From NCBI RefSeq assembly GCF_003253485.1, contig NZ_QKTX01000005.1, positions 62,001-126,000 of the forward strand: a DNA stretch of 64,000 nucleotides, given 5' to 3'. Shown one piece after another: positions 1 through 64,000 of the stretch; position 1 is the stretch's first letter; each line of letters opens with the position of its first letter. The notes under the pieces are model-generated. The model made no database searches, was not told where the DNA came from, and saw only the letters and a list, made by a program, of their open reading frames with translations. The translations under genes and the position numbers were made by a program. The stretch is from Algoriphagus aquaeductus (GTDB lineage: Bacteria; Bacteroidota; Bacteroidia; Cytophagales; Cyclobacteriaceae).

Positions 1-82
1 AAATTGCAATGGTGGAGGTAGAAAAATAGCCCCACAACATTTTTGGAATGTATAAGTGACTGACAAGCCTTATATTTCCAAC

Positions 83-1186
83 ATGAAGCAATTACGGATT
101 TTCATAATTCTTGGAGTCATATCAGTCCTTTCTGCGTGCAATTCCTCCTCAGGTCCACAGTCTGGCCCTGCACCTATTCACGAGGAATCAAAAGTAGTTT
201 TTGCAGATCCGGAGCCTCCCCTCAAAGAAGAAGGAATGGTTTGGATTCCTGGCGGGGAGTTTATCATGGGAAGCAACGAGGCGGATGCTTACGATGCTGA
301 AAAGCCCGCGGTAAATGTTGCCGTCCGTGGGTTTTGGATGGATGAAACAGAGGTCACCAATGCCCAATTCGAAGAATTTGTAAAAGCCACCGGATACCTT
401 ACCGTGGCCGAAAGGCCGATAGATTGGGAAGAGCTGAAAAAACAACTTCCTCCCGGCACTCCCAAACTGGATGATTCCGCCCTGTTGCCGGGCTCCTTGG
501 TTTTCTCCCCTCCTGCTAGACCCGTGCCTTTGACGGACATTTCCCAATGGTGGATTTGGACCATAGGGGCAGATTGGAGGCATCCCGAAGGACCTCAGAG
601 CAACCTCAAAGGCAAAGAAGACCATCCCGTCGTTCACATTGCCTTTGAAGATGCCGAAGCTTATGCCAAATGGGCAGGAAAAAGGCTTCCCAGTGAATTT
701 GAATGGGAATTTGCCGCAAGAGGTGGTGTCAACGGGAAACGATTTGCATGGGGGGATGAACTGACCCCGGAAGGCAAATACCTTGCGAATACTTTTCAGG
801 GAAATTTCCCAAACCGCAATGAGGGAGGAGACGGATTTATCGGTACTTCTCCTGCCAAGGCATTTCCCGCCAATTCCTTTGGCCTATATGATATGATCGG
901 AAATGTCTGGGAATTGACCTCTGACTGGTACGACGCCCTTAAATTAGCGAGACTCGCAGGCTATGCACCCAAGCTTGACGCCGGAATGAACCCCTGCTAC
1001 AATCCCAATAATCCCTATGCCATGGAGCGGGTGATCAAAGGAGGATCTTTTCTTTGTGCTCCCAATTATTGTGTCAACTATCGACCTTCTGCCCGACAGG
1101 GACATGCTTTCGACTCCGGGACTTCCAATGTTGGGTTTCGATTGGTCAAAGATCCGGTGGACAAAAAACTGGGCTTAAACCAATAG
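83..1186 (+). CDS. Exported formylglycine-generating-enzyme (SUMF1/FGE) family lipoprotein
   Basis: This 367-aa protein has an N-terminal lipoprotein signal ending in a VLSAC lipobox (Cys about residue 19), so it is predicted to be membrane-anchored outside the cytoplasm. An in-frame GTG at 56 would add nine residues ahead of the signal; ATG 83 fits the signal better. The rest is one FGE-sulfatase domain: MVWIPGGEFIMG start, DETEVTNAQFEEFV, RLPSEFEWEFAARGG, NVWELTSDW and a GFRLV end. Near the C-terminus, GGSFLCAPNYCVNYRPSAR carries two Cys (325 and 330) at the spacing of the copper-binding catalytic pair of true FGE, which converts a sulfatase Cys to formylglycine. Many bacterial relatives are non-enzymatic or have other roles. 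No sulfatase gene lies nearby. The lipase gene follows after 34 bp. The family is certain; catalysis is inferred. Confidence 0.9.
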   Translation: MKQLRIFIILGVISVLSACNSSSGPQSGPAPIHEESKVVFADPEPPLKEEGMVWIPGGEFIMGSNEADAYDAEKPAVNVAVRGFWMDETEVTNAQFEEFVKATGYLTVAERPIDWEELKKQLPPGTPKLDDSALLPGSLVFSPPARPVPLTDISQWWIWTIGADWRHPEGPQSNLKGKEDHPVVHIAFEDAEAYAKWAGKRLPSEFEWEFAARGGVNGKRFAWGDELTPEGKYLANTFQGNFPNRNEGGDGFIGTSPAKAFPANSFGLYDMIGNVWELTSDWYDALKLARLAGYAPKLDAGMNPCYNPNNPYAMERVIKGGSFLCAPNYCVNYRPSARQGHAFDSGTSNVGFRLVKDPVDKKLGLNQ

Positions 1187-1220
1187 GCCAGAAAACTGTT
1201 TTTTAGAAAATTTTAATCCT

Positions 1221-2321
1221 ATGGTCAAACGATCACTAGTTGCTTTTTGCTTGCTTTTCGCTACGGTAAACCAGGCTTTCGCCCAACTTCAACCCGGATT
1301 TTCCCCCGAAGAATATCGGGATTTTTTGGGAATTACCGCCGGAAGTGTGAAAGACACCTCTTTTACCAAAGGGATCCCACAAAACCCTAAATTCTCTTTG
1401 ATCTACGAGTCTCCACTCGTAGGCCTTGAAAACAAATGGTATCTGTGGATCGAAGAAGGAAAAAAGACGGCTTGGCTGACCATCAGAGGAACAGCAAATA
1501 ATCCAACTTCCTGGCTCGCCAACTTCTATGCCGCGATGATTCCTGCCAAAGGAAGCCTTCAAATCAGAGATGATTACCAATTCCAATATCAATTTGCTGA
1601 GCATCCCAAGGCTGCCGTACATGTGGGGTGGACCTTATCCACGGGAGCCTTGGCGGAAACCTTGGTTCCAAAAATGGATTCTTTATATCAGGCAGGGTAT
1701 CGGGATTTTATGGTTTCGGGCCATAGTCAAGGGGGTGCAATAGCTTACCTGATGACTGCACATCTTCATCAGCTTAAGAAAGAGGGACGCTGGACTGAAG
1801 CCATTCGGATCAAAACCTACGCAAGTGCAGCCCCAAAGCCGGGCAACCTGTTTTTTGCCTACCATTATGAATTTATCACCCAAGGCGGCTGGGCCTTTAA
1901 TGTGGTCAATGCCTCCGATTGGGTTCCTGAAGTGCCTTTTTCCATCCAAACAGTCAATGACTTCAATCCAGTAAACCCTTTCACCGATGCATCGGAGTTT
2001 ATCAAAAAACAAAAGTTTCCTCAAAAACTGGTTTTCAAAAAGGTCTACAATAAGCTCAACAAACCCACCCAAAAAGCCCAGAAAAACTTTGAAAAATTTT
2101 TGGGAAAATACGCAGGAAAGCAGGTTTTAAAAACTTTACCTGAATACCGATATCCCAGTTATTTTCAGAGTAATCATTTTACCCGAACGGGTAGCTTCAT
2201 CGTACTTCAGCCCACTGACTCCTATCGAAAACTTTTCCCGGATGACCAAGAGAAGGTTTTTCTTCATCATGGGCTGAGACCTTACTACCACTTGTTGAAA
2301 GAGCAGTTTGATTTGAAGTGA
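1221..2321 (+). CDS. Secreted class-3-type lipase
   Basis: The 366-aa protein starts with a Sec signal peptide (MVKRSLVAFC to about residue 21, AFA|Q). It has the alpha/beta-hydrolase features of the lipase class 3 family: LTIRGT near residue 90 and the nucleophile elbow GHSQGGA with Ser169. ASDWVPEVPF (about residue 230) and the C-terminal FLHHGLRPYYH are candidates for the acid and His of the triad. The predicted role is hydrolysis of ester lipids in the periplasm or outside the cell. It lies 34 bp after the FGE-like gene on the same strand and may be co-transcribed. Downstream it converges with a lipid-metabolism operon. Substrate is unknown. Confidence 0.85.
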   Translation: MVKRSLVAFCLLFATVNQAFAQLQPGFSPEEYRDFLGITAGSVKDTSFTKGIPQNPKFSLIYESPLVGLENKWYLWIEEGKKTAWLTIRGTANNPTSWLANFYAAMIPAKGSLQIRDDYQFQYQFAEHPKAAVHVGWTLSTGALAETLVPKMDSLYQAGYRDFMVSGHSQGGAIAYLMTAHLHQLKKEGRWTEAIRIKTYASAAPKPGNLFFAYHYEFITQGGWAFNVVNASDWVPEVPFSIQTVNDFNPVNPFTDASEFIKKQKFPQKLVFKKVYNKLNKPTQKAQKNFEKFLGKYAGKQVLKTLPEYRYPSYFQSNHFTRTGSFIVLQPTDSYRKLFPDDQEKVFLHHGLRPYYHLLKEQFDLK

Positions 2322-2342
2322 TTTGGACACCTGTGAATTAGA

Positions 2343-2372
2343 ATTTTCCCAAAGTTTAGCGCTTTGGAAAAG
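2343..2372. repeat. Palindromic element between convergent genes
   Basis: An imperfect inverted repeat (left arm ATTTTCCCAAAG, right arm CTTTGGAAAAGT) sits in the 66-bp gap between two convergent genes. It resembles the perfect palindrome at 57477-57509 and the imperfect one at 57359-57392. It could act as a bidirectional terminator or be a copy of a dispersed palindromic element. Confidence 0.5.
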
Positions 2373-2387
2373 TCTAGGAACCACTGC

Positions 2388-2948
2388 TCAAATGATACCC
2401 TTCTCAGGATGTTTGCCGGTAACGGTCCGGCCAAAGGCTTTCATTTCTTCAATCTGCCCGTCCATATCTCCATTAGGGTAGATGCAGGGACCGATTCCGG
2501 CTTCTTTCTTTTTGTAGTCCAAATAGCCAATCACCACCGGAACATTTGCTCCAAGTGCGATGTGATAAAACCCTGTCTTCCATTTTTTTACCGCACTTCG
2601 GGTTCCTTCAGGAGTCACCATCACCACCAACTCATCCCGCTCATTGAGCATCTGAACCATCGCTTCGGTGTAGGTTTGTTTTCTACCTCCAGGGATTCTT
2701 TTTCGGTCAATAGGAATCGCACCCAAGCCCGAAAGCAACCAACCCAAGGGTCCAATCATCACTTCTTTTTTGATGGTAAACCTTACCGGAATATCCATCA
2801 GGTAAAAGGCCGCACGTGCGTATAAAATATCCCAATTGGAGGTGTGTGGGATGGCAATCAATACAGCCTTTTTCAGTCCTATCGGCCAATTGTCATTCAA
2901 TTTCCAGCCCGTTATCCAGAAGATAAATCGGGAAAGTACTTTCATCAT
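2388..2948 (-). CDS. 1-acyl-sn-glycerol-3-phosphate acyltransferase family protein (PlsC-like)
   Basis: This 186-aa protein shows the PlsC acyltransferase signatures: the HX4D motif HTSNWD (His35-Asp40) and the substrate-binding block TPEGTRS near residue 114. The family transfers acyl chains to lysophosphatidate or related lysolipids at the inner membrane. It is shorter than E. coli PlsC (about 245 aa) and similar to the short acyltransferases common in Bacteroidota. Its ATG overlaps the stop of the upstream patatin gene by 4 bp (ATGA), so the two are probably translationally coupled. It may re-acylate products of the patatin enzyme, which is inference from position. It is the last gene of the MBL-patatin-PlsC unit. 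Confidence 0.85.
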   Translation of the reverse strand: MMKVLSRFIFWITGWKLNDNWPIGLKKAVLIAIPHTSNWDILYARAAFYLMDIPVRFTIKKEVMIGPLGWLLSGLGAIPIDRKRIPGGRKQTYTEAMVQMLNERDELVVMVTPEGTRSAVKKWKTGFYHIALGANVPVVIGYLDYKKKEAGIGPCIYPNGDMDGQIEEMKAFGRTVTGKHPEKGII

Positions 2949-3754
2949 ATAGTTTCGGTTTTTTCTTTTTTGGGTTTGGCAATCAAATCCTTCATGGAAG
3001 GGTTTTCCTCAAACACCTTCATCGCTTGATCATATCCTGCCTGAAAAAGGTCAGGAGCTTTTTTGATATCAAATACCCCGTATTTACCCAATCCCGGCGC
3101 TTCGATAAAGTAATCGCATTTGGACTTGCGACTGTAGACATTGAAGTTCATGGTCATGATCACTGACCGTTCGATCAGATTTTTCATATTGCGGATGTTG
3201 CTTTCCTCAGGCAGATGATTGCAATTGACTCCAATCACCACATCGCAAATGCCTTCTAGGGGTTCTACTGGCAGATTATTCAATACTCCCCCATCTACGA
3301 GGTATTTGTTTTCCAAATGGATAGGTTCAAACATCCCAGGAATACAGGAAGATGCTAAAATCGGTTTGATCAACTCACCCTCGTCGAAATAGACCACTTT
3401 TCCCTTTCGGATATCTGTAGCAGCTACGGCCAGGGGAGTTTTCAATCCTGCAAAATCATTGTGCGGAAAATAGATTTTAAAAAGGTCGGCCAGGCTTTCC
3501 ATTTTCAAAATTCCTTTCCAGGAAATCGCCGGACGCATAAAGCGGAAGTAGTTGGTCTCCACGATGATCTTCATTACCTCTTCCGGCTGATAGCCTTGGC
3601 AGTACATGGCCCCTGCAATGGCACCTGCTGAGCTTCCTGAAACTTTGGAAGGGATAATACCAAGCTCATTGAGTGCTTTCAAAACTCCTAAATGAGAGAT
3701 TCCACGAACACCTCCCCCGGAAAGCGCCAGACCGATTTTCAGTTTAGAGCTCAT
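2945..3754 (-). CDS. Patatin-like phospholipase
   Basis: A 269-aa cytoplasmic patatin-like acyl hydrolase. The three diagnostic motifs are present: the glycine-rich oxyanion hole SGGGVRG (residues 12-18), the nucleophile elbow GSSAG (Ser42) and the catalytic Asp in VDGGVLNNLP. A Ser/Asp dyad of this type cleaves acyl esters of phospholipids. I take the start at 3754 (MSSKLKIGLA) because patatin domains normally begin a few residues before the glycine loop; an earlier start at 3775 would add only MIKLSDS. The start overlaps the end of the upstream MBL gene by 11 bp, and the stop overlaps the downstream acyltransferase by 4 bp, so this is a tight operon. Confidence 0.88.
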   Translation of the reverse strand: MSSKLKIGLALSGGGVRGISHLGVLKALNELGIIPSKVSGSSAGAIAGAMYCQGYQPEEVMKIIVETNYFRFMRPAISWKGILKMESLADLFKIYFPHNDFAGLKTPLAVAATDIRKGKVVYFDEGELIKPILASSCIPGMFEPIHLENKYLVDGGVLNNLPVEPLEGICDVVIGVNCNHLPEESNIRNMKNLIERSVIMTMNFNVYSRKSKCDYFIEAPGLGKYGVFDIKKAPDLFQAGYDQAMKVFEENPSMKDLIAKPKKEKTETI

Positions 3755-4583
3755 CGAGTCGGAAAGTTTGATCAAGGCGTACCCCCTTTTCGGTCATCTT
3801 CACGGTACAGCATTCATTGACCGGGTCATGCTCCAAGAAGAGTACATAGTTCTCCCGGGCTGCTTCTTCCAGAAACGCCTGCTTTTCACTCATCGTGATC
3901 AGTGGCCGGGTATCATAGCCCATCACATAAGGCAAGGGAATATGTCCTACGGAAGGAAGCAAATCCGCCATAAAAACCACCGTGTGGCCTTTATAGGTCA
4001 TTTTTGGAAGCATCTGCTTATCGGTGTGACCATCTACAGTAATGAAGTCAAAACCGGGGAAAAGTGACTTTTTCTCCAGATCAACAAGTTTTAAAACCCC
4101 ATGATCCTGCATAGGCTGGATATTTTCTTCCAGAAAAGATGCTTTTTCTCTGGGATTAGGGACCGTCGCCCATTGCCAATGAGCTGCATTGGACCAGTAG
4201 GTAGCACGCGGAAAAGTAAGTTCATATTGACCATGGGAGCCATAGCGAATACCACCTCCGCAGTGGTCAAAGTGCAGATGCGTCAAAAACATATCAGTAA
4301 TGTCGGTGGGATGTACGCCAAGATTTCGGAGACTCTGATCCAGGGAGGCCTCTCCATGCAGGTAATAATGAGAGAAAAATTTGGCGTCTTGCTTATCTCC
4401 AATTCCATTGTCAACTAAGACTACCCGATTCCCATCTACGGCCAGCAAACATCGCATGGCCCAGGTACAGAGGTTGTTTTCATCTGCTGGATTGGTCCTG
4501 GACCACAAGGATTTAGGTACTACTCCAAACATGGCGCCTCCGTCCAGCTTGAAAAATCCGGTATTTACGGTATACAGTTCCAT
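3744..4583 (-). CDS. MBL-fold metallo-hydrolase
   Basis: The 279-aa protein belongs to the metallo-beta-lactamase superfamily. The metal-binding motif HLHFDH is at residues 102-107, followed by a later His (TVDGHTDKQM), an Asp (FMADLLPS) and a C-terminal His (LFLEHDP). This layout is typical of quorum-quenching-lactonase-like and general esterase members (MBL_Fold_AHL-like) rather than beta-lactamases. There is no signal peptide, so it is probably cytoplasmic. It is the first gene of the three-gene unit with the patatin and PlsC-like genes, which suggests an ester or lactone substrate linked to lipid turnover; that is inference. Confidence 0.83.
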   Translation of the reverse strand: MELYTVNTGFFKLDGGAMFGVVPKSLWSRTNPADENNLCTWAMRCLLAVDGNRVVLVDNGIGDKQDAKFFSHYYLHGEASLDQSLRNLGVHPTDITDMFLTHLHFDHCGGGIRYGSHGQYELTFPRATYWSNAAHWQWATVPNPREKASFLEENIQPMQDHGVLKLVDLEKKSLFPGFDFITVDGHTDKQMLPKMTYKGHTVVFMADLLPSVGHIPLPYVMGYDTRPLITMSEKQAFLEEAARENYVLFLEHDPVNECCTVKMTEKGVRLDQTFRLDEL

Positions 4584-4605
4584 TTGAGTTTATTCTTGGG
4601 TTTAA

Positions 4606-4653
4606 AAAACCAAAAGCAACCTTTCCCAGGATGGACAGATTGCTTTTTGGTTT
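4606..4653 (-). terminator. Probable intrinsic terminator of accA
   Basis: The arms AACCAAAAGCAA and TTGCTTTTTGGTT form a long hairpin between accA and the MBL gene. Read on the minus strand, the second arm runs into a T-rich stretch. It separates accA from the downstream lipid operon. Confidence 0.55.
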
Positions 4654-4705
4654 AAATAAGTTTGCGTCACCGCAATCTCAAATTTCAAATCTCTAATATT
4701 GAAGT

Positions 4706-5653
4706 TCACTCCACCACCACTCCCATCGAGCAGAATTTTTCAATCCGCTGCTCGATGCGCTTCTCAGGTTTGATTTTGTCGAGTTCTTTTAAGGCTTTCA
4801 GGATCACCTCTTTGATGGTTTTAGACATAAATTTGAGATCCTTATGCGCCCCACCCAATGGCTCAGGAATGATATCGTCAATCAAGCCATTGGATTTCAT
4901 GTCTTTGGCAGTCAGCTTCAAGGCTTCGGCTGCTTGCTCTTTGTAATCCCATGATCTCCAGAGGATGGAAGAACACGATTCCGGTGAGATTACGGAGTAC
5001 CATGTATTCTCAAGCATGAATACCTTGTCCCCTATCGCAATTCCCAAAGCACCTCCAGAAGCTCCTTCACCTATAATAATACAGATCACGGGCACTTTGA
5101 GCATAAACATTTCTTTAAGGTTTCGGGCAATAGCTTCTCCCTGACCTCTTTCCTCTGCCTCTAAACCGGGGAAAGCACCCGGAGTGTCGATCAATGTGAC
5201 GATTGGCTTACCAAATTTCTCCGCCATTTTCATCAGACGAAGTGCCTTACGATAGCCTTCAGGATTGGCCATCCCAAAATTCCGCTCTTGTCTTTGCTTG
5301 GTGTTTCGGCCTTTTTGTTGACCGATAAACATTACCGTTCGTCCGTCAATATCACCCAGCCCTCCGATCATGGCCTTATCGTCTTTTACCGTACGGTCCC
5401 CATGAAGCTCTATGAAGTCATTGGTGATTTCATAAATATAGTCAAGGGAATAAGGACGGTCCGCATGTCTGGAAAGCTGCACCCGCTGCCAGCGAGTGAG
5501 GTTGTCAAAAGTCTCTTTTTTCAAAGCCAGGATTTTTTCTTCTAAAGACTCAATATCACTGCTTAGATCAATATTTCGGCCTTTGGCCAAGTCTTTCATC
5601 TCCTGAAGTTTTTGCTCTAAATCAGCAATGGGTTTTTCAAATTCTAATACCAT
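4706..5653 (-). CDS. accA: Acetyl-CoA carboxylase carboxyltransferase subunit alpha
   Basis: A 316-aa AccA, the usual length for the family. The start ATG at 5653 gives the typical N-terminus [16 protein letters not shown]; the longer open frame to 5731 lies upstream of the promoter and is not coding. Conserved blocks include [24 protein letters not shown]-type [37 protein letters not shown] and [14 protein letters not shown]. With AccD it transfers the carboxyl group from biotin to acetyl-CoA, forming malonyl-CoA for fatty-acid synthesis. accD is not in this window, as expected in Bacteroidota where the subunits are often unlinked. A consensus promoter lies directly upstream. Confidence 0.97.
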
Positions 5654-5674
5654 TTTGGTGATTTTTGGAAGAAG

Positions 5675-5704
5675 CAAAGATAAGGATAATCCCTGTTTGA
5701 CAAA
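5675..5704 (-). promoter_or_regulatory. Bacteroidota-type promoter of accA
   Basis: On the minus strand the -7 box TATCTTTG (5675-5682) matches TAnnTTTG exactly, with a -33 TTTG at 5701-5704 and an 18-bp spacer. The -7 box ends 21 nt before the accA ATG, implying a very short leader. Confidence 0.7.
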
Positions 5705-5801
5705 CCCAAAATAAGGAACATGGGGCAACATAAATCCTTAAAATTATTGAACTGAAAAAGAATCAGATAGCCAAAAAAGTAAAAAATATTAACCTACACT
5801 C

Positions 5802-5831
5802 TTGCATCAAACTATCATTTGCCTACCTTTG
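5802..5831 (+). promoter_or_regulatory. Bacteroidota-type promoter of the tRNA-Asp operon
   Basis: TTG at 5802-5804, a 19-bp spacer and TACCTTTG at 5824-5831 match the Bacteroidota housekeeping promoter exactly. Transcription should begin near 5838, about 20 nt before the first tRNA-like unit, and read through all five units to the terminator at 6284. Confidence 0.75.
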
Positions 5832-5856
5832 CACCACTTCAAAAGAGAAGGTAAAC

Positions 5857-5929
5857 GGAGTGGTAGTTCAGCTGGTTAGATGCTTGTCCCGATACATCGG
5901 GAAGGTCGCTAGTCAGAGTTCATCGTCCG
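5857..5929 (+). pseudogene. tRNA-Asp-derived degenerate unit 1
   Basis: The first 24 bases (acceptor 5' strand and D arm) are identical to the intact tRNA-Asp genes at 6022 and 6206 except that one A is missing in the D stem. The anticodon region is replaced by the hairpin TCCCGATACATCGGGA and contains no anticodon loop. The T arm and acceptor 3' strand are degraded (TCAGAGT in place of TTCGAGT). The unit is 73 nt, one shorter than the tRNA. It cannot form a normal cloverleaf. See findings. Confidence 0.7.
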
Positions 5930-5938
5930 AAAACAAAC

Positions 5939-6012
5939 GGAGTGGTAGTTCAGCTGGTTAGAATGCTTGTCCCGATACATCGGGAAGGTCGCTAGTCAGA
6001 GTTCATCGTCCG
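5939..6012 (+). pseudogene. tRNA-Asp-derived degenerate unit 2
   Basis: This 74-nt unit has exactly the length of the intact tRNA-Asp. Its 5' third is identical to the tRNA; the anticodon arm is replaced by the same TCCCGATACATCGGGA hairpin, and the 3' part is the same as unit 1. A 9-nt spacer (AAAACAAAC) follows both units 1 and 2. Confidence 0.7.
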
Positions 6013-6021
6013 AAAACAAAC

Positions 6022-6095
6022 GGAGTGGTAGTTCAGCTGGTTAGAATGCCTGCCTGTCACGCAGGAGGTCGCGGGTTCGAGTCCCGTCCATTCCG
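6022..6095 (+). tRNA. tRNA-Asp (GTC), copy 1
   Basis: A full 74-nt cloverleaf: acceptor GGAGTGG/CCATTCC (one G-T pair), D stem GTTC/GAAT, anticodon stem CCTGC/GCAGG with loop CTGTCAC (anticodon GTC at 34-36), T stem GCGGG/CCCGT with loop TTCGAGT, and discriminator G. The CCA end is not encoded. It is identical to the copy at 6206 and co-transcribed with it. Confidence 0.97.
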
Positions 6096-6122
6096 CATAA
6101 GATTAAAAAAGCTAAACCATTA

Positions 6123-6196
6123 GGAGTGGTAGTTCAGCTGGTTAGAGTGCTTGTCCCGATACATCGGGAAGGTCGCTGGTCAGTGTTCATCGTCCG
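6123..6196 (+). pseudogene. tRNA-Asp-derived degenerate unit 3
   Basis: A third 74-nt unit with the tRNA-Asp 5' third (one change, GAGT for GAAT in the D stem), the same hairpin in place of the anticodon arm, and slightly different 3' bases (GCTGGTCAGTGTTC). It lies between the two intact tRNA-Asp genes, so the order is degenerate-degenerate-tRNA-degenerate-tRNA. Confidence 0.7.
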
Positions 6197-6205
6197 AAAA
6201 CAAAT

Positions 6206-6279
6206 GGAGTGGTAGTTCAGCTGGTTAGAATGCCTGCCTGTCACGCAGGAGGTCGCGGGTTCGAGTCCCGTCCATTCCG
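6206..6279 (+). tRNA. tRNA-Asp (GTC), copy 2
   Basis: The sequence matches the first copy along all 74 nt, with anticodon GTC and an intact cloverleaf. CCA is not encoded. The operon terminator starts 5 nt after the gene. Confidence 0.97.
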
Positions 6280-6283
6280 CATT

Positions 6284-6318
6284 AAAGTCCCGAAGAAATT
6301 TGGGACTTTTTTGTTTTT
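6284..6318 (+). terminator. Intrinsic terminator of the tRNA-Asp operon
   Basis: The stem AAAGTCCC (6284-6291) / GGGACTTT (6302-6309) is followed by TTTTGTTTTT. It lies directly after the second tRNA-Asp gene. Confidence 0.85.
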
Positions 6319-6330
6319 AGGCTGCAAAGG

Positions 6331-6578
6331 ATTATTGCCACGAAGGCAGAAAGACGCTAAGTTTAAAAATTTCCGTATTCGACTGATTCAAGGTTTTCGT
6401 ATTCCTTTCTCCGAAAAAAATAATCATTACCGTTAAAGATATCTTTGATCAAAAAACCATTTGTGCATTTGCGTCTCCGTCGGCATAATTCAAAGTAGTT
6501 TTTTGTAGCCAAAGAATCTCTGCCTTTTTGCGTCGCCTTCAAAAAAACTTTTGCGCCTTAGCGTCTTAGTGGCAAAAA
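6331..6578. repeat. Intergenic stretch with two short 'gcgccttagcgtctt' repeat copies
   Basis: No gene is visible here. About 6335-6362 holds a copy in inverse orientation (TTGCCACGAAGGCAG, then AAGACGCTAAG). About 6548-6575 holds a forward copy (TTGCGCCTTAGCGTCTTAG then TGGCAA). The same core recurs in the longer repeats at 7363 and 7589. The forward copy abuts the 3' end of the isomerase gene. Confidence 0.5.
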
Positions 6579-7289
6579 TCAAACCGCCCTTTCATCCACC
6601 AACACATCCACATTGGGATGAAGCCAAAGCAGGGAAGCGGGAAACTGCGTACTTACCTCTGGTTTTAGCAAGCGTTCAAAAGCCTCTTTTTTCCCCGAAC
6701 CCGCGATAAAAATCAGGATCTTTTTGGATTGTAGGATATTCCCCACGCCCATGGTCATACCGAAAGTCGGCGGTTGATTCAGCGATTTGATCATGCCATT
6801 GTTGAGGGTGGATTCGGCCAACTCACAGACGTGAAATTCAGGTCTGAGCCTTTCTCCGGGTTCATTGAGCGCAATATGGCCATTCACCCCAATCCCCAAA
6901 ATACAGATATCCATTGGACCTTCCTGCTGAATTGCTTCTTCCATTTTCTTGCAATCCCCTTCCGGATCAGAAGTAAATGGATCAATGGTCCAATAGTGAT
7001 CCGAGGAAATCCCCATGGGCTGAACAAACTTGGTCTGCACATCGAGCTCGGAAGTAAAGGTTGACCCTTCCTCTAACCCACCCCATTCATCCAATTTGAT
7101 CACCCGGAGCTGATTGCAAAAGCTTGGATTTTTAACCTTTTCAGCCACCATTTGAGCATAAAGACCCGATGGCGATCCCCCACTTGCAACACAAAACAAC
7201 AAATTTGGCTTTCGGTCAATTTCGGTCTTCACCAATTCAAAGCCCTTTCGGCTCATGGTATCAAAGTCAGGGAAGTAATGGAAATTCAT
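6579..7289 (-). CDS. Glucosamine/galactosamine-6-phosphate isomerase (NagB family)
   Basis: A 236-aa member of the NagB/6-phosphogluconolactonase family. VASGGSPSGLYAQ forms the phosphate loop, KLDEWGGL carries the Asp equivalent to the NagB catalytic Asp72, and GIGVNGHIALNEPG carries the His/Glu pair. The GHIALNEPG form favours an amino-sugar-phosphate isomerase/deaminase over a lactonase. I take the start at 7289 (MNFHYFPDF); the open frame continues to 7523, but that part is translated from an intergenic repeat. The protein is shorter than E. coli NagB (266 aa), close to galactosamine-6-phosphate isomerases. It would release ammonia and a ketose 6-phosphate. No amino-sugar genes lie nearby. 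Confidence 0.82.
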   Translation of the reverse strand: MNFHYFPDFDTMSRKGFELVKTEIDRKPNLLFCVASGGSPSGLYAQMVAEKVKNPSFCNQLRVIKLDEWGGLEEGSTFTSELDVQTKFVQPMGISSDHYWTIDPFTSDPEGDCKKMEEAIQQEGPMDICILGIGVNGHIALNEPGERLRPEFHVCELAESTLNNGMIKSLNQPPTFGMTMGVGNILQSKKILIFIAGSGKKEAFERLLKPEVSTQFPASLLWLHPNVDVLVDERAV

Positions 7290-7362
7290 GTTGAGGCAAG
7301 TTGGAAATAGATAATCGATTTGACCATTAAATATCAGGTAAATTTTTGAGACCGTTTTTTTT

Positions 7363-7456
7363 AAACCACAGTAGACACATAGAAAACATTTCGCTGTCCT
7401 TTTCTTCTTTCTATTAACAGAATCATTTTTTTTGCGCCTTAGTGTCTTCGTGGCAA
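7363..7456. repeat. Dispersed intergenic repeat, copy A
   Basis: About 94 bp beginning AAACCACAGTAGACACATAG and ending with TTTTGCGCCTTAGTGTC then TTCGTGGCAA. It is about 90% identical to 7589-7684 in the same orientation. It lies upstream of the isomerase and reads through as false protein sequence in that frame. Confidence 0.8.
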
Positions 7457-7588
7457 ATGAACCTCTAGAAGCAAAATCTTGGTGGAAAAATTTGTCAATG
7501 GTATCCCCAGCGCTGGAAACCAAAAGCTGGTTTGGAAACGAAAGCTTGTTCCATCGCTATAGAAAAAGATTTCTCAAAAGCGGTTTCA

Positions 7589-7684
7589 AAACCACAGTAG
7601 ACACATAGAAAACATAGTCGCAGTCCTTTTCTTCTTTCTATTATTAGAATCCTTTTTTTTTGCGCCTTAGCGTCTTTGTAGCAA
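7589..7684. repeat. Dispersed intergenic repeat, copy B
   Basis: Second copy of the repeat at 7363, starting with the same 20 bases and ending TTGCGCCTTAGCGTCTTTG then TAGCAA. The remainder of the 7290-7864 gap holds no recognisable gene; 7690-7810 contains related low-complexity phrases such as CCTTTGAGCCCTTTGCGGC. Confidence 0.8.
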
Positions 7685-7864
7685 TCCTCCATTCTTCCTG
7701 ACCTATACGGTTTACCCTTTGAGTCCTCTGAATTATCCTTGGTGACCTTGACGGTTAAGCTTTGTGTACTCTTATTTTTCCTTTGAGCCCTTTGCGGCTA
7801 AAAAATCACTTCTTCCTTATTATCTTATAGGCATCTTAGTTTACCAAACACCAACCATCACCTT

Positions 7865-9316
7865 ATGAGAAAAATTTACCTCAGTGCTTTGGGCTTGATC
7901 CTAGTTGCAAGTCCCTTATTGGCACAGAAAAAAGCCGCCCCCAAACCCGATCCACTCAAGCAATCCGTACAGCAAACCATTGATTCCCGATTTGCCGACA
8001 TGACGGAGCTCAGCGACAAAATCTGGGCTTTCGAAGAAATCGCCTTTCAGGAAACCCAATCCTCGGCGGCTCTATCTGCTTATGCCGAACATCTCGGATT
8101 CAAAGTCACCCGAGGCGTGGGCGAAATCCCCACTGCTTTCGTGGCGGAATACGGTTCAGGATCTCCAATCATTGGTATTATGGGTGAGTTTGACGGGTTA
8201 CCTGGATTGTCCCAAAACAAAGTTCCTTTCAAAAGCCCGCTCCACGAAGGTGCTCCGGGTCACGGCTGTGGGCACAACCTCTTTGGGGTCGCATCCCTGG
8301 GCGCGGCATCAGCCATCAAAGACCTGATAGCCGAGGGTAAACTGAAAGGTACCATCCGATTTTATGGCACTCCTGCCGAGGAAAAATACTTCGGCAAACT
8401 CTGGATGATCCGTGCCGGACTGATGGACGATGTGGACGTCATGATGGACTGGCACCCCGCCGACGAAACCAAAACCGAAGTCCAAAAAGGACTGGCCTTG
8501 GTGGACTTTATTGTCGAGTTCAAAGGACAGGCGGCCCATGCCTCCGGTGATCCCTGGAACGGCCGCTCTGCCTCCGATGCCCTCGAACTCTACACCACAG
8601 GGATCAACTACTATCGCGAGCATATCAAGCCTACCGTCCGGATTCATTACCATATCCAAGACGGAGGACAAGTCGTCAACGTCGTGCCGGACTACAGCAG
8701 ACTGTGGGTCAGAGTCCGTGATACCAGTCGTGAGGGACTTTTGCCTGTCTGGAAGCAGGTAGAAAAAATGGCTGAAGGTGCCGCCATCATGGCCAATGTC
8801 TCCCACGAAGTGAAGCTCGTATCCGGCGTGCATGAGATCCTGGTCAACCGAACCGGTTCGGCGGTGATGCAAAAAAACCTGGAAAACCTTGGCCCAATCA
8901 GCTATACCGCCGAGGAACAAGAATTCGCTAAAAAAATCCAGGAAGCTACCGGTAAACCTCAAATCGGACTTGTTTCCCAAATCAAACCCATGGAAGAAAC
9001 CCAAGAACACAGCATGGGTGGCAGTACCGACGTAGGCGATGTCAGCTGGGTCGTTCCCACCATCCGAATGGGAGCAACCACCGCACCAAATGGAACTCCC
9101 TGGCATTCCTGGGCAGTCGTAGCCTCAGGAGGCATGTCCATCGGTCACAAGGGAATGGGCTATGCAGCCAAGGCCTTGGCCATGACCATGGTGGATCTGT
9201 ACCAAAACGAAGCCCTGAGAAACGAGATCAAAGCTGAATTCAAACAGAAAAAAGGAGACTATGTCTACAAGGGCATTATCCCTGACGGCCCTCCGCCTTT
9301 GAAGGCTGGGTATTGA
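7865..9316 (+). CDS. Exported M20-family amidohydrolase (AbgB-like)
   Basis: The 483-aa protein begins with a signal peptide (MRKIYLSALGLILVASPLLAQ). It is an M20/AbgB-type metallo-amidohydrolase: GEFDGLPGLSQ, the metal-site motif GHGCGHNLFGVASLGAA, GTPAEEKYFGK with the catalytic/ligand Glu pair, DWHPADETK, and the AbgB-like C-terminal block STDVGDVSWVVPT. AbgB, a subunit of p-aminobenzoyl-glutamate hydrolase, has about the same length. Such enzymes hydrolyse N-acyl amino acid or amide bonds using two zinc or manganese ions. Export to the periplasm differs from E. coli AbgB. The gene stands alone, with a terminator directly after it. Substrate unknown. Confidence 0.88.
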   Translation: MRKIYLSALGLILVASPLLAQKKAAPKPDPLKQSVQQTIDSRFADMTELSDKIWAFEEIAFQETQSSAALSAYAEHLGFKVTRGVGEIPTAFVAEYGSGSPIIGIMGEFDGLPGLSQNKVPFKSPLHEGAPGHGCGHNLFGVASLGAASAIKDLIAEGKLKGTIRFYGTPAEEKYFGKLWMIRAGLMDDVDVMMDWHPADETKTEVQKGLALVDFIVEFKGQAAHASGDPWNGRSASDALELYTTGINYYREHIKPTVRIHYHIQDGGQVVNVVPDYSRLWVRVRDTSREGLLPVWKQVEKMAEGAAIMANVSHEVKLVSGVHEILVNRTGSAVMQKNLENLGPISYTAEEQEFAKKIQEATGKPQIGLVSQIKPMEETQEHSMGGSTDVGDVSWVVPTIRMGATTAPNGTPWHSWAVVASGGMSIGHKGMGYAAKALAMTMVDLYQNEALRNEIKAEFKQKKGDYVYKGIIPDGPPPLKAGY

Positions 9317-9371
9317 TTCAGTCTCTAGTATTAACTTTCTTATTTTCGGCTTAAAAGTTCTAATAGAAGCT

Positions 9372-9402
9372 GGGCGGGATTTGCAATTCCGCCCTTTCTA
9401 TT
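9372..9402 (+). terminator. Intrinsic terminator of the M20 amidohydrolase gene
   Basis: Stem GGGCGG (9372-9377) / CCGCCC (9389-9394), extended by partial pairing of the flanks, followed by TTTCTATTTTTT. Confidence 0.75.
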
Positions 9403-9494
9403 TTTTGCCATTTTCAAATCCATGCAAAGCATTTCTTAATCCAATACTTCAACTCACTTGCCCTTTCTCCTCCTCACCCCTATCTTTCTATTCT

Positions 9495-10451
9495 ATGGAA
9501 AAACTGAAAATTGCTAGTGCCCAGTTTGAAAACCGAAGCGGAGATAAGGAATACAACCTCTCCGTCATCGACCGGCTTTCCGCCAAGGCAGCGGCTCAAG
9601 GCGCGCAGGTCATTGCCTTCCACGAATGTTCCGTCACTGGATACACCTTTGCCAGAAAGCTGTCCAAGGAACAGATGCTCGAAGTGGCCGAGCGGATTCC
9701 CGAGGGGCCAAGCATCCAAAAACTCATCGAAATCGCCCGCAAGAATCAAACCGTCATCTTGGCCGGCCTCTTCGAAAAAGACGAGCAAGACCAACTCTTC
9801 AAAGCCTATGTCTGTGTAGATCAAAACGGGCTCCTGGCTAAATACCGCAAGCTCCACCCCTTTATCAATCCACATATTTTACCCGGAAATGAGTACGTGG
9901 TCTTTGACTTACTTGGCTGGAAATGCGGAATTCTAATCTGCTACGATAACAACATCATTGAAAATGTCCGAGCGACAAAACTCCTTGGGGCAGATGTTAT
10001 TTTCATGCCACATGAGACCATGTGTACCCCTTCTACCCGTCCGGGAGCCGGATTTGTGGATCCCAAGCTTTGGGAAAACCGGGAAAATGATCCCACTTCC
10101 CTTCGCATCGAGTTTGACAGCCTGAAGGGTCGGGCTTGGTTGATGAAGTGGCTGCCTGCCCGAGCCTATGACAATGCGGTGTATGTCGTCTTTTCCAATC
10201 CGATCGGAATGGACGACGATCAGTTGAAAAACGGCTGTTCGATGATTCTCGATCCGTTTGGAGATATTTTGTCCGAGTGTCGGGACTTCGAAGACAGCTT
10301 TGTAATCGCTACGATCACTCCCGAAAAACTCACCCAAGCCGGTGGTTCTCGCTACCTCCGGGCAAGACGTCCGGACCTCTATCGGGACATTCTAGGTCAA
10401 GCCCACGAACCTGAGCAAAAAGTCGTTTGGCTTCAACCCAAGTCAAGTTGA
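9495..10451 (+). CDS. Nitrilase-superfamily carbon-nitrogen hydrolase
   Basis: A 318-aa cytoplasmic member of the nitrilase superfamily. The catalytic triad is visible: Glu44 (AFHECSVTGYT), Lys119 (KYRKLHPF) and Cys149 (CGILICYDNN). The start ATG 9495 gives the normal family N-terminus MEKLKIASAQFE; the 38 codons upstream in the same frame overlap the preceding terminator and are not coding. The family hydrolyses nitriles, amides or carbamoyl groups. The long insert after the Cys block (MCTPSTRPGAGFVDPKLWEN) resembles aliphatic-amidase/nitrilase-like proteins of unknown substrate. No operon partner is evident. Confidence 0.88.
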   Translation: MEKLKIASAQFENRSGDKEYNLSVIDRLSAKAAAQGAQVIAFHECSVTGYTFARKLSKEQMLEVAERIPEGPSIQKLIEIARKNQTVILAGLFEKDEQDQLFKAYVCVDQNGLLAKYRKLHPFINPHILPGNEYVVFDLLGWKCGILICYDNNIIENVRATKLLGADVIFMPHETMCTPSTRPGAGFVDPKLWENRENDPTSLRIEFDSLKGRAWLMKWLPARAYDNAVYVVFSNPIGMDDDQLKNGCSMILDPFGDILSECRDFEDSFVIATITPEKLTQAGGSRYLRARRPDLYRDILGQAHEPEQKVVWLQPKSS

Positions 10452-10779
10452 CGAGTACGAAATCCGGTTCAAAAAGCATATCCCCATCTTAGATTCTCCT
10501 CTACCTATGTAAAGCTCAATTGGATGCTGGGCATCCAACGCACAAAGTTGTTTTACAAAACTTATAGGATTTAGGTATTCACCCACAGCACTGAAAGTGC
10601 CAATAACCGGTCTGGTTTTGAAAATCTGACTGGTGTAATCTTATGGTGAAGTTTTATTGGGAAGACTTTTAGAACAAAAAGTGGTCACCAACTCATCCAG
10701 TGCTATTTTGATCTTCAACGCTGCAAAGAAGAACCTACGATTGGGGTGGGTCCATTAAAAACCCTGAAAATTTCCCGAA
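10452..10779. other. Gene-free stretch with a possible decayed minus-strand reading frame
   Basis: No intact gene. On the minus strand one frame from about 10755 to 10443 stays open except for a single TAA at 10641-10643 and has protein-like composition (for example KTRPVIGTFSAVGEYLNP), but it has no ATG at its head. A perfect hairpin, TTGGATGC/GCATCCAA (10520-10538), lies inside it. It may be a gene remnant; no family was recognised. Confidence 0.3.
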
Positions 10780-11181
10780 TCACCAGACTACTTTTAGTCC
10801 AATTTCCTGATAGCGTTTGATGCTTTCATCGGCTGTGAGCAAAGTCAGACTATGTCGGAGTGCTTGCCAGATCAGCATCCGGTCAAATGGATCTTTGTGA
10901 ATGGAAGATTCAAGTCTGAAAACAGAAAGGGCATCCTCTACAGTCAAATCCAAACTTCTGAATTCAAAGTATTGGTCAAACCCGGCCTTCAGCATTTCGG
11001 GAGTATGGCCTTTTAAGTCTAGTTTTCCAGACTGGAATTTCAATCCTATTTCCCAAAAACTTACTGCGCTGAGATAAATTTCATTTCTTGGATCGAGTAA
11101 AATCTCTTGAGCTGCTTTGCTGAGCTTATCATCTTCGTAGGCCAGCCACAAGAGGACATGGGTATCGACCAAGTACTTCAT
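10780..11181 (-). CDS. PIN-domain ribonuclease toxin (VapC-like)
   Basis: This 133-aa protein is a complete PIN domain. Acidic metal-site residues are visible: Asp6 in YLVDTHVLLW, Glu in AVSFWEIGLK, the Asp pair in HKDPFDRMLIWQA, and Asp in LLTADESI. The FDRMLIWQA form is typical of the VapC subgroup paired with Phd-type antitoxins. VapC toxins cleave tRNA or rRNA when freed from the antitoxin. The start overlaps the stop of the antitoxin gene by 4 bp, the usual antitoxin-first arrangement. Confidence 0.9.
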   Translation of the reverse strand: MKYLVDTHVLLWLAYEDDKLSKAAQEILLDPRNEIYLSAVSFWEIGLKFQSGKLDLKGHTPEMLKAGFDQYFEFRSLDLTVEDALSVFRLESSIHKDPFDRMLIWQALRHSLTLLTADESIKRYQEIGLKVVW

Positions 11182-11426
11182 AGCCCAAATTCTTCCAGTT
11201 CTTGATCAGACCAGTAGAGATCTTCTTGGTTGATGGTTACACCCTGTTCTTTGAAAAATCCCAGGGTACGCTTGGCTGGCTTTTGAGGCTCCAGGGTTTT
11301 TCCAAAATAGCCGACCAATTCACCGGATTTTCCTTTGATCACTTTGACGGTCACGCCGTTTTTGATCATTTCCACTACTTCGGAAAACCGCGCCTTAAAC
11401 TCCCCAATGTGCATCGTCAGTGTCAT
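11178..11426 (-). CDS. Phd/YefM-type antitoxin
   Basis: An 82-aa antitoxin. The N-terminal part (HIGEFKARFSEVVEMIKNGVTVKVIKGKSGELVGYF) follows the Phd/YefM DNA-binding fold, in which the helix after the first strand carries the conserved F/L and the loop ends in a strand. The acidic C-terminal tail (WSDQELEEFGL) is the likely toxin-binding segment. An alternative start at Met5 (11414) is possible. It is the first gene of the pair, and a perfect palindrome upstream (11459-11475) is a good candidate for its autoregulatory operator. Confidence 0.87.
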   Translation of the reverse strand: MTLTMHIGEFKARFSEVVEMIKNGVTVKVIKGKSGELVGYFGKTLEPQKPAKRTLGFFKEQGVTINQEDLYWSDQELEEFGL

Positions 11427-11458
11427 AGTGGTCTGATTTTAAGCTAAGTTAGATTTAA

Positions 11459-11475
11459 CTTGACAAGTTGTCAAG
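11459..11475. promoter_or_regulatory. Palindromic operator of the toxin-antitoxin operon (predicted)
   Basis: CTTGACAAGTTGTCAAG is a perfect inverted repeat (8-bp arms, one central base), 33 bp upstream of the antitoxin start. Phd-type antitoxins repress their own operons by binding such palindromes. Function is inferred from position and symmetry. Confidence 0.6.
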
Positions 11476-11643
11476 GAAAAATTGAGTTAAGGAGGGATTA
11501 TCAATTCCTTTTAGACTGAATGGGGCAGTTGCAATCCTTCATCTAGTCTAGGGGGTGCCAGAACTTCCAATGATCCCGATTAGGGGACGATAGGAAGGTT
11601 CATGGGATTGACTTATATTCACTTCAAGTGTAAATAACAAGAT

Positions 11644-12456
11644 ATGGAACTGATCAACAGCATCTTAAGCATCGATCCAAACTATATTCTGATTGGCTTA
11701 CTGAGCCTCTTTTTCTTTTTGGAGCAAGTGACTATCAACCCCTATTCGTTCCAAAACCGAGGAAAGCACCTCTTCCAAAACCTCCTTTTCCAGCTTTCGC
11801 TTACCCTTTTGAATCTGGTTTTTCTCGGCATTCAGCTTCAATGGATCGAATGGCTTACCAGGCATCAAATCGGACTTTTGCACTGGACCGAATGGCCCTA
11901 TTGGGTCAAACTGGCGCTGGGGGTGGTATTTTATGATCTGACCACCTATTGGATTCATCGGGCCTCTCATCATGTTCCCTTGCTGTGGAGATTGCATCGG
12001 GTACATCACAGCGACACGCAAATGGATTCCTCGACCACCTTTCGTTTTCATCCTTTGGAAATCATTTTTATCTACCAAACCGGCAATGTCCTCACGGCGG
12101 CAATTTTCGGCACAGATATGACCGCTTTGGCGCTTTATTACCTCATTTTGTATGTGTTTTTCTTCCTGGAGCACTCCAACTTGAATTACCCCAAGTGGTT
12201 AAATCACACGCTGGGAATGGTGCTGGTCATGCCGGACCATCACCGGGTGCACCACCACAAAGATCAGCAGTACACCGACTCCAATTTTGCCGATATCTTT
12301 ATCCTTTGGGATAGACTGTTCAAAACCTTTAAATGGATTTCTGTGAAAAAGTCAGACTTTGGCCTGAAAGAATTTGACTCCGAAGACAAACAAACCTTTC
12401 TTTACCTGATGAAAAGCCCTTTTCAATCCCTAAAAAAGAATCAAAAAACAAATTGA
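11644..12456 (+). CDS. Sterol desaturase/fatty acid hydroxylase family membrane protein
   Basis: A 270-aa integral membrane protein with hydrophobic segments near residues 5-22, 40-60, 80-100 and 140-175. It carries the three His clusters of the fatty acid hydroxylase superfamily: HRASHH, HRVHHSD and DHHRVHHHKD, which bind a di-iron centre. Members hydroxylate or desaturate lipid chains or carotenoids. No accompanying lipid or carotenoid genes are nearby, so the substrate is open. The start ATG 11644 precedes the first transmembrane segment. The next gene (12522) lies 65 bp downstream on the same strand. Confidence 0.88.
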   Translation: MELINSILSIDPNYILIGLLSLFFFLEQVTINPYSFQNRGKHLFQNLLFQLSLTLLNLVFLGIQLQWIEWLTRHQIGLLHWTEWPYWVKLALGVVFYDLTTYWIHRASHHVPLLWRLHRVHHSDTQMDSSTTFRFHPLEIIFIYQTGNVLTAAIFGTDMTALALYYLILYVFFFLEHSNLNYPKWLNHTLGMVLVMPDHHRVHHHKDQQYTDSNFADIFILWDRLFKTFKWISVKKSDFGLKEFDSEDKQTFLYLMKSPFQSLKKNQKTN

Positions 12457-12521
12457 ATGGCCCTTCGTCAGAATACCTGACTTAACTATTTTTCCAACCT
12501 TTTCTCAAATAATTCACACCC

Positions 12522-12971
12522 ATGAAAACCCTCTTAGTCCTAGTGGCTCTCCTTTTTTCCACCACCGCCTTTTCCCAAACCTCCGATGTCCGTCAGGTGG
12601 AGCAACTGATTCAGGATTCCTTTGATGAGATTTTTTCCAACTATAACGCAGAAAAGCTCACTGACTTTTACACCGAGGATTTTATCCTTCTCGAGCATGG
12701 AGAAGTTTGGGATATGTCGTTTATTCGAAACTACCTCGGCAAAGCCAAAAGCAACCCCAACCCTCCTACCCGCACCAATCGCTTTGAATATATCAAAACA
12801 ATCGTGGAAGGAGACCGGGCTTGGATTGCCTATCACAACTATGCCACGATCTCCCGAGACGGGCAAGTGCTTCGCGAACTCTATTGGCTGGAAAGTGCCA
12901 CCGCCATCCGGACAGAAAACGGATGGAGGTTGGATATGCTTCATTCCACGCGGGCGGATAAAAAAGAGTAA
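12522..12971 (+). CDS. Exported SnoaL-like (NTF2-fold, DUF4440-type) protein
   Basis: The 149-aa protein has a signal peptide (MKTLLVLVALLFSTTAFSQ). The mature part has the NTF2-like pattern: a long first helix (VEQLIQDSFDEIFSNYNAEKLTDFYTEDFILLEHGEVW), then strands with AWIAYHNYATISRDG and a C-terminal ENGWRLDMLHST block. Such domains serve as small enzymes or ligand-binding proteins; exported DUF4440 members have no settled function. It follows the hydroxylase gene on the same strand. Confidence 0.8.
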   Translation: MKTLLVLVALLFSTTAFSQTSDVRQVEQLIQDSFDEIFSNYNAEKLTDFYTEDFILLEHGEVWDMSFIRNYLGKAKSNPNPPTRTNRFEYIKTIVEGDRAWIAYHNYATISRDGQVLRELYWLESATAIRTENGWRLDMLHSTRADKKE

Positions 12972-13537
12972 TTCTGACCTCTCCTTTCTGCGGAGCAACT
13001 CAGCTCGTTTTCAGGATTCAATTACAATACCATTAAATTTTTGAGCTGTATTTTCACTTTCTTAGCAGAAAGCTGAGCGAGCAAATAAAGTTTCTCGAAA
13101 AGGTTGAAATCAGAAATCCTTCGGTCGACTGTGCTGTGCACAGTCGAAGCATTCGACCCATTAATCAAAGCTGATTTGGAGGGTGGTACAATTGCGGACA
13201 ATCCTATTTTTTGATTAACGACTTGTTAAATAAACATTCTAATTCATCCTCACTATAAGATTAAATCAAACTTATGTTGCAGAAAAGTGGGGAATTATTC
13301 CACACTCCTCGCAATTCTTTCTTATTTTTCAAGGACTTGACTATCCAAATATAATTTTCCGGGATCGGTTCATTTACCTCAAAAGACCGATGATTAGCAC
13401 CAAACCGTTCCATACTTTATTATTCGTTTTCTTGCTGTGTAAATCTACAGCAGTGACTCTTAACCATCAGAGGTTGGCTATGGATTTGTAACTTTTATTG
13501 ATTCAGATATGATGCTGAATCGTAAGACAAGAAACCT
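12972..13537. other. Gene-free stretch upstream of the histidine kinase
   Basis: This 566-bp gap holds a dispersed repeat (13053-13203) and then about 330 bp of AT-rich sequence leading to the kinase start. I see no gene and no clear TAnnTTTG promoter. Confidence 0.5.
13053..13203 (+). repeat. 150-bp dispersed repeat, copy 1
   Basis: Shares a long common pattern with 15922-16079 and 39066-39223: CTTTCTTA..., then GAAATCAGAAATCCTTCGGTCG, a central palindrome, CGACCCATTAATCAAAG and a CGGACAATC end. In this copy the palindrome TCGACTGTGC/GCACAGTCGA (13125-13147) is perfect over 10-bp arms. All three copies have the same orientation. Confidence 0.85.
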
Positions 13538-15820
13538 ATGAATGCGACAAAACCGACTGAAGTCCTAACCACTTCCTCCACTGTTTTACTTAAAAACTTG
13601 GAAGAATTGACCTCTTCCGGGACTTGGGAACTGAACTTTCGAGACAATACACTCCACTGGTCGGAAGGAGTTTTTCTCATGTTGGGCTATGAACCCAATG
13701 AGTTCGAGGTGACTTTTGAAAAGGGAGTTTCGGTACTTCACCCCGATGATCGGGATCGGGCCCTAGCCCATATGAATGAGGTTTTGTCCCAAAATATCGA
13801 ATACTCGATCCGGAAGCGACTGATTAAAAAAGATGGGGCTATCATCCACGTGGTCTCCAAAGCCAACCTGGAAAGAGATGAGCAAGGAAATCCGGTCTAC
13901 ATGATCGGGATATTTCAGGATGTTACTGAGTTTATCAAAACCAAAAAAAAGCTAAAAAAATCAAAAATTGTTACTGAAATCCTTATCGAAAACATCGATG
14001 GAATTTTTTGGGAAGCAGATGCCCAAACTTTTCAATTCACCTATGTCAGCCCGCAAGTTGAAAAAATCACCGGGTACTCAAGAGAAGAATGGATGGGCTC
14101 TCCGAGGTTTTGGTCGGATCACATTCATCCGGAAGACCGGGACTTTGCCGTCAACTTCTGCCACCTGGAAAGTAAAGCCCTCAAAGATCATAAGTTTGAT
14201 TATCGCTTTTTAAAAAAAGACGGCACTTATATCTGGCTGAACGATCGGGTCAAGGTATTACATGAAAACGGTGTTCCATTCAAACTAGCCGGCTTGATGG
14301 TAGACATCACTCATGAAAAAGAGCTATCCACTGCTCTCAATGATGAGCTGCGACTAAAGCAAAATTTTATCCAAACCCTCCCCAGCGTATTCTATCTCTT
14401 TGATCAGTCTGGAAAATTTTTGATTTGGAACAGTCTGCTACAGTCGATCTCCGGTTTTTCAGAAAAAGAAATCCAACACATGCATCCACTGGATTTTTTC
14501 CAAGGAAGCGAAAGAGATTTGGTCAAGCAACATATCCAAAAAGTGTTGGAACAGGGACATACCGAATTGGAAACGGCTCTAACCTCCAAGGCTGGAAAAA
14601 CTATCCCGTTTATTTTTACCGCCTCCCGAATCAATTATCAGGGTAAAATCTGTGTCTTTGGTACAGGACTCGACATTTCTGAAATAACCACCAATAGATC
14701 TTTGCTATCGCAAAGTATTGAGCGTTTTGAGTTTTTGGCCAAAGCCACCAATGATGCCATTTGGGATTTTGATGTAGCCAACAATTCCCTATTCTGGGCA
14801 GACGGATTCCAGTCACTTTTTGGGTACGACTTGGCTCAAATTCAACCAAGTTTGGATCTTCTGATTTCCCTGATTCACCCCGAGGACCGGGAACGAATAG
14901 TAGCCATCATTGAAGACTACTTCAATCCCAAATGTGAACAAAACAAATGGCTGGAGGAATACCGGTTTAAAAAAGCCGACGGCACCTACTCCTATGTCAT
15001 TGACAAAGCCCTTTTTATTCGTGACCGAAAAGGACAGGTCACAAGGATAGTTGGCTCAATGCAGGACATTAGTCCCAGAAAGGAGTATGAAAAATCCCTC
15101 CAAAAACTCAATGAGGAATTGGAAGCCAAGGTGAAAGCCCTTGCGATTTCCAATTTGGAATTGGAGCAGTTTGCCTTTGTCGCCTCTCATGACCTTCAGG
15201 AACCCCTTCGGATGATATCCAGCTTTATGGGATTGCTGAAAAGAAAATATGGGAGCCAGCTCGATGAAAAGGCGGATCAATACATCCAATTTGCCATCGG
15301 AGGCGCCAAACGGATGCAGCGGATCATTTTGGAACTCTTGGAACTATCCAGAGTGGGAAGAAATGAAACAGACCTGGAAATAGTCAATACTCATGAATTT
15401 GTAAACGATATCATCGAAGGACTTGCCCTGAAAAACCGGAAAGGAAATTTCATTTTTGAGGGGCTCCCGGAGATCAAAACCAATAAGGCATTACTTCAAC
15501 ACATCTTTCTCAACTTGATTTCCAATGCGGTGAAATACGCCAAAAAGGACATTCCGCTGGAGGTGAAAATTTCGGCAGAAGAACTCAAGGACCATTGGAA
15601 ATTTTCAGTCCAAGACAATGGCATTGGGATCGAGGAGGAATATTTTGATAAAATCTTTGTGATTTTCCAGCGAATCCAACGGGACATCGAATACGATGGA
15701 ACCGGCATCGGATTGAGTATTGTCAAAAAAGCAGTCGAAAAACTCGAAGGGGAAATATGGGTGGAGTCTGAGCTGGATAAGGGAAGTACCTTTTTCTTTA
15801 CCGTCAAAAAGATTGCCTGA
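13538..15820 (+). CDS. Cytoplasmic four-PAS sensor histidine kinase
   Basis: A 760-aa kinase without transmembrane segments. Four PAS/PAC modules run in order at about residues 20-130, 145-265, 270-385 and 390-515; three show the HPDDR/HPEDR feature of the PAS_3 fold. HisKA follows, with phospho-acceptor His551 in FVASHDLQEPLR. The HATPase domain has the N box FLNLISNAVKYAK, G1 DNGIGIEEEYF and G2 GTGIGLSIVKKAVE. This DLQEPLR subtype is common in bacteriophytochrome-like and orphan Bacteroidota kinases. There is no receiver domain or adjacent response regulator, so it is an orphan. Direct copies of the same dispersed repeat lie on both sides. Confidence 0.93.
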   Translation: MNATKPTEVLTTSSTVLLKNLEELTSSGTWELNFRDNTLHWSEGVFLMLGYEPNEFEVTFEKGVSVLHPDDRDRALAHMNEVLSQNIEYSIRKRLIKKDGAIIHVVSKANLERDEQGNPVYMIGIFQDVTEFIKTKKKLKKSKIVTEILIENIDGIFWEADAQTFQFTYVSPQVEKITGYSREEWMGSPRFWSDHIHPEDRDFAVNFCHLESKALKDHKFDYRFLKKDGTYIWLNDRVKVLHENGVPFKLAGLMVDITHEKELSTALNDELRLKQNFIQTLPSVFYLFDQSGKFLIWNSLLQSISGFSEKEIQHMHPLDFFQGSERDLVKQHIQKVLEQGHTELETALTSKAGKTIPFIFTASRINYQGKICVFGTGLDISEITTNRSLLSQSIERFEFLAKATNDAIWDFDVANNSLFWADGFQSLFGYDLAQIQPSLDLLISLIHPEDRERIVAIIEDYFNPKCEQNKWLEEYRFKKADGTYSYVIDKALFIRDRKGQVTRIVGSMQDISPRKEYEKSLQKLNEELEAKVKALAISNLELEQFAFVASHDLQEPLRMISSFMGLLKRKYGSQLDEKADQYIQFAIGGAKRMQRIILELLELSRVGRNETDLEIVNTHEFVNDIIEGLALKNRKGNFIFEGLPEIKTNKALLQHIFLNLISNAVKYAKKDIPLEVKISAEELKDHWKFSVQDNGIGIEEEYFDKIFVIFQRIQRDIEYDGTGIGLSIVKKAVEKLEGEIWVESELDKGSTFFFTVKKIA

Positions 15821-15921
15821 TACCAGAAACCGGTACCCATTAAAACTGATATGAATCTGGGAAATTCACCACAATCATGAAAGTGAACGAACACCTGACA
15901 GGTCTGAACTTAATACATTAT

Positions 15922-16079
15922 TCTGCATATCCACTTTCTTACCAGGAAGTTACGCGAGCTTAAAAGTTTTCTAGAAAAGTAGAAATCAGGAATCCTTCGG
16001 TCGCTTGTGCTGAGCACTGTCGAAGCATCCGACCCATTAATCAAAGAGTATTTGCCTGGTGGTGCAATTCCGGACAATC
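15922..16079 (+). repeat. 150-bp dispersed repeat, copy 2
   Basis: Starts TCTGCATATCCACTTTCTTA and ends CGGACAATC. The central palindrome is slightly damaged (TGTGCTGAGCACTGT). It is in direct orientation relative to copy 1, so together they bracket the histidine kinase gene. The rest of 15821-16165 holds only the terminator at 16122. Confidence 0.85.
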
Positions 16080-16121
16080 GCAATTTATTTTGAGACTTTC
16101 ATAAAAAAAACCACCATAAAT

Positions 16122-16156
16122 TAAAAGTCCCAGCCTGGTTTCAGGCTGGGACTTTC
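16122..16156. terminator. Bidirectional terminator between convergent genes
   Basis: Perfect hairpin AAAGTCCCAGCCTG / CAGGCTGGGACTTT with a GTTT-type loop; A-rich on one side and TTTCTTGTT on the other. It serves the kinase on the plus strand and the DUF6909-like gene on the minus strand. Confidence 0.8.
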
Positions 16157-16165
16157 TTGTTAGGC

Positions 16166-17839
16166 TCATTTGAATAGCTTTTCCAAAATCTTGTAGGTAA
16201 TCAGATAGGTAGGCCTCACCCCTTCCATACCCAAAGCTCCCGAGGCCAGGGTGCTACCTGTTTCCAGGGGATTGTCAGAAGCATAGTAGGCGTAGAGTAC
16301 CTTGACGTTGGAGCGGATGCTGCCCCGGATTTTGGAGGCAGATTGGATAGCCTTTTGATAGTGAGCACCTTCCATTTCCAGTCCCACAGCATTCCAGGAA
16401 GATTCCATAAAATACGTCAAGATCTCTCTGTTCTGAAGTGAGGTTCCCAACACGGTAATCATCGAACCTGAATACACTCCCAATCCATAGCCTTCAAAAT
16501 CGGACTTTTTCAATTCATTTCGGAAGGGGTAATTGTCCGCGGTACCTTCAAACACGTGGGAATTAGGAACCATCAGGTCTCCTTTTCCACCATGAAGGAT
16601 TCCAGCTTTTCCCATGATGGAAGTGGAAACTACATTGAGGGGGTATTTTTTACCGTTTTTGGAGTACGGTTTGAGCAATTCATCAAAACATTCGTAGGCT
16701 TGCTCGCCAAAGGCGTAGTCCATGACAACAAGAACAGGACGCTTTTCCGGATCATCCGGCAAAGAGGTGCCGGGGATCAGTGAGGATTTTTGCAAATGGG
16801 CGGTATCAATGATCTGTGCTCCGATGTTGGTTCCGGATTCATCGGGAAGATCAATGAATCCATGCTTTTCGGCATAATCTTGAATTTTCTTGCCCTGATT
16901 ATTTTTGGATTTGACCGAAATATCCGTGGCCACTTGTTCGATCTCTTCAAAACTCCCGCATCCCAAGGCCTGATGAGCATAGACGGTATTGAGCACGCTG
17001 TGAAGATTGGCAGAGATGATGTGAATCGGCCGATGTATCAGGTTCTTTTCCAACAGTTTCTCCTTGATTCGGTCGGCCCAAAGTTCGCCATACACGTGGT
17101 GGCCAATCCGCTCTCTCAGGGTGGCTGAAAAACTAATCTCTCTATCCAATCCCAAATTGGTCTCTTCCATGGCTACTTTACCCAAATGGTAAACAATGGA
17201 AAATAAGCTGTTGGAATTTGAGCTTTTGGCAAATTTCTTCACGGCACCCAAGGTCTCCTCAAAAGTCCGACCGATGATGTGACTCAAATACGCCGAGGCA
17301 CATTCCATGTCCAGCTCTTCCCCATCCCGTTCTTTACGGACAAACTCCTCGAGCATCTCCCAGTTGGAAGAGATTTTCCCTTTCGGGTCTGTGCTGTTGC
17401 GAAGGATTTTTTTGGATTCGATATATAAAAAGGTGAGGTGGGTCAGAATATCGTAAATGTCAGACCGACCGCGGGTCATTTCCACATACATGATCTGATC
17501 GTCGAGGCGATAGCAATTTCGCTTTCGACGGGGAGGCACCAAGGGTACCAAATGCGAAGTTTCATAGCCTTCTCTGCTGATCAATCGCACATAGCGGCAT
17601 TCCTCTATCCCTTTTGGCAATCGCTCCATCACATAAAGCAATCCGTCCAGTTCGATCTTTTCGGTATCGGTAAGCGTCCCATAAATTTCAGGACTCAAGA
17701 CCATCAAAGCCTGGATCAATCCCTCACCTGAAACCCCCATAGGCTTATAACTTCCCCGGTTAAAAAGATGTCTCATGGTGATGTACAACCGCTCAATCGC
17801 TGCTCTGGACTCTTGTGCTCTCGTTCTCTTCATTTGCAT
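16166..17839 (-). CDS. DUF6909-like conserved protein with a nucleoside-phosphorylase-like C-terminal motif
   Basis: This 557-aa protein resembles the large uncharacterised cytoplasmic family (DUF6909) of Bacteroidota; I name it from overall pattern, not a search. The N-terminal half is helical (RTRAQESRAAIERLYITMRHLFNRG, then a MYVEMTRGRSDIYDILTHLTFLY block). The C-terminal half contains PVLVVMDYAFGEQAYE, a GKAGILHGGKGDLMVPNSHV stretch and NAVGLEMEGAHYQKAIQ, which resembles the ME-G motif of purine nucleoside phosphorylase and MTA/SAH nucleosidase. An N-terminal extension fused to a nucleoside-binding fold is possible. It has no signal peptide and no operon partner. Confidence 0.65.
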   Translation of the reverse strand: MQMKRTRAQESRAAIERLYITMRHLFNRGSYKPMGVSGEGLIQALMVLSPEIYGTLTDTEKIELDGLLYVMERLPKGIEECRYVRLISREGYETSHLVPLVPPRRKRNCYRLDDQIMYVEMTRGRSDIYDILTHLTFLYIESKKILRNSTDPKGKISSNWEMLEEFVRKERDGEELDMECASAYLSHIIGRTFEETLGAVKKFAKSSNSNSLFSIVYHLGKVAMEETNLGLDREISFSATLRERIGHHVYGELWADRIKEKLLEKNLIHRPIHIISANLHSVLNTVYAHQALGCGSFEEIEQVATDISVKSKNNQGKKIQDYAEKHGFIDLPDESGTNIGAQIIDTAHLQKSSLIPGTSLPDDPEKRPVLVVMDYAFGEQAYECFDELLKPYSKNGKKYPLNVVSTSIMGKAGILHGGKGDLMVPNSHVFEGTADNYPFRNELKKSDFEGYGLGVYSGSMITVLGTSLQNREILTYFMESSWNAVGLEMEGAHYQKAIQSASKIRGSIRSNVKVLYAYYASDNPLETGSTLASGALGMEGVRPTYLITYKILEKLFK

Positions 17840-17972
17840 AAAAAACAGATTAATTCAGCGAAATTAGGAATAAAACCTGATTTTGAGGGTTAAGTTTTTT
17901 GAAAGATGGGGTAAGGTTGAGATGACCCTTTGCTCAATATCCCGGATAATTCCCTGCCCGAGAAATACCCGA

Positions 17973-18566
17973 TCAGTCCTTCTTTATTCCTTTTTTGACC
18001 TTGAGTCCTATTCCAAAATACCGTTCTCCCACTTGGAAAGACCGGATACCTCCCCTCAGTTCGGGTTCAAAAATCAAGGTCTCTTTAAAAGGGATTTCCC
18101 TTCCGATTTTCAACATCGGACCCACTCTGACCCTTGGACTTCGACTGTAAGAATCCAGGGTGATTTCCCCTTTTCTTACCTGAGTCCAATCCGTAAAAAT
18201 ATCGACCTGTGGTCCCAAAGATACATGGGCAAAACCGACGTCATATCGCAATAGTACCGGCACTCCCACAAAGCCCAACACATAGCGGACATAATCAGAA
18301 ACAAATACCGTAGGGCTACTGATCGTGATCAACTGCTCTTCGAAGAAAGTCCGGTAGAAAATTCCGACTTCGGCCCCAAATTTTTGAGAAAAGTTCCACT
18401 CATACATCAACCCTATGTTGGGATTAAACCTTTCTTGATGGGATTCCCCGCTAAACAAAACGCCGAGGTAATCCGGTTTTTTTTCTTGAGCGAGAAGATT
18501 TGAAAAAACGCTTGCAAAAAGCAGCAAAAACAAGGAAAACGATTTTCTAAAATGGAATGAATGCAT
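17973..18566 (-). CDS. Outer membrane beta-barrel protein (porin-like)
   Basis: About 197 aa with a signal peptide (MHSFHFRKSFSLFLLLFASVF... LLAQ). The mature part alternates hydrophobic and polar residues in strand-like segments (NIGLMYEWNFSQKFGAEVGIFYRT, YVLGFVGVPVLLRYDVG, RVGPMLKIGREIP), ending in RYFGIGLKVK, as in the eight-strand outer-membrane-protein beta-barrel family. I prefer the start at 18566; the frame opens 12 bp earlier. Function is unknown. It stands alone between the DUF6909-like gene and msrA. Confidence 0.75.
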   Translation of the reverse strand: MHSFHFRKSFSLFLLLFASVFSNLLAQEKKPDYLGVLFSGESHQERFNPNIGLMYEWNFSQKFGAEVGIFYRTFFEEQLITISSPTVFVSDYVRYVLGFVGVPVLLRYDVGFAHVSLGPQVDIFTDWTQVRKGEITLDSYSRSPRVRVGPMLKIGREIPFKETLIFEPELRGGIRSFQVGERYFGIGLKVKKGIKKD

Positions 18567-18644
18567 GGATTGAAACAATTTGAAATAATAATACGAACTC
18601 GTTACAAGAAAACTAAAATTTCAAACAATTCTTTCCGTCCTTCT

Positions 18645-19226
18645 TTATTTTTTAAGTTTATCTGCAAAATATTGTTTCAGTTTCTCCACTTTGGGCCGAA
18701 CCACAAACTGGCAATAAGGCTGCATTCCGTTCTGATTGTAATAATCCTGATGGTAGTTTTCGGCAGCATAAAAATTGGTAAAGGCTGTAATTTCGGTAAC
18801 TAGGGGTGAGTCAAAGATTTTGGATTGATTGAGCTCTGATTTCAGTTTTTCGGCAATTGCTTTTTGAGAATCATCTTTGTAGAAAATGGCAGATCGGTAC
18901 TGGGGACCGACATCTGCCCCTTGCCGGTTGAGCGTGGTCGGGTCATGGGTAGCCCAAAAGACCTCCAACAAGGATTCCAGACTGATCTTGGAAGGATCAA
19001 AAAACACCTGAATCACTTCGGCATGACCGGTGGTACCCGTGCAAATCTGACGATAGCTCGGATGATCGAATATGCCTCCTGCATACCCCGACACCACCTT
19101 GATCACTCCTTCCAACCGTTGGAAAACTGCCTCGGTACACCAAAAGCATCCCCCGCCTAAGATGATCATTTCTTGGCCTTCTGGAATATCCAGGTTTGTT
19201 TTGGGAAGCAACTCGTCGTGTTTCAT
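18645..19226 (-). CDS. msrA: Peptide-methionine (S)-S-oxide reductase
   Basis: A 193-aa MsrA. The catalytic motif GGGCFWCTEAVFQRLEGV is at residues 29-46. Other conserved parts are VSGYAGG, HAEVIQVFFDP, FWATHDPTTLNRQGADVGPQYRSAIF and the C-terminal AAENYHQDYY. It repairs oxidised methionine (S epimer) in proteins. No signal peptide is present, so it is cytoplasmic. It is not fused to MsrB. The nearest genes on the strand are more than 75 bp away. Confidence 0.97.
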   Translation of the reverse strand: MKHDELLPKTNLDIPEGQEMIILGGGCFWCTEAVFQRLEGVIKVVSGYAGGIFDHPSYRQICTGTTGHAEVIQVFFDPSKISLESLLEVFWATHDPTTLNRQGADVGPQYRSAIFYKDDSQKAIAEKLKSELNQSKIFDSPLVTEITAFTNFYAAENYHQDYYNQNGMQPYCQFVVRPKVEKLKQYFADKLKK

Positions 19227-19403
19227 TTGTTTTTGGTTTGGTTTAGAGGGAATCCATTAAGGCGAATTGTTTAGGCTAATGATTGCGCTTTAGGTCTTCA
19301 TCAAAGGCGCAACACACCAAACCCTAAAATCCAACTAGACTCTCAAGAAATTTTCTTTTGGACTATTCAAACTTCAAGAATCTCCATCAAAACCCAAATT
19401 GGT

Positions 19404-19655
19404 TCAGATAGGTTTCTGAGGAAGAGCAGAGATTCTGACAGGACCTATGGGAAGTTGGTTGGGATCTACAGGCTTGTTTTGTTGAGTCACCCGGATCAAC
19501 CCTTCCCGATACATGTCCATCATGACTGCCTGGATCTCCGGCATAAAATGCCTCCAATCCTCGGGGTAAAGCTGCCGGACCACTTCGGAAGGACAAAATG
19601 AGTTGTTTTTCCTCCTTCGGCAAAAATCCAATATCGCCACCCTGAGCACTTCCAT
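19404..19655 (-). CDS. DUF3253 domain protein
   Basis: The 83-aa protein fits the DUF3253 family: a predicted winged-helix-like domain with the phrases SFCPSEVVRQLYPEDWRHFMPEI, YREGLIRVTQQNKPVDPNQL and GPVRIS. Function is unknown in the family. It starts 4 bp after the stop of the methyltransferase gene and is probably in the same transcript. Confidence 0.8.
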   Translation of the reverse strand: MEVLRVAILDFCRRRKNNSFCPSEVVRQLYPEDWRHFMPEIQAVMMDMYREGLIRVTQQNKPVDPNQLPIGPVRISALPQKPI

Positions 19656-19659
19656 TTAC

Positions 19660-20202
19660 TCAATGACAAATCATCACAAAGGCCGGGGGAAGGTTTTTCA
19701 GGGTAAATTTTGCCTCAACTTGAGAAAAATATTTTTGGAAAAGTTTTTTGAGCAAATAGGAATAACAAATCTGAATAAACTTCCCCTGCGGTGTCAGCGC
19801 GCGTTTGCTCTGCTTGAGAATCTGATCGGTACCCTCCTTGGAGATTAAACTAAAAGGAAGAGAAGAAAGAACGTAGTCGGCTTTTTTCCCCTCCAAATAT
19901 GCCTCTATGTTTTCTGCCGAATCACAAATGATTTTCACATTGGGTTGAGGAAACTGTTTTTTCATGGCCTCACAAAAGGAGGTATTGATCTCAAAAACCA
20001 ATAATTCGGCCTCCGGCGACAGGCGATCCACTATGCCTTGGGTAATACTTCCGTCTCCCCCGCCCAACTCGATGACCAAGCGAGCTTGACTTAAGTCGGT
20101 GTAAGAAAGCATTTTATTGACCAGGGCTTTGGAGCTAAAAGTCAGTGCGCCTGTTGTGTTGATATTGGAGTACAACTCCACCAATAAATCTGATTTACTC
20201 AT
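19660..20202 (-). CDS. Class I SAM-dependent methyltransferase (phospholipid N-methyltransferase/rRNA-adenine-methylase-like)
   Basis: About 180 aa with a Rossmann methyltransferase core: motif I VIELGGGDGSITQGI, motif II LLVFEINTSFCEAM, and SSLPFSLISKEG at the position of the (N/S)LPF-type motif IV seen in PmtA-like phospholipid methyltransferases and KsgA relatives. The start at 20202 (MSKSDLLVELYSN) is preferred; the frame continues to 20289 but would overlap the divergent gene at 20281. Closest in style to bacterial PmtA-like proteins; substrate not proven. It is followed 4 bp later by the DUF3253 gene. Confidence 0.75.
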   Translation of the reverse strand: MSKSDLLVELYSNINTTGALTFSSKALVNKMLSYTDLSQARLVIELGGGDGSITQGIVDRLSPEAELLVFEINTSFCEAMKKQFPQPNVKIICDSAENIEAYLEGKKADYVLSSLPFSLISKEGTDQILKQSKRALTPQGKFIQICYSYLLKKLFQKYFSQVEAKFTLKNLPPAFVMICH

Positions 20203-20280
20203 GCTGTGAAAATGACCGTTGAAGATACCTGATTTTGCCTTATCTTTTCGGAATCTCCCACAAAAACTTACGCTCAATTT

Positions 20281-22287
20281 ATGGCCCAAAAGGCTGAAAT
20301 CCGCTCCACCTTTCTAGATCGCTTGTATTCCGTCTTAAAAAACTTCTGGGGAATGTCTCTGGTGTTTTTAGGATTGATGATTTTGCTTCGCTTGGCCGAA
20401 TTGGGCTTGGTCTTCCAAACCCATGTTTTGGATTTCACATTCCGGGATGTTTGGACCTATGGATTTTTGCAAGACTTGGAATGGATCCTTTATTTTCTGG
20501 GCTTACTCTTTATTGTTTTTCTGATTTTAAGCCTGCTTTCCCGCACTTTAGCAAAAATAGTCCTCCAAGTGACGCTTGCTGTGGCCTTGATTGTCCATGT
20601 CGCGCTGATTTTCTACTTTCTGAAGACCTTGCTCCCTCTTGGAAAAGACCTCTTTGCCTACAATTGGAATGATCTTATTTTGACAGTCTCCTCTTCGGGA
20701 CAGCTCAATTTGATCAACTTGATTTTAGGACTTGTACTTTTTTCTGTGTTGTTGCTTGTTTTCCACCTGGGGATCAAATTTTTCCCTTTCCAACTGAAGA
20801 CTTCGCTTTATTTCACGGCAGCGCTTTATGCCCTGCTGCTTGCGTTCACTTTTCTTCCTGAATTAATCAGTGCAGGAACCAGCGAAACGAAAAGAAACGT
20901 GGAATTGAACAAGTCCCGCTTTTTGACTGAGCAGGCGTTTGATTATTGGATTTATGGCGGTGAATATTACTTTGACTTTTACCTTCGGGGAAGCAGCGAT
21001 GATCTTTTGGTACAAAAAGAATTCACCAATGATGAGTATCCCTTTGTTCACAAAAACAACTATCCCGACGTCCTGAGCCCCTTCTTCGACAGCCTGACCC
21101 AAGCCCCTGATATCGTTTTCATCTTTGTGGAAAGTTTGGGAAAAGCCTATTCCGGCAAAAACGCGTATTTGGGCTCTTTCACGCCATTCCTGGATTCACT
21201 GGAGCAGCATTCCCTGGTGTGGACCAATGCCCTCTCCTCTACGGGCAGGACCTTCGGTTTACTTCCCGGAGTATTTGGCGGCTTACCTTTTGGAGAAAAA
21301 GGATTTCTGGAGCTTTCTGATGAGTTTCCTTATCATCACTCTTTTCTCAGCGTAATGAAGGACAACGGCTATGATGTCCGGTATTTTATTGGAGCGGACC
21401 GTAAATTTGACCGGGTTTCAGACTTTTTGGAATATCAACAGGTAACCCAGCTGGAAGATGAATCCACTTTCTTGCCCGGATATCAAAAATCACCGTCTCA
21501 AAATGGATTTTCCTGGGGATATGCAGACAAAGAACTATTTCAAAACGGATTGAGAAAACTCCCTGCGGAAAGAGTCGCCCCACAGGTGCGTATTTTTCAA
21601 ACCCAAACTTCCCATGATCCTTATTTAGTCCCAGAGCGGGAGGTTTACCAGCAAAAACTTCAGGCCCATCTCAGAGAATACCTCAAGCTGAGTACTGCAA
21701 AAATCAATGAGTATTTGGCCTATCAGGACATCTACATGACGGTATTGTATGCCGATGATGCGGTCAAATTATTCATTGAGGAATACAAAAAGCGTCCGGA
21801 ATTTGCGAACACCATTTTCGTCATTACCGGGGATCACCGTCTTCCCGAAGTACCGATGGCTTCGAGATTGGATCGTTTTCATGTTCCTTTGATGATCTAT
21901 TCCCCTCTTCTCAAACGTCGCGACTATTTCAAAGGGATCAGCAGTCACTATGAAATAACGCCTTCGCTGTTGGCATTCTTGGAGAAAAATGCAGGAATCC
22001 AACTTCCGGAAGAGGTCATTTGGCAGGGACAGGTCCTTGACACCACCCGCACCTTCCAATCCATGATTGCCATGCCGCTGATGCGCAACAAAAATCAGTT
22101 GGTGGATTACATCCATGGAGAGTTCTTCCTTTCCGAAGGCCAGATATTCCTGGTCACTGACGGGCTCAACATCGATCCGGTAGATGATCCCGATTTATTG
22201 ACTCGACTGACGGGAGAGTTTGAGGAATTTAAAAACAAAAACAGCTACATGGTGCAAACCCGCAAGCTATTGCCTCCCAAACCCTGA
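20281..22287 (+). CDS. LTA-synthase-like membrane sulfatase-fold protein
   Basis: A 668-aa protein with about five N-terminal transmembrane segments (residues about 20-215) and a periplasmic alkaline-phosphatase-fold domain. Metal-site and nucleophile motifs are IVFIFVESLGKAYSG, SSTGRTFGLLPG (Thr324 at the position of the LtaS Thr) and VITGDHRLPE. LtaS-type enzymes transfer glycerol-phosphate or phosphoethanolamine from phospholipid to glycans. Gram-negative Bacteroidota lack lipoteichoic acid, so it more likely modifies LPS, capsule or another glycan with a phospho-group. It is divergent from the methyltransferase gene (78 bp between starts). Confidence 0.85.
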   Translation: MAQKAEIRSTFLDRLYSVLKNFWGMSLVFLGLMILLRLAELGLVFQTHVLDFTFRDVWTYGFLQDLEWILYFLGLLFIVFLILSLLSRTLAKIVLQVTLAVALIVHVALIFYFLKTLLPLGKDLFAYNWNDLILTVSSSGQLNLINLILGLVLFSVLLLVFHLGIKFFPFQLKTSLYFTAALYALLLAFTFLPELISAGTSETKRNVELNKSRFLTEQAFDYWIYGGEYYFDFYLRGSSDDLLVQKEFTNDEYPFVHKNNYPDVLSPFFDSLTQAPDIVFIFVESLGKAYSGKNAYLGSFTPFLDSLEQHSLVWTNALSSTGRTFGLLPGVFGGLPFGEKGFLELSDEFPYHHSFLSVMKDNGYDVRYFIGADRKFDRVSDFLEYQQVTQLEDESTFLPGYQKSPSQNGFSWGYADKELFQNGLRKLPAERVAPQVRIFQTQTSHDPYLVPEREVYQQKLQAHLREYLKLSTAKINEYLAYQDIYMTVLYADDAVKLFIEEYKKRPEFANTIFVITGDHRLPEVPMASRLDRFHVPLMIYSPLLKRRDYFKGISSHYEITPSLLAFLEKNAGIQLPEEVIWQGQVLDTTRTFQSMIAMPLMRNKNQLVDYIHGEFFLSEGQIFLVTDGLNIDPVDDPDLLTRLTGEFEEFKNKNSYMVQTRKLLPPKP

Positions 22288-22345
22288 AAAACCTGAGTTT
22301 AGGATAAATTCCCAACTTCAAGTGAATGACTTTCGGAAAAGAAGG

Positions 22346-23524
22346 TTAGTCTTTCTTCTTTGATTGATGTTCCTGCTGTAGGATTTGCTCCAAAAGCGGT
22401 TGATAGTAGTTCCAGAAGAAACTTTGGCGATCTGTAAAATCCGCAGCCACGTACAAGGACCTCCAAAGAAATGGCAATCCGGAAAATTTCGGAGAGCCGA
22501 GGTCTTTCTTGATATCAGAAAAGTCTCCCGCAAAATAATACTGTCTCCCCTCTCCAATCTGACGATAAACCACAGCAGGAAAAAATCGGGGAAGTCCCAT
22601 GGTTCTTAAGCGCTGCAATCCGGAAGCGGTGGGATTGATATCGTAATATGAAACCACCTGATAGTCTCTTTCGATCATCACCACATCAAACCAATCCGGA
22701 TAGGGAATCACCTGAGGCAACTTAAATCCGTGCTTGTTCACTTTCTGCGTGCGGATAAGCGGGGTTTGGTTTTGAAAATCACGCTTCATCAGAAAAGCCT
22801 CAATCTCCCCACTCTCCTTCACAAAAATCAACCCCGGACCGGCAAGATCCCAAGTTCCATGTTGCGCTTTGTACTCTTTTCTCATCCACAAGGGAATATC
22901 TCCATTCTGAACGGTATCCAACTCATCAAAATAACGGCCGATCCAGCCCGTCCATTTGATACCCATCAGATTTTCAAACTCTGTCCGAATGGGTTTGGGA
23001 GTGGGTGAAGCCATCGAATTGTACTCAGCGATGACGGTTTTCCCCTGTTCTTTGGCACTTTGAATCAGCCGGATCTCTGAAAGATCCATGCCACCATAGA
23101 TTTTTGTGCTGGGGTTTTCTACAGGAGGCTTATTGAAATCATTTTCAAATACCCCATAGGTGTCCGCAATGAAAATCAACTCTTTTTTTCTGACCAGAGA
23201 ATCGATATCCGACCTGGATTTACCCGTCAGGTCTTTGATCTGACCATAATTTTGGGCAGAGCGGTCCGGGAAAAAACCCAAATAATCTTGGGAACTGTCA
23301 TAAAACCGATCTTCTGATTTTTTGAATTTGCCATGTTCCAGAATCCAGAAAATTCCTTGATGCTCTTGATAGGTTTGATCTCTCACCGTTTTATCCACCA
23401 CCAAAATCTCCAGGTTTCGAGTTGGGGTCCAAAACCAAATCAAATAACTGATCAAAGGAATACCCGCCAAAATCAACACAAAAGGAAGCAAGCGGGTCAA
23501 AAAGAGCTTAAATTCTTCTTTCAT
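22346..23524 (-). CDS. Membrane-anchored protein of the exopolysaccharide-like operon, unknown function
   Basis: About 392 aa. One N-terminal transmembrane segment (LLPFVLILAGIPLISYLIWFW) anchors a large extracytoplasmic domain. The start at 23524 (MKEEFKLF) places the segment near the N-terminus; an upstream ATG at 23587 adds 21 residues. Recognisable phrases are EILVVDKTVRDQTYQEHQGIFWIL, ELIFIADTYGVF, GKTVIAEYNSMASPT, LMGIKWTGWIGRYF and YYFAGDFSD; these suggest a Rossmann or glutamine-amidotransferase-like fold, as in some polysaccharide-associated proteins, but I recognise no family. It is the last gene of the operon, 45 bp after the YaiO-like gene, and may process or bind the polymer. Confidence 0.6.
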   Translation of the reverse strand: MKEEFKLFLTRLLPFVLILAGIPLISYLIWFWTPTRNLEILVVDKTVRDQTYQEHQGIFWILEHGKFKKSEDRFYDSSQDYLGFFPDRSAQNYGQIKDLTGKSRSDIDSLVRKKELIFIADTYGVFENDFNKPPVENPSTKIYGGMDLSEIRLIQSAKEQGKTVIAEYNSMASPTPKPIRTEFENLMGIKWTGWIGRYFDELDTVQNGDIPLWMRKEYKAQHGTWDLAGPGLIFVKESGEIEAFLMKRDFQNQTPLIRTQKVNKHGFKLPQVIPYPDWFDVVMIERDYQVVSYYDINPTASGLQRLRTMGLPRFFPAVVYRQIGEGRQYYFAGDFSDIKKDLGSPKFSGLPFLWRSLYVAADFTDRQSFFWNYYQPLLEQILQQEHQSKKKD

Positions 23525-23631
23525 CAGTTTCTTAATAGATTTCAAGTGCTGTACAGAATGTCTTAAGGAATGGAAATCAAAAGGCAATCAACTTTGGTTG
23601 GTGGTTTGTCCGTATGGTTCGAATCGATCCC

Positions 23632-24858
23632 CTAAAACCGATATTCAAAACCGACAGACAAATTCAGGTTGTTTCTAAAATTATCTGTTGATAATTCTTC
23701 TCTGGAATACCCGGTAAATCCATAGATCATAAACTTAGGGGAAAGGAGTTGCTGATAGCCAAACCTTGCACGATAGGAATTGAGCAATTGGGTCTGATCT
23801 CGGGTCTCTTCATCCGGGGACACTCCAGAACCCAGCTGAATACTGAAGAAGTCCTCAGCGGTTTTGAAGTAATACCTTGCTGTCAATTGTCCGGAGGTAC
23901 CGGTTGAGTTTTCGCTGGGAATCACATTGGCACGGAAATTAAACCACCAGCTTCCTACATATTTTCCCACAGAAGCCGTGAGAATGTGTGTAACTTGAGT
24001 GAATCCTAAATACCGATATCCGCCTTCCAACTCCCAGGCTTTGGGTAGATTGTGGTAATAAGAAGCTCCGAACCGCAGTTTGGGGAAGAAACTTGCACCT
24101 GAACCGCCCAGGTTAAGGTAAGCATAGCCATTCTTTCCGATGGAAGGATAGGCATCCAACTCATACAGCGTCCCAAATCCATTGAATCGCTCCGATTGTG
24201 TCACCCGCGCTATCAAAGCACCCGTGAGTTTGGTCCGCGTCCTTCCATAGACTGACCAAGTATGCCAAGGGGAGGTACTTCCATAGAACGTGTCATAATC
24301 ATAGGTAGCACCGATGGCGTTGGTATTTCTGAATCGCTGCAGATTTTGCATATAAGCCAACATCCCTTCCTGATTGAATCCTTTGTCAAAAAGCGGTTTG
24401 GCCAAATCATACGCCTGATCATATTCTTCCCGATAATAAAACAACCTGGATTCTCTGTAGGTAATCTCATCAGGAATCGGGCTTCCTAGGTTGGATTTGG
24501 CTTTTTGAAGTACCTCGGCCGCGGTATTTAGGTTGTCAGACCAGAATAAATTGTCCAAATAGCCAACATACCCATCGGTATAAGCTGGAGATGCGATGAT
24601 GGCACGCTCAAAGTAAATATTGGCAGAATCATTTTTCCCTTCCCAAGCATAACTTCTTCCTACCAAAATTAGAATATCAGCGTAGTTGGGATATTTAGAC
24701 AAGGCTCGAAAGGCAATTTTTCTGCCCTCTTGGTATTTCCCTCCCATGATTTGAGTCCTGGCTTGGGAAAAAAGCTCATCCGGATCAAATGAATCTTGGC
24801 CCTTTGCTCCGATCAGCACCCCACTGATCATGAAAAGTGTAAAAAACAGCTTCTTCAT
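23632..24858 (-). CDS. YaiO-family TPR plus outer membrane beta-barrel protein
   Basis: About 408 aa starting MKKLFFTLFMISGVLIGAKGQD, a signal peptide. Residues about 25-190 form TPR-like helical repeats (ARTQIMGGKYQEGRKIAFRAL, YADILILVGRSYAWEGKND, ANIYFERAIIASPAYTDGYVG). The rest is an outer membrane barrel rich in aromatic strand pairs, ending LNLSVGFEYRF with a terminal Phe. TPR+barrel proteins of this type (YaiO, PgaA) are thought to conduct polysaccharide across the periplasm and outer membrane. The ATG overlaps the stop of the glycosyltransferase gene by one base (TAATG). The frame extends upstream to 25029 only as an overlap inside the glycosyltransferase. Confidence 0.85.
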   Translation of the reverse strand: MKKLFFTLFMISGVLIGAKGQDSFDPDELFSQARTQIMGGKYQEGRKIAFRALSKYPNYADILILVGRSYAWEGKNDSANIYFERAIIASPAYTDGYVGYLDNLFWSDNLNTAAEVLQKAKSNLGSPIPDEITYRESRLFYYREEYDQAYDLAKPLFDKGFNQEGMLAYMQNLQRFRNTNAIGATYDYDTFYGSTSPWHTWSVYGRTRTKLTGALIARVTQSERFNGFGTLYELDAYPSIGKNGYAYLNLGGSGASFFPKLRFGASYYHNLPKAWELEGGYRYLGFTQVTHILTASVGKYVGSWWFNFRANVIPSENSTGTSGQLTARYYFKTAEDFFSIQLGSGVSPDEETRDQTQLLNSYRARFGYQQLLSPKFMIYGFTGYSREELSTDNFRNNLNLSVGFEYRF

Positions 24859-26321
24859 TAACTTGTTGTGGCTTGAGTTTGGATATTTTTCTTGTCTTCT
24901 GCCTTCTTGAAGCCGGTGCGGATCATGCTGCCCCAGCCTCCTTTTCCTTTGATGAAGTCGATATGACCTTTCAGTCCCCACCATACGATTTTTGGATGTA
25001 CTGTAAACGGCTCGATGATAATCATCCAAATGAGTTTTCGGAGATCTTTTTTGTCTTTGTAATTATTGAAGGCTACTTGCTCATAGAGTACGCTAAACGC
25101 AGAAACCAACAAAGAGAGCAAATACATCAAAGCAAGAAGAGCAAAGAAATAGATGGCGCTGAAATCACCTGTCACCAGCAAAATCAAGGTGTAAAGCAAA
25201 CCTGCTGTTTCCAATATCGGGGCAGATTTTTCAAAAATCGCCCAAAAGGGATAGGAGATCATTCCCAAGATTCCATACTTGGGATTCAACCGCATCGCCT
25301 GATGAAGCTGTAAAGTCTCAATGGTTCCTCTCATCCATCGGTTTCGCTGACGGGACAAAATAGCCGCATTTTCAGGCACTTCTGTCCAGCATAAGGGATC
25401 GGGGACAAAGCCCAATTTGTAGGGGATTTTTGCCTCTTCCATGTATCTTCTCATTCTGACGACCAGCTCCATGTCTTCGCCTACCGTCTTGGGAAAATAT
25501 CCTCCGACTTTTCGAACCAGATCGGTTTTGAAAAACCCAAATGCACCGGAAATCAACATCAAACCATTGATTCTGGACCAGGCCATCCTGCCCATCAAAA
25601 AAGCCCTGAAATACTCAATGACCTGATATTTCCCCAGCATGGTTTCTGGCACCCGGTATTGTGTCACGGTTCCATCCTGTACATCGCAGTTGTTGGCAAT
25701 GCCGATCACACCACCTACAGCAATCACACTACGGTTTGTCTCCTCCATAAACGGTCTCACCATCCTGGAAATAGAATCACTCGACAAGATGCAATCCACA
25801 TCGATACAGGCCAAAATCTCCATGTTGGCGACATTGATCCCGGTGTTCAACGCATCCGCTTTTCCACCGTTTTCTTTATCGATGACCACCAGCCTTCTGA
25901 AGGACATGTTTTTGGAGCGGTAAATTCCTCTGACCGGCTTGGTTTCGATTTCAGGAAAATAGGCAAAATTGGTTTTCTCCAGCTCGAAGGATTCAATCAG
26001 CTTTTCTAAGGTATCGTCTTTCGACCCGTCATTGATAATGATGACTTCAAATTTCCCATAATGCAAAGACAACAAACTCTGTGCATTTTGGACAATTGTC
26101 ATTCCCTCGTTGAAGGCCGGTGCCAAAATGGACACCCCTGGCGCAATAGGAGACGTGATGATATCCCCATAATCTGCGAATCGGTTTTTCCTCAGGTAAT
26201 CCCTCATTTCAAGGGCACTGAGAATCATCAGCAAAATATAAATGGAAATGACCGCAAAACTGAGAATCAAAAACATCAGTCCGAAGACCTCCAACAGAAA
26301 ATAGAACAGAAAACTATACAT
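24858..26321 (-). CDS. Processive family-2 glycosyltransferase (PgaC/BcsA-like)
   Basis: A 487-aa membrane glycosyltransferase. One or two N-terminal transmembrane segments precede a GT-A domain at about residues 60-320: ILAPAFNEG, VIIINDGSKDDT, ENGGKADALNTGINVA, ACIDVDCIL, TVGEDMELVVRMRRYM and the processivity motif RQRNRW. Two to three C-terminal transmembrane segments follow. This layout is that of synthases of linear polymers such as poly-N-acetylglucosamine, cellulose or hyaluronan. No PilZ domain is seen. The gene overlaps the HEAT-like gene by 8 bp upstream and the YaiO-like gene by 1 bp downstream, implying coordinated synthesis and export. The sugar is not determined. Confidence 0.92.
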   Translation of the reverse strand: MYSFLFYFLLEVFGLMFLILSFAVISIYILLMILSALEMRDYLRKNRFADYGDIITSPIAPGVSILAPAFNEGMTIVQNAQSLLSLHYGKFEVIIINDGSKDDTLEKLIESFELEKTNFAYFPEIETKPVRGIYRSKNMSFRRLVVIDKENGGKADALNTGINVANMEILACIDVDCILSSDSISRMVRPFMEETNRSVIAVGGVIGIANNCDVQDGTVTQYRVPETMLGKYQVIEYFRAFLMGRMAWSRINGLMLISGAFGFFKTDLVRKVGGYFPKTVGEDMELVVRMRRYMEEAKIPYKLGFVPDPLCWTEVPENAAILSRQRNRWMRGTIETLQLHQAMRLNPKYGILGMISYPFWAIFEKSAPILETAGLLYTLILLVTGDFSAIYFFALLALMYLLSLLVSAFSVLYEQVAFNNYKDKKDLRKLIWMIIIEPFTVHPKIVWWGLKGHIDFIKGKGGWGSMIRTGFKKAEDKKNIQTQATTS

Positions 26322-27894
26322 GGCTCAACAGGGGGTCTAAAATGTGGGCTCGAATCTGTCCGGAAATGGGGTCTGACGCTCCGATAGTGGCCTGATCAAA
26401 TTTGGAAATATCCAAGGCATGAAGGGTTTTGAGCAACTGCTTTTTCAATTTGAATGAAAGCTGATCTTTTGCCAATCGGCTGTAGATCAGCTTAACCGAA
26501 TTTTCATCCCCCAACGAAAACGCGGCCTTGGCAGCAGCAAAGGCCAATTCTTCATTTTCAGAAGAAAGACATCTATTGATAAACCCTACCTCCATATGAG
26601 CGCCGAGGGTTTCATAGGTTTCCAAAATTTCGATTTGCTCCTCCAGTCCCACTTCCTCACTGATGTTGGCCAAATTGACCAATAGATCCAGCCTGCCGAG
26701 CATCCGGACCAGTTTGATCCCGAAAACTCGAATGGATTGATTGCTTGATTCAAAGAGCACTTCCAGTTTCAGTGGTTTTACGTTACTGACAAACTTGATG
26801 ATCCGGAGGTAATTCATCTGCTGCCATTCAGACAGCGGGAAGGTCTGATCTTTCAAAAAGTTCAGATCGACTTTCTCAGAAAGATTGAGTAAGGTCGCCA
26901 CTGCCTGGGACCGGACATGAAAATTGTCAGAATTGGCATGACCTTTCACTTCTGTCAGCGCTTCGACCAAATCCATCTCGTTGATCTCCACCAATCCCTG
27001 CGTGATCTTGTACCACTTGCCTGATTTGAGGGATTGAATGGACATTTTGTCCAAATCAAGTTTTTGATATATAGTCTTCAATTTACCTTTAAACTCCCCC
27101 TTCATCTTTTTATTCAAACCGATGATCTTCTGAATCAACACTTCTTTGAATAATACTTTTTGCAAAAGTTCGGCAGGAAAATAAGCATGGAAATCTGATG
27201 CTTTCATGACGCTTATTTCATCCAATTCTTTTTCAAAAAGAAGGGAAGTCAATGGATCTATGATCAGATTTTCATATTCTTTTTTGTGTTGCTCTCTTTT
27301 ACTTTTTTTCACCTTTAGGATAATCATGAAAATTATCATAACGATAGAAACAACAAAAAAGAAGATGATTACAGCAGTGACAATAAACAGTTTGTAATCA
27401 GAGATAAATAGAATTTTAAACTTCAAAAAAGGGGAATAAGGAGTCTTTTTCGCCAATACGACAAGATCTTCCGAGACATCTTTTACTTCATAGATCGGTT
27501 GGTAATCTCCGTTTCTGACCAAGTTGGCCAAGTACTCCCTTGCTCCTTGCCAAGAAACCTCTTCGGAGTAGACCCTATACGACAATCCAACATTCAGACT
27601 ATCCAAACCAAACCGACTGGACATTTCATGGAGTTGGGCAAAATGCTCCATAGGTTGGGAAATATAGCCCGAATCAGTTTTCGCAAACAGGAAAAGACTG
27701 TCGAGGAGCAGGGATTCAGGTAGGGATTTGTCCTTGATTTGCCAGCGAAAACTCAGGCCGGGAACCTGATCCTGTAAAACCAAAAAATCCCCAAAATCAG
27801 TACTGTCTTGGGGAATAATCGATTCTTGTGCCTCTAGCCTGGTCCACGAAATCGTCAGAAGGGAAAGAAAGGTCAGGAGTAAAAATGTCCTCAT
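26314..27894 (-). CDS. HEAT-like repeat membrane protein of the exopolysaccharide-like operon
   Basis: A 526-aa protein. A signal-like segment (MRTFLLLTFLSLLTISWTRLEA), then a predicted periplasmic part (about residues 24-155), then one strong transmembrane segment (LFIVTAVIIFFFVVSIVMIIFMIIL). The cytoplasmic part (about 200-526) is all helical with HEAT-like repeats, for example NFHVRSQAVATLLNLSEKV, IRVFGIKLVRMLGRLDLL and EELAFAAAKAAFSLGDENS. It lies between the response regulator (7 bp gap) and the glycosyltransferase (8 bp overlap). A role as a scaffold linking regulator and synthase is inference. HEAT-like repeats of this type occur in comparable Bacteroidota loci. Confidence 0.75.
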   Translation of the reverse strand: MRTFLLLTFLSLLTISWTRLEAQESIIPQDSTDFGDFLVLQDQVPGLSFRWQIKDKSLPESLLLDSLFLFAKTDSGYISQPMEHFAQLHEMSSRFGLDSLNVGLSYRVYSEEVSWQGAREYLANLVRNGDYQPIYEVKDVSEDLVVLAKKTPYSPFLKFKILFISDYKLFIVTAVIIFFFVVSIVMIIFMIILKVKKSKREQHKKEYENLIIDPLTSLLFEKELDEISVMKASDFHAYFPAELLQKVLFKEVLIQKIIGLNKKMKGEFKGKLKTIYQKLDLDKMSIQSLKSGKWYKITQGLVEINEMDLVEALTEVKGHANSDNFHVRSQAVATLLNLSEKVDLNFLKDQTFPLSEWQQMNYLRIIKFVSNVKPLKLEVLFESSNQSIRVFGIKLVRMLGRLDLLVNLANISEEVGLEEQIEILETYETLGAHMEVGFINRCLSSENEELAFAAAKAAFSLGDENSVKLIYSRLAKDQLSFKLKKQLLKTLHALDISKFDQATIGASDPISGQIRAHILDPLLSHV

Positions 27895-27901
27895 ATCATC
27901 A

Positions 27902-28261
27902 TTATTGCAGGATCCGTTTCACACGAATAGCAAGTTCATTTGGGTTGAAGGGTTTAGGTATGAAGTCAGACACCCCCAAATTAAATGCTTCCAACACCAC
28001 CTGTTCTTCCTCTCCGAGAGAACTCAATACAATGATCGGAGTGTCAGGCTGATGTTTCTTGGCATGATGGATAATTTCGATTCCACTGCGAAAGGGCATC
28101 ATCACGTCTGTAATGATCAAATCCGGATTAAGGGTATCGATGGCTTTCACCCCCTCATTGCCGTCTTGCACGAGGTGGGTGTCATAACCGTCTTTTTTTA
28201 GCCTAAACTGAACTAGGCTTGAAATCAACAAATCATCCTCAATAATTAGGATTTTTTTCAT
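27902..28261 (-). CDS. Single-domain response regulator (CheY-like)
   Basis: The 119-aa protein is only a receiver domain. The acidic pair is IIEDD (Glu8-Asp10), phospho-acceptor Asp52 lies in LIITDVMMPF, followed by IIVLSSLGEE (Ser/Thr position) and FIPKPFNPNEL (Lys). With no output domain it must act by protein contact. It is the first gene of the operon leading to the HEAT-like protein and the glycosyltransferase, so it may control polymer synthesis allosterically; no cognate kinase is adjacent. The four-PAS kinase at 13538 is a candidate partner but without direct evidence. Confidence 0.92.
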   Translation of the reverse strand: MKKILIIEDDLLISSLVQFRLKKDGYDTHLVQDGNEGVKAIDTLNPDLIITDVMMPFRSGIEIIHHAKKHQPDTPIIVLSSLGEEEQVVLEAFNLGVSDFIPKPFNPNELAIRVKRILQ

Positions 28262-28282
28262 ATTTCAGGGATAAACTCTTAT

Positions 28283-28311
28283 TAAAGATAGCATCAGAAT
28301 CCTAAATCAAA
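28283..28311 (-). promoter_or_regulatory. Predicted promoter of the response regulator/exopolysaccharide operon
   Basis: Minus-strand -7 box TATCTTTA (one mismatch to TAnnTTTG) at 28283-28290 and TTTG at 28308-28311 with a 17-bp spacer, about 22 bp upstream of the regulator start. Spacer is slightly short. Confidence 0.45.
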
Positions 28312-28488
28312 GCATCCTCTACCATCCAAATAAGGAGGATTTGAATTCAATGTAAATAAAATGCAATTATTCGCATTTCAGTACCTGTAACACACCATTG
28401 GTCAAAAAAAAAGATTGAAAAAATAATTCCATCTGGATAGTCCATGGGCATTTACTAGCTTGCTGATTGAAGAATAACCATCAATCAA

Positions 28489-30186
28489 ATGAAAAAACAA
28501 TTTCTGAAAGCAGGTTGGTTGGGCTTGCTGGCAGCTGGAATTTTGACGCATGCTGCATGGGGACAAAGTGACCCCACAGGCAAGCGACGCGTGACCAGCA
28601 CCTATGCCATCACCAATGCAACTGTGATCACCTCACCCGGACAACCCGGCAGCAAAGCCACTGTTGTATTTAAAGACGGCGTGATTTTAGGCGTTGGTTC
28701 CGGTATCCAAATTCCAAAAGAGGCAAAAGTATTTGCCGGTGATTCGCTGTTTATTTATCCGGGATTTATTGACGGCGCAGGCAATATGGGAATCACCAAA
28801 CCCAAAGATCCAGAGCGGCCAAAGGATTTCGTCTCCTCCAATCCTCCCGATGAAATCGCAGGAATCACGCCTTGGAGATCCGCTACGGAGCAATTCAGTG
28901 CGTCATCCAGTCAGGTTGACGATTGGAGAAAAGCTGGATTCACCATCAGTCAGGTCATCCCTGACGGAGGGATGCTTCCGGGAAAAGCAGCAATTATGGT
29001 TTTGGGTGCCGGTAACGCTACCAATCTGATCCAGATCAATTCCGGATTGGCGGCCAATTTCAGAGGTTCCAGAGGAATGTATCCAGCCACTGCCGCCGGA
29101 GTGATGGCAAAATTCAGAGACGTGTACCAAAATAGCACGCTAGCATTGGAGCATGAAAAAATGTATGCATCCACTGCCGGTGTCAAAAGACCTCAGGTCA
29201 CTCCTACCCAGCAAGGGATGGCCGCCGTAGTTCAGAAGCAGATTCCTGTCATTTTCACCGCACCATCTGATCTGGAAATCAGAAGAGCCATCGCACTTCA
29301 AAAAGAATTCGGCTTCAAATTGATCCTTTCAGGATTGGAAAATTATGAAACGGTGATCGACCTGATCAAATCCACCGGTACTCCGGTATTGATCAAACTT
29401 CAAGTCCCGGATGACAAAGCCGTAAAGGCTCAGAAATCCGAAGGGGTGACCGAAGATACCAAAGCACAATATGCAAGAGTAAAAGAAGCCTATGAAAATG
29501 CGTTGAAACAGGCTGCTATGCTGGAAAAAGCAGGAATTGCCTTTGCTTTCACAACGATAGATGCCAAAGCCGGTGATGCCATGAAGACTATCCAGACTTT
29601 GGTAAAAAACGGACTGAGCGAAAAAGCTGCTTTGGCCGCATTGACCTCCAATCCCGCTTCGATCCTTGGTATCAGCAGAGTAGCCGGAACTATCGAAAAA
29701 GGGAAAATGGCCAATCTGGTCATTACCACAGATTCTTTATTTAAGGAGGATTCCCAAATCAAACATGTGGTCGCTGACGGTTTTGTGTTTGACTTTGAAG
29801 TGAAAAAGAAGGCCGCCAATGGCAATGGAAAAACGGATGGAGCTCCAGCCGGTTCTGTGGAAGGGGTTTGGGAATACACTTCAGAAACTCCTGCCGGTAG
29901 TTCAGGCGGTGAAATTGTACTGAAAAGAACCAATGGCGTATTGAGTGGAACCATCAGCTATGACGATCCGGCCGGATCTGGAAAAGTTACTTCTCCGATC
30001 AAAAATGCCTCTGTAAACGGAAAAACGCTCAGTTTTGAGTTTGATGTCAACGCCGGAGGATTGAGCCTCACCGTGAGCATCACTGGAGAAATCAACGGCA
30101 ACTCCATGGAAGGATCTCTTTCCGTTCCGCAAATGGGTTCTTTCCCGGTTAAAGCCACTCTTTCTTCACCTAGCCTAAGCAACTGA
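28489..30186 (+). CDS. Exported amidohydrolase-fold protein lacking the metal motif, with C-terminal extra domain
   Basis: A 565-aa exported protein (signal MKKQFLKAGWLGLLAAGILTHAAWG). Residues about 35-440 follow the amidohydrolase (TIM-barrel) family: YAITNATVITSPGQ start, YPGFIDGAGNMG where active enzymes have DxHxH, and the C-terminal ASILGISRVAGTIEKGKMANLV. The HxH is replaced and the usual His/Asp ligands are absent, so it is probably not a metal-dependent hydrolase by itself. Residues about 450-565 (VEGVWEYTSETPAGSSGGEIVLK...) form a separate beta-rich domain. The next gene begins 4 bp after the stop; three homologues stand in a row. Confidence 0.8.
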   Translation: MKKQFLKAGWLGLLAAGILTHAAWGQSDPTGKRRVTSTYAITNATVITSPGQPGSKATVVFKDGVILGVGSGIQIPKEAKVFAGDSLFIYPGFIDGAGNMGITKPKDPERPKDFVSSNPPDEIAGITPWRSATEQFSASSSQVDDWRKAGFTISQVIPDGGMLPGKAAIMVLGAGNATNLIQINSGLAANFRGSRGMYPATAAGVMAKFRDVYQNSTLALEHEKMYASTAGVKRPQVTPTQQGMAAVVQKQIPVIFTAPSDLEIRRAIALQKEFGFKLILSGLENYETVIDLIKSTGTPVLIKLQVPDDKAVKAQKSEGVTEDTKAQYARVKEAYENALKQAAMLEKAGIAFAFTTIDAKAGDAMKTIQTLVKNGLSEKAALAALTSNPASILGISRVAGTIEKGKMANLVITTDSLFKEDSQIKHVVADGFVFDFEVKKKAANGNGKTDGAPAGSVEGVWEYTSETPAGSSGGEIVLKRTNGVLSGTISYDDPAGSGKVTSPIKNASVNGKTLSFEFDVNAGGLSLTVSITGEINGNSMEGSLSVPQMGSFPVKATLSSPSLSN

Positions 30187-30190
30187 TCCT

Positions 30191-31582
30191 ATGAATAAGC
30201 TCAATTATTTACTTGCTGCTTTTGTAGGCTTGGGACTAAGTGTCGCCCAAGCACAAACCCCTAAAGGCAGTGTTTTGATTAAAAACGCGACTGTTCTGAC
30301 TGTGACTAAAGGAAATCTGGAAAATTCAGATGTCCTCGTTCAGGACGGCGTAATCAAACAAATCGGAAAAAATATCGCTGCTCCCTCCGGAGTACAAACG
30401 ATCGACGCCACCGGCAAATTCTTAATGCCAGGCATCATCGATGCACACTCTCACGTGGCCTTGGATGTGGTCAATGAAGCCTCCTCTCCCATCACCTCCG
30501 AGGTGAGAATGAAGGATGTGGTCAATCCCTTTGAGATCGGAATCTACCGAGCCTTGGCGGGTGGAGTGACTATTTCCCATGCCATGCACGGCTCCGCCAA
30601 CGTGGTAGGTGGACAAAATGCGACCTTAAAGCACCGTTGGGGCGCAAAAGATCCTGCTGACATCATCATGCAAGATGCGCCACGCACGATCAAATTTGCC
30701 TTGGGTGAAAACCCAACCCGGGTTCACGGCCGGGGAAATGGCATCCAACCCCGCACTCGAATGGGCGTGGAAGCTGTCCTGAGAAATGGCTTCAGTGAAG
30801 CACTTCAGTACAAAAAGGCTTGGGAAACTTACAATGCGGCTAAGGCGCAAAAAGGAAATACGGTAACTCCTCCGGTGTACAACGAGCGCTTGCAAACCTT
30901 GGCAGATATTCTGGATGGCAAAATCATCATCCATTGCCACTCTTACCGTGCAGACGAAATCTACATGCTCATCAACGTAGCGAAGGATTTCAACATCAAA
31001 AAACTGGTATTCCAGCACACCAACGAAGGCTTCAAAGTAGCTCCGGAAATTGCAGAATACACCATGGGTGCTTCTGTATTTGCAGACTGGTGGGCGTACA
31101 AGATGGAAGTGTATTATTCCACCGCCTTCAATGCGGCCATCCTTCAGCGTAATGGCGCCATCACTTCCATCAATTCCGATTCGGCGGAACTGATCCGTCA
31201 CCTTTATCATGAAGCTGCCAAAACGCAGCGATATGGTGGATTGACCGACGATGAGGCTTTGGCTATGATCACCATCAATCCTGCCAAGCAACTCGGCATC
31301 GATGACAAAGTTGGTTCCATCGAAGTGGGCAAGCAGGCTGATTTGGTGATTTTTGAGTCCCACCCTCTTTCATCCTATGCAGTACCTCAGATGACTTTCG
31401 TGGACGGTGTGAAATATTTTGACATCAAGTCAGATAAGGATGATCAGCGTCAGTTGGTCGCTGCTACTGAGATGGTCGAGCCGATCTTCCTAAGAGCCAA
31501 TGAGGAAGCTCATCGTTGCATGCAGGATGTAGATGCGTACTTCGAGGCATTTCAAGGCGCATTTCTAGAAGAAAAACACTAA
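30191..31582 (+). CDS. Exported amidohydrolase (imidazolonepropionase-like), intact metal motifs
   Basis: A 463-aa exported member (signal MNKLNYLLAAFVGLGLSVAQAQ). Metal-binding motifs are intact: GIIDAHSHVAL (HxH), IIHCHSYRADE, KLVFQHTNEGF and SINSDSAELIRH (Asp). The C-terminal signature IGIDDKVGSIEVGKQADLVIF is typical of the family. The likely reaction is hydrolysis of an amide, lactam or cyclic dipeptide-like bond in the periplasm. It is the only member of the three-gene group with a full metal site and is located in the middle, 4 bp after the first and 24 bp before the third. Substrate unknown. Confidence 0.87.
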   Translation: MNKLNYLLAAFVGLGLSVAQAQTPKGSVLIKNATVLTVTKGNLENSDVLVQDGVIKQIGKNIAAPSGVQTIDATGKFLMPGIIDAHSHVALDVVNEASSPITSEVRMKDVVNPFEIGIYRALAGGVTISHAMHGSANVVGGQNATLKHRWGAKDPADIIMQDAPRTIKFALGENPTRVHGRGNGIQPRTRMGVEAVLRNGFSEALQYKKAWETYNAAKAQKGNTVTPPVYNERLQTLADILDGKIIIHCHSYRADEIYMLINVAKDFNIKKLVFQHTNEGFKVAPEIAEYTMGASVFADWWAYKMEVYYSTAFNAAILQRNGAITSINSDSAELIRHLYHEAAKTQRYGGLTDDEALAMITINPAKQLGIDDKVGSIEVGKQADLVIFESHPLSSYAVPQMTFVDGVKYFDIKSDKDDQRQLVAATEMVEPIFLRANEEAHRCMQDVDAYFEAFQGAFLEEKH

Positions 31583-31606
31583 TCACCCCGAAAATTCAAG
31601 ACGATA

Positions 31607-32908
31607 ATGAAACGAATTTTAAAAACCTTTTGTGCCGCTCTACTTGCCCTGCTTCCGATAGTGGCAATGGCCCAGATCGACGGGGAATTTGTAAAGCCTC
31701 GCACAGGAAAATTCCTCCTGAAAAATGCTACCGTTGTCACAGTGACTAAAGGAACCCTTTCCAATACCTCAGTTTTGTTGGAAAATGGTAAAATTTCCCA
31801 GATTGGGGCCAACATCACCGCTGCAGATGCAGAAGTCATCGACTGTACCGGAATGTTTATCTATCCGGGAATGATCGATGGGGGAACCCGCCTCGGCCTG
31901 GTGGAAGTGAGCTCTGTTCCTGAAACTGTCGACTACGCAGAAATCGGAAACGTGACGCCAAACATGCAGGCATTGACCACCGTCAATCCAAATTCTGAAG
32001 CGATCGGAGTCACCCGCGTATCAGGTGTGACCACTGTTTTGACGGTTCCTACCGGTGGACTTTTCCCTGGTACCGCAGCTCTGATCAACCTCAATGGCTA
32101 CACACCCGATCAGATGTACGGCGGGTTCAAAGCGGTGGCCATGAGTTTCCCGAGCTCGGGTCGACGTGGTCGTTTTGACCGCAGATCCGAAGAGGACATC
32201 AAGAAGGATGCAGAAAAGGCGATGAAAGAAGCCAATGACATCTGGGATAATGCCAAGAGCTACCTGGAATTGAAGAAATCCGGTGCGGAACTTTCCTACT
32301 ACCCTGAAATGGAACAGCTTTCCAAAGTGATCGCAGGCGAACTTCCCCTTTTGATCGAAGTCAATGCAGCTTCTGATATTCAGAATGCGATCAAGTGGGT
32401 CCAAGACAAAAAAATCAAAGTGATATTTTCAGGTGTAGCTGAAGGCTGGAGAGTAGCAGAGGAAATCGCCAAATCCGGAATCCCTGTGGTAACCGGTCCG
32501 GTGCAGGAACTTCCTACCCGTCAGTCGGACCGATACGATGCGGCCTATTCCAACGCCGGAAAAATGGCCAAAGCAGGAGTAAAAGTGGCACTGAGAACGG
32601 ATGAAGAAGAAAACGTAAGAAACCTTCCTTTCCATGCTGCATTTGCAGCTGCCTATGGACTGGGAAAAGAGGAAGCGCTTAAAGCAGTGACCATCAATCC
32701 TGCTGAGATCTTCGGTATTGCGGATCAATACGGCTCGGTGGAAACTGGGAAAAGAGCAAACTTGATTGTATCCACAGGCGATCCTTTTGAGACACGCAGC
32801 CAGATCATCCATGTCTTTATCGACGGATACAGAATCCCGATGTCCAACAGACATATCCGACTTTATCAGGAGTTTTTGGAAAGGTCTCCAGGCTTGAAGG
32901 CTAATTAA
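31607..32908 (+). CDS. Exported amidohydrolase-fold protein lacking the metal motif
   Basis: A 433-aa exported protein (signal MKRILKTFCAALLALLPIVAMA). The family start (FLLKNATVVTVTKGTLSNTSVLLENG) and end (PAEIFGIADQYGSVETGKRANLIV) are clear. The metal motif is replaced by YPGMIDGGTRLGLVEV, and other His ligands are missing (LIEVNAASDI, KVALRTDEEEN). It is therefore likely a non-catalytic paralogue or one with changed chemistry. It is closely related to the first gene of the group rather than to the second in the way its active site is lost. A terminator follows directly. Confidence 0.8.
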   Translation: MKRILKTFCAALLALLPIVAMAQIDGEFVKPRTGKFLLKNATVVTVTKGTLSNTSVLLENGKISQIGANITAADAEVIDCTGMFIYPGMIDGGTRLGLVEVSSVPETVDYAEIGNVTPNMQALTTVNPNSEAIGVTRVSGVTTVLTVPTGGLFPGTAALINLNGYTPDQMYGGFKAVAMSFPSSGRRGRFDRRSEEDIKKDAEKAMKEANDIWDNAKSYLELKKSGAELSYYPEMEQLSKVIAGELPLLIEVNAASDIQNAIKWVQDKKIKVIFSGVAEGWRVAEEIAKSGIPVVTGPVQELPTRQSDRYDAAYSNAGKMAKAGVKVALRTDEEENVRNLPFHAAFAAAYGLGKEEALKAVTINPAEIFGIADQYGSVETGKRANLIVSTGDPFETRSQIIHVFIDGYRIPMSNRHIRLYQEFLERSPGLKAN

Positions 32909-32910
32909 TT

Positions 32911-32948
32911 AAAAAAGGCCATGGAAGCGATTCTGTGGCCTTTTTTTT
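32911..32948 (+). terminator. Intrinsic terminator of the amidohydrolase operon
   Basis: Stem AAAAGGCCA / TGGCCTTTT with a loop of about 13 nt and a run of eight T. Confidence 0.85.
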
Positions 32949-33235
32949 CTAAATGGAAAATTAAAATATATGTGTATTCGCATGTTTGCACGTTACTGAT
33001 TTAAATTAGGTTTTGAGGTTCAAAATAGGCGGATTCCTACTTACCAAGGGGGCTAGGAGCCTGTCCCGACGAATGACGGGAGGATTTTTCATATAGGAAA
33101 ATTCGCTATTCAAGACCTACGAGCATTGTTCCGGATACACATATTAAAATATTGGAAAATTGGAAGATTTAATACTCCGTAGCCTTTTTCCCAATTTTTC
33201 AATTTTCAAATTTTAAAATCTTTCAATTCAAAAAA
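32949..33235. other. Gene-free stretch with short inverted repeats
   Basis: No gene visible. ATATGTGTAT (32968-32977) and its inverse ATACACATAT (33135-33144) bracket about 160 bp, within which CTGTCCCGACGAATGACGGG (starting about 33061) forms a hairpin similar in style to the one in the degenerate tRNA units. The last 80 bp is AT-rich inverted sequence before the peptidase gene. Confidence 0.4.
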
Positions 33236-35332
33236 ATGAAACACCAATTACTCGCTCTCACCGCCGCCTCGCTTCTATCTTTTCAGGCTTTGGCGCAGCA
33301 GGATGGATTTCTCCCCACTCAGCTCGAAGGCCAGAAAAAATTTGAAGCAGACTTTTTGAAAGCCGTCGACTACGACAGGTTCAAAATCCACCTTACCGAA
33401 CTCACCAAAAACCCGCACATCGCCGGTACTCCCGAAAACGAACTGGTCAAAGATTATATGGTCAAAACCATGTCGGATGCCGGTATGGAAGTCAAGGTGT
33501 GGCCCTATGACGTGTACCTCCCCAATCATCCGGGCAAATCCGAATTGCAGATCATCTCCCCGGTGAAATTGACCCTTTCGCAGAAAGAAGGAGAAATCGA
33601 AGAAGATCCTTTCTCCAAAGATCCCAGACTTCACTTGGGATTCAATGCCTTCTCCGGAAGCGGGGATGTGACGGCAGAAGTCGTCTATGTCAATTACGGA
33701 ACCCGGGAAGACTTCATGAAGCTTGCCGAAATGGGCGTTCCTTTGGCAGGTAAAATTGCAGTGGCACGATACGGAGGCAACTTCCGGGGATACAAGGCCA
33801 AATATGCCGAACAGTATGGAATGATCGGATTGGTAGTGTACACCGACCCGAAAGATTCAGGGTTTACCCGGGGTGAGGTTTATCCCAAGGGTCCCTTTTT
33901 CAACGAAACGACCATTCAGCGTGGGTCCATGCTGACGTTGGATTTTACGGGCGATCCATTGACACCCAACCGTCCCGCTCTACCTTTGGACGGAGCCAAA
34001 AAAATCAAGCGCGATGATCCGGCGGATGTCGCTTTTCATACGATTCCAGTCACCCCCATTGGATATGGCGCTGCCAAAGAAATCCTCAGCCGCATGACCG
34101 GCTCGGAAGTACCAGCAGAATGGCAGGGGGCATTGCCGTTTACCTACAGGATCACGGGAGGTGAAGAGCTAAAAGTCCGGGTCATGGTGGACCAGAAACC
34201 GGACTTTATCCGTGCCAACAACGTGATTGGAACTTTTGTGGGAAAAGACTTTCCAGACGAGTGGATCATTTTGGGCAGTCATTATGACGCTTGGTCTTTT
34301 GGTGCCACAGATCCCAATTCCGGCACAGCGATGCTGTTGACCTTTGCAGAGGCTTTGGGGGAATTGTACAAAAAGGGCCAAAAGCCCTCCCGGTCCATTT
34401 TGATTGGACATTGGGATGCTGAAGAACAGGGCGTCATCGGATCTACCGAATGGGTAGAGCATCTCAAAAAAGAACTCGGTGCCAAGGCTGTTTCTTACAT
34501 GAACTTTGACGGTGGGGTTTCTGGAAGAAACTTCGGTGCTTCGGCAGCTCCCACTTTGAAAAAACTCATCATAGATGCCTCGAAAGAAGTAGTCTATCCA
34601 GACTCCTCCAAAACCGTGTTCGAAGTTTGGGCTGGAAAAAACCCAGAGCCGGGAATAGGCAATCTAGGCGGAGGTTCGGATCACATCGCTTTCTACATGC
34701 ATGTGGGGATTCCTTCGCTAAGCGGTGGTTCGGGAGGCCCTACAGCCTATCACTCCAATTATGATAACCTGCATTACTATTCCAAGTTTTCCGATCCGAG
34801 TTTCAAAATGGGCGGAGCAGTAGCCCAACTTTTTGGCTTGGTGGCCATTCGTCAGGCCAATGCGGCAGTCATTCCTTATGATGTCCCTCGGTATGCCAAA
34901 GATTTGAAGGGCCACTTTGAACAGGCTGTTAAAAATGTGAAAACAATCGATGCCAACTTTGCGGGCTTTGATCAGGTGGATGCGGCTTTGAGAAGCTTGG
35001 AGGCCAGTTCTGCGGCCTATCAAAATGCCTTGGAGAGCGGACTTACTGCCGGAAACCTTTCTGCTTCATCCCTTCAGAAAATCAACAAAGGACTGATCGG
35101 GCTGGAGAAAAGCTGGATTGATCCCAAAGGCATGTATTATGGATCCTGGTACAAATCCCTCTATGTGTGCAATGATCCTTTCTCCGGATACGCATCGTGG
35201 ATTCTTCCCGGTATCCAATATGAAGTGGCGATCAAAAACACCACAAGACTGGAGGAATGGGATACCCGATACGCCAAAGCCATCTTAAACCTGAGCAAAA
35301 AGATCGATAAGCTCACGAGTCAGCTTCAATAA
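33236..35332 (+). CDS. Secreted M28 peptidase, glutamate carboxypeptidase II-like
   Basis: A 698-aa exported protein (signal MKHQLLALTAASLLSFQALAQQ). It has the three-part GCPII/TfR layout: a PA domain (about residues 150-290; VNYGTREDFMKLAEMGVPLAGKIAVARYGG), the M28 zinc peptidase with ILGSHYDAWSFGATDPNSG, WDAEEQGVIGSTEW, NFDGGVSG and TAYHSNYDN supplying the two-zinc ligands, and a TfR-like dimerisation domain at the C-terminus. Such enzymes release C-terminal glutamate or other residues from small peptides. It follows the amidohydrolase group but has its own upstream region and terminator. Confidence 0.93.
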   Translation: MKHQLLALTAASLLSFQALAQQDGFLPTQLEGQKKFEADFLKAVDYDRFKIHLTELTKNPHIAGTPENELVKDYMVKTMSDAGMEVKVWPYDVYLPNHPGKSELQIISPVKLTLSQKEGEIEEDPFSKDPRLHLGFNAFSGSGDVTAEVVYVNYGTREDFMKLAEMGVPLAGKIAVARYGGNFRGYKAKYAEQYGMIGLVVYTDPKDSGFTRGEVYPKGPFFNETTIQRGSMLTLDFTGDPLTPNRPALPLDGAKKIKRDDPADVAFHTIPVTPIGYGAAKEILSRMTGSEVPAEWQGALPFTYRITGGEELKVRVMVDQKPDFIRANNVIGTFVGKDFPDEWIILGSHYDAWSFGATDPNSGTAMLLTFAEALGELYKKGQKPSRSILIGHWDAEEQGVIGSTEWVEHLKKELGAKAVSYMNFDGGVSGRNFGASAAPTLKKLIIDASKEVVYPDSSKTVFEVWAGKNPEPGIGNLGGGSDHIAFYMHVGIPSLSGGSGGPTAYHSNYDNLHYYSKFSDPSFKMGGAVAQLFGLVAIRQANAAVIPYDVPRYAKDLKGHFEQAVKNVKTIDANFAGFDQVDAALRSLEASSAAYQNALESGLTAGNLSASSLQKINKGLIGLEKSWIDPKGMYYGSWYKSLYVCNDPFSGYASWILPGIQYEVAIKNTTRLEEWDTRYAKAILNLSKKIDKLTSQLQ

Positions 35333-35346
35333 AGACTTTAACCATT

Positions 35347-35380
35347 AAACCGCCGAGTGAGAACTTGGCGGTTTTTTTTG
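35347..35380 (+). terminator. Intrinsic terminator of the M28 peptidase gene
   Basis: AACCGCCGAG / CTTGGCGGTT hairpin with a six-base loop and eight T. Confidence 0.85.
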
Positions 35381-35407
35381 TCCCTTGGATGTGACTAAAT
35401 TGTAATC

Positions 35408-35809
35408 ATGGAAAACATGGATGTCCGATGGAAGCAGAGACTTCAAAATTTTAAGAGGGCTTTTATTCAACTGGAAAAAGCTGTAAAAACTCCTGATCTT
35501 AATGAATTAGAAAGGCAAGGTTTGATAAAAGCCTTTGAATTCACTTATGAACTAGCTTGGACTACATTAAAAGATTACCTGATAGATATGGGCTATACCG
35601 AACTTATGGGATCAAAGGACACCTTTCGTCAAGCCTTTCAATTAGGATTGATCTCCGATGGAGAAATTTGGATGGAAATGGTAAAAAGTAGAAATCTCAC
35701 CTCACACACTTATAATCAAGATACTGCTGAATCTATAGAAGAAGACGTAATCACTACGTATTACCCGTTGATAAAGCAATTGCTCGATAACCTTGAAACC
35801 AAAGAATGA
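35408..35809 (+). CDS. HepT-like HEPN-domain protein (nucleotidyltransferase substrate-binding family)
   Basis: The 133-aa all-helical protein belongs to the HI0074/HepT family. It carries the HEPN RX4H-type motif RNLTSHTY, seen in RNase members, and the family feature FEFTYELAWTTLKDYL. It overlaps the following MntA-like gene by 4 bp (ATGA). HepT/MntA pairs form a toxin-antitoxin system in which the nucleotidyltransferase adenylylates the HEPN toxin near its RX4-6H motif. Here the order toxin-like then antitoxin-like is the family norm. No cargo or phage genes are nearby. Confidence 0.87.
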   Translation: MENMDVRWKQRLQNFKRAFIQLEKAVKTPDLNELERQGLIKAFEFTYELAWTTLKDYLIDMGYTELMGSKDTFRQAFQLGLISDGEIWMEMVKSRNLTSHTYNQDTAESIEEDVITTYYPLIKQLLDNLETKE

Positions 35810-36144
35810 ATTTATTAGCGAATGAGATATTAGCATCCGAATTGGGTCTAAAAGACTCCCAATTGGCGGAAATCAGGGCATTTGCCAGAAAATACCCTTC
35901 GATCGAAAAGATCGTGGTGTATGGTTCTCGAGCAAAAGGAAACTATAGACCGGGTAGTGATGTGGATATGGTGTTGGTAGGAAAAGATCTCAAACTATCC
36001 GATCAACTCGCCTTTTGGAACGATCTGGACGATAGCTATCAGCCCTACTTTTTTGATGTGGCAATTTTACACCAGATTCAGAACGATTCCCTCTTGGAAC
36101 ATATTGAGCGAGTGGGAAAAGTGATCTATCATAAAACAGATTAG
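35806..36144 (+). CDS. MntA-like minimal nucleotidyltransferase
   Basis: A 112-aa nucleotidyltransferase of the MNT type. The signature GSX10DXD is exact in VYGSRAKGNYRPGSDVDMVL, followed by a later acidic strand (YFFDVAILHQ). MNT proteins paired with HEPN proteins modify or neutralise the partner. It overlaps the HepT-like gene by 4 bp. Its 3' part has a decayed second copy at 39236-39411 beyond the neighbouring large gene, so this end was once duplicated with that gene. Confidence 0.9.
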   Translation: MNLLANEILASELGLKDSQLAEIRAFARKYPSIEKIVVYGSRAKGNYRPGSDVDMVLVGKDLKLSDQLAFWNDLDDSYQPYFFDVAILHQIQNDSLLEHIERVGKVIYHKTD

Positions 36145-36189
36145 AATTTAATCCTCAAAATTCTAAAAATCAGCTTCTTTAGCCCGACA

Positions 36190-38976
36190 TCAAATTTCAA
36201 TTTTCAGCATTTTACTGAAGGAATCACCCTCCATGGTTCTTCCTTCCACCCGAATCCGAAGCAGTTTTACCCCATAGGGCACCTTGATTTTGGTCTTATA
36301 GACTCCCTCTACCGTCTGTGCATTGGGCTCCCAATAAATCGTGGGCTTTTGACTCAAAAACTGATCTGATGGAGGATCTTTTGGAAACTCCGGAAAGCTT
36401 GAAAATCCAGCAACATCAACTATCTGAAAACCTTCGGAATTAAATTTTCGATCGGAATCAGGACCAGTTCGAAATCCTTTTTTTGTCTCTATCATAATTA
36501 CCCCAGCATACCCCGCCATGCCAAAAATTGTCTTGCTGACATTGTCTGAATATACCTTGATGGATTCAAGTTGCGATGGCTCAAAATCAAGCAAGGTATT
36601 TCTGAAATCAGAAGTATCTAAAAAAGCCAATTGTACACCATCGATTATCAAAAGCGGCATGCCTACCGTTTCTAAGAAATTATAATTTCTGAATTTAAAG
36701 GTGTTTAGATTAAAACCCAGGTAGCCCAAAATTTCACCCATAGTTTGACGCTCCAGCCGATCAGGCCCGACTTCCTGAGTAGGTGTTCCATATCCATAAT
36801 TATTTTCCCCGCTTGATTGAGGCTTTAATTCTTGGGCCTCTTTTACAAATTCGTCCAGTAAATAATAATCCTCCGCTATGTCCATCATGGAGTGAGCGGA
36901 ATCGGGTCTAATTTCGACTTGGTAGGATCTTTTAGGAAAAGTACCGAGGAATATGGGGTGCTGAAAGGGGATCAACTCCACCTTTCCCAAAGATCTCATC
37001 TTTGGATCCAAAGCAGCGATGGCAATTTGAGCGGTGTCCCTGAACTGAAATCCCGAGGCCCAAAACCGGCCGGCGGAATCCGAATTGACCCTGCCATAAT
37101 CTTCCAAATCTCCTTTGACCAAAGTGATCACAGTGGCCAAAGTCCCTCTTTTCTTATTTGGAAAATATTTCCCCTCCACCGAAATTCCATATTCGATGGG
37201 ATTAGGCATTTCACTGTCAAATGTGTTCGCCAAATCATCCTCCAGCCAATTTAAATGGCTCTCTAGCTGATCTTTTTCATGAACTTCCTGCGATTGACTT
37301 CCCTCTACCACGGATAAAATAAATTCTGAATCTATGGGATTCTCAAAATCATCCAAGACTTTCAGCTCCAAATCCATGACCCGATAAAAACTGGAATCCG
37401 AAACCGTATGGGATGAAACGACATCAAAGTCCCCAAAAAGTTTCTCTTGATCGGGCTCATTGATCGCCAAAATTTCATTGGTATTGAGGATTGGAAAGGG
37501 AAGTTCAAAAACATCTCTCTTCCCGTAATTCAAACTCCATCTGGTATAGGCTCGAAGCAAATAATTCCCTTTTCTTAAGGAATCGGGAAGGGTAATTCCT
37601 CCGGAAATCTTTCCATTCTGAATCGGAAATCTCGCTTGATGAACAGATTTATATTCTTCATTCAGCACATTCACATAAACCACCCTGCTGAGTGTATCCT
37701 GCATCACGGGATTTTGGTAGAGCATCAGCCCTCCAATCCACATCGTTTCGCCAGGATGATAAAATGCCTTATTGGTAGTCAACCAAGGCTTTTCGCGTTG
37801 GTTGTTTAAGGTCACATACCGATGGTGAAATACTTTTAAATCCTCCACAAATTCAGTGAGGCCTACATCAGGAACAAAATCCAGAGGAAGAGATCTGGCC
37901 ATTCGTTGTCTTCCTACATATCCCGACAATACCACCTGCGTGGGATTGACTGGAGCCCCATATCGGTCGACATCAAAGTACCCATTGGGTGTGGCAATCC
38001 AGGAAATAGCTTTATAAATATTGGCGTAATAATCATTTGTCCAAGGCTGGGCCAGATGATGCACCTCGATGCGCTCCGGAAGGTAAATTCGATAACTTCC
38101 ATTTCCCAAGGGCTTGGTGTAAATGGTGCCTACATTGACCGGAAAAATGGATTTTCCCAGCTCATAATAGTAGTCATTTGTCCGATCTTCTTTTGGAATG
38201 GTTGCCCGTGCCTGATAAAAATTAAAATCCTGAATTTCCGGATTTTTGAGCAAAAAGGACAGAGCCATGTGCCTTACCGAACTCCGATAATTGATTAGTC
38301 TTCCCTCTCTCCATTTGGATCGAAAGGTAGAATCTACGGTCGCCATTTCCTTATAAAATGCCAATCCATAATATCGGGACGCGCCCCATCGCATTCTAAA
38401 ATCCTGAAGGAAATACTCAATTTCATAACCCAAAGCCCTATTGACAATCTTCAAGGGTTGCTGTGCCGATGCTCTGATGTAATTGAGTTCATCATTGGAT
38501 CTAACCCGCTCAAAATCAATTACCCATGGGTTCAGGATTTCAATTTCCTGCCCATAAGGGTCTTCTGGGACAGCCAAAAAAACATATTTGAACGTGGCAT
38601 AATTGCGTTCCCAATTTCGGTCTCTTTTGGCCTTCAATTCTACTTCATTCAGATTGTCTTCAATCAATTCCAATTCAAAATCCTGACGGAATTCGGATTG
38701 CCCCTTTCGATTGATGACTTTTGAAACGGTTCGATAGCCTACAAATGAAGCGACCAATTCAAGCTGTTCCGGGAGATTGCCTTGGATCACAAACTTTCCG
38801 TCCATATCCGTTGCAGCTCCAAGCGTGGTGTTATTGATAAACACATTGGCAAATGGAAGTGGCAAGCCGGAGCCCTTTTCTTTGACAATGCCCGTGATGG
38901 TTTGTGTATATGAAACCCCATATCCCAAGGAAAAAAGCAGCAAAAGAAGTAGGCGGTGTACGTTCAACAGATTCAA
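36190..38976 (-). CDS. Secreted CarboxypepD_reg-like/MG2/plug multi-domain protein, paralogue 1
   Basis: The 928-aa protein has a signal peptide (LLLLLLFSLGYGVSYTQ). Residues about 25-110 are a carboxypeptidase-D regulatory-like domain (TITGIVKEKGSGLPLPFANVF...). A middle segment (about 395-480) has the macroglobulin MG2 pattern LTTNKAFYHPGETMWIGG and NYLLRAYTRWSLNYG. Near residues 780-850, PLLIIDGVQLAFLDTS...ESIKVYSDN...FGMAGYAGVIMIETKKG imitates the TonB-receptor plug, but no 22-strand barrel follows. About half of all residues are shared in place with the gene at 39408. The role is unknown; a periplasmic or surface partner of TonB-type systems is possible. Confidence 0.85.
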   Translation of the reverse strand: MNLLNVHRLLLLLLFSLGYGVSYTQTITGIVKEKGSGLPLPFANVFINNTTLGAATDMDGKFVIQGNLPEQLELVASFVGYRTVSKVINRKGQSEFRQDFELELIEDNLNEVELKAKRDRNWERNYATFKYVFLAVPEDPYGQEIEILNPWVIDFERVRSNDELNYIRASAQQPLKIVNRALGYEIEYFLQDFRMRWGASRYYGLAFYKEMATVDSTFRSKWREGRLINYRSSVRHMALSFLLKNPEIQDFNFYQARATIPKEDRTNDYYYELGKSIFPVNVGTIYTKPLGNGSYRIYLPERIEVHHLAQPWTNDYYANIYKAISWIATPNGYFDVDRYGAPVNPTQVVLSGYVGRQRMARSLPLDFVPDVGLTEFVEDLKVFHHRYVTLNNQREKPWLTTNKAFYHPGETMWIGGLMLYQNPVMQDTLSRVVYVNVLNEEYKSVHQARFPIQNGKISGGITLPDSLRKGNYLLRAYTRWSLNYGKRDVFELPFPILNTNEILAINEPDQEKLFGDFDVVSSHTVSDSSFYRVMDLELKVLDDFENPIDSEFILSVVEGSQSQEVHEKDQLESHLNWLEDDLANTFDSEMPNPIEYGISVEGKYFPNKKRGTLATVITLVKGDLEDYGRVNSDSAGRFWASGFQFRDTAQIAIAALDPKMRSLGKVELIPFQHPIFLGTFPKRSYQVEIRPDSAHSMMDIAEDYYLLDEFVKEAQELKPQSSGENNYGYGTPTQEVGPDRLERQTMGEILGYLGFNLNTFKFRNYNFLETVGMPLLIIDGVQLAFLDTSDFRNTLLDFEPSQLESIKVYSDNVSKTIFGMAGYAGVIMIETKKGFRTGPDSDRKFNSEGFQIVDVAGFSSFPEFPKDPPSDQFLSQKPTIYWEPNAQTVEGVYKTKIKVPYGVKLLRIRVEGRTMEGDSFSKMLKIEI

Positions 38977-39065
38977 AAACTAGTTACCTCTTCAATGTAA
39001 TCTTTTTTCCTAACAATCTATTTTCGAGGTCCTCACAGGTACTGGATTTTAGGATAAAAACCATA

Positions 39066-39223
39066 TCTGCATATCTGCTTTCATACCTGTGACTTAGCTG
39101 GCTTAAGAAATTTCTCAAAAAGGCAGAAATCAAGAATCCATCGGTCGCCTGTGCTGAGCACAGTCGAAGCATCCGACCCATTAAACAAAGAGAATTTGGC
39201 TGGTGGTGCAATAGCGGACAATC
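39066..39223 (+). repeat. 150-bp dispersed repeat, copy 3
   Basis: Same family as 13053 and 15922, with TCTGCATATCTGCTTTC start and CGGACAATC end; central palindrome CTGTGCTGAGCACAG perfect here. It sits between the two large paralogues and directly abuts the decayed mntA fragment, marking the duplication junction. The rest of 38977-39407 has no intact gene. Confidence 0.85.
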
Positions 39224-39235
39224 ATAAAACCATAT

Positions 39236-39411
39236 ATGCAGGATTAATTTCTAAAAATCATTTCCTGAAATGGGTTTGCCAATTGAAATGCAATGGACGA
39301 CAGGGATCAGCCTATTTTCTTGATTTGGCAATTTTCCATCCAATTCAAAACGATTTCCTGTGGGAACACCTACAGGGAATGGGAAAGGTGATTGACCATC
39401 AGGCATACTAA
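39236..39411 (+). pseudogene. Decayed 3' fragment of an mntA-like nucleotidyltransferase gene
   Basis: Translated in two frames, the segment aligns with the last 55 or so residues of the MntA-like protein at 35806: DDRDQP matches DDSYQP, then FLDLAIFHPIQNDFLWEHLQGMGKVIDH matches FFDVAILHQIQNDSLLEHIERVGKVIYH. A TGG-to-TGA stop lies upstream of DDRDQP and one base is lost in the Tyr codon after it. The 5' part of the gene is missing where the dispersed repeat ends. The stop overlaps that of the downstream convergent gene. Confidence 0.85.
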
Positions 39412-42152
39412 AGTTCAATCTTGATCAATTTTGAAAAAGCCTCGCCATCATCCGATCTGCCTTCGACCCGGATATGGATTGATTTGGTGCCATAAGGCAC
39501 TTTCACCTTGCTTTGAAATTGCCCATTGCTTGTTTCAGCAACAGGCTCCCAATAGATCGTAGGCTTTCTTCTGAGGTATTGATCTGAAGGTGGATTTTTA
39601 AGGAATGGAGCGAAATCTGTGAATCCCGGAACAGGAAAGATCCCAAAACCATCCGAGTTAAATTTTCGATCGGAATCGACCGTAAACTTTTGGCCTCGTT
39701 TGGTTTTTAAAACAATCACACCTGCATATCCCGCCATTCCAAAAACCATATTTCCATAGGTATATACCCCAACAGATTCTAATTCCTGGGGAACAAAGGA
39801 ATCTAACATCTCCTTAAATTCACCACCCTCTAAAAAGGGATATTTGAAACCGTCAATAATTAAAAGCGGGCTACCGGTTCGCTCTCCATAAGTATAATTG
39901 CCAAAACGCTGACTTCGACAATTAAAGCCCATACGCTGTAAAACATCACATAAAGTGGTGCTGAGCTTTATGCTGTTTTCGTCCATCACCCGATCTGGCT
40001 CTGAATAACCATACCTATCTGAGAGGTTTTCCTTTGAAACCTCTTTCACAAACTCCTCCAGCAGAATATAATCTCCGGAGGTATCCAAAAATTGACTTTC
40101 CGTTGGGCGAGAGATTAGGTCGTATTCCAAGGTGGGAATGAGGGTCGGTGGGCTAGGTTTGGACATAGGAATCCAATTCACTGTGCCAAAGGGTTGAGAT
40201 TTTTCATTGACCGCTGCAATAGCAATCTGAGCAGTACCGGAATAATACAAGCCTGTCGCCCAAAATCTTCCTGAGGAATCTGACTTAACTTGCCCAAAAT
40301 CCTCCAAATCTCCTCTGACTACCGTAATCCGCTGTGAAAAAGACTGGCGCCTGTTGGCGGGAATAAATTCCCCCTGAACCGAAATTCCGTATTCAATCTG
40401 CCGTGACCATTCCGAGGAAAAATCTTTTGGAAGCGTCTTGTCAAACCAATTCAACGAAGATTCCAAATCACTTTTGGGTTTCAGAAAGGAAACCTCTTCG
40501 GCATCCGTCATGGTGATGACAAATTTGGCCTCAAGTGGATTTTGGAACTCATCCAAAAAATTCAATTCCAGATCCATCACCCGATAAGATAAGGAATCCG
40601 AAATCGAATAGGTCTCGGTTACCTCGACACTTCCCATAAACGAATCCTCAACCGGGTTCTCCGGCTTGGGCTTATACCTTGGATCAATGACTGGAAATTC
40701 AAGATGAAACTGATCAGACGCCGGGTAATTGAGGCTCCAATTTGTATATGCCCGCAAGGCATAGTTGCCGACAGGCAAATCAGAGGGCAATACAAAACCG
40801 CCTGAAATCCTGCTGTTTTCGATGGGAAACTGATAGGATTGAAAAACAGAATCCGGCGTGACCAAATCCACGTGAATCACCCTGCTGAGCGTATCTGACC
40901 ATATGGCCTCCTGATACAGCATTTGGCCTCCAATCCAAACTGCCTCTCCCGGGTAATAATAGGGTTTATTGGTGGTTATCCAGGGTTTCTCCCGTAAGCG
41001 GTTAAACTTTTGTCCCTGGTCATGGACTACTTCCTCTGTCATAGAGCCCACCACGAAATCTGTTTTGGGTTCAAAATCCAAAGGGAGAATTCTTGCCATT
41101 CGTTGCCTGCCCAAATAGCCAGAAAGTACGAGTTGGGTGGGGTTGAGTAGAACACCATTTCGATCCACATCGTAGTAGCCATTCGGCGCTTGAATCCAAC
41201 TTATCGCGTGATAAATATTGGTGTAATAGTCATTCCTCCACTCCTTGTCGAGATGATGGATTTCCATTCTTCCCGGCAAAAAAATCCGAAAGTTTCCATC
41301 TCCCAGCGGCCGCTTTAAGATGGAATCATTGGCGATGGGGATGATGGACTTATTCAATTCCCGGGTAAAATCATTCGTCCTTACTCGATCCAACTCGTCC
41401 GGTATGGCATGGTAAATCCGGAAATGCTTGGTATCCGCCAAATTGAGGAGAATTGATTGATTTAGGTAACGGATAGAACTGTAGTAATTTTCATCTCTTG
41501 CCAAGTCCCGGGCTTCTTCCTGTTCAGGTTCTCCTTGAATGGGTTCATAAAAGACTTGTCCATAAAATCTCGATCCCACTCTCAAAACCCGAAAATCCTG
41601 TAGGTAATAATCGATCTCATATCCCAAGGCGCGATTGATGATTTTGATGGGTTCCTGAGCTGAAGCTTTGAGGTAATTCGCTCCGTTTTGAACTCTCACC
41701 TTTTCAAAATCTACTACCCACGGATTTACAATCTCGATTTTGGGTTTGTAAGAATCATCGGGTAGCGCCAAGAAAACCTCTTCAAAGCGACGGAATTCCC
41801 GTTCCCAAGCTTTATCCCGCTTGGCTTTGAGTTCGATTTCGGAAAGGTTGGACTCATTGAAGGACAATTCAAAATCCAAAAGAATTTCAGATTGCCCTCG
41901 GATAGACACTTTTTTTACTTCAGTGATATACCCTACAAAAGATGCCACCACTTCGATTTCCTGAGGCAAATTTCCAGAAATCCGAAATTTCCCATCCTTA
42001 TCCGTCGCCTTGCCAAAAGTGGTATTGCTGACAAACACATTCGCAAATGGAAGTGGCAGACCTGAACTTTTTTCCCGAACGGTTCCAATAATCGTCTGAC
42101 TAAAGCCAAGCCCTTGAACCAAGAAAAAAAGCAGCAAAAGAATCAGGCGCAT
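39408..42152 (-). CDS. Secreted CarboxypepD_reg-like/MG2/plug multi-domain protein, paralogue 2
   Basis: A 914-aa protein colinear with the one at 36190 along its whole length: signal peptide (LILLLLFFLVQGLGFSQ), regulatory-like domain (TIIGTVREKSSGLPLPFANVF), MG2 pattern (ITTNKPYYYPGEAVWIGG), and the plug-like segment PLLIIDGFKYPFLEGG...FGMAGYAGVIVLKTKRG. The C-terminal strand signature (TIYWEPVAETSNGQFQSKVKVPYG) is also shared. With the mntA fragment at its 3' side it forms the second unit of a tandem duplication. The two paralogues differ enough that both may be active with different partners. Confidence 0.85.
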   Translation of the reverse strand: MRLILLLLFFLVQGLGFSQTIIGTVREKSSGLPLPFANVFVSNTTFGKATDKDGKFRISGNLPQEIEVVASFVGYITEVKKVSIRGQSEILLDFELSFNESNLSEIELKAKRDKAWEREFRRFEEVFLALPDDSYKPKIEIVNPWVVDFEKVRVQNGANYLKASAQEPIKIINRALGYEIDYYLQDFRVLRVGSRFYGQVFYEPIQGEPEQEEARDLARDENYYSSIRYLNQSILLNLADTKHFRIYHAIPDELDRVRTNDFTRELNKSIIPIANDSILKRPLGDGNFRIFLPGRMEIHHLDKEWRNDYYTNIYHAISWIQAPNGYYDVDRNGVLLNPTQLVLSGYLGRQRMARILPLDFEPKTDFVVGSMTEEVVHDQGQKFNRLREKPWITTNKPYYYPGEAVWIGGQMLYQEAIWSDTLSRVIHVDLVTPDSVFQSYQFPIENSRISGGFVLPSDLPVGNYALRAYTNWSLNYPASDQFHLEFPVIDPRYKPKPENPVEDSFMGSVEVTETYSISDSLSYRVMDLELNFLDEFQNPLEAKFVITMTDAEEVSFLKPKSDLESSLNWFDKTLPKDFSSEWSRQIEYGISVQGEFIPANRRQSFSQRITVVRGDLEDFGQVKSDSSGRFWATGLYYSGTAQIAIAAVNEKSQPFGTVNWIPMSKPSPPTLIPTLEYDLISRPTESQFLDTSGDYILLEEFVKEVSKENLSDRYGYSEPDRVMDENSIKLSTTLCDVLQRMGFNCRSQRFGNYTYGERTGSPLLIIDGFKYPFLEGGEFKEMLDSFVPQELESVGVYTYGNMVFGMAGYAGVIVLKTKRGQKFTVDSDRKFNSDGFGIFPVPGFTDFAPFLKNPPSDQYLRRKPTIYWEPVAETSNGQFQSKVKVPYGTKSIHIRVEGRSDDGEAFSKLIKIEL

Positions 42153-42399
42153 GGAAAAGACGGTGTTTTGTTACTTAAGTTTGGAATATAAACTAATTGT
42201 CTATATTTAAAAAACCACCCGAGTCCTTTTACAGGAGCGAAAAGACTATTTTAGGCTTTGCTCCACTCCAAAATAGTGTCCGAAAAAAAGTGTCCGATTT
42301 CAAAACAGTATTTATTCCAAAAAACATCTCTACAGCCCCTCAGCCTTGATTTTTCGACTTGGAATGTAATTTGACTAAGGATACCAAAACTCATCCACC

Positions 42400-42591
42400 A
42401 TGCTCACTTTCCTGCTTTGGATATTCCTCTTTATCGTTTGCTGGCCACTGGCTATTCTAGCTCTGATTCTTTATCCTTTCATCTGGCTTTTGCTCCTGCC
42501 TTTCAGATTGTTGGGATTTGCCATTGACCTGAGTTTTGATTTGATCAGAAATCTTTTTATGCTTCCCTTCAGATTGGTAGGAATGAAATAA
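42400..42591 (+). CDS. Small hydrophobic membrane protein
   Basis: 63 aa with two membrane segments (FLLWIFLFIVCWPLAILALI and FIWLLLLPFRLLGFAIDLSF) and a repeat-like PFRLLG/PFRLVG phrase at the end of each half. It has no recognised family. A TAATTTG box lies upstream. The reading frame is uninterrupted and hydrophobicity is consistent with a real gene, but no homologue was recognised. Confidence 0.6.
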   Translation: MLTFLLWIFLFIVCWPLAILALILYPFIWLLLLPFRLLGFAIDLSFDLIRNLFMLPFRLVGMK

Positions 42592-42691
42592 TTTTCTGCC
42601 CTGACTTACGAACAAATACCAATAAGTGAACACTCTTTCAGCTGTCTGATTTTAGACTGCTGACTTCCCGCGACGGATCAATCCTCCAAAG

Positions 42692-43852
42692 CTACTCCCT
42701 CTTCCCTTCGTACATCTCATACTTGAGTAGACGGCAGTCGATGGTTCCGTTCCAGAATTCGATCCTTCGACTGGCTTTTAGACCCACCTTTTTGGCGAGT
42801 TCAAGATTGCCTGTAAAAATATAGCCCCGGTATCCTGCACATTTTTGCTTCATAAAGTCCCCCATGCGCTTGTAGGTCACTTCGAGTTCATCATTTTCAC
42901 CCAATCGCTCTCCATACTCGGGATTAAACATGATCACTCCACGGGGTCTTTCCGGAATTTCGGTTTCGGCAAAATCACACACCTGAAAATCAATCATGTG
43001 CTCCACTCCTGCGTATGCCGCATTTTCCCGGGCAAAAGAAATAGCCTGAAGGGAAATATCGGATGCTACAATGACTACTCCAGGGTCATGGATGACTTTA
43101 TTTTCCAGCTTTTTCTTCTTGGCCAAAAAAGCCTGCGGATCATAGCCGAGGATATACTGAAAAGCATACTCATTTCGATACAAACCCGGATAGCGCTTGG
43201 AGGCCATCAGGGCCGCTTCGATCGCCAAGGTACCCGAACCACACATGGGGTTGATAAATGGTACGCGGGTATTCCACTCGGTGGCATAGATCGTGGCGGC
43301 TGCCAACGCTTCCATCATCGGTGCTTTGCCTGGAATCTTTCGATAGCCATGCTTGGCCAGCGTCTCTCCTGAGGTATTGATGTACACAGAAGCTTGGGTT
43401 TCTTTCCAAAAAACCTGAAAAACCAATCCGATAAAATCCGATCCCGAATCCGGTCTCCGACCTTTGAGTTCACGAAATCGGTCTACGATCGCATCCTTTA
43501 CCTTCACATTCACGATCAGTGGCGTCGTGACCGATTCATTATCAACTACCGAATTCACTGAAAAATACCCATCCACATCCAGGTATTCTTCCCAGGGAAT
43601 GGCTTTAAAGCGGCGGTAAATATCTTCTGCATTTCTCAGGTAAAAAGACTTGATCTCATACAGCACATGGGAAGCGGTACGAAGATGTAGATTGAGGTCC
43701 ATGCAGTCCTCCAAGGAAGCCACAAGTTCTAGTCCGGTTCGGGTAACAGACGTAGGAACAAATCCCAGTTCACGTACTTCCTGCTCCAGATACATGACCG
43801 AACGGTCCTTACACGTAATAAAAACTTTTCCTTTCTGGTTGAAATCAAGCAT
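42692..43852 (-). CDS. THUMP-domain class I RNA methyltransferase (RlmL N-terminal/Trm-like)
   Basis: The 386-aa protein starts with ATG at 43852 (MLDFNQKG; the open frame extends to a TTG at 43858). The N-terminal half is a THUMP domain (VFITCKDRSVMYLEQEVRELGF start). The C-terminal methyltransferase has FINPMCGSGTLAIEAALMA (motif I) and FNPEYGERLG at motif IV, where most homologues have NPPY. The family methylates guanosine N2 in 23S rRNA or tRNA. It stands alone; the stop is 100 bp from the membrane-protein gene. Confidence 0.88.
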   Translation of the reverse strand: MLDFNQKGKVFITCKDRSVMYLEQEVRELGFVPTSVTRTGLELVASLEDCMDLNLHLRTASHVLYEIKSFYLRNAEDIYRRFKAIPWEEYLDVDGYFSVNSVVDNESVTTPLIVNVKVKDAIVDRFRELKGRRPDSGSDFIGLVFQVFWKETQASVYINTSGETLAKHGYRKIPGKAPMMEALAAATIYATEWNTRVPFINPMCGSGTLAIEAALMASKRYPGLYRNEYAFQYILGYDPQAFLAKKKKLENKVIHDPGVVIVASDISLQAISFARENAAYAGVEHMIDFQVCDFAETEIPERPRGVIMFNPEYGERLGENDELEVTYKRMGDFMKQKCAGYRGYIFTGNLELAKKVGLKASRRIEFWNGTIDCRLLKYEMYEGKRE

Positions 43853-44432
43853 GCGCAAAAGTAGTAAACAGAACGATCAAACTCCGAATGTTCAAGAAAT
43901 ACATCAGGGAAATCGGCTTGAATTAACCTTCTGGGAAAAAGGATAAAGATTTTAAAACCATGAAGGAAATTAGGCAATTAAGGATTTCTTGATGAATGGC
44001 GAGGGGAATGAACTTAGAAAAAATCACTTGCTGACTTCTTAAATTCCTTAAGGCACTTAATGGTTTAAAGGAATGATTACCTCAGACTTTCCAATCAAAA
44101 TAGACTCACTCGTCCCATTATTCCAAGCGAAACAAGTTTCAGTCCAGTTGGGCCAAAATTCTTCCTTAGGCAAAAACCAATGGAAAGAAGGTTATTTCCA
44201 TGCTCCTCAATTCTCTTCCTGAACTTACTTGGTGAAAAATCATTCACCCTCTCAATTCAGAAGAATTCATGTATTAAATGCATCAATCAAAATCCGAATT
44301 CCTTGACAAATCCACGCCGTTTATCCGGTTTTCTCTCGAAAAACTCGCAATCGTTTTCGTAAATTGAGTCCAAAGTTTATTGTCCTGACCCGCCTATTTC
44401 CTGAATTTTAGCTGATTCAAAAAAACAAACCC
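43853..44432. other. Gene-free stretch upstream of the DUF1080-Gfo/Idh operon
   Basis: No gene seen in this 580-bp gap. The last 90 bp holds a LacI-type box (44346-44359). ACCCGCC follows both this box and the one at 53671, at different distances. The rest is unremarkable AT-rich DNA. Confidence 0.5.
44346..44359. promoter_or_regulatory. LacI-family operator box 1 (predicted)
   Basis: CGCAATCGTTTTCG, a CG-centred near palindrome 73 bp before the DUF1080 gene. It shares GCAATCG(T/A)TT(C/T)CGTA with the boxes before susC and uxaC. Binding by the linked LacI protein is inferred. Confidence 0.65.
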
Positions 44433-45800
44433 ATGAAATTTAAAATAGCCTATCTAGCCGTTTTGACTTTGTTGTCTCTGACAGTCCAAGCCCAAACCGG
44501 AAATTGGAAAAATCTCTTCAATGGCAAAGACCTGAGTGGTTGGAAAGCTGTTGCGGGCAAAGCCACCTTTGAAGTGAAAGACGGAGTCATTGAAGGCACT
44601 GCGGTTCACGGAACAGGCAATACCTTTTTGGTTACCGACCAAATGTATACCGACTTTATTTTAGAGGTAGATCTCAAGATCAATCATATTTCTTCCAACA
44701 GCGGCATCATGGCCCGAGGACAATTTGATCCGGCGGCCCGAAATGGCCAAGGCTTGGTTTATGGCTATCAGATCGAAGCGGATCCAACGCCTAGAGCCTG
44801 GTCTGGAGGCGTGTATGATGAAGCCCGTAGAGGTTGGTTCTATCCACTTGATTTGAATCCGGCTGCCAAATCTGCCTTCAAAATGGGCGAATGGAATACC
44901 TATCGAATCGAAGCCATCGGAAATACCATCAAAACGTGGATCAATGGGCAGGAAGTCGCCTACTTCGTGGATGACATGGATGCCAAAGGCTTTATAGGGC
45001 TTCAGGTTCACAGCATTCAAAACAAAGAGGATGAAGGCCGAAAAACCTATTTCAGGAATGTTCGAATCCAAACCGAAAACCTAAAACCGATCCCATTCAA
45101 AGGAGATGTGTTCGTGGTCAGCACGCTAAAAAACGAGCTAACTGATCTGGAAAAGAAAAATGGATGGAAACTGCTTTTTGACGGAAAAACCAACAAGGGA
45201 TGGGTGGGTGCCTATAAAAACACCTTCCCGGAAAAAGGCTGGAATATTCAGGACGGAATCCTCACTATTCAAAAATCTGACGGCAGCGAATCCAATTCTT
45301 TTGGAGACATTGTGACGACAGAGATGTTCAGTGCGTTTGATTTGGCCTTCGACTTTAAAATCACAGAAGGTGCAAATAGCGGAGTGAAATATTTTGTAAC
45401 CCTGTCAGAAGGCAACAAAGGTTCCGCGATCGGTCTCGAATACCAGATTCTCGACGATGTCAATCATCCCGATGCCAAGCAAGGAATCGACGGCAACCGA
45501 ACCCTAGCTTCGCTCTATGACCTGATCAAAGCCAATAAGCAACCCCGGTTTGTGAGAAAGCCAGGGGAATGGAATCAAGGCCGAATCGTAGTTTATCCTG
45601 ACAATAGAGTCGAGCACTATATCAACGGTGTCAAAGTGATCGAATATGTAAGAGGCTCCAAAGAATACCGCGACTTGGTAGCCATCAGTAAATATAAAGT
45701 GTGGCCAAATTTCGGAGAAGCCAAAGAAGGGCGTATTCTTCTTCAGGATCATGGAGACGAGGTCAGCTACAAAAACATCAAAATCAAGCCACTGAAGTAA
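44433..45800 (+). CDS. Exported two-domain DUF1080 protein (3-keto-glycoside hydrolase/lyase family)
   Basis: A 455-aa exported protein (signal MKFKIAYLAVLTLLSLTVQAQ). It has two DUF1080/3-keto-disaccharide hydrolase-type domains: residues about 24-215 (WKNLFNGKDLSGWKA, GVIEGTAVHG, SSNSGIMARGQ, RRGWFYPLD, FRNVRIQ) and about 235-455 (WKLLFDGKTNKGWVGA, GILTIQ, GANSGVKYFV, YKNIKIKP). Family members cleave 3-keto-glycosides produced by a dehydrogenase. The Gfo/Idh gene 25 bp downstream is the expected partner that would oxidise the sugar C3. Because both are exported, the pair should act in the periplasm. The gene has a LacI-type box upstream. Confidence 0.88.
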   Translation: MKFKIAYLAVLTLLSLTVQAQTGNWKNLFNGKDLSGWKAVAGKATFEVKDGVIEGTAVHGTGNTFLVTDQMYTDFILEVDLKINHISSNSGIMARGQFDPAARNGQGLVYGYQIEADPTPRAWSGGVYDEARRGWFYPLDLNPAAKSAFKMGEWNTYRIEAIGNTIKTWINGQEVAYFVDDMDAKGFIGLQVHSIQNKEDEGRKTYFRNVRIQTENLKPIPFKGDVFVVSTLKNELTDLEKKNGWKLLFDGKTNKGWVGAYKNTFPEKGWNIQDGILTIQKSDGSESNSFGDIVTTEMFSAFDLAFDFKITEGANSGVKYFVTLSEGNKGSAIGLEYQILDDVNHPDAKQGIDGNRTLASLYDLIKANKQPRFVRKPGEWNQGRIVVYPDNRVEHYINGVKVIEYVRGSKEYRDLVAISKYKVWPNFGEAKEGRILLQDHGDEVSYKNIKIKPLK

Positions 45801-45825
45801 CCAAAAAGGCAAAACTCTTTGAATC

Positions 45826-47175
45826 ATGAGTAAATCCAACAGAAGAGAATTTATCAAAAAAAGTACTGCGGCCACTCTTGGAATTTCAGCCTTGGGAGCC
45901 ATGGGCTTTTCTCCCAAATCCTACGCCCGAATTCTTGGTGCCAATGATCGACTGAACGTAGCCATTGCCGGATTGGGAAGAAGATTGGGTGCTTTCTACG
46001 AGCCTATCGGTCTAAAGACCAGCAATGTCAATCTGCTGTACCTCTGCGACGCCATGCAGTCGCAGATGCCCAGGGCAGCCAAAAACTTTGAAAAATGGAT
46101 CGATTACCAGCCCAAGCAAGAGCAAAATATTTTAAAAGTATTGGATGACAAGGAAGTGGACGTCTTGATCAACGCCACTCCAGACCATTGGCATGCGCCG
46201 GGTACTTGGTTGGCCTTGGAGCGAGGCAAGCATGTCTATGTGGAAAAACCTTGTTCTCATAATCCACGGGAAGGAGAATTGCTGATTGCACTTCAAAAGA
46301 AGTACAATAAGGTGGTGCAAATGGGCAATCAGCAGCGTTCCGCTCCGGAAAGCCGCGAAATCATTTCCGCAATTCATCAAGGTGCGATCGGCAAAGTGTA
46401 CATGGCGAAAGCCTTCTACAGCAATAACCGTGGGGCAGTCCCGATACCTAAAGTTCAAGCCGCCCCGCAGGGACTGGATTGGGAGCTTTTTCAGGGGCCC
46501 GCACCCCGAAAGCCTTATATGCACGATACCTGGGACTACAATTGGCACTGGTACGGCTGGGATTATGGAACGGCCGAAACTGGAAACAATGCGACCCACG
46601 AATTGGATGTCGCACGATGGGCCTTGCAGGTGGACTATCCCAGTGAAGTGATGGTGGTTTCCGGAAAAATGCACTATCCGGAAGACGGCTGGACCATGTA
46701 TGACACCATGGACGCAACCTTCAAATTTGCCAATGGAGGAATCATCCAATGGGAAGGGAAAAGTCGGAACAACTACAAAACTTATGGTTCGGACAGGGGC
46801 ACCATCATCTACGGAACAGAGGGTTCGGTGTATGTAGACCGAGGAGGTTATAAACAATTTGACCGGACTGGAAAAGAAGTGAAGTCCAACCTGGCCAGCA
46901 ACAATGAAGGGGGCACTGTCTTGGGTGGTGGTGGCGACATGAGTACCACTCACGTGGTCAATTTCTTCAATGCAGTAAGAGGCAAGGAAAAGCAAAATTC
47001 CAACATCGAAGAAGGTGCAGTTTCTACCCTACTCTGCCACTTGGCCAATATCAGCAGCCGTACGGGAGAAACCTTGATTTGTGATCCTAAAAATGGGCAC
47101 ATCACCAACTCTTCCAAAGCCATGGCTCTTTGGACCCGTGAATATGAAAAAGGTTGGGAACCTCCCAAAATCTAA
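45826..47175 (+). CDS. Tat-exported Gfo/Idh/MocA family oxidoreductase
   Basis: A 449-aa protein with a Tat signal (NRREFIKKSTAATLGISALG). The NAD(P)-binding segment is LNVAIAGLGRRLGAFYEPIG (residues about 44-62), followed by the catalytic-site motif VEKPCSHNPREGELL with the family EKP. Gfo/Idh proteins exported by Tat fold with bound cofactor. It may oxidise a glycoside at C3, giving the substrate of the DUF1080 protein encoded just upstream. The DPxxK-like region of the C-terminal domain includes GNNATHELDVARWAL. A terminator follows 50 bp later. Confidence 0.9.
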   Translation: MSKSNRREFIKKSTAATLGISALGAMGFSPKSYARILGANDRLNVAIAGLGRRLGAFYEPIGLKTSNVNLLYLCDAMQSQMPRAAKNFEKWIDYQPKQEQNILKVLDDKEVDVLINATPDHWHAPGTWLALERGKHVYVEKPCSHNPREGELLIALQKKYNKVVQMGNQQRSAPESREIISAIHQGAIGKVYMAKAFYSNNRGAVPIPKVQAAPQGLDWELFQGPAPRKPYMHDTWDYNWHWYGWDYGTAETGNNATHELDVARWALQVDYPSEVMVVSGKMHYPEDGWTMYDTMDATFKFANGGIIQWEGKSRNNYKTYGSDRGTIIYGTEGSVYVDRGGYKQFDRTGKEVKSNLASNNEGGTVLGGGGDMSTTHVVNFFNAVRGKEKQNSNIEEGAVSTLLCHLANISSRTGETLICDPKNGHITNSSKAMALWTREYEKGWEPPKI

Positions 47176-47225
47176 CTGAAACTCATAAGGTAAATTTGTT
47201 TGATTGGTTTTCTTAATTCCAACCT

Positions 47226-47260
47226 CACCCGGCTTTGATTCAAGGCCGGGTGTTTTTATT
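47226..47260 (+). terminator. Intrinsic terminator of the DUF1080-Gfo/Idh operon
   Basis: Stem CACCCGGC (47226-47233) / GCCGGGTG (47245-47252), extended by TT/AA, followed by TTTTTATTT. Confidence 0.85.
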
Positions 47261-47600
47261 TAAGTCATCTTTATTGGTGAAATATTTTTATTCAATGGAT
47301 ATACATTATTTATGAAAATCGAACATTCATTGTATATCACGCGCTTCAAACACACGATTATTGAGTTTCTATTAAAACAAAAGATGATTTGTTAATTTTT
47401 TGTTATAGCCACATTTTTCTATTTCATTTTGGATTCATACGCGCAATCGATTCCGTAATTTAAAAATCTACGGGATTGCCCCTACTTTTCCTTTTATCTA
47501 CCTTTTACTACCGAAAGGATCATATTTTATCCTTTTGTCAACATCAAGTATTGAATTCAATTGCAACCAATTCTATCTATTAACAATAACCCCTTAATTT
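47261..47600. other. Long leader region of susC
   Basis: No gene. This stretch is AT-rich and carries the LacI-type box at 47442-47455. TACTTTTC (about 47482) is one mismatch from TAnnTTTG but lacks a good -33. The distance from box to ATG (146 bp) suggests a long untranslated leader. Confidence 0.45.
47442..47455. promoter_or_regulatory. LacI-family operator box 2 (predicted)
   Basis: CGCAATCGATTCCG, symmetrical at 12 of 14 positions around a central CG, upstream of susC. It is the most palindromic of the three boxes. Confidence 0.7.
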
Positions 47601-50600
47601 ATGCGAACAAAGTTTTACACTTACCTATCGGTAGTGTTGATGCTGCTGCTAAGCGCAGGAATTGCGCAAGCACAAGATGCGCAGGTAAGTGGGACCGTAT
47701 TGGATGAAACAGGAATGCCCCTACCTGGGGTATCCATTCTTCTAAAAGGTTCCACTCGTGGCACTACCACTGATTTGGATGGAAAATATTCCATCACCGG
47801 CCCCTCAAGTGGGGTTTTGGTTTTCTCTTTCATAGGGTACAACAGTCTAGAGGAGAACATAGGAAGCCGGACAAAAATTGATGTAACACTATCTCCGGAT
47901 GTATCTAATCTGGAAGAAGTAGTCGTGGTCGGCTATGGTACCCAAAAGAAAAGTCAGCTGACAGGAGCAATTTCCTCTGTGGGGAACAAAGAAATTCAAG
48001 AACTTCCTATTACTGACGCCCGTCAGGCACTCCAAGGACGTGCTGCTGGGGTAGATGTGACTCAGGCAGGTTCCAAGCCTGGTTCTGCACCACAGGTCCG
48101 TATCCGTGGTCGTCGTTCATTCAACGCATCCAATGAGCCTCTCTATGTAGTAGATGGAATCCCAACCGTGGGTGGTTTGGAAGATATCAACCCAAGTGAT
48201 ATCACCTCAATGGAAGTATTGAAAGATGCGTCAGCTACAGCGATCTATGGTTCCAGAGGTTCAAATGGCGTAGTATTGATCACGACCAAAAGAGGAAATG
48301 TAGGAAAAACCGTAGTATCGGTCGATTCCTATTATGGCCTCAACCAAGAATTAGGGCGAATTGAAGTATTTGATGGACCGGCCTTTGCCGAATACAAAAG
48401 AGAATCCCGAAGAGCAACCGGAAGATATCCGGAAGGTCCTGCTACCGCTGAGGCGGATGCCAAAATCTTTGAACCAGTAGAGCTCGAGAGTATTGCTTTG
48501 GGAAGAAGCACAGATTATCCTGCTGGACTTTTACGAATGGGAAATATTCAAAATCACCAAATTGGAGTCTCTGGCGGAAGTGACAAAACAACGTTTTTCG
48601 TTTCCGGAAATTATTTCAAAGACGTTGGGATTATTTACAACCAAGATTTTACCCGTTATACCTTCCGGGTTAACCTTGATCATCAAATAAACAAAAAGAT
48701 CAAAATAGGAACCTCCACTCTCTTTACTTCCAGTTTGAGAAACGGAGAAAATTTCAATCCTATGGGCGGTGCTTTAGCTGAAAACCCACTCGGAAAACCT
48801 TATGATGATAATGGCAACCTCATTTTCTTGCCTACTACTGACGGATTAAGAACCAATCCGTTTGCCGAAATTGTACCCGGCGCTCAAGTGGATGAAACTA
48901 AAAGATACAGAGCATTTACCAGCTTGTATGGTTCTTGGGAAATCACCAAAGGACTAACCTACCGTTTGGTATTCGGACCCGACTTAAACATTAGAAGAAA
49001 CGGCCGTTTTACAGGATCACAGACCAATGCGAGACGCGGTGGACCTCCTACCGGAAGTGTGGATGATCGATTCAACTTCAATTACACCTTGGAGAACATC
49101 GTCACCTACAACAAGACATTAAATTCTGTACACAATTTTAATATTACGGCCCTCCAATCTTTCCAACAAGATCGATTTGAGCAAACTACACTGAGCGTTC
49201 AAGGAATTCCAGCCCCTTCTCAGTTGTTTCACCGATTGGGTGATGCCTCCCAGATAACAGGTGCCAATACCCAATTGGTAGAATGGTCTCTACTCTCCTA
49301 CATGGCAAGGGTAAATTACACCTTTAAAGATAAATTTCTAATTACTGGAACCGTAAGGGCAGATGGAAGCTCCCGATTTGGTGAAAACAACAAATTCGGT
49401 TATTTCCCTTCTGCGGCGATAGGTTGGAATATGCATCAGGAAGAATTCCTGAAAAATTCCAGCAAAGTGGACCAGTTAAAACTTAGAGTAAGCTACGGTT
49501 CAATAGGAAACCAAGCTATTGTGCCTTACCAAACTCAGGCCTTGTTAGGAAGAACCAGCTATGCATGGGATGTAAATACAGCAGCATTTGGATACCGGCC
49601 CAATACGATTGGAAATCCTGATTTAAGATGGGAAACTTCAACCACCTTCAACTCAGGGGTAGACTTTTCCTTTTTCAAAGGACGAGTATTGGGTAGTTTA
49701 GAATATTATGTGACCAATACTTCTGACTTGCTAGCCCCTCAGCCACTTCCCAACTCCACCGGATTTGGAGGATTCACCACCAATATCGGTGAAACTCAAA
49801 ACAGAGGTATCGAATTGTCTCTTTCTACCCTGAATATTGAAAAAGGGAATTTCACATGGTCAACAGATATCATCTTCACGAGAAATCGAGAAAAGATTGT
49901 TTCACTTCCCAATGGGGATGACATTGCCGCAGGAAGATTTATCGGGAAGCCTTTGACAGTTTTCTTTGATCTCAAGAAAATAGGAATCTGGCAGACTTCC
50001 GAGAAGGACATAGCTGCTGGATTTGGGGACAAGCCCGGAGAGATAAAAGTCGAAGACTTTAATGGAGATGGCCGAATAAACTCTCTGGATCGTCAGTTTT
50101 TGGGGTCAGCAGTTCCTGATTTCTCCATGGGTATTACCAACCGGTTTGCTTTCAAAGGATTGGACTTCTCCTTCTTCATATTCACCAGACAAGGATCAAT
50201 GATCAGATCCTTATTCCACACAAGTAATAATAACTTGTTTGGCAGATACAACAATTTGGCAGTAGACTATTGGACGCCAAACAACCCAACCAATGCCTAT
50301 CCAAGACCTAACGAGAACCAAGAATTCCCGAAATACAATTCATCCATGAATTTGTTTGACGGAAGTTTTGTAAAGGTCCGAAACATCAACTTCGGCTATA
50401 CCTTCAGTGATGTTACCTTGAAAAAGATCGGATTCAGCAGTTTGAGATTGTACAGCAGTATCCAAAACCCTTTCATCTGGTCTGAATATCGATCAGTACA
50501 TAAAGGAGTTGATCCAGAGACCTTTATTGATGGCGAACAGGGAGTTGAGGCTGGCGCTATTACTGCAAACGTGACCCCACCAGTGGTTCAGTATACTTTC

Positions 50601-50621
50601 GGAATCAACGTAAAGTTCTAA
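47601..50621 (+). CDS. SusC/RagA-family TonB-linked outer membrane transporter
   Basis: A 1006-aa protein. Signal peptide (MRTKFYTYLSVVLMLLLSAGIAQAQD), carboxypeptidase-D regulatory-like domain (VSGTVLDETGMPLPGVSILLKG, residues about 28-110), a TonB-box-like region (LEEVVVVGYGTQKKSQLTGA), a plug (DARQALQGRAAGVDVTQ, PLYVVDGIP, GSRGSNGVVLITTKRG) and a 22-strand barrel ending in YTFGINVKF. SusC transports oligosaccharides or other large solutes through the outer membrane with a SusD lid. The SusD gene begins 18 bp later. A LacI-type box upstream suggests shared control with the uronate genes. Confidence 0.96.
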   Translation: MRTKFYTYLSVVLMLLLSAGIAQAQDAQVSGTVLDETGMPLPGVSILLKGSTRGTTTDLDGKYSITGPSSGVLVFSFIGYNSLEENIGSRTKIDVTLSPDVSNLEEVVVVGYGTQKKSQLTGAISSVGNKEIQELPITDARQALQGRAAGVDVTQAGSKPGSAPQVRIRGRRSFNASNEPLYVVDGIPTVGGLEDINPSDITSMEVLKDASATAIYGSRGSNGVVLITTKRGNVGKTVVSVDSYYGLNQELGRIEVFDGPAFAEYKRESRRATGRYPEGPATAEADAKIFEPVELESIALGRSTDYPAGLLRMGNIQNHQIGVSGGSDKTTFFVSGNYFKDVGIIYNQDFTRYTFRVNLDHQINKKIKIGTSTLFTSSLRNGENFNPMGGALAENPLGKPYDDNGNLIFLPTTDGLRTNPFAEIVPGAQVDETKRYRAFTSLYGSWEITKGLTYRLVFGPDLNIRRNGRFTGSQTNARRGGPPTGSVDDRFNFNYTLENIVTYNKTLNSVHNFNITALQSFQQDRFEQTTLSVQGIPAPSQLFHRLGDASQITGANTQLVEWSLLSYMARVNYTFKDKFLITGTVRADGSSRFGENNKFGYFPSAAIGWNMHQEEFLKNSSKVDQLKLRVSYGSIGNQAIVPYQTQALLGRTSYAWDVNTAAFGYRPNTIGNPDLRWETSTTFNSGVDFSFFKGRVLGSLEYYVTNTSDLLAPQPLPNSTGFGGFTTNIGETQNRGIELSLSTLNIEKGNFTWSTDIIFTRNREKIVSLPNGDDIAAGRFIGKPLTVFFDLKKIGIWQTSEKDIAAGFGDKPGEIKVEDFNGDGRINSLDRQFLGSAVPDFSMGITNRFAFKGLDFSFFIFTRQGSMIRSLFHTSNNNLFGRYNNLAVDYWTPNNPTNAYPRPNENQEFPKYNSSMNLFDGSFVKVRNINFGYTFSDVTLKKIGFSSLRLYSSIQNPFIWSEYRSVHKGVDPETFIDGEQGVEAGAITANVTPPVVQYTFGINVKF

Positions 50622-50639
50622 TTACAAAGCAATTGAACT

Positions 50640-52316
50640 ATGAAAAAAATATCAAAATTATATCAAATGAAGTCCTGGATTAAATCAGGGGCATTGGCTT
50701 TGACACTCACTTTGACATTTTCGTGTCAAGACCAACTTCAAGAGGATGTTGTTTCCCAGATCGGAAGTAATTATATGAATACTCCAAAGGGACTTGAAGA
50801 TGCAGTAAATGCTGCTTACACTTCCTTAAGGTCTTGGTATGGAACAGAAAGAGGTCATAATTTGACTGAATTCGGAACAGATGTTTACACTAATGGAGCA
50901 GATGGTTCATGGAAATTCATGAATACCTATACCAATCAGTTCGATTCTCAGAATGGACATGTACGCGAACTATGGGACGAATTTTACAGAGGGATTAATA
51001 CCTGTAATGCTGTAATTGACCGCGCACAAAATGTGACAGGGATGGCTGAGAATATCAAGAAGCAACGGGTAGCTGAAGCCAAATTCATAAGAGCCCACAA
51101 TTATTTCATTATGGTGCAGCTATTTGGACCTATTGACTTACAGCTAAATGAGAATATTGTGCCGAATAAAAAAGTAAGCAGGGCTCCTGTCTCTGAAGTT
51201 TATGCAGCCATCATTCGAGACTTGGAATCAGCTATTCCAGATTTGGAAGGCACTAAAGTATCTGTCCAATACGGAAGAGTAACCCGGGCAGCCGCTCAAA
51301 ACCTATTGGCAAAAGTCTACCTGACCAAAGGAACTTCCGAGGCAAAGCAAGCTGATGATTTTGCTAAAGCCGAACCTCTTCTCAAAAGTGTTATCAGCAG
51401 CTATGGATTTACTCTCCTTCCACAGTATAGCCAGATTTATCAGTTTGGTAACGAAAGAAATGATGAAGTCATTTGGTCTATCCAATATACCAGAGATCCA
51501 TTGACCAACGGTGGGGGAAATAATTCCCATGTGTTTTACCTGATGGAGTATGATGTGCAAGCTGGTATGCGAAGAGACACCCAAAATGGGCGTCCTTTCA
51601 AACGATACAGGCTAACGCCCTATGCTTTGAACACGGTATTTAAAGATCGTGAAAATGACAGCAGGTACAAGGCTTCTTTTATAGATGTCTATTTTTCAAA
51701 CAGACCAGGCACTTTCAACACCAGCTTTGATTTGTCTAAACCTACCGTCACTTTTGCTGAGGGTGATACGGCTATTTACATTCCCGGTTTTGAAATGCCA
51801 TTGGCGGACCGAGCTAAGAAAAAATATCAGGTATTGGTTCCTAGCCGTTACGATGAAAGATTATTTCCAGGGTTGAAAAAGCATTTGGATCCAGGAAGAG
51901 CGGATTTGACTCAGTTTGAAGGGGGACGTGACTTTATAGCAATGAGATTGGGAGAAACGTACCTCCTTTTGGCAGAGGCGCAGTTAATGCAGGGAAAAGT
52001 TTCGGAAGCCACGGCCACCATAAATATTTTGAGAAGACGAGCGGCTTTTCCAGGAAAAGCTGATGCCATGGAAATTACTCCTTCTCAAATGAATCTTGAT
52101 TTCTTAATTGAAGAAAGCGCTAGAGAACTGACAGGTGAGCAATTTAGATGGCTTAATTTGAAAAGATGGGGTAAATTAATCGAACGAGTCAGATTACACA
52201 ATGCTCAAGCAGCTCCTAATATCAAAGATTTCCATGTATTGAGACCGATTCCTCAGAATCAAATAGACCGAGCAGAAGGTGGTCCTTCAGGATTCCCTCA
52301 GAACACAGGTTATTAA
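50640..52316 (+). CDS. SusD/RagB-family lipoprotein
   Basis: A 558-aa surface lipoprotein with signal and lipobox LTLTFSC. SusD-type TPR helices carry the family phrases (KGLEDAVNAAYTSLRSWYGTERGHNLTEFGTDVYTNGADG..., RAHNYFIMVQLFGPIDLQL, RAAAQNLLAKVYLTKG) and the C-terminal LRETYLLLAEA-like GETYLLLAEAQL and RELTGEQFRWLNLKRWG. It binds substrate at the cell surface and acts as the lid of the SusC pore. A second start at Met10 is possible. A terminator follows. Confidence 0.95.
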   Translation: MKKISKLYQMKSWIKSGALALTLTLTFSCQDQLQEDVVSQIGSNYMNTPKGLEDAVNAAYTSLRSWYGTERGHNLTEFGTDVYTNGADGSWKFMNTYTNQFDSQNGHVRELWDEFYRGINTCNAVIDRAQNVTGMAENIKKQRVAEAKFIRAHNYFIMVQLFGPIDLQLNENIVPNKKVSRAPVSEVYAAIIRDLESAIPDLEGTKVSVQYGRVTRAAAQNLLAKVYLTKGTSEAKQADDFAKAEPLLKSVISSYGFTLLPQYSQIYQFGNERNDEVIWSIQYTRDPLTNGGGNNSHVFYLMEYDVQAGMRRDTQNGRPFKRYRLTPYALNTVFKDRENDSRYKASFIDVYFSNRPGTFNTSFDLSKPTVTFAEGDTAIYIPGFEMPLADRAKKKYQVLVPSRYDERLFPGLKKHLDPGRADLTQFEGGRDFIAMRLGETYLLLAEAQLMQGKVSEATATINILRRRAAFPGKADAMEITPSQMNLDFLIEESARELTGEQFRWLNLKRWGKLIERVRLHNAQAAPNIKDFHVLRPIPQNQIDRAEGGPSGFPQNTGY

Positions 52317-52335
52317 TTCCATTTCAACTTCTTTT

Positions 52336-52366
52336 AAAGAGCCCTGAAAAATTTCAGGGCTTTTTT
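52336..52366 (+). terminator. Intrinsic terminator of susCD
   Basis: Stem GCCCTGAAA / TTTCAGGGC (52341-52360) followed by TTTTTT. Confidence 0.85.
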
Positions 52367-52502
52367 GCTTGGAGTACCCTATAACGAATCGAAATACCCA
52401 GAAATCGGGTAAAAATCAAAATCGATTCCTTCTGATAGATTCAATCTATCTTCGAAAACCTTTTAGATAAAAGAATACGATTCCCCGCAATCTTCAGCAA
52501 AA

Positions 52503-52535
52503 AAAAGAGGCCCTGATTTTCAGAGCCTTTTTTCA
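52503..52535 (-). terminator. Intrinsic terminator of the lacI-family gene
   Basis: On the minus strand AAAGGCTCTGA/TCAGGGCCTC then TTTTTTT, about 25 bp after the regulator stop. Confidence 0.7.
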
Positions 52536-52558
52536 TAATTAAAAAAACCAAAAACAAG

Positions 52559-53584
52559 TTATATCGCGATCGTAGAGGATCTAATGGTAATCTTAGAAGG
52601 AATACTGATGACCTGATTGGGTAAATCAGGCTGTCTGGGTTTGGTCAGCTTTTTCATCAACAACTTGGCACACTCTTCTCCGATCGAAAAGGCCGGCTGC
52701 GTGATGGTGGTCAATGAAGGATGCAACAAACTCGCAATACTAAGGTTTGAGAAAAAGCTGATAATTTTCAAATCTTGGGGAATCTTCAAGTCTGTACGCT
52801 TTACGGCATGATAGGTTGCCAAAGCAAGCTTCTCTACTGAAGATAAAATTCCATCCGGCCGATTTGGGGACAGCAGCATCTGCCGGATGTCTTCAATATT
52901 CTGCTCTTCTTCCTGGCAGCAAGTGATATTCAATTGTGGTTCGGGAGACAATCCTGCCTGCCTCAAAGCATCCAAATAGCCCCGATAGCGGTCTTTGGTG
53001 ATGGAAAGCTCTTTGGAAAGCATCAAAAAGGCAATTTTTCGGCAACCCTGCTGAATCAGATGCTTGGTGCCTTCAAATCCGCTTTCATAGTCATTGGTTA
53101 TAAACTTGGTCGTGGGAATATCCGGACAGATCCGATCAAAAAACACCAAAGGAAATCCACGCTCATGCAATCGGGTCAGGTGGGAAATATCGCTCGTTTG
53201 ACTGGAAACGGACATAATGATCGCATCTGCCCTTCCATTCATCAGCAGATTGACGATTTTTTTCTCCCGATCCACATCCTCATGCGTACTGTACACCAAC
53301 AGGTGATACCCATATTGCTGGGTGATTTCTTCAATCCCATCTACCACTTTGGAAAAAAAGCTGCTGATCCGTTCTGGGATGACCACTGCGATGGTTTTAC
53401 TTTTGTTTTCCCTTAGGCTTCTGGCAAAGGGATTAGGCTGGTAATTCAGCTTTTCAGCCATGCTGATTACTTTCTTTTTGGTCGCCTCACTGATCTCGTA
53501 GCTGTCATTCAAGGCACGGGATACAGTCGAGGGAGACAACTTCAGCTCAGCGGCGAGTTCTTTTAGATTTACTCCGGCACTCAT
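52559..53584 (-). CDS. LacI-family transcriptional regulator
   Basis: A 341-aa repressor-type regulator. The N-terminal HTH is VNLKELAAELKLSPSTVSRALN (residues 5-26) with hinge helix FARSLREN, followed by a periplasmic-binding-protein-like sensor domain (SKTIAVVIPERISSFFSKVVDGI to the C-terminus). It is divergent from uxaC. A box in the shared 182-bp region (53671-53684) matches those before susC and before the DUF1080 gene. The ligand is probably a uronate or a pathway intermediate; this is inferred from the neighbours. Such regulators usually repress in the absence of inducer. Confidence 0.92.
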   Translation of the reverse strand: MSAGVNLKELAAELKLSPSTVSRALNDSYEISEATKKKVISMAEKLNYQPNPFARSLRENKSKTIAVVIPERISSFFSKVVDGIEEITQQYGYHLLVYSTHEDVDREKKIVNLLMNGRADAIIMSVSSQTSDISHLTRLHERGFPLVFFDRICPDIPTTKFITNDYESGFEGTKHLIQQGCRKIAFLMLSKELSITKDRYRGYLDALRQAGLSPEPQLNITCCQEEEQNIEDIRQMLLSPNRPDGILSSVEKLALATYHAVKRTDLKIPQDLKIISFFSNLSIASLLHPSLTTITQPAFSIGEECAKLLMKKLTKPRQPDLPNQVISIPSKITIRSSTIAI

Positions 53585-53670
53585 AGGTTGTTTGGGTTAA
53601 ATTGCCTTAAAATTTGCTTAAAAATTTTAGGCTATTCAAAATAGTGAAATATTTCCAATTAAATAATATC

Positions 53671-53684
53671 TGCAATCGTTTCCG
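53671..53684. promoter_or_regulatory. LacI-family operator box 3 (predicted)
   Basis: TGCAATCGTTTCCG in the lacI/uxaC divergent region, 82 bp before uxaC and 86 bp before the lacI start. It could serve both genes. It shares GCAATCG with the other two boxes. Confidence 0.65.
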
Positions 53685-53766
53685 TATTTTATTCAGTTTT
53701 ACCCGCCTTTAAAGGATAAATTGAGTACAGATTTAACACCGAAATTACGAGCCCAAACCCTGGCCT

Positions 53767-55206
53767 ATGATTACTGCACAATCCCAAAAAACCTTCCTTT
53801 CCGAAGACTTTTTGCTCAAAAGCGATTACGCGAAAATCCTATATCACGACTTTGCCAAGCACTTACCCATCATTGATTATCACAATCATCTTCCACCTGC
53901 TGAAATTGCCCAAAACAGACGGTTTGAAAATATCAGTAAAATCTGGCTTGCAGGAGACCACTATAAGTGGAGAGCCATGCGTACCCTCGGGGTGAACGAA
54001 AAGTATATTACCGGAACTGCGTCGGATCAGGAAAAATTTGAAAAATGGGCCTATACCCTGCCCTACACCATGAGAAATCCGCTCTATCACTGGAGCCAAA
54101 TGGAACTCAGCCGGTATTTTGGACTGGATGACCTCCTTACGGTAAGCAATGGGGAGGAAGTCTATAAGAAGACTTCTGAGATGTTGCAAGAAGAAGACTT
54201 CCGCGCCAGAGGATTGTTGGAGCGAATGCAAGTAGAAGTAGTATGCACCACAGATGATCCTACCGACACCTTGGAGCATCACGTCAACTATTTCCGCCAA
54301 GACCAATCAGTAGCCATGTATCCGGCATTCCGGCCTGATAAATCATTTGCAATCGAAAACCCCTGGATCTACAAAACTTATTTGAAAAAACTCAGCGAGG
54401 TCGCCGGTATCGAAATCACCTCCTTTGACACCTTGATCGAAGCCCTTTCCAAACGAATCGAATTCTTTCATGCCCATGGTTGCAGACTGTCGGATCATGG
54501 ATTGGAAAACATGTATTACTCCGATGATTCCAGGCTTTCGGCCGATGGAATTTTGCAAAAAGTACTGCGGGGAAACCTGCCCAATGCCGAGGAAATCGAA
54601 TATTTTAAGTTTAAGGTTTTAAAAAAACTCTGCAAGCTGTACCATGCGCATGGTTGGGTGCAGCAGTTTCATTTGGGAGCCTTGAGAAATACCAATACCC
54701 GAATGCTGACCGTATTGGGTCCCGACACGGGATTTGACTCCATTGGAGATTTCAATCAGGCCGTAGCATTGGGCAAATTCCTAAACGAACTGGACTCCAC
54801 TGACCAACTTTCGCAAACCGTAATCTACAACCTCAATCCCCGGGACAATGAGGTCTTTGCGACCATGATCGGCAATTTCAATGATGGTTCGGTCAAAGGT
54901 AAAGTGCAGTTTGGATCGGGATGGTGGTATTTGGATCAAAAGGACGGTATGGAAAAACAAATAAACACGCTTTCCAACATGGGCTTGATCAGTTGTTTTA
55001 TCGGAATGTTGACCGATTCCAGAAGTTTTCTCTCTTTTCCAAGACACGAGTATTTCAGAAGAATCCTCTGTAACCTTTTTGGTCAGGATGTAGAAAACGG
55101 AGAATTGCCTTGGGATGAAAAATGGCTGGGAAAACTCATTTCAGACATCTGCTACCACAATGCCAAAAACTACTTCAACTTTTCCCGGGACAATTACAAC
55201 CTTTAA
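53767..55206 (+). CDS. uxaC: Glucuronate isomerase
   Basis: A 479-aa UxaC. Conserved features are LPIIDYHNHLPP near the N-terminus, IWLAGDHYKWRAMRTLGV, VEVVCTTDDPTDTLEHH, HGCRLSDHG, QFHLGALRNTNTRM, and the C-terminal FGSGWWYLDQKDGMEKQINTLS and SFPRHEYFRRILCNLFG. It converts D-glucuronate to D-fructuronate (and galacturonate to tagaturonate). It starts the three-gene catabolic unit with the SDR gene (2 bp gap) and uxuA, and is divergent from the LacI gene. Confidence 0.97.
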   Translation: MITAQSQKTFLSEDFLLKSDYAKILYHDFAKHLPIIDYHNHLPPAEIAQNRRFENISKIWLAGDHYKWRAMRTLGVNEKYITGTASDQEKFEKWAYTLPYTMRNPLYHWSQMELSRYFGLDDLLTVSNGEEVYKKTSEMLQEEDFRARGLLERMQVEVVCTTDDPTDTLEHHVNYFRQDQSVAMYPAFRPDKSFAIENPWIYKTYLKKLSEVAGIEITSFDTLIEALSKRIEFFHAHGCRLSDHGLENMYYSDDSRLSADGILQKVLRGNLPNAEEIEYFKFKVLKKLCKLYHAHGWVQQFHLGALRNTNTRMLTVLGPDTGFDSIGDFNQAVALGKFLNELDSTDQLSQTVIYNLNPRDNEVFATMIGNFNDGSVKGKVQFGSGWWYLDQKDGMEKQINTLSNMGLISCFIGMLTDSRSFLSFPRHEYFRRILCNLFGQDVENGELPWDEKWLGKLISDICYHNAKNYFNFSRDNYNL

Positions 55207-55208
55207 GC

Positions 55209-56030
55209 ATGAACCCTTCAACTCTATTTTCCCTTGAAGGGAAAAAAATAGCCTTTTCTGGCGCAACGGGAGTATTAGGCCACAGCATGGCCCTTCATCT
55301 TGCCCAAGAAGGGGCAGAAATCCTGATTTTGGGCAGAAGTCCTGAAAAAGTCAGTGACCTTGTCAGCGAGATCAACTCCCGGGGTGGAAAATCCTGGGGA
55401 TATTATGCAGATGTGACAGATGAAGATTCGTTGACCAAAATGGCCGAGGTCATCGAGGCCCAGCATGGAAGCTTGGATATTCTGATCAATTCCGCTGGAG
55501 GAAACATGCCCGGGGCAGTGATCCGGCCAGATCAAAATTTTCTGGATTTGGACACTCAATCGCTGCGTAAAGTAATAGACCTCAACTATCTCGGAACGGT
55601 CCTGCCTATCAAGGTTTTACTTCCCTTAATGCTGAAAAACGGGAAAGGAAATATCCTCAATATCAGCTCCATGGCTGCCACGAGACCGATGACCCGAGTG
55701 ATGGGTTATGCTTCTGCCAAAGCGGCTATCGATAATCTTACCAAGTGGCTTGCGGTGGAATTGGCTCATAAACATGGCCCCCATTTCAGAGTGAATGCAA
55801 TCGCTCCGGGCTTTTTTCTTACCGAACAAAATCGCACCTTATTGACTGAAGCAGACGGGAGTCTGACTCAACGGGGAAATCAAATCATCACCCATACACC
55901 CATGAATCGATTTGGGAAACCGGAAGATCTCTTGGGTGCGTTACAATGGCTTTGCAGTGATGCCTCCGCTTTTGTCACCGGCACGATCGTCGCCGTGGAT
56001 GGCGGATTCAGTGCTTATTCAGGAGTCTAG
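55209..56030 (+). CDS. SDR oxidoreductase, probable D-mannonate oxidoreductase (fructuronate reductase)
   Basis: A 273-aa short-chain dehydrogenase. The cofactor loop is FSGATGVLGHS (residues about 15-25), NSAGG lies near residue 98, and the catalytic Ser and YxxxK are in NISSMAATRPMTRVMGYASAKAAID. The start ATG 55209 lies 2 bp after the uxaC stop; the open frame begins at 55122 but overlaps uxaC. Position between uxaC and uxuA points to reduction of fructuronate to mannonate, as for the SDR-type UxuB of Bacillus subtilis. Cofactor preference cannot be read with confidence. Confidence 0.88.
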   Translation: MNPSTLFSLEGKKIAFSGATGVLGHSMALHLAQEGAEILILGRSPEKVSDLVSEINSRGGKSWGYYADVTDEDSLTKMAEVIEAQHGSLDILINSAGGNMPGAVIRPDQNFLDLDTQSLRKVIDLNYLGTVLPIKVLLPLMLKNGKGNILNISSMAATRPMTRVMGYASAKAAIDNLTKWLAVELAHKHGPHFRVNAIAPGFFLTEQNRTLLTEADGSLTQRGNQIITHTPMNRFGKPEDLLGALQWLCSDASAFVTGTIVAVDGGFSAYSGV

Positions 56031-56167
56031 AAATTGTTTGTCGTTAAGCGTTAACAGTTAATCGACAAAAAGTTCAGTAAACTTTTAACGTTTAACCTTT
56101 AACTTCCAGCCAGCCAATAACAAATAACTCAATAACTAATACACCTATAACCAAAAATACTCCTTCC

Positions 56168-57349
56168 ATGAGCTACAGAATGGAACAAACCATGCGCTGG
56201 TACGGCCCCAAAGATCCGGTAAGTCTCCGTGACATCCGACAGTCCGGCGCAACAGGCATCGTCACTGCACTTCACCACATTCCAAATGGAGAAGTTTGGA
56301 CAAGAGAAGAAATCAAGCTCCGTAAAGACACCGTAGAGGAAGCCGGCCTCACCTGGTCTGTGGTAGAGTCTGTACCCGTCCATGAGCGGATCAAAACCCG
56401 AACGGGAGACTATCTCCAACTGATCGAAAACTACAAGCAAACTCTTCGGAATCTTGCCGCAGAGGGAGTATTCACCGTTTGCTATAACTTCATGCCTATC
56501 TTGGATTGGACCAGGACCAATCTCGAATATGAGCTTGAAAATGGAGCCAAGGCTTTGCTTTACGAACGAAGAGCCGTGGTCGCTTTTGACTTATTTATAC
56601 TCCAAAGACCAGAAGCTTTTCAGGAATACAGCCCGGAAGAAATCGAATCAACTAAGACATACTACGAATCTCTTCCTCCGGATGACCGACGCTTGATCAT
56701 CGACAACATTCTCAAAGGACTTCCCGGTTCTGAGATTGGGTATACCATGGATGAGTTTCGGGCCATGCTCAAAACTTATGAAGGCATCGATGCCAAAAAA
56801 CTTGCCGAACACCTCAGGCTTTTTCTTGATGCAATCACTCCGGTGGCTGAGGAAGTTGGGGTCTGTCTTTGCATTCATCCGGATGATCCTCCTTTTTCTT
56901 TATATGGATTGCCAAGAGTGGTGAGTACGGCTGCGGATGCACGACGAATCCTTAGCGAAACCCCAAGCAAGCATAATGGCTTGACCTTTTGCACAGGCAG
57001 CTATGGAGTGAGACCGGACAATGACCTTCCGGCAATGGTCCGGGAATTTGGAGAGCGGATTCATTTTATTCATTTGAGAAGTACCAAACGAACCCCGGAA
57101 GGGAATTTCTTTGAAGACAACCACCTGGAAGGAGATGTGCCTATGGTCGAAGTCATCCATGAAATCCTGAAATGGCAGGAAAAACGGGGAAAAAGTCTTC
57201 CCATGCGTCCCGACCATGGCCATCAAATGCTGGATGATCTCCACAAAAAAGTCTCCAATCCCGGATATACCGCGATCGGTCGCCTCAAAGGTTTGGCCGA
57301 AATCAGAGGCGTGGAAGAAGCCTTGCTGTGGATGAAAAATAAATCCTGA
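56168..57349 (+). CDS. uxuA: Mannonate dehydratase
   Basis: A 393-aa UxuA, the normal length. Motifs include [77 protein letters not shown] and [12 protein letters not shown]. It dehydrates D-mannonate to 2-keto-3-deoxygluconate. It follows the SDR gene after 137 bp containing a short run of inverted TTAACGTTTAAC-type sequence but no clear promoter. kdgK and kdgA, needed for the next steps, are not in this window. Confidence 0.97.
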
Positions 57350-57358
57350 TTCCCATTC

Positions 57359-57392
57359 AACTTTTCCAAATTCCGAAACTTTGAAAAAATTC
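57359..57392. repeat. Palindromic element, imperfect copy
   Basis: AACTTTTCCAAATTCC...AAACTTTGAAAAAATT, an imperfect version of the palindrome at 57477 and of the one at 2343. It lies 9 bp after the uxuA stop. Confidence 0.5.
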
Positions 57393-57435
57393 AGTCTATA
57401 GACTTTAATAAAGGTTTATTAAAACCAAATCACTT

Positions 57436-57468
57436 CCCCGGTAAATGAAATTTGCCGGGGATTTTTTT
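57436..57468 (+). terminator. Intrinsic terminator of the uxaC-SDR-uxuA operon
   Basis: Stem CCCCGGTAAA / TTTGCCGGGG (57436-57460, one T-G pair) with a short loop, then ATTTTTTT. Confidence 0.85.
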
Positions 57469-57476
57469 GGGTGTTT

Positions 57477-57509
57477 AACTTTTCCAAAGTTCAAAACTTT
57501 GGAAAAGTT
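57477..57509. repeat. Perfect palindromic element
   Basis: Two 15-bp arms, AACTTTTCCAAAGTT and its exact inverse, separated by CAA. It lies between the terminator and the acyl-CoA dehydrogenase gene and is related to 57359-57392 and 2343-2372. Confidence 0.75.
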
Positions 57510-57575
57510 CGTCGGAAAGGAAAAGCTTGAAGTTACTTTCAAGCTATCTTCGCTTGACCACAAAACGAGTGCACC

Positions 57576-59357
57576 ATGCCTTCTTTCTACTCCAAAAAAG
57601 ACTTGTTTTTCCAGCTTTTTGAAAATCAAAACTGCCTTGAACTGACTCAACTCCCCTATTTTTCAGACCATAGTAAAGAGACTTTTACTCTGGTTCTAGA
57701 AGCAGCGGAACAAATCGCCGAAAAATCACTCTATCCGATATTCAGAGAAATGGATCGGCAAGAACCCCAATTGGTAGACGGTAAAATCCGGATTCATCCC
57801 GCAATGGGAACCATCATTCGCAAATTTGGGGAAGACGGTTGGATCAATGCCATTTTTCCATACGAAGAGGGTGGGCAGCAACTGCCTTGGGTCATTCACC
57901 TGGCTGCAGGATTTATTTTTCAGGCCTCCAATTATTCTGCGAGCGTGTTTCCCTTCCTCACCACCGGTGCAGCAAATCTGATCCGGACGTTTGGCTCGAA
58001 AGAACTGAAGGAAAAATTCACGCCAAAGATGTTTGCGGGAAAATGGCAGGGCACCATGGCCCTAACCGAACCGGATGCCGGCAGTTCGCTATCAGACCTG
58101 ACCACTACAGCCACTCCGGCTTCCATTTCAGGAGTGTACCGGATCAAGGGTCAAAAAATATACATTTCCGCAGGTGATCATGATGCCTGCGAAAACATCA
58201 TCCACCTGATGCTCGCCCGTATCGAAGGCGCACCCTCCGGCACGAAAGGAATCTCCCTGTTTGTAGTTCCCAAAATTCGACTCGATGGAGCGCCAAACGA
58301 TGTATTGACCCAAGGTATTTACCATAAAATGGGCTACAAAGGCGCTCCCATTGCCCATCTTATGATGGGAAGTCAGGAGGAATGCGAAGGATATCTCGTC
58401 GGAGAAGCACATCAGGGACTGAAGTATATGTTTCAAATGATGAATGAGGCACGCCTGGGTGTAGGAATGAATGCGGTTGCCATCGCCACGGCTGCTTTCC
58501 AGGCTTCCTTGGCCTATGCCAAAGAACGACCCCAGGGAAGAAAAATCTCTGAAAAAGACCTCAGTAAGCCTCAGGTTCCCATCATCGAGCACTCAGATGT
58601 AAAACGCATGCTCTTGTTTCAAAAAAGTGTGACCGAAGGAGCTTTGGCTTTGCTCATTTATTGCGGAATCCTTTCCGATAAAATAGCTCAGGAGACTTCG
58701 GCAGCGAAAAAGCTAAAAATGGAAGCCCTGCTGGACTTGTTGACCCCGATAGCAAAAAGCTATCCTTCCGAAATGGGCGTGAAGAGCACTTCCATGGCGG
58801 TGCAGGTTTTGGGCGGAGCAGGATACACGACGGATTTTCCGGTAGAGCAGTATTTCCGGGAATCAAGAATCCATCCGATTCATGAGGGTACGACCGGGAT
58901 TCATGGATTGGATCTCTTGGGCAGAAAAGTGTGGCTCCAGGAAGGTTTGGGCTGGAAAACCCTGCAACAGGAAATCCAACATTCACTTGATCAGGTAAAG
59001 TCAATTCAAGAATTGAACGATTTGGGGCATTCTTTTGAGGAGATATTTCTCAAGTTCAACCATTCGGCGGGAGAGTTGCTGTTTAAAAGAAATCTGGGAC
59101 CGGAGAAATTCCTTGCAGATGCTACCCTTTTCTTGGAAGCTAGCGGCATACTTTGCGTGGGTTGGATGTGGATAAAGCAGGCCATTTCGGCTCAAAAGGC
59201 GATCTCCTCCGGAGCTCTAGAGCAAAGCTTTTATTTGGGGAAAATCGAAACGGCCAGGTATTTCATGGAGTACGAATTGGTGAAAATTTTGGGATTGATC
59301 CCAAGATTTCATGCTGCTTCCTATCCTACCGTCACGATGGAAAAAGATTGGTTTTGA
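57576..59357 (+). CDS. Acyl-CoA dehydrogenase family protein
   Basis: A 593-aa flavoprotein of the long acyl-CoA dehydrogenase group (DmdC/AcdA-like, with a C-terminal extension). Domain order is a helical N-domain, the middle beta domain with MALTEPDAGSSLSDLTTTATP, and the C-terminal helical domain with QVLGGAGYTTDFPVEQYFRESRIHPIHEGTTGIHGLDLLGRK, where the Glu region resembles the catalytic base site. It oxidises an acyl-CoA thioester at alpha-beta. No electron-transfer flavoprotein or thiolase genes are adjacent, so the pathway is unclear. Confidence 0.9.
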   Translation: MPSFYSKKDLFFQLFENQNCLELTQLPYFSDHSKETFTLVLEAAEQIAEKSLYPIFREMDRQEPQLVDGKIRIHPAMGTIIRKFGEDGWINAIFPYEEGGQQLPWVIHLAAGFIFQASNYSASVFPFLTTGAANLIRTFGSKELKEKFTPKMFAGKWQGTMALTEPDAGSSLSDLTTTATPASISGVYRIKGQKIYISAGDHDACENIIHLMLARIEGAPSGTKGISLFVVPKIRLDGAPNDVLTQGIYHKMGYKGAPIAHLMMGSQEECEGYLVGEAHQGLKYMFQMMNEARLGVGMNAVAIATAAFQASLAYAKERPQGRKISEKDLSKPQVPIIEHSDVKRMLLFQKSVTEGALALLIYCGILSDKIAQETSAAKKLKMEALLDLLTPIAKSYPSEMGVKSTSMAVQVLGGAGYTTDFPVEQYFRESRIHPIHEGTTGIHGLDLLGRKVWLQEGLGWKTLQQEIQHSLDQVKSIQELNDLGHSFEEIFLKFNHSAGELLFKRNLGPEKFLADATLFLEASGILCVGWMWIKQAISAQKAISSGALEQSFYLGKIETARYFMEYELVKILGLIPRFHAASYPTVTMEKDWF

Positions 59358-59690
59358 GGTGAAATTTGACCCAAAAAGGGCTTGTTTCATTTTTCCATCC
59401 TCCAAAATCAAGGTTTCAAGTCAAGTAGCAAGAAATAAAAATCTGATTATACGCTATTCTGCCGGTAGACGAATATTGCCTTGATATTGAGCTGGAAGAC
59501 CGATGACGGAAGACCGAAGAGATCAAAAAATTGGCTTTTACTAGTCTTTTTGAACATGTAAGTTGGCTACTGGCAACGTTCCGTATATCCAGAAATAAAA
59601 AACACCCGCGTGGCTTAAGACACAGTCGGGTGTTTATTCTGAGCAAATGCAATCGAAAAGGTAAAGTGTAATGGATTTACGCTGAACCTA
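59358..59690. other. Gene-free convergent region with a terminator
   Basis: No gene. 59505-59522 (GACGGAAGACCGAAGAGA) is the exact inverse of 62967-62984. A hairpin AAACACCCG / CGGGTGTTT (59600-59608, 59627-59635) followed by ATTCT is a probable terminator between the convergent acyl-CoA dehydrogenase and CHRD genes. Confidence 0.55.
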
Positions 59691-60641
59691 TCAGCGAATA
59701 TTACCTCTCAATTCTCCTCCCGGGAATTTATCTGTATGGACATTAACATAGGCGTTACCCGTACGGAAAGCCTCCATGAGTATCGTCAAATCTCCTCCAA
59801 GCAATGGCCCTACCAGATTTCCAGGCATGATCTCTCCTTTGGCGTAGACCCCATTGACCGCTCCATCAATTCGATCTCCTTTTAGATTCACCACCACAGG
59901 TCCATTTTCACTAGGCTTACCCAAATGGATGTGTGCAAATCTGACATTTTCCAGATTGGCCACATTGACCTGAAAGGACAAGTTTTTGGAGAACTGAAAA
60001 TTAGCCACGCCCCGTGCTTGAGTCATGACTGAAGGAACTTCCTGATCCCCTGAAAGCTGAGCATTGAAATTCTTGTTGGTTCTGGGGTCGATCACGCTCA
60101 CTTGGCCTCTCAATTCCCCGCCCGGAAATGCAGAGGTGTGAAGATTGACATAAGCCATTCCGGATTTGAGATCCGCGATCAATCCAGCTAAATTTTCAGA
60201 AGCAAAAGCACCCTTGAGATCCCCGGCAGTGATCATTCCTTCGGCTACCACCCCATTGACCAACCCGGAAGGAGATTGGGCAGGGATTAAGTCTACCATC
60301 ACAGGACCATTCATTCCGATTCCACCCTTATGAATATGGGCAAAAATAATTCCGGAGGTATTGGCTACCCGTACCTCAAATTTAATGGCCTGCCCGCCAT
60401 CCAAAATCTCAAATTTGGCCGAGCCTGCCCCGGAAGAATTTACAGCGGGTACCTCCTCCCTGCCTGTCAGAAACGCACCGAATTGAGTCGCGTTCATTAC
60501 CCTGAAATTCTCCCCGCCCTCCTGAATGGTTTCTTGGGTGGATAAGGGCGCCTCATAGGGACTTTCTTCTACCATAGAACTGCAGGAGGCCAATAGCCCC
60601 AACAAGCCTACAAATGCATAATTGATCCGTGTTGTTTTCAT
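59691..60641 (-). CDS. Lipoprotein with two CHRD domains
   Basis: A 316-aa predicted lipoprotein (lipobox LLASC in the signal). Two CHRD domains of about 120 residues: FGAFLTGREEVPAVNSSGAG...YVNLHTSAFPGGELRGQV and FNAQLSGDQEVPSVMTQARG...YVNVHTDKFPGGELRGNI. Each has the AHIH/H..FPGGELRG pattern typical of CHRD. Function in bacteria is unknown. It lies alone on the minus strand. Confidence 0.88.
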   Translation of the reverse strand: MKTTRINYAFVGLLGLLASCSSMVEESPYEAPLSTQETIQEGGENFRVMNATQFGAFLTGREEVPAVNSSGAGSAKFEILDGGQAIKFEVRVANTSGIIFAHIHKGGIGMNGPVMVDLIPAQSPSGLVNGVVAEGMITAGDLKGAFASENLAGLIADLKSGMAYVNLHTSAFPGGELRGQVSVIDPRTNKNFNAQLSGDQEVPSVMTQARGVANFQFSKNLSFQVNVANLENVRFAHIHLGKPSENGPVVVNLKGDRIDGAVNGVYAKGEIMPGNLVGPLLGGDLTILMEAFRTGNAYVNVHTDKFPGGELRGNIR

Positions 60642-60867
60642 AAAATTTTGGTTAAAAGGGTTATAAAATTTTTTAGAACTCAGGCATATACGACCTTAAA
60701 AGAGTAACCGGATTTGCTAACTCCTGGTTTTTATACATTTTTTTTCGGATCAAAGCATGATTAATGTATTTCCTACAAGATTCTACGGTTCAGAAATAGT
60801 AGATCTGTTTAGTTTACTTCAATTCAATGATCCCTTTTGCCTCCTATTGATTAATCAATTTAATCTT

Positions 60868-61057
60868 ATGAAATGCCCATGAGTAGATGCTTCTCACACA
60901 GGGGGATGATTATCCAGGGCATTCCATCTGACCTTAAAAAATCAAATTATAAACAGATGAAATGCCCATGAGAAAATGCTTCTCACACAGGGAAATGATT
61001 ATCTAGGGCATTCCATCTGACCATAAAAAATCAAATTATAAACAGATGAAATCCCTC
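60868..61057. repeat. Tandem 89-bp repeat (two copies plus start of a third)
   Basis: Units start at 60868, 60957 and 61046 (ATGAAATGCCC in the full ones, ATGAAATCCC in the partial third), exactly 89 bp apart. The two full units are about 92% identical. Each carries a reversed complement pair (AAATGCCC...GGGCATT) and an internal GAGAAAATGCTTCTC hairpin (GAGTAGATGCTTCTC in unit 1). The partial third unit ends 10 bp before the -7 box at 61067. No gene is in this gap (60642-61103). Confidence 0.8.
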
Positions 61058-61066
61058 ACAATTCAC

Positions 61067-61074
61067 TATTTTTG
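61067..61074 (+). promoter_or_regulatory. -7 box of the UDP-glucuronate decarboxylase gene (predicted)
   Basis: TATTTTTG matches TAnnTTTG, 30 bp before the ATG at 61104. No good -33 box is seen, because the position falls in the third repeat unit. Confidence 0.5.
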
Positions 61075-61103
61075 GCCATCTTGATTTATCCAGGCAATCT
61101 CCA

Positions 61104-62042
61104 ATGAAAAGAATTTTAGTAAGCGGTGGCGGCGGCTTTTTGGGCAGCCATCTCTGTGACAGACTCCTGAAAGAAGGAAATGAAGTACTTTGTGTAGACA
61201 ACTTTTTTACAGGCAACCGAAGAAATATCCACCACCTGTTGGACAATAAAAACTTCGAACTCCTTAGACATGACATCACTCATCCGCTTTATGTGGAAGT
61301 GGATGAAATCTATAACCTCGCCTGTCCGGCTTCTCCGATCCACTATCAATTTGATCCGGTACAGACCACCAAAACCTCAGTAATCGGGGCCATGAATATG
61401 TTGGGCCTGGCTAAAAGACTGAAGATCAAGATCCTTCAAGCTTCTACTTCGGAAGTTTACGGAGATCCTGAAATCCATCCACAACCCGAATCCTATCGGG
61501 GCAACGTCAATCCCCTCGGACCCCGTGCCTGCTATGATGAAGGCAAACGCTGCGCGGAAACCCTCTTCTTTGACTATCACCGTCAGCACGGAGTAGCGAT
61601 CAAGGTCATGCGTATTTTCAACACCTATGGTCCTAGAATGCATCCCAATGATGGGCGTGTCGTGTCCAACTTTATTGTTCAGGCTTTGAAGGGACAGGAT
61701 ATCACGATCTATGGAGACGGCAGACAGACCCGCTCATTCTGCTACGTAGACGATAATATTGACGGAATGTACCGACTGATGAACTCCAGAGATGGATTTA
61801 CAGGTCCGGTCAACATCGGCAATCCGGGAGAATTTACCATGCTGGAACTGGCCCAGCTGGTCATCGAGCTGACCAACAGCAAAAGTAAATTGGTATTTAT
61901 GCCTTTGCCTCAGGATGATCCCATGCAACGAAAACCTGTCATAGACCTTGCCAGACAGGAACTTGGTTGGGAACCCAAAATACCCCTCAGGGAAGGTCTG
62001 GTCAAAACAATTGCTTACTTCGATTCCATTTTAAGCGAATAA
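61104..62042 (+). CDS. UDP-glucuronate decarboxylase (UXS-type SDR)
   Basis: The 312-aa protein is an extended SDR of the UDP-sugar family. [10 protein letters not shown] (residues about 8-17) binds NAD; Tyr and Lys of YxxxK are in [12 protein letters not shown]. Phrases such as [53 protein letters not shown] and [16 protein letters not shown] match UXS, which converts UDP-glucuronate to UDP-xylose. It would serve glycan biosynthesis rather than catabolism. It has its own promoter with 89-bp repeats upstream and its own terminator. Confidence 0.93.
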
Positions 62043-62049
62043 TTTTCCA

Positions 62050-62075
62050 AAAGACCGCCCATCCGCGGTCTTTTT
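62050..62075 (+). terminator. Intrinsic terminator of the UXS gene
   Basis: Stem GACCGC (62053-62058) / GCGGTC (62065-62070), then TTTTT. Confidence 0.85.
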
Positions 62076-62144
62076 GATTCCCGCAATTTTCACCATTTAC
62101 CAAAAAGATCTTTCAAGTTCGCATCGAGTTTGCTTCATTGCTTT

Positions 62145-62873
62145 ATGAAGAAATCCACCCTTCTGTTTGTTTCCACTTTCTGTGTTTTATTCAGTATTTA
62201 CCTGGTGGTGGTAGTTTCACTTCAACCGGATCTGAAATACATCCTTATGGATGTCTACACAGAATTTTTTCAAAAGGAAATACAAAATGAAGGGATTGCT
62301 CAGGAACCCGTTTCAGTGGAAACAGACCGTTCTTTTGATCCTACTGCATTGGTTTCTTATTCGGGAAGACTGAAAAAAGACACCTATGAGGAGCACCTGA
62401 GCGCTGCCGAACTCAAGGGACTGAAGCTCATCCAAAATGACTATGAGCTATACTTGCGAGTCTCAGAAAAATCCTTGGTTGAGGCCTACTCAGGTAAAGG
62501 CTACAAGGTGGATTCCCTGACCCATAGCTATCCTTATTTCACCCCGGAGACAAAAACAGTTTTGGAAGAACTTGGAAGAGCCTACGAATCCTTGGCTGGA
62601 GAAGGAAATTTCTTCACGGTCTCTTCAGCGACCCGCACGGAAGAACAGCAAAAAGCCCTGAAGCGTAGAAACCGGAATGCCACCGACGGCAATAGTTCTC
62701 ATTCCTTTGGAGTGTCTTTTGATATTTCCTACATCCGATTCAATGGAATCCGTGATTGGGATGTAAAAGCCCAAAAAAACCTCGAAACCGTCCTCAACCA
62801 CTTCCAACAAACCGGAAAAATCTATGTCATCAAGGAGCGAAGACAAAGTTGCTACCATGTGACGGTGAGGTGA
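62145..62873 (+). CDS. DUF5715-like periplasmic protein (peptidase-like fold)
   Basis: About 242 aa with an N-terminal membrane segment (STLLFVSTFCVLFSIYLVVVV). The C-terminal part has SSHSFGVSFDISYI and, at the end, SCYHVTVR, which together give the His...Asp...His pattern of zinc D,D-carboxypeptidase-like (M15/VanY-type) folds. I assign DUF5715 from pattern, not a search. The upstream ATG at 62130 would add five residues (MLHCF); the start MKKSTLLF fits a signal better. It is monocistronic with its own terminator. Confidence 0.7.
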   Translation: MKKSTLLFVSTFCVLFSIYLVVVVSLQPDLKYILMDVYTEFFQKEIQNEGIAQEPVSVETDRSFDPTALVSYSGRLKKDTYEEHLSAAELKGLKLIQNDYELYLRVSEKSLVEAYSGKGYKVDSLTHSYPYFTPETKTVLEELGRAYESLAGEGNFFTVSSATRTEEQQKALKRRNRNATDGNSSHSFGVSFDISYIRFNGIRDWDVKAQKNLETVLNHFQQTGKIYVIKERRQSCYHVTVR

Positions 62874-62904
62874 AAAACATAATTGAAACTAATCTATACT
62901 AACC

Positions 62905-62940
62905 AAAAAGACCACCAAGAGGCGGTCTTTTTTATTTTTT
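62905..62940 (+). terminator. Intrinsic terminator after the DUF5715-like gene
   Basis: AAAGACCACC / GGCGGTCTTT with loop AAGA and a T-rich tail. It faces the convergent decarboxylase gene. Confidence 0.75.
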
Positions 62941-63001
62941 TTGGATGACAGGCAGTACCTATTTGGTCTCTTCGGTCTTCCGTCTCCTATCTTCCCACAT
63001 C

Positions 63002-64000
63002 TCAGTATCCCAAAGTCTTTAGCATACTTTCCTCGGTCTGATCTTTGGCAAATAGCCAATGCTTGATCTTACCGTTTTCGTCCCGGTCGATCAAGACGTG
63101 CTTAGGTGCAGGAATCAGGCAATGCTGAATTCCTCCATAGCCACCGAGCGATTCCTGATAGGCACCGGTATGGAAGAAACCGATGTATTGCTTTTTGCCT
63201 AGCTCGATCTTTGGCAGGTAGATATTGAATTGGTGGGCTTCGGAGTTGTAGTAATCCATGCTATCGCAGGTCAAGCCTCCCAGGGAAATGCCTTGATAGG
63301 TTTCGTCCCAGTTATTGACTGCGAGCATGATGTATTTTTGGTTGAGCCCCCAGCTGTCCGGGAGTTGGGTGATAAAGGACCCATCGATCATATACCAAAG
63401 TTCTTTATCATTTTGGAGCTTTTCGTCCAAAACGGAATACAGTACTGCTCCGCTTTCTCCTACGGTATAGCTACCAAACTCCGTAAAGATATTGGGCTCG
63501 GTGGTATTGTTTTTGGCGCACATCCACTTGATGTTTTTGACAATCTGATCGGCCATGTATTGGTAATCATAGTCAAAAAAGACGTTGGTCTTGATCGGCC
63601 AGCCTCCCCCGATATCCATGGTATCCAAGCTTGGAGCTACTTTTTTCAGATCCACATATTTTTGGATAAATCGAGTCAATTCAGACCAATAATAGGCTGT
63701 ATCCTTGATCCCCGAATTGATGAAAAAATGAAGCATTTTCAGACTAACCTGAGGATTGTCTTTGATTTTTTCTTCATACAGTCGAATGATGTCATTGTAT
63801 CGGACCCCCAACCGAGAGGTGTAGAATCCAAATTTGGGTTCCTCATCGGCAGCGATCCGAATCCCGACTTGAAAAGGTACTTTGACATGCTCGAGGTAGT
63901 AATCAATCTCGGTCAAATTGTCCAGAATCGGAATACAATTGACAAATCCATCATTGAGAAGCTCGGAAATGTATTCTTTATATTTTTCACGCTTAAATCC
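63002..64000 (-). CDS. speA: Biosynthetic arginine decarboxylase, C-terminal part (cut by window end)
   Basis: The visible 332 codons are the C-terminal portion of a fold-type-III PLP decarboxylase; the frame is open to base 64000 and continues past the window (the first ATG-like start shown at 63916 is an internal Leu codon). MDIGGGWPIKTNVFFDYDYQ, NIFTEFGSYTVGESGAVL, LGGLTCDSMDYYNSE and YIGFFHTGAYQESLGG are the expected phosphate- and substrate-binding blocks of arginine/meso-diaminopimelate-type decarboxylases. It most resembles SpeA of Bacteroidota (agmatine synthesis). The true start and the PLP-Lys lie outside the window. Confidence 0.85.
   Translation of the reverse strand, partial: GFKREKYKEYISELLNDGFVNCIPILDNLTEIDYYLEHVKVPFQVGIRIAADEEPKFGFYTSRLGVRYNDIIRLYEEKIKDNPQVSLKMLHFFINSGIKDTAYYWSELTRFIQKYVDLKKVAPSLDTMDIGGGWPIKTNVFFDYDYQYMADQIVKNIKWMCAKNNTTEPNIFTEFGSYTVGESGAVLYSVLDEKLQNDKELWYMIDGSFITQLPDSWGLNQKYIMLAVNNWDETYQGISLGGLTCDSMDYYNSEAHQFNIYLPKIELGKKQYIGFFHTGAYQESLGGYGGIQHCLIPAPKHVLIDRDENGKIKHWLFAKDQTEESMLKTLGY

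Follow-up and report, generated by a model that had tools for sequence, protein, structure and literature searches.

A predicted LacI-family regulon joining susCD and a DUF1080-Gfo/Idh pair to glucuronate catabolism in Algoriphagus aquaeductus

Does one local regulator govern uptake, periplasmic cleavage and cytoplasmic breakdown in a glucuronate gene cluster of Algoriphagus aquaeductus, and if so, how does it act on its promoters? The question is raised by a 64,000-nucleotide stretch of contig NZ_QKTX01000005.1 (assembly GCF_003253485.1, contig positions 62,001 to 126,000; hereafter the window), in which three similar palindromes precede three transcription units that border a LacI-family gene. 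An earlier note, made from the letters of the window, had proposed these palindromes as LacI-type operators of a single regulator.

The gene cluster and its three boxes

The boxes and genes of the cluster are as follows (window positions).
44346 to 44359, forward strand: Box 1, CGCAATCGTTTTCG, before the DUF1080-Gfo/Idh pair
44433 to 45800, forward strand: DUF1080 / 3-keto-disaccharide hydrolase family protein, with two PF06439 stretches (PDB 4jqt_A, E=2.7e-144)
45826 to 47175, forward strand: Gfo/Idh/MocA oxidoreductase (Gfo/Idh fold by Pfam)
47442 to 47455, forward strand: Box 2, CGCAATCGATTCCG, before susC
47601 to 50621, forward strand: SusC-type TonB-dependent receptor (Pfam)
50640 to 52316, forward strand: SusD-type lipoprotein (Pfam)
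52559 to 53584, reverse strand: LacI-family regulator, likely UxuR2 orthologue (PF00356 and a periplasmic-binding-like domain)
53671 to 53684, forward strand: Box 3, TGCAATCGTTTCCG, between the divergent lacI and uxaC
53767 to 55206, forward strand: uxaC, glucuronate isomerase (NF002794 above cut-off)
55122 to 56030, forward strand: SDR oxidoreductase, presumed fructuronate reductase (role inferred from position)
56168 to 57349, forward strand: uxuA, mannonate dehydratase (TIGR00695 above cut-off)

The cluster carries the susC-susD pair expected of a polysaccharide utilisation locus. Among ten proteins between 42692 and 59357 scanned against Pfam, the PF06439 protein aside, there was neither a polysaccharide lyase nor a glycoside hydrolase. 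The PF06439 protein scores 303.8 bits against PF06439 (DUF1080; cut-off 26.8). Judged by eye, its N-terminus is signal-peptide-like and that of the oxidoreductase, itself a weak relative of glycoside 3-dehydrogenase models and of 8tdf_A/8tdh_A, is Tat-like (RREFIKKS). The SDR reading frame starts within uxaC, and its real start may be later. The LacI protein combines a PF00356 helix-turn-helix with a PF00532/PF13377 core, both above cut-off, and matches CcpA (1rzr_G, E=1.5e-44); two further LacI relatives at 34-38% identity are encoded in the genome.

All box letters given in the earlier note are present exactly, and TA follows directly 3' of each box (3/3). The boxes end 73 bp (Box 1), 145 bp (Box 2) and 82 bp (Box 3) before the DUF1080, susC and uxaC reading frames, respectively; on the other side of Box 3, the divergent lacI begins 86 bp away. 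They are even palindromes with a central CG, as expected of LacI-family sites. In the 4.9-Mb genome, the exact pattern YGCAATCGWTTYCG and the extended pattern YGNAAWCGWTTNCGTA each match three times, only at the cluster boxes (reversed control of the extended pattern: 0). Looser searches did not separate the boxes from background: the bare core YGNAAWCGWTTNCG gave 11 strand-hits at 8 genome places versus 14 for its reversed control, the extended pattern with one mismatch gave 15 genome-wide (the 3 exact ones included) versus 22 for the control, and a two-mismatch search of the window gave 7 hits versus 6.7 expected. Both specific patterns were designed with knowledge of the boxes, and the independent test is therefore the comparison with other genomes.

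In the explanation proposed here, the LacI protein (52559 to 53584) would bind the CG-centred palindrome CGnAAwCGwTTnCG, followed by TA, before three units: the DUF1080-Gfo/Idh pair for periplasmic oxidoreductive cleavage, susCD for outer-membrane uptake, and uxaC-SDR-uxuA for the conversion of glucuronate to KDG. Box 3 also faces the lacI gene itself. The effector would be a glucuronate-derived molecule and the substrate a glucuronide opened by a 3-keto route. Such a regulon would wire susCD and the DUF1080-Gfo/Idh pair to glucuronate catabolism, and it predicts both a substrate class (glucuronides) for the oxidoreductive cleavage pair and activation as the mode of action.

Presence of the boxes in related genomes

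LacI orthologues were found in 41 of 59 genomes of the genus, own genome counted, and loci with an orthologous lacI, mostly from Algoriphagus, were compared. A box was present before uxaC in 48/48 promoters (shuffles 3/9600), before susC in 29/29 (2/5800; locus L130, which has no upstream sequence, was left out) and before DUF1080 in 33/33 (5/6600), counts that are taken over related genomes and hence not over independent samples. A second, dissimilar susC (34-35% identical), occurring in 12 loci, has a box of its own in all 12 (shuffles 1/2400), and four loci without susCD beside lacI (L135, L141, L143 and L163) carry only the uxaC and DUF1080 boxes. Over the pooled columns, the CG centre is invariant in 122/122 boxes, as are the AA/TT arms, in keeping with the even, CG-centred palindrome of LacI-family sites. 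The extended pattern occurs at least twice in 41/41 genomes with lacI and is absent from 14 of the 18 without. No box was found before uxaC in the 13 valid scans of lacI-lacking genomes; G005 and G080 were dropped from these scans (flank cut by a contig edge, misplaced start), and the beginning of a lacI is visible at the contig end of G080. In six lacI-lacking genomes, the gene directly before uxaC encodes a Gfo/Idh protein, which connects this enzyme with glucuronate use by evidence other than the boxes.

The bare core, which at its 8 genome places is no commoner than its control, could be put down to chance or to hitch-hiking sequence that has no function. Such a reading would have to explain why boxes stay conserved in three or four types of promoter whose spacers diverge, and we consider it extremely improbable. 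Judged by these comparisons, the three boxes are not chance.

Could a different factor, such as another LacI-family protein of the genome, read them? At least one other factor probably does read a similar sequence, as very similar sites before fbp and pckA persist without lacI. CGCAATCGATTACG, about 137 bp before fbp and inside a divergent aspartate-kinase gene (own genome, C8:190545), is identical in 43/43 genomes scanned, including 6/6 without lacI; its four inner codons are invariant, neighbouring codons use several synonyms, and the stretch has the look of a genuine DNA site, read by another factor, and not of a coding artefact. Likewise, a CGwAATCGATTGAA-type site about 90 bp upstream of pckA reaches the threshold (11/12) in 29/31 genomes with lacI and in 6/6 without, although in two of the 29 (G019 and G021) the match is a different sequence further upstream; the palindrome is fuller in G064 and G022. 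Since both sites are also present without lacI, they seem to belong to another factor, and fbp and pckA were rejected as targets. The earlier note had named a motif common in unrelated promoters as speaking against it; such commonness was found only for the bare core and these look-alikes, which are kept in genomes that lack lacI.

The cluster boxes behave differently from the look-alikes: their presence tracks lacI, and in every locus examined a box also faces the adjacent lacI. The same holds at the inner-membrane TRAP/KDG operon of relatives, where box-like sites precede the TRAP gene dctP in 28 of 38 lacI-bearing genomes with a dctP hit (own genome included) and, like the uxaC boxes, are missing where lacI is missing. 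Reading of the cluster boxes by a different factor is thus improbable. The own TRAP/KDG operon has no convincing box: the best match upstream of dctP (12/14) falls within the KDPG-aldolase gene, a site with one mismatch falls within the altronate-dehydratase gene, and both were rejected. In six other genomes the same 12/14 match was called coding from identical surrounding letters only.

A further candidate, thuA/DUF6807, was rejected, as in loci L207-L210 the site falls in signal-peptide codons of the thuA reading frame. The own-genome locus (L009) has a site with one mismatch in the gap between two reading frames; L211, L212 and L217 have sites ahead of a Gfo/Idh gene, and further sites occur in L204-L206.

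Taken as a regulon, control of all three units by a single local LacI-family protein has good comparative support and is very probable. The earlier claim of a single regulator for uptake, periplasmic cleavage and cytoplasmic breakdown is supported by boxes that track both the units and lacI; its wording of the boxes as operators, in the sense of repression, does not fare as well, given their fixed upstream position.

Position of the boxes relative to predicted promoters

The following putative promoter elements were located downstream of the boxes.
44380 to 44409, forward strand: putative DUF1080 promoter, TTG at 44380-44382 (-33) and TGAATTTT at 44402-44409 (-7, not canonical)
47476 to 47506, forward strand: putative susC promoter, TTG at 47476-47478 (-33) and TACCTTTT at 47499-47506 (-7)
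53717 to 53724, forward strand: putative uxaC -7 element TAAATTGA (TAnnTT at +33 in 32/37)

Of 25 non-redundant DUF1080 promoters, 21 have a TTG at +21 from the box, and so do 21 of 25 susC promoters; TAnnTT stands at +44 in 20 of these 25 susC promoters. Transcription starts are accordingly predicted near 44414 (DUF1080), 47511 (susC) and 53729 (uxaC). The pattern matching the DUF1080 -7 element was picked after viewing the alignment. The distance between box and promoter is thus fixed while the spacers diverge (identity 0.37-0.40). The uxaC box is about one helical turn closer to its promoter than the other two, a spacing that is weaker evidence because this promoter has no TTG element and the distance from box to ATG is narrow anyway (65-84 bp). 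Towards lacI, no fixed promoter element was found (best offsets: TTG 10/37, TAnnTTG 8/37).

The boxes lie upstream of the predicted -33 and -7 elements; a classical LacI repressor would be expected to have its operator over or downstream of the promoter. Their fixed spacing suggests activation by the LacI regulator, whose main role would be that of an activator acting from about -62 (DUF1080, susC) and about -52 (uxaC). Most described LacI-family factors are repressors, and the same regulon could be run by an ordinary repressor relieved by uronate, its upstream boxes bending DNA, looping, or blocking an activator such as a Crp-like protein. With all three boxes inside 9.4 kb, looping is possible in principle, and the promoters are predicted, not mapped. 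Occlusion, however, needs no constant offset to -33/-7, which is kept here in three dissimilar promoter types despite diverged spacers, and the last residue of the protein, 341, is close to the end of the core domain, with no tetramerisation tail visible by eye. Repression is accordingly a possible but less probable mode of action, and we lean towards an activator. The explanation as a whole, with the LacI protein on three boxes, activation and a glucuronide substrate, appears likely from sequence data. We see roughly even chances for a local Bacteroidetes LacI-family activator that works at TAnnTTTG-type promoters from sites in helical phase (about -62 and about -52) and drives sus-type uptake, cleavage of glucuronides by the oxidoreductive 3-keto route, and hexuronate catabolism.

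Comparison with known systems

A LacI-family factor over hexuronate loci is already in print for Algoriphagus, and the regulon is not new in kind: for A. marincola HL-49, Leyn et al. 2017 (PMC5507952) predicted UxuR2 as the regulator of hexuronate loci, a GH109 (Gfo/Idh-type) gene likewise among them. In HL-49 (locus L150, L079), lacI is 73% identical to ours, the genes stand in the same order and each of the three promoters has a box. As expected of a UxuR2 regulon, uxaC and uxuA have a lacI and its putative site next to them here; identity and synteny make the LacI protein at 52559-53584 a likely UxuR2 orthologue. The regulon section of that paper mentions neither susCD, DUF1080, the sites nor the mode of action, whereas susCD and DUF1080 are included here. 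It does state a TRAP transporter under the same site, and in HL-49 (G035) the TRAP gene is indeed preceded by a box-like site; with an orthologous-looking lacI but no convincing TRAP box, the regulon described here is smaller than that of HL-49.

By description, Bacteroides has similar LacI-family factors in UxuR, UxaR and KdgR, which serve the catabolism of glucuronate, galacturonate and KDG, and their accounts show no susCD or DUF1080 pair under UxuR (PMC3878776, PMC4052901). The regulator of PMC12125979 is an AraC-type XylR. Like the 3-keto glycoside pathway (PMC9007349, BT2157-type), the cluster pairs a PF06439 protein with an adjacent Gfo/Idh oxidoreductase, and here the N-termini of both resemble export signals; it differs in the link to glucuronate catabolism and in an oxidoreductase that reaches 150 bits against the NF058561 glycoside 3-dehydrogenase model (cut-off 750). 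AraQ/MalR1 and CcpA are LacI-type factors described as bound upstream of -35 with helical spacing, which was interpreted as activation (PMC6882875); they differ in being global regulators, from Actinobacteria and Firmicutes, whose sites and promoters are not those seen here. What is added here to the earlier UxuR2 prediction is the fixed spacing between boxes and predicted promoters across diverged spacers.

Boxes in the window and in lacI-bearing relatives

The three boxes are present at precisely the positions reported earlier from the sequence, upstream of three transcription units around a LacI-family gene:

44346: 14-bp CG-centred palindrome upstream of the DUF1080-Gfo/Idh genes
47442: 14-bp CG-centred palindrome upstream of susCD
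53671: 14-bp CG-centred palindrome upstream of uxaC-SDR-uxuA
52559-53584, reverse strand: lacI, divergent from uxaC

In the 4,899,789 bases of the own genome, exact YGCAATCGWTTYCG occurs three times, always at these boxes, and YGNAAWCGWTTNCGTA has just three occurrences versus none for the reversed control. Neither the core YGNAAWCGWTTNCG (11 strand-hits versus 14 control hits) nor the extended pattern when one mismatch is allowed (15 versus 22) is commoner than its control, so specificity is lost on relaxation. The genome-wide search proposed in the earlier note thus singles out the three boxes when full patterns are used, but not with the core or one-mismatch patterns. Because the search patterns derive from the boxes themselves, weight was placed on the cross-genome comparison.

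Orthologues of the window LacI (E up to 1e-100) were detected in 41 of 59 Algoriphagus genomes, own genome counted, and, among the best 80 loci, in named contigs of Algoriphagus, Rhodonellum, Aquiflexum, Cecembia and Belliella. Boxes were counted with a slightly relaxed pattern within 300 bp upstream in loci L120-L166, L182, L183 and the window, where gene and upstream sequence were found, with Markov-shuffled upstream regions as control. A box precedes uxaC in 48/48 promoters (shuffles 3/9600), susC in 29/29 (2/5800) and DUF1080 in 33/33 (5/6600). This comparison of lacI-linked boxes in relatives, which had been suggested as a check, supports the reading that one regulator controls all three units. 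Four loci without susCD beside lacI (L135, L141, L143, L163) carry boxes at uxaC and DUF1080 only. Twelve loci encode a second SusC, with 34-35% identity to the window SusC, between lacI and the first susCD, each time with its own box (12/12). The Belliella aquatica locus (L183) is rearranged: lacI adjoins uxuA, and DUF1080 is separated from a divergently oriented SDR gene by a stretch with two boxes.

Among 18 further loci (L167-L181, L184, L185, L195), five have a CGnAAAACGTTTTC-type box before their own lacI, 60-112 bp upstream (L167, L168, L169, L170, L176). Their LacI relatives, named Chitinophagaceae or Bacteroidetes, show 51-55% identity (50% in L168), and these boxes suggest that the type of site goes along with the regulator even outside the family.

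Co-occurrence with lacI, possible further targets and look-alike sites

Every lacI-bearing genome (41/41) has two or more occurrences of the extended pattern, and 14 of the 18 lacI-lacking ones have none; all 59 genomes together give 147 strand-hits versus 35 control hits. The exceptions are three incomplete genomes (82-84%), namely G003, G071 (the DUF1080 gene is preceded by a site) and G080 (part of a lacI at the end of a contig), and G064, with a single site upstream of pckA. Of the other 15 lacI-lacking genomes, 14 keep uxaC, and in the 13 validly scanned no box precedes it (best upstream score 9-11 of 14 positions); two lacI-bearing controls scored 14/14 in the same scan. A Gfo/Idh gene lies immediately 5' of uxaC, in the same direction, in all six lacI-lacking genomes inspected (G002, G022, G064, G067, G068, G069; loci L373, L381, L382, L384, L385, L386). 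The oxidoreductase therefore goes with glucuronate catabolism even without the regulator, and the arrangement is an apparent rewiring into one operon.

The own-genome TRAP genes dctPQM share an apparent operon with genes for a PfkB-type kinase and a KDPG/KHG aldolase, adjoining an altronate-dehydratase-type gene. These genes are the lower half of the pathway, and no convincing box was found there. A dctP match was available in 38 lacI-bearing genomes (3/41 had none) and 14 lacI-lacking ones. An upstream site scores 13-14 of 14 in 22/38 lacI-bearing genomes and 12 in six more, some 65-355 bp upstream on either strand. In seven, own genome included, the best match (12) is a motif inside the aldolase gene, and in three the best score is 10-11. 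The lacI-lacking genomes gave no score of 13, their lone 12 being the aldolase-gene motif; shuffles reached 12 in 30/1100 and 13 in 4/1100. The genomes are related, and some of the 28 sites need not be functional.

Another own-genome susCD pair (L006; L389 3441-6779) has a box-like site at C4:170774-170787, about 58 bp before a likely susC start. No lacI relative was found in the 12 kb covered; the pair could be a fourth target. Within a ThuA-domain gene (ThuA/DUF6807 pair, L207-L210), the codons for the signal peptide also contain a recurrent box-like sequence, which may reflect coding conservation.

Two further sites lie before gluconeogenic genes:

C8:190545-190558 (L011 1501-1514): LacI-type palindrome CGCAATCGATTACG within the aspartate-kinase gene, ~137 bp before fbp
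C7:163985 region (L010, L250): CGwAATCGATTGAA or fuller palindrome, ~90 bp before pckA

The fbp site is identical in 43/43 Algoriphagus genomes (L220-L249, L280-L292), six of them without this lacI, and its codons CGT AAT CGA TTG are invariant while most adjoining codons vary among synonyms. Gluconeogenesis in the genus may, on this evidence, have a separate LacI-type regulator of its own. The pckA box reaches threshold in 29/31 lacI-bearing and 6/6 lacI-lacking genomes (L250-L279, L293-L299) and is probably read by the same factor; both sites look like targets of a factor other than this LacI. In L270, TAATTTTG was seen by eye ~48 bp downstream of the pckA box. In proteobacteria, Cra and PckR serve gluconeogenic genes (PMC4052901). 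The main caution on naming this lacI as binder is that another factor can read a similar sequence.

Box-to-promoter spacing

Offsets were counted from the box end in non-redundant promoters (<85% identity). In 21/25 DUF1080 and 21/25 susC promoters, a TTG begins at +21. TAnnTT, part of the Bacteroidetes promoter motif TAnnTTTG (PMC6414381), lies at +44 in 20/25 susC promoters. Among second-susC promoters, 9/11 carry it at +44 or +45 and just 3/11 carry TTG at +21; uxaC promoters have it at +33 in 32/37, with no recurrent TTG. A looser -7 pattern, picked after viewing the alignment, lies at +43 in 22/25 DUF1080 promoters. Shuffles (300 per set) never exceeded a count of 6 at any offset. Spacer identity between sequences was 0.37-0.40 for DUF1080 and susC and 0.45-0.56 for uxaC, and box-to-ATG distances were 73-279, 111-173 and 65-84 bp for DUF1080, susC and uxaC. 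The lacI side has no fixed promoter element (best offset TTG 10/37, TAnnTTG 8/37).

If TTG is placed at -33, and with the -7 numbering and element spacing that we assume, the predicted box centres lie near -62 for DUF1080 and susC and near -52 for uxaC, a difference of roughly one turn of the helix. Repression does not require phasing of this kind, and we lean towards activation by the LacI-family protein. Comparable upstream, helically spaced sites are described for AraQ/MalR1 and CcpA at activated promoters (PMC6882875).

Proposed function and known regulons

A scan of ten proteins from 42692 to 59357 found no glycoside hydrolase or lyase, the PF06439 protein aside. A 3-ketotrehalose hydrolase and proposed 3-ketoglycoside hydrolases are among the DUF1080 proteins (PMC9007349); the Gfo/Idh protein falls well short of the glycoside 3-dehydrogenase model's cut-off. 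The simplest inference would be a 3-keto glucuronide route, of which the gene families and shared boxes are the part seen directly. A glucuronide would enter through SusCD, the Gfo/Idh protein would oxidise it at C3 and the DUF1080 protein would cleave it, and the released glucuronate would be used via UxaC, the SDR protein and UxuA.

Leyn et al. 2017 predicted a LacI-family UxuR2 over both hexuronate loci of A. marincola HL-49 (PMC5507952). The HL-49 locus (L150) has boxes at all three promoters, as in the window, and its genome (G035) has a dctP site, unlike the own-genome TRAP operon. Bacteroides UxuR, UxaR and KdgR are also LacI-family factors. The regulon is therefore of an already described kind. 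What this analysis contributes is the membership of susCD and DUF1080, a test across the genus and the promoter phasing, none of which was found in a literature search of main texts, chiefly open-access ones. In sum, a regulon predicted earlier in one species is confirmed and extended across the genus, with a hint of an unusual feature, activation by a LacI-family protein.
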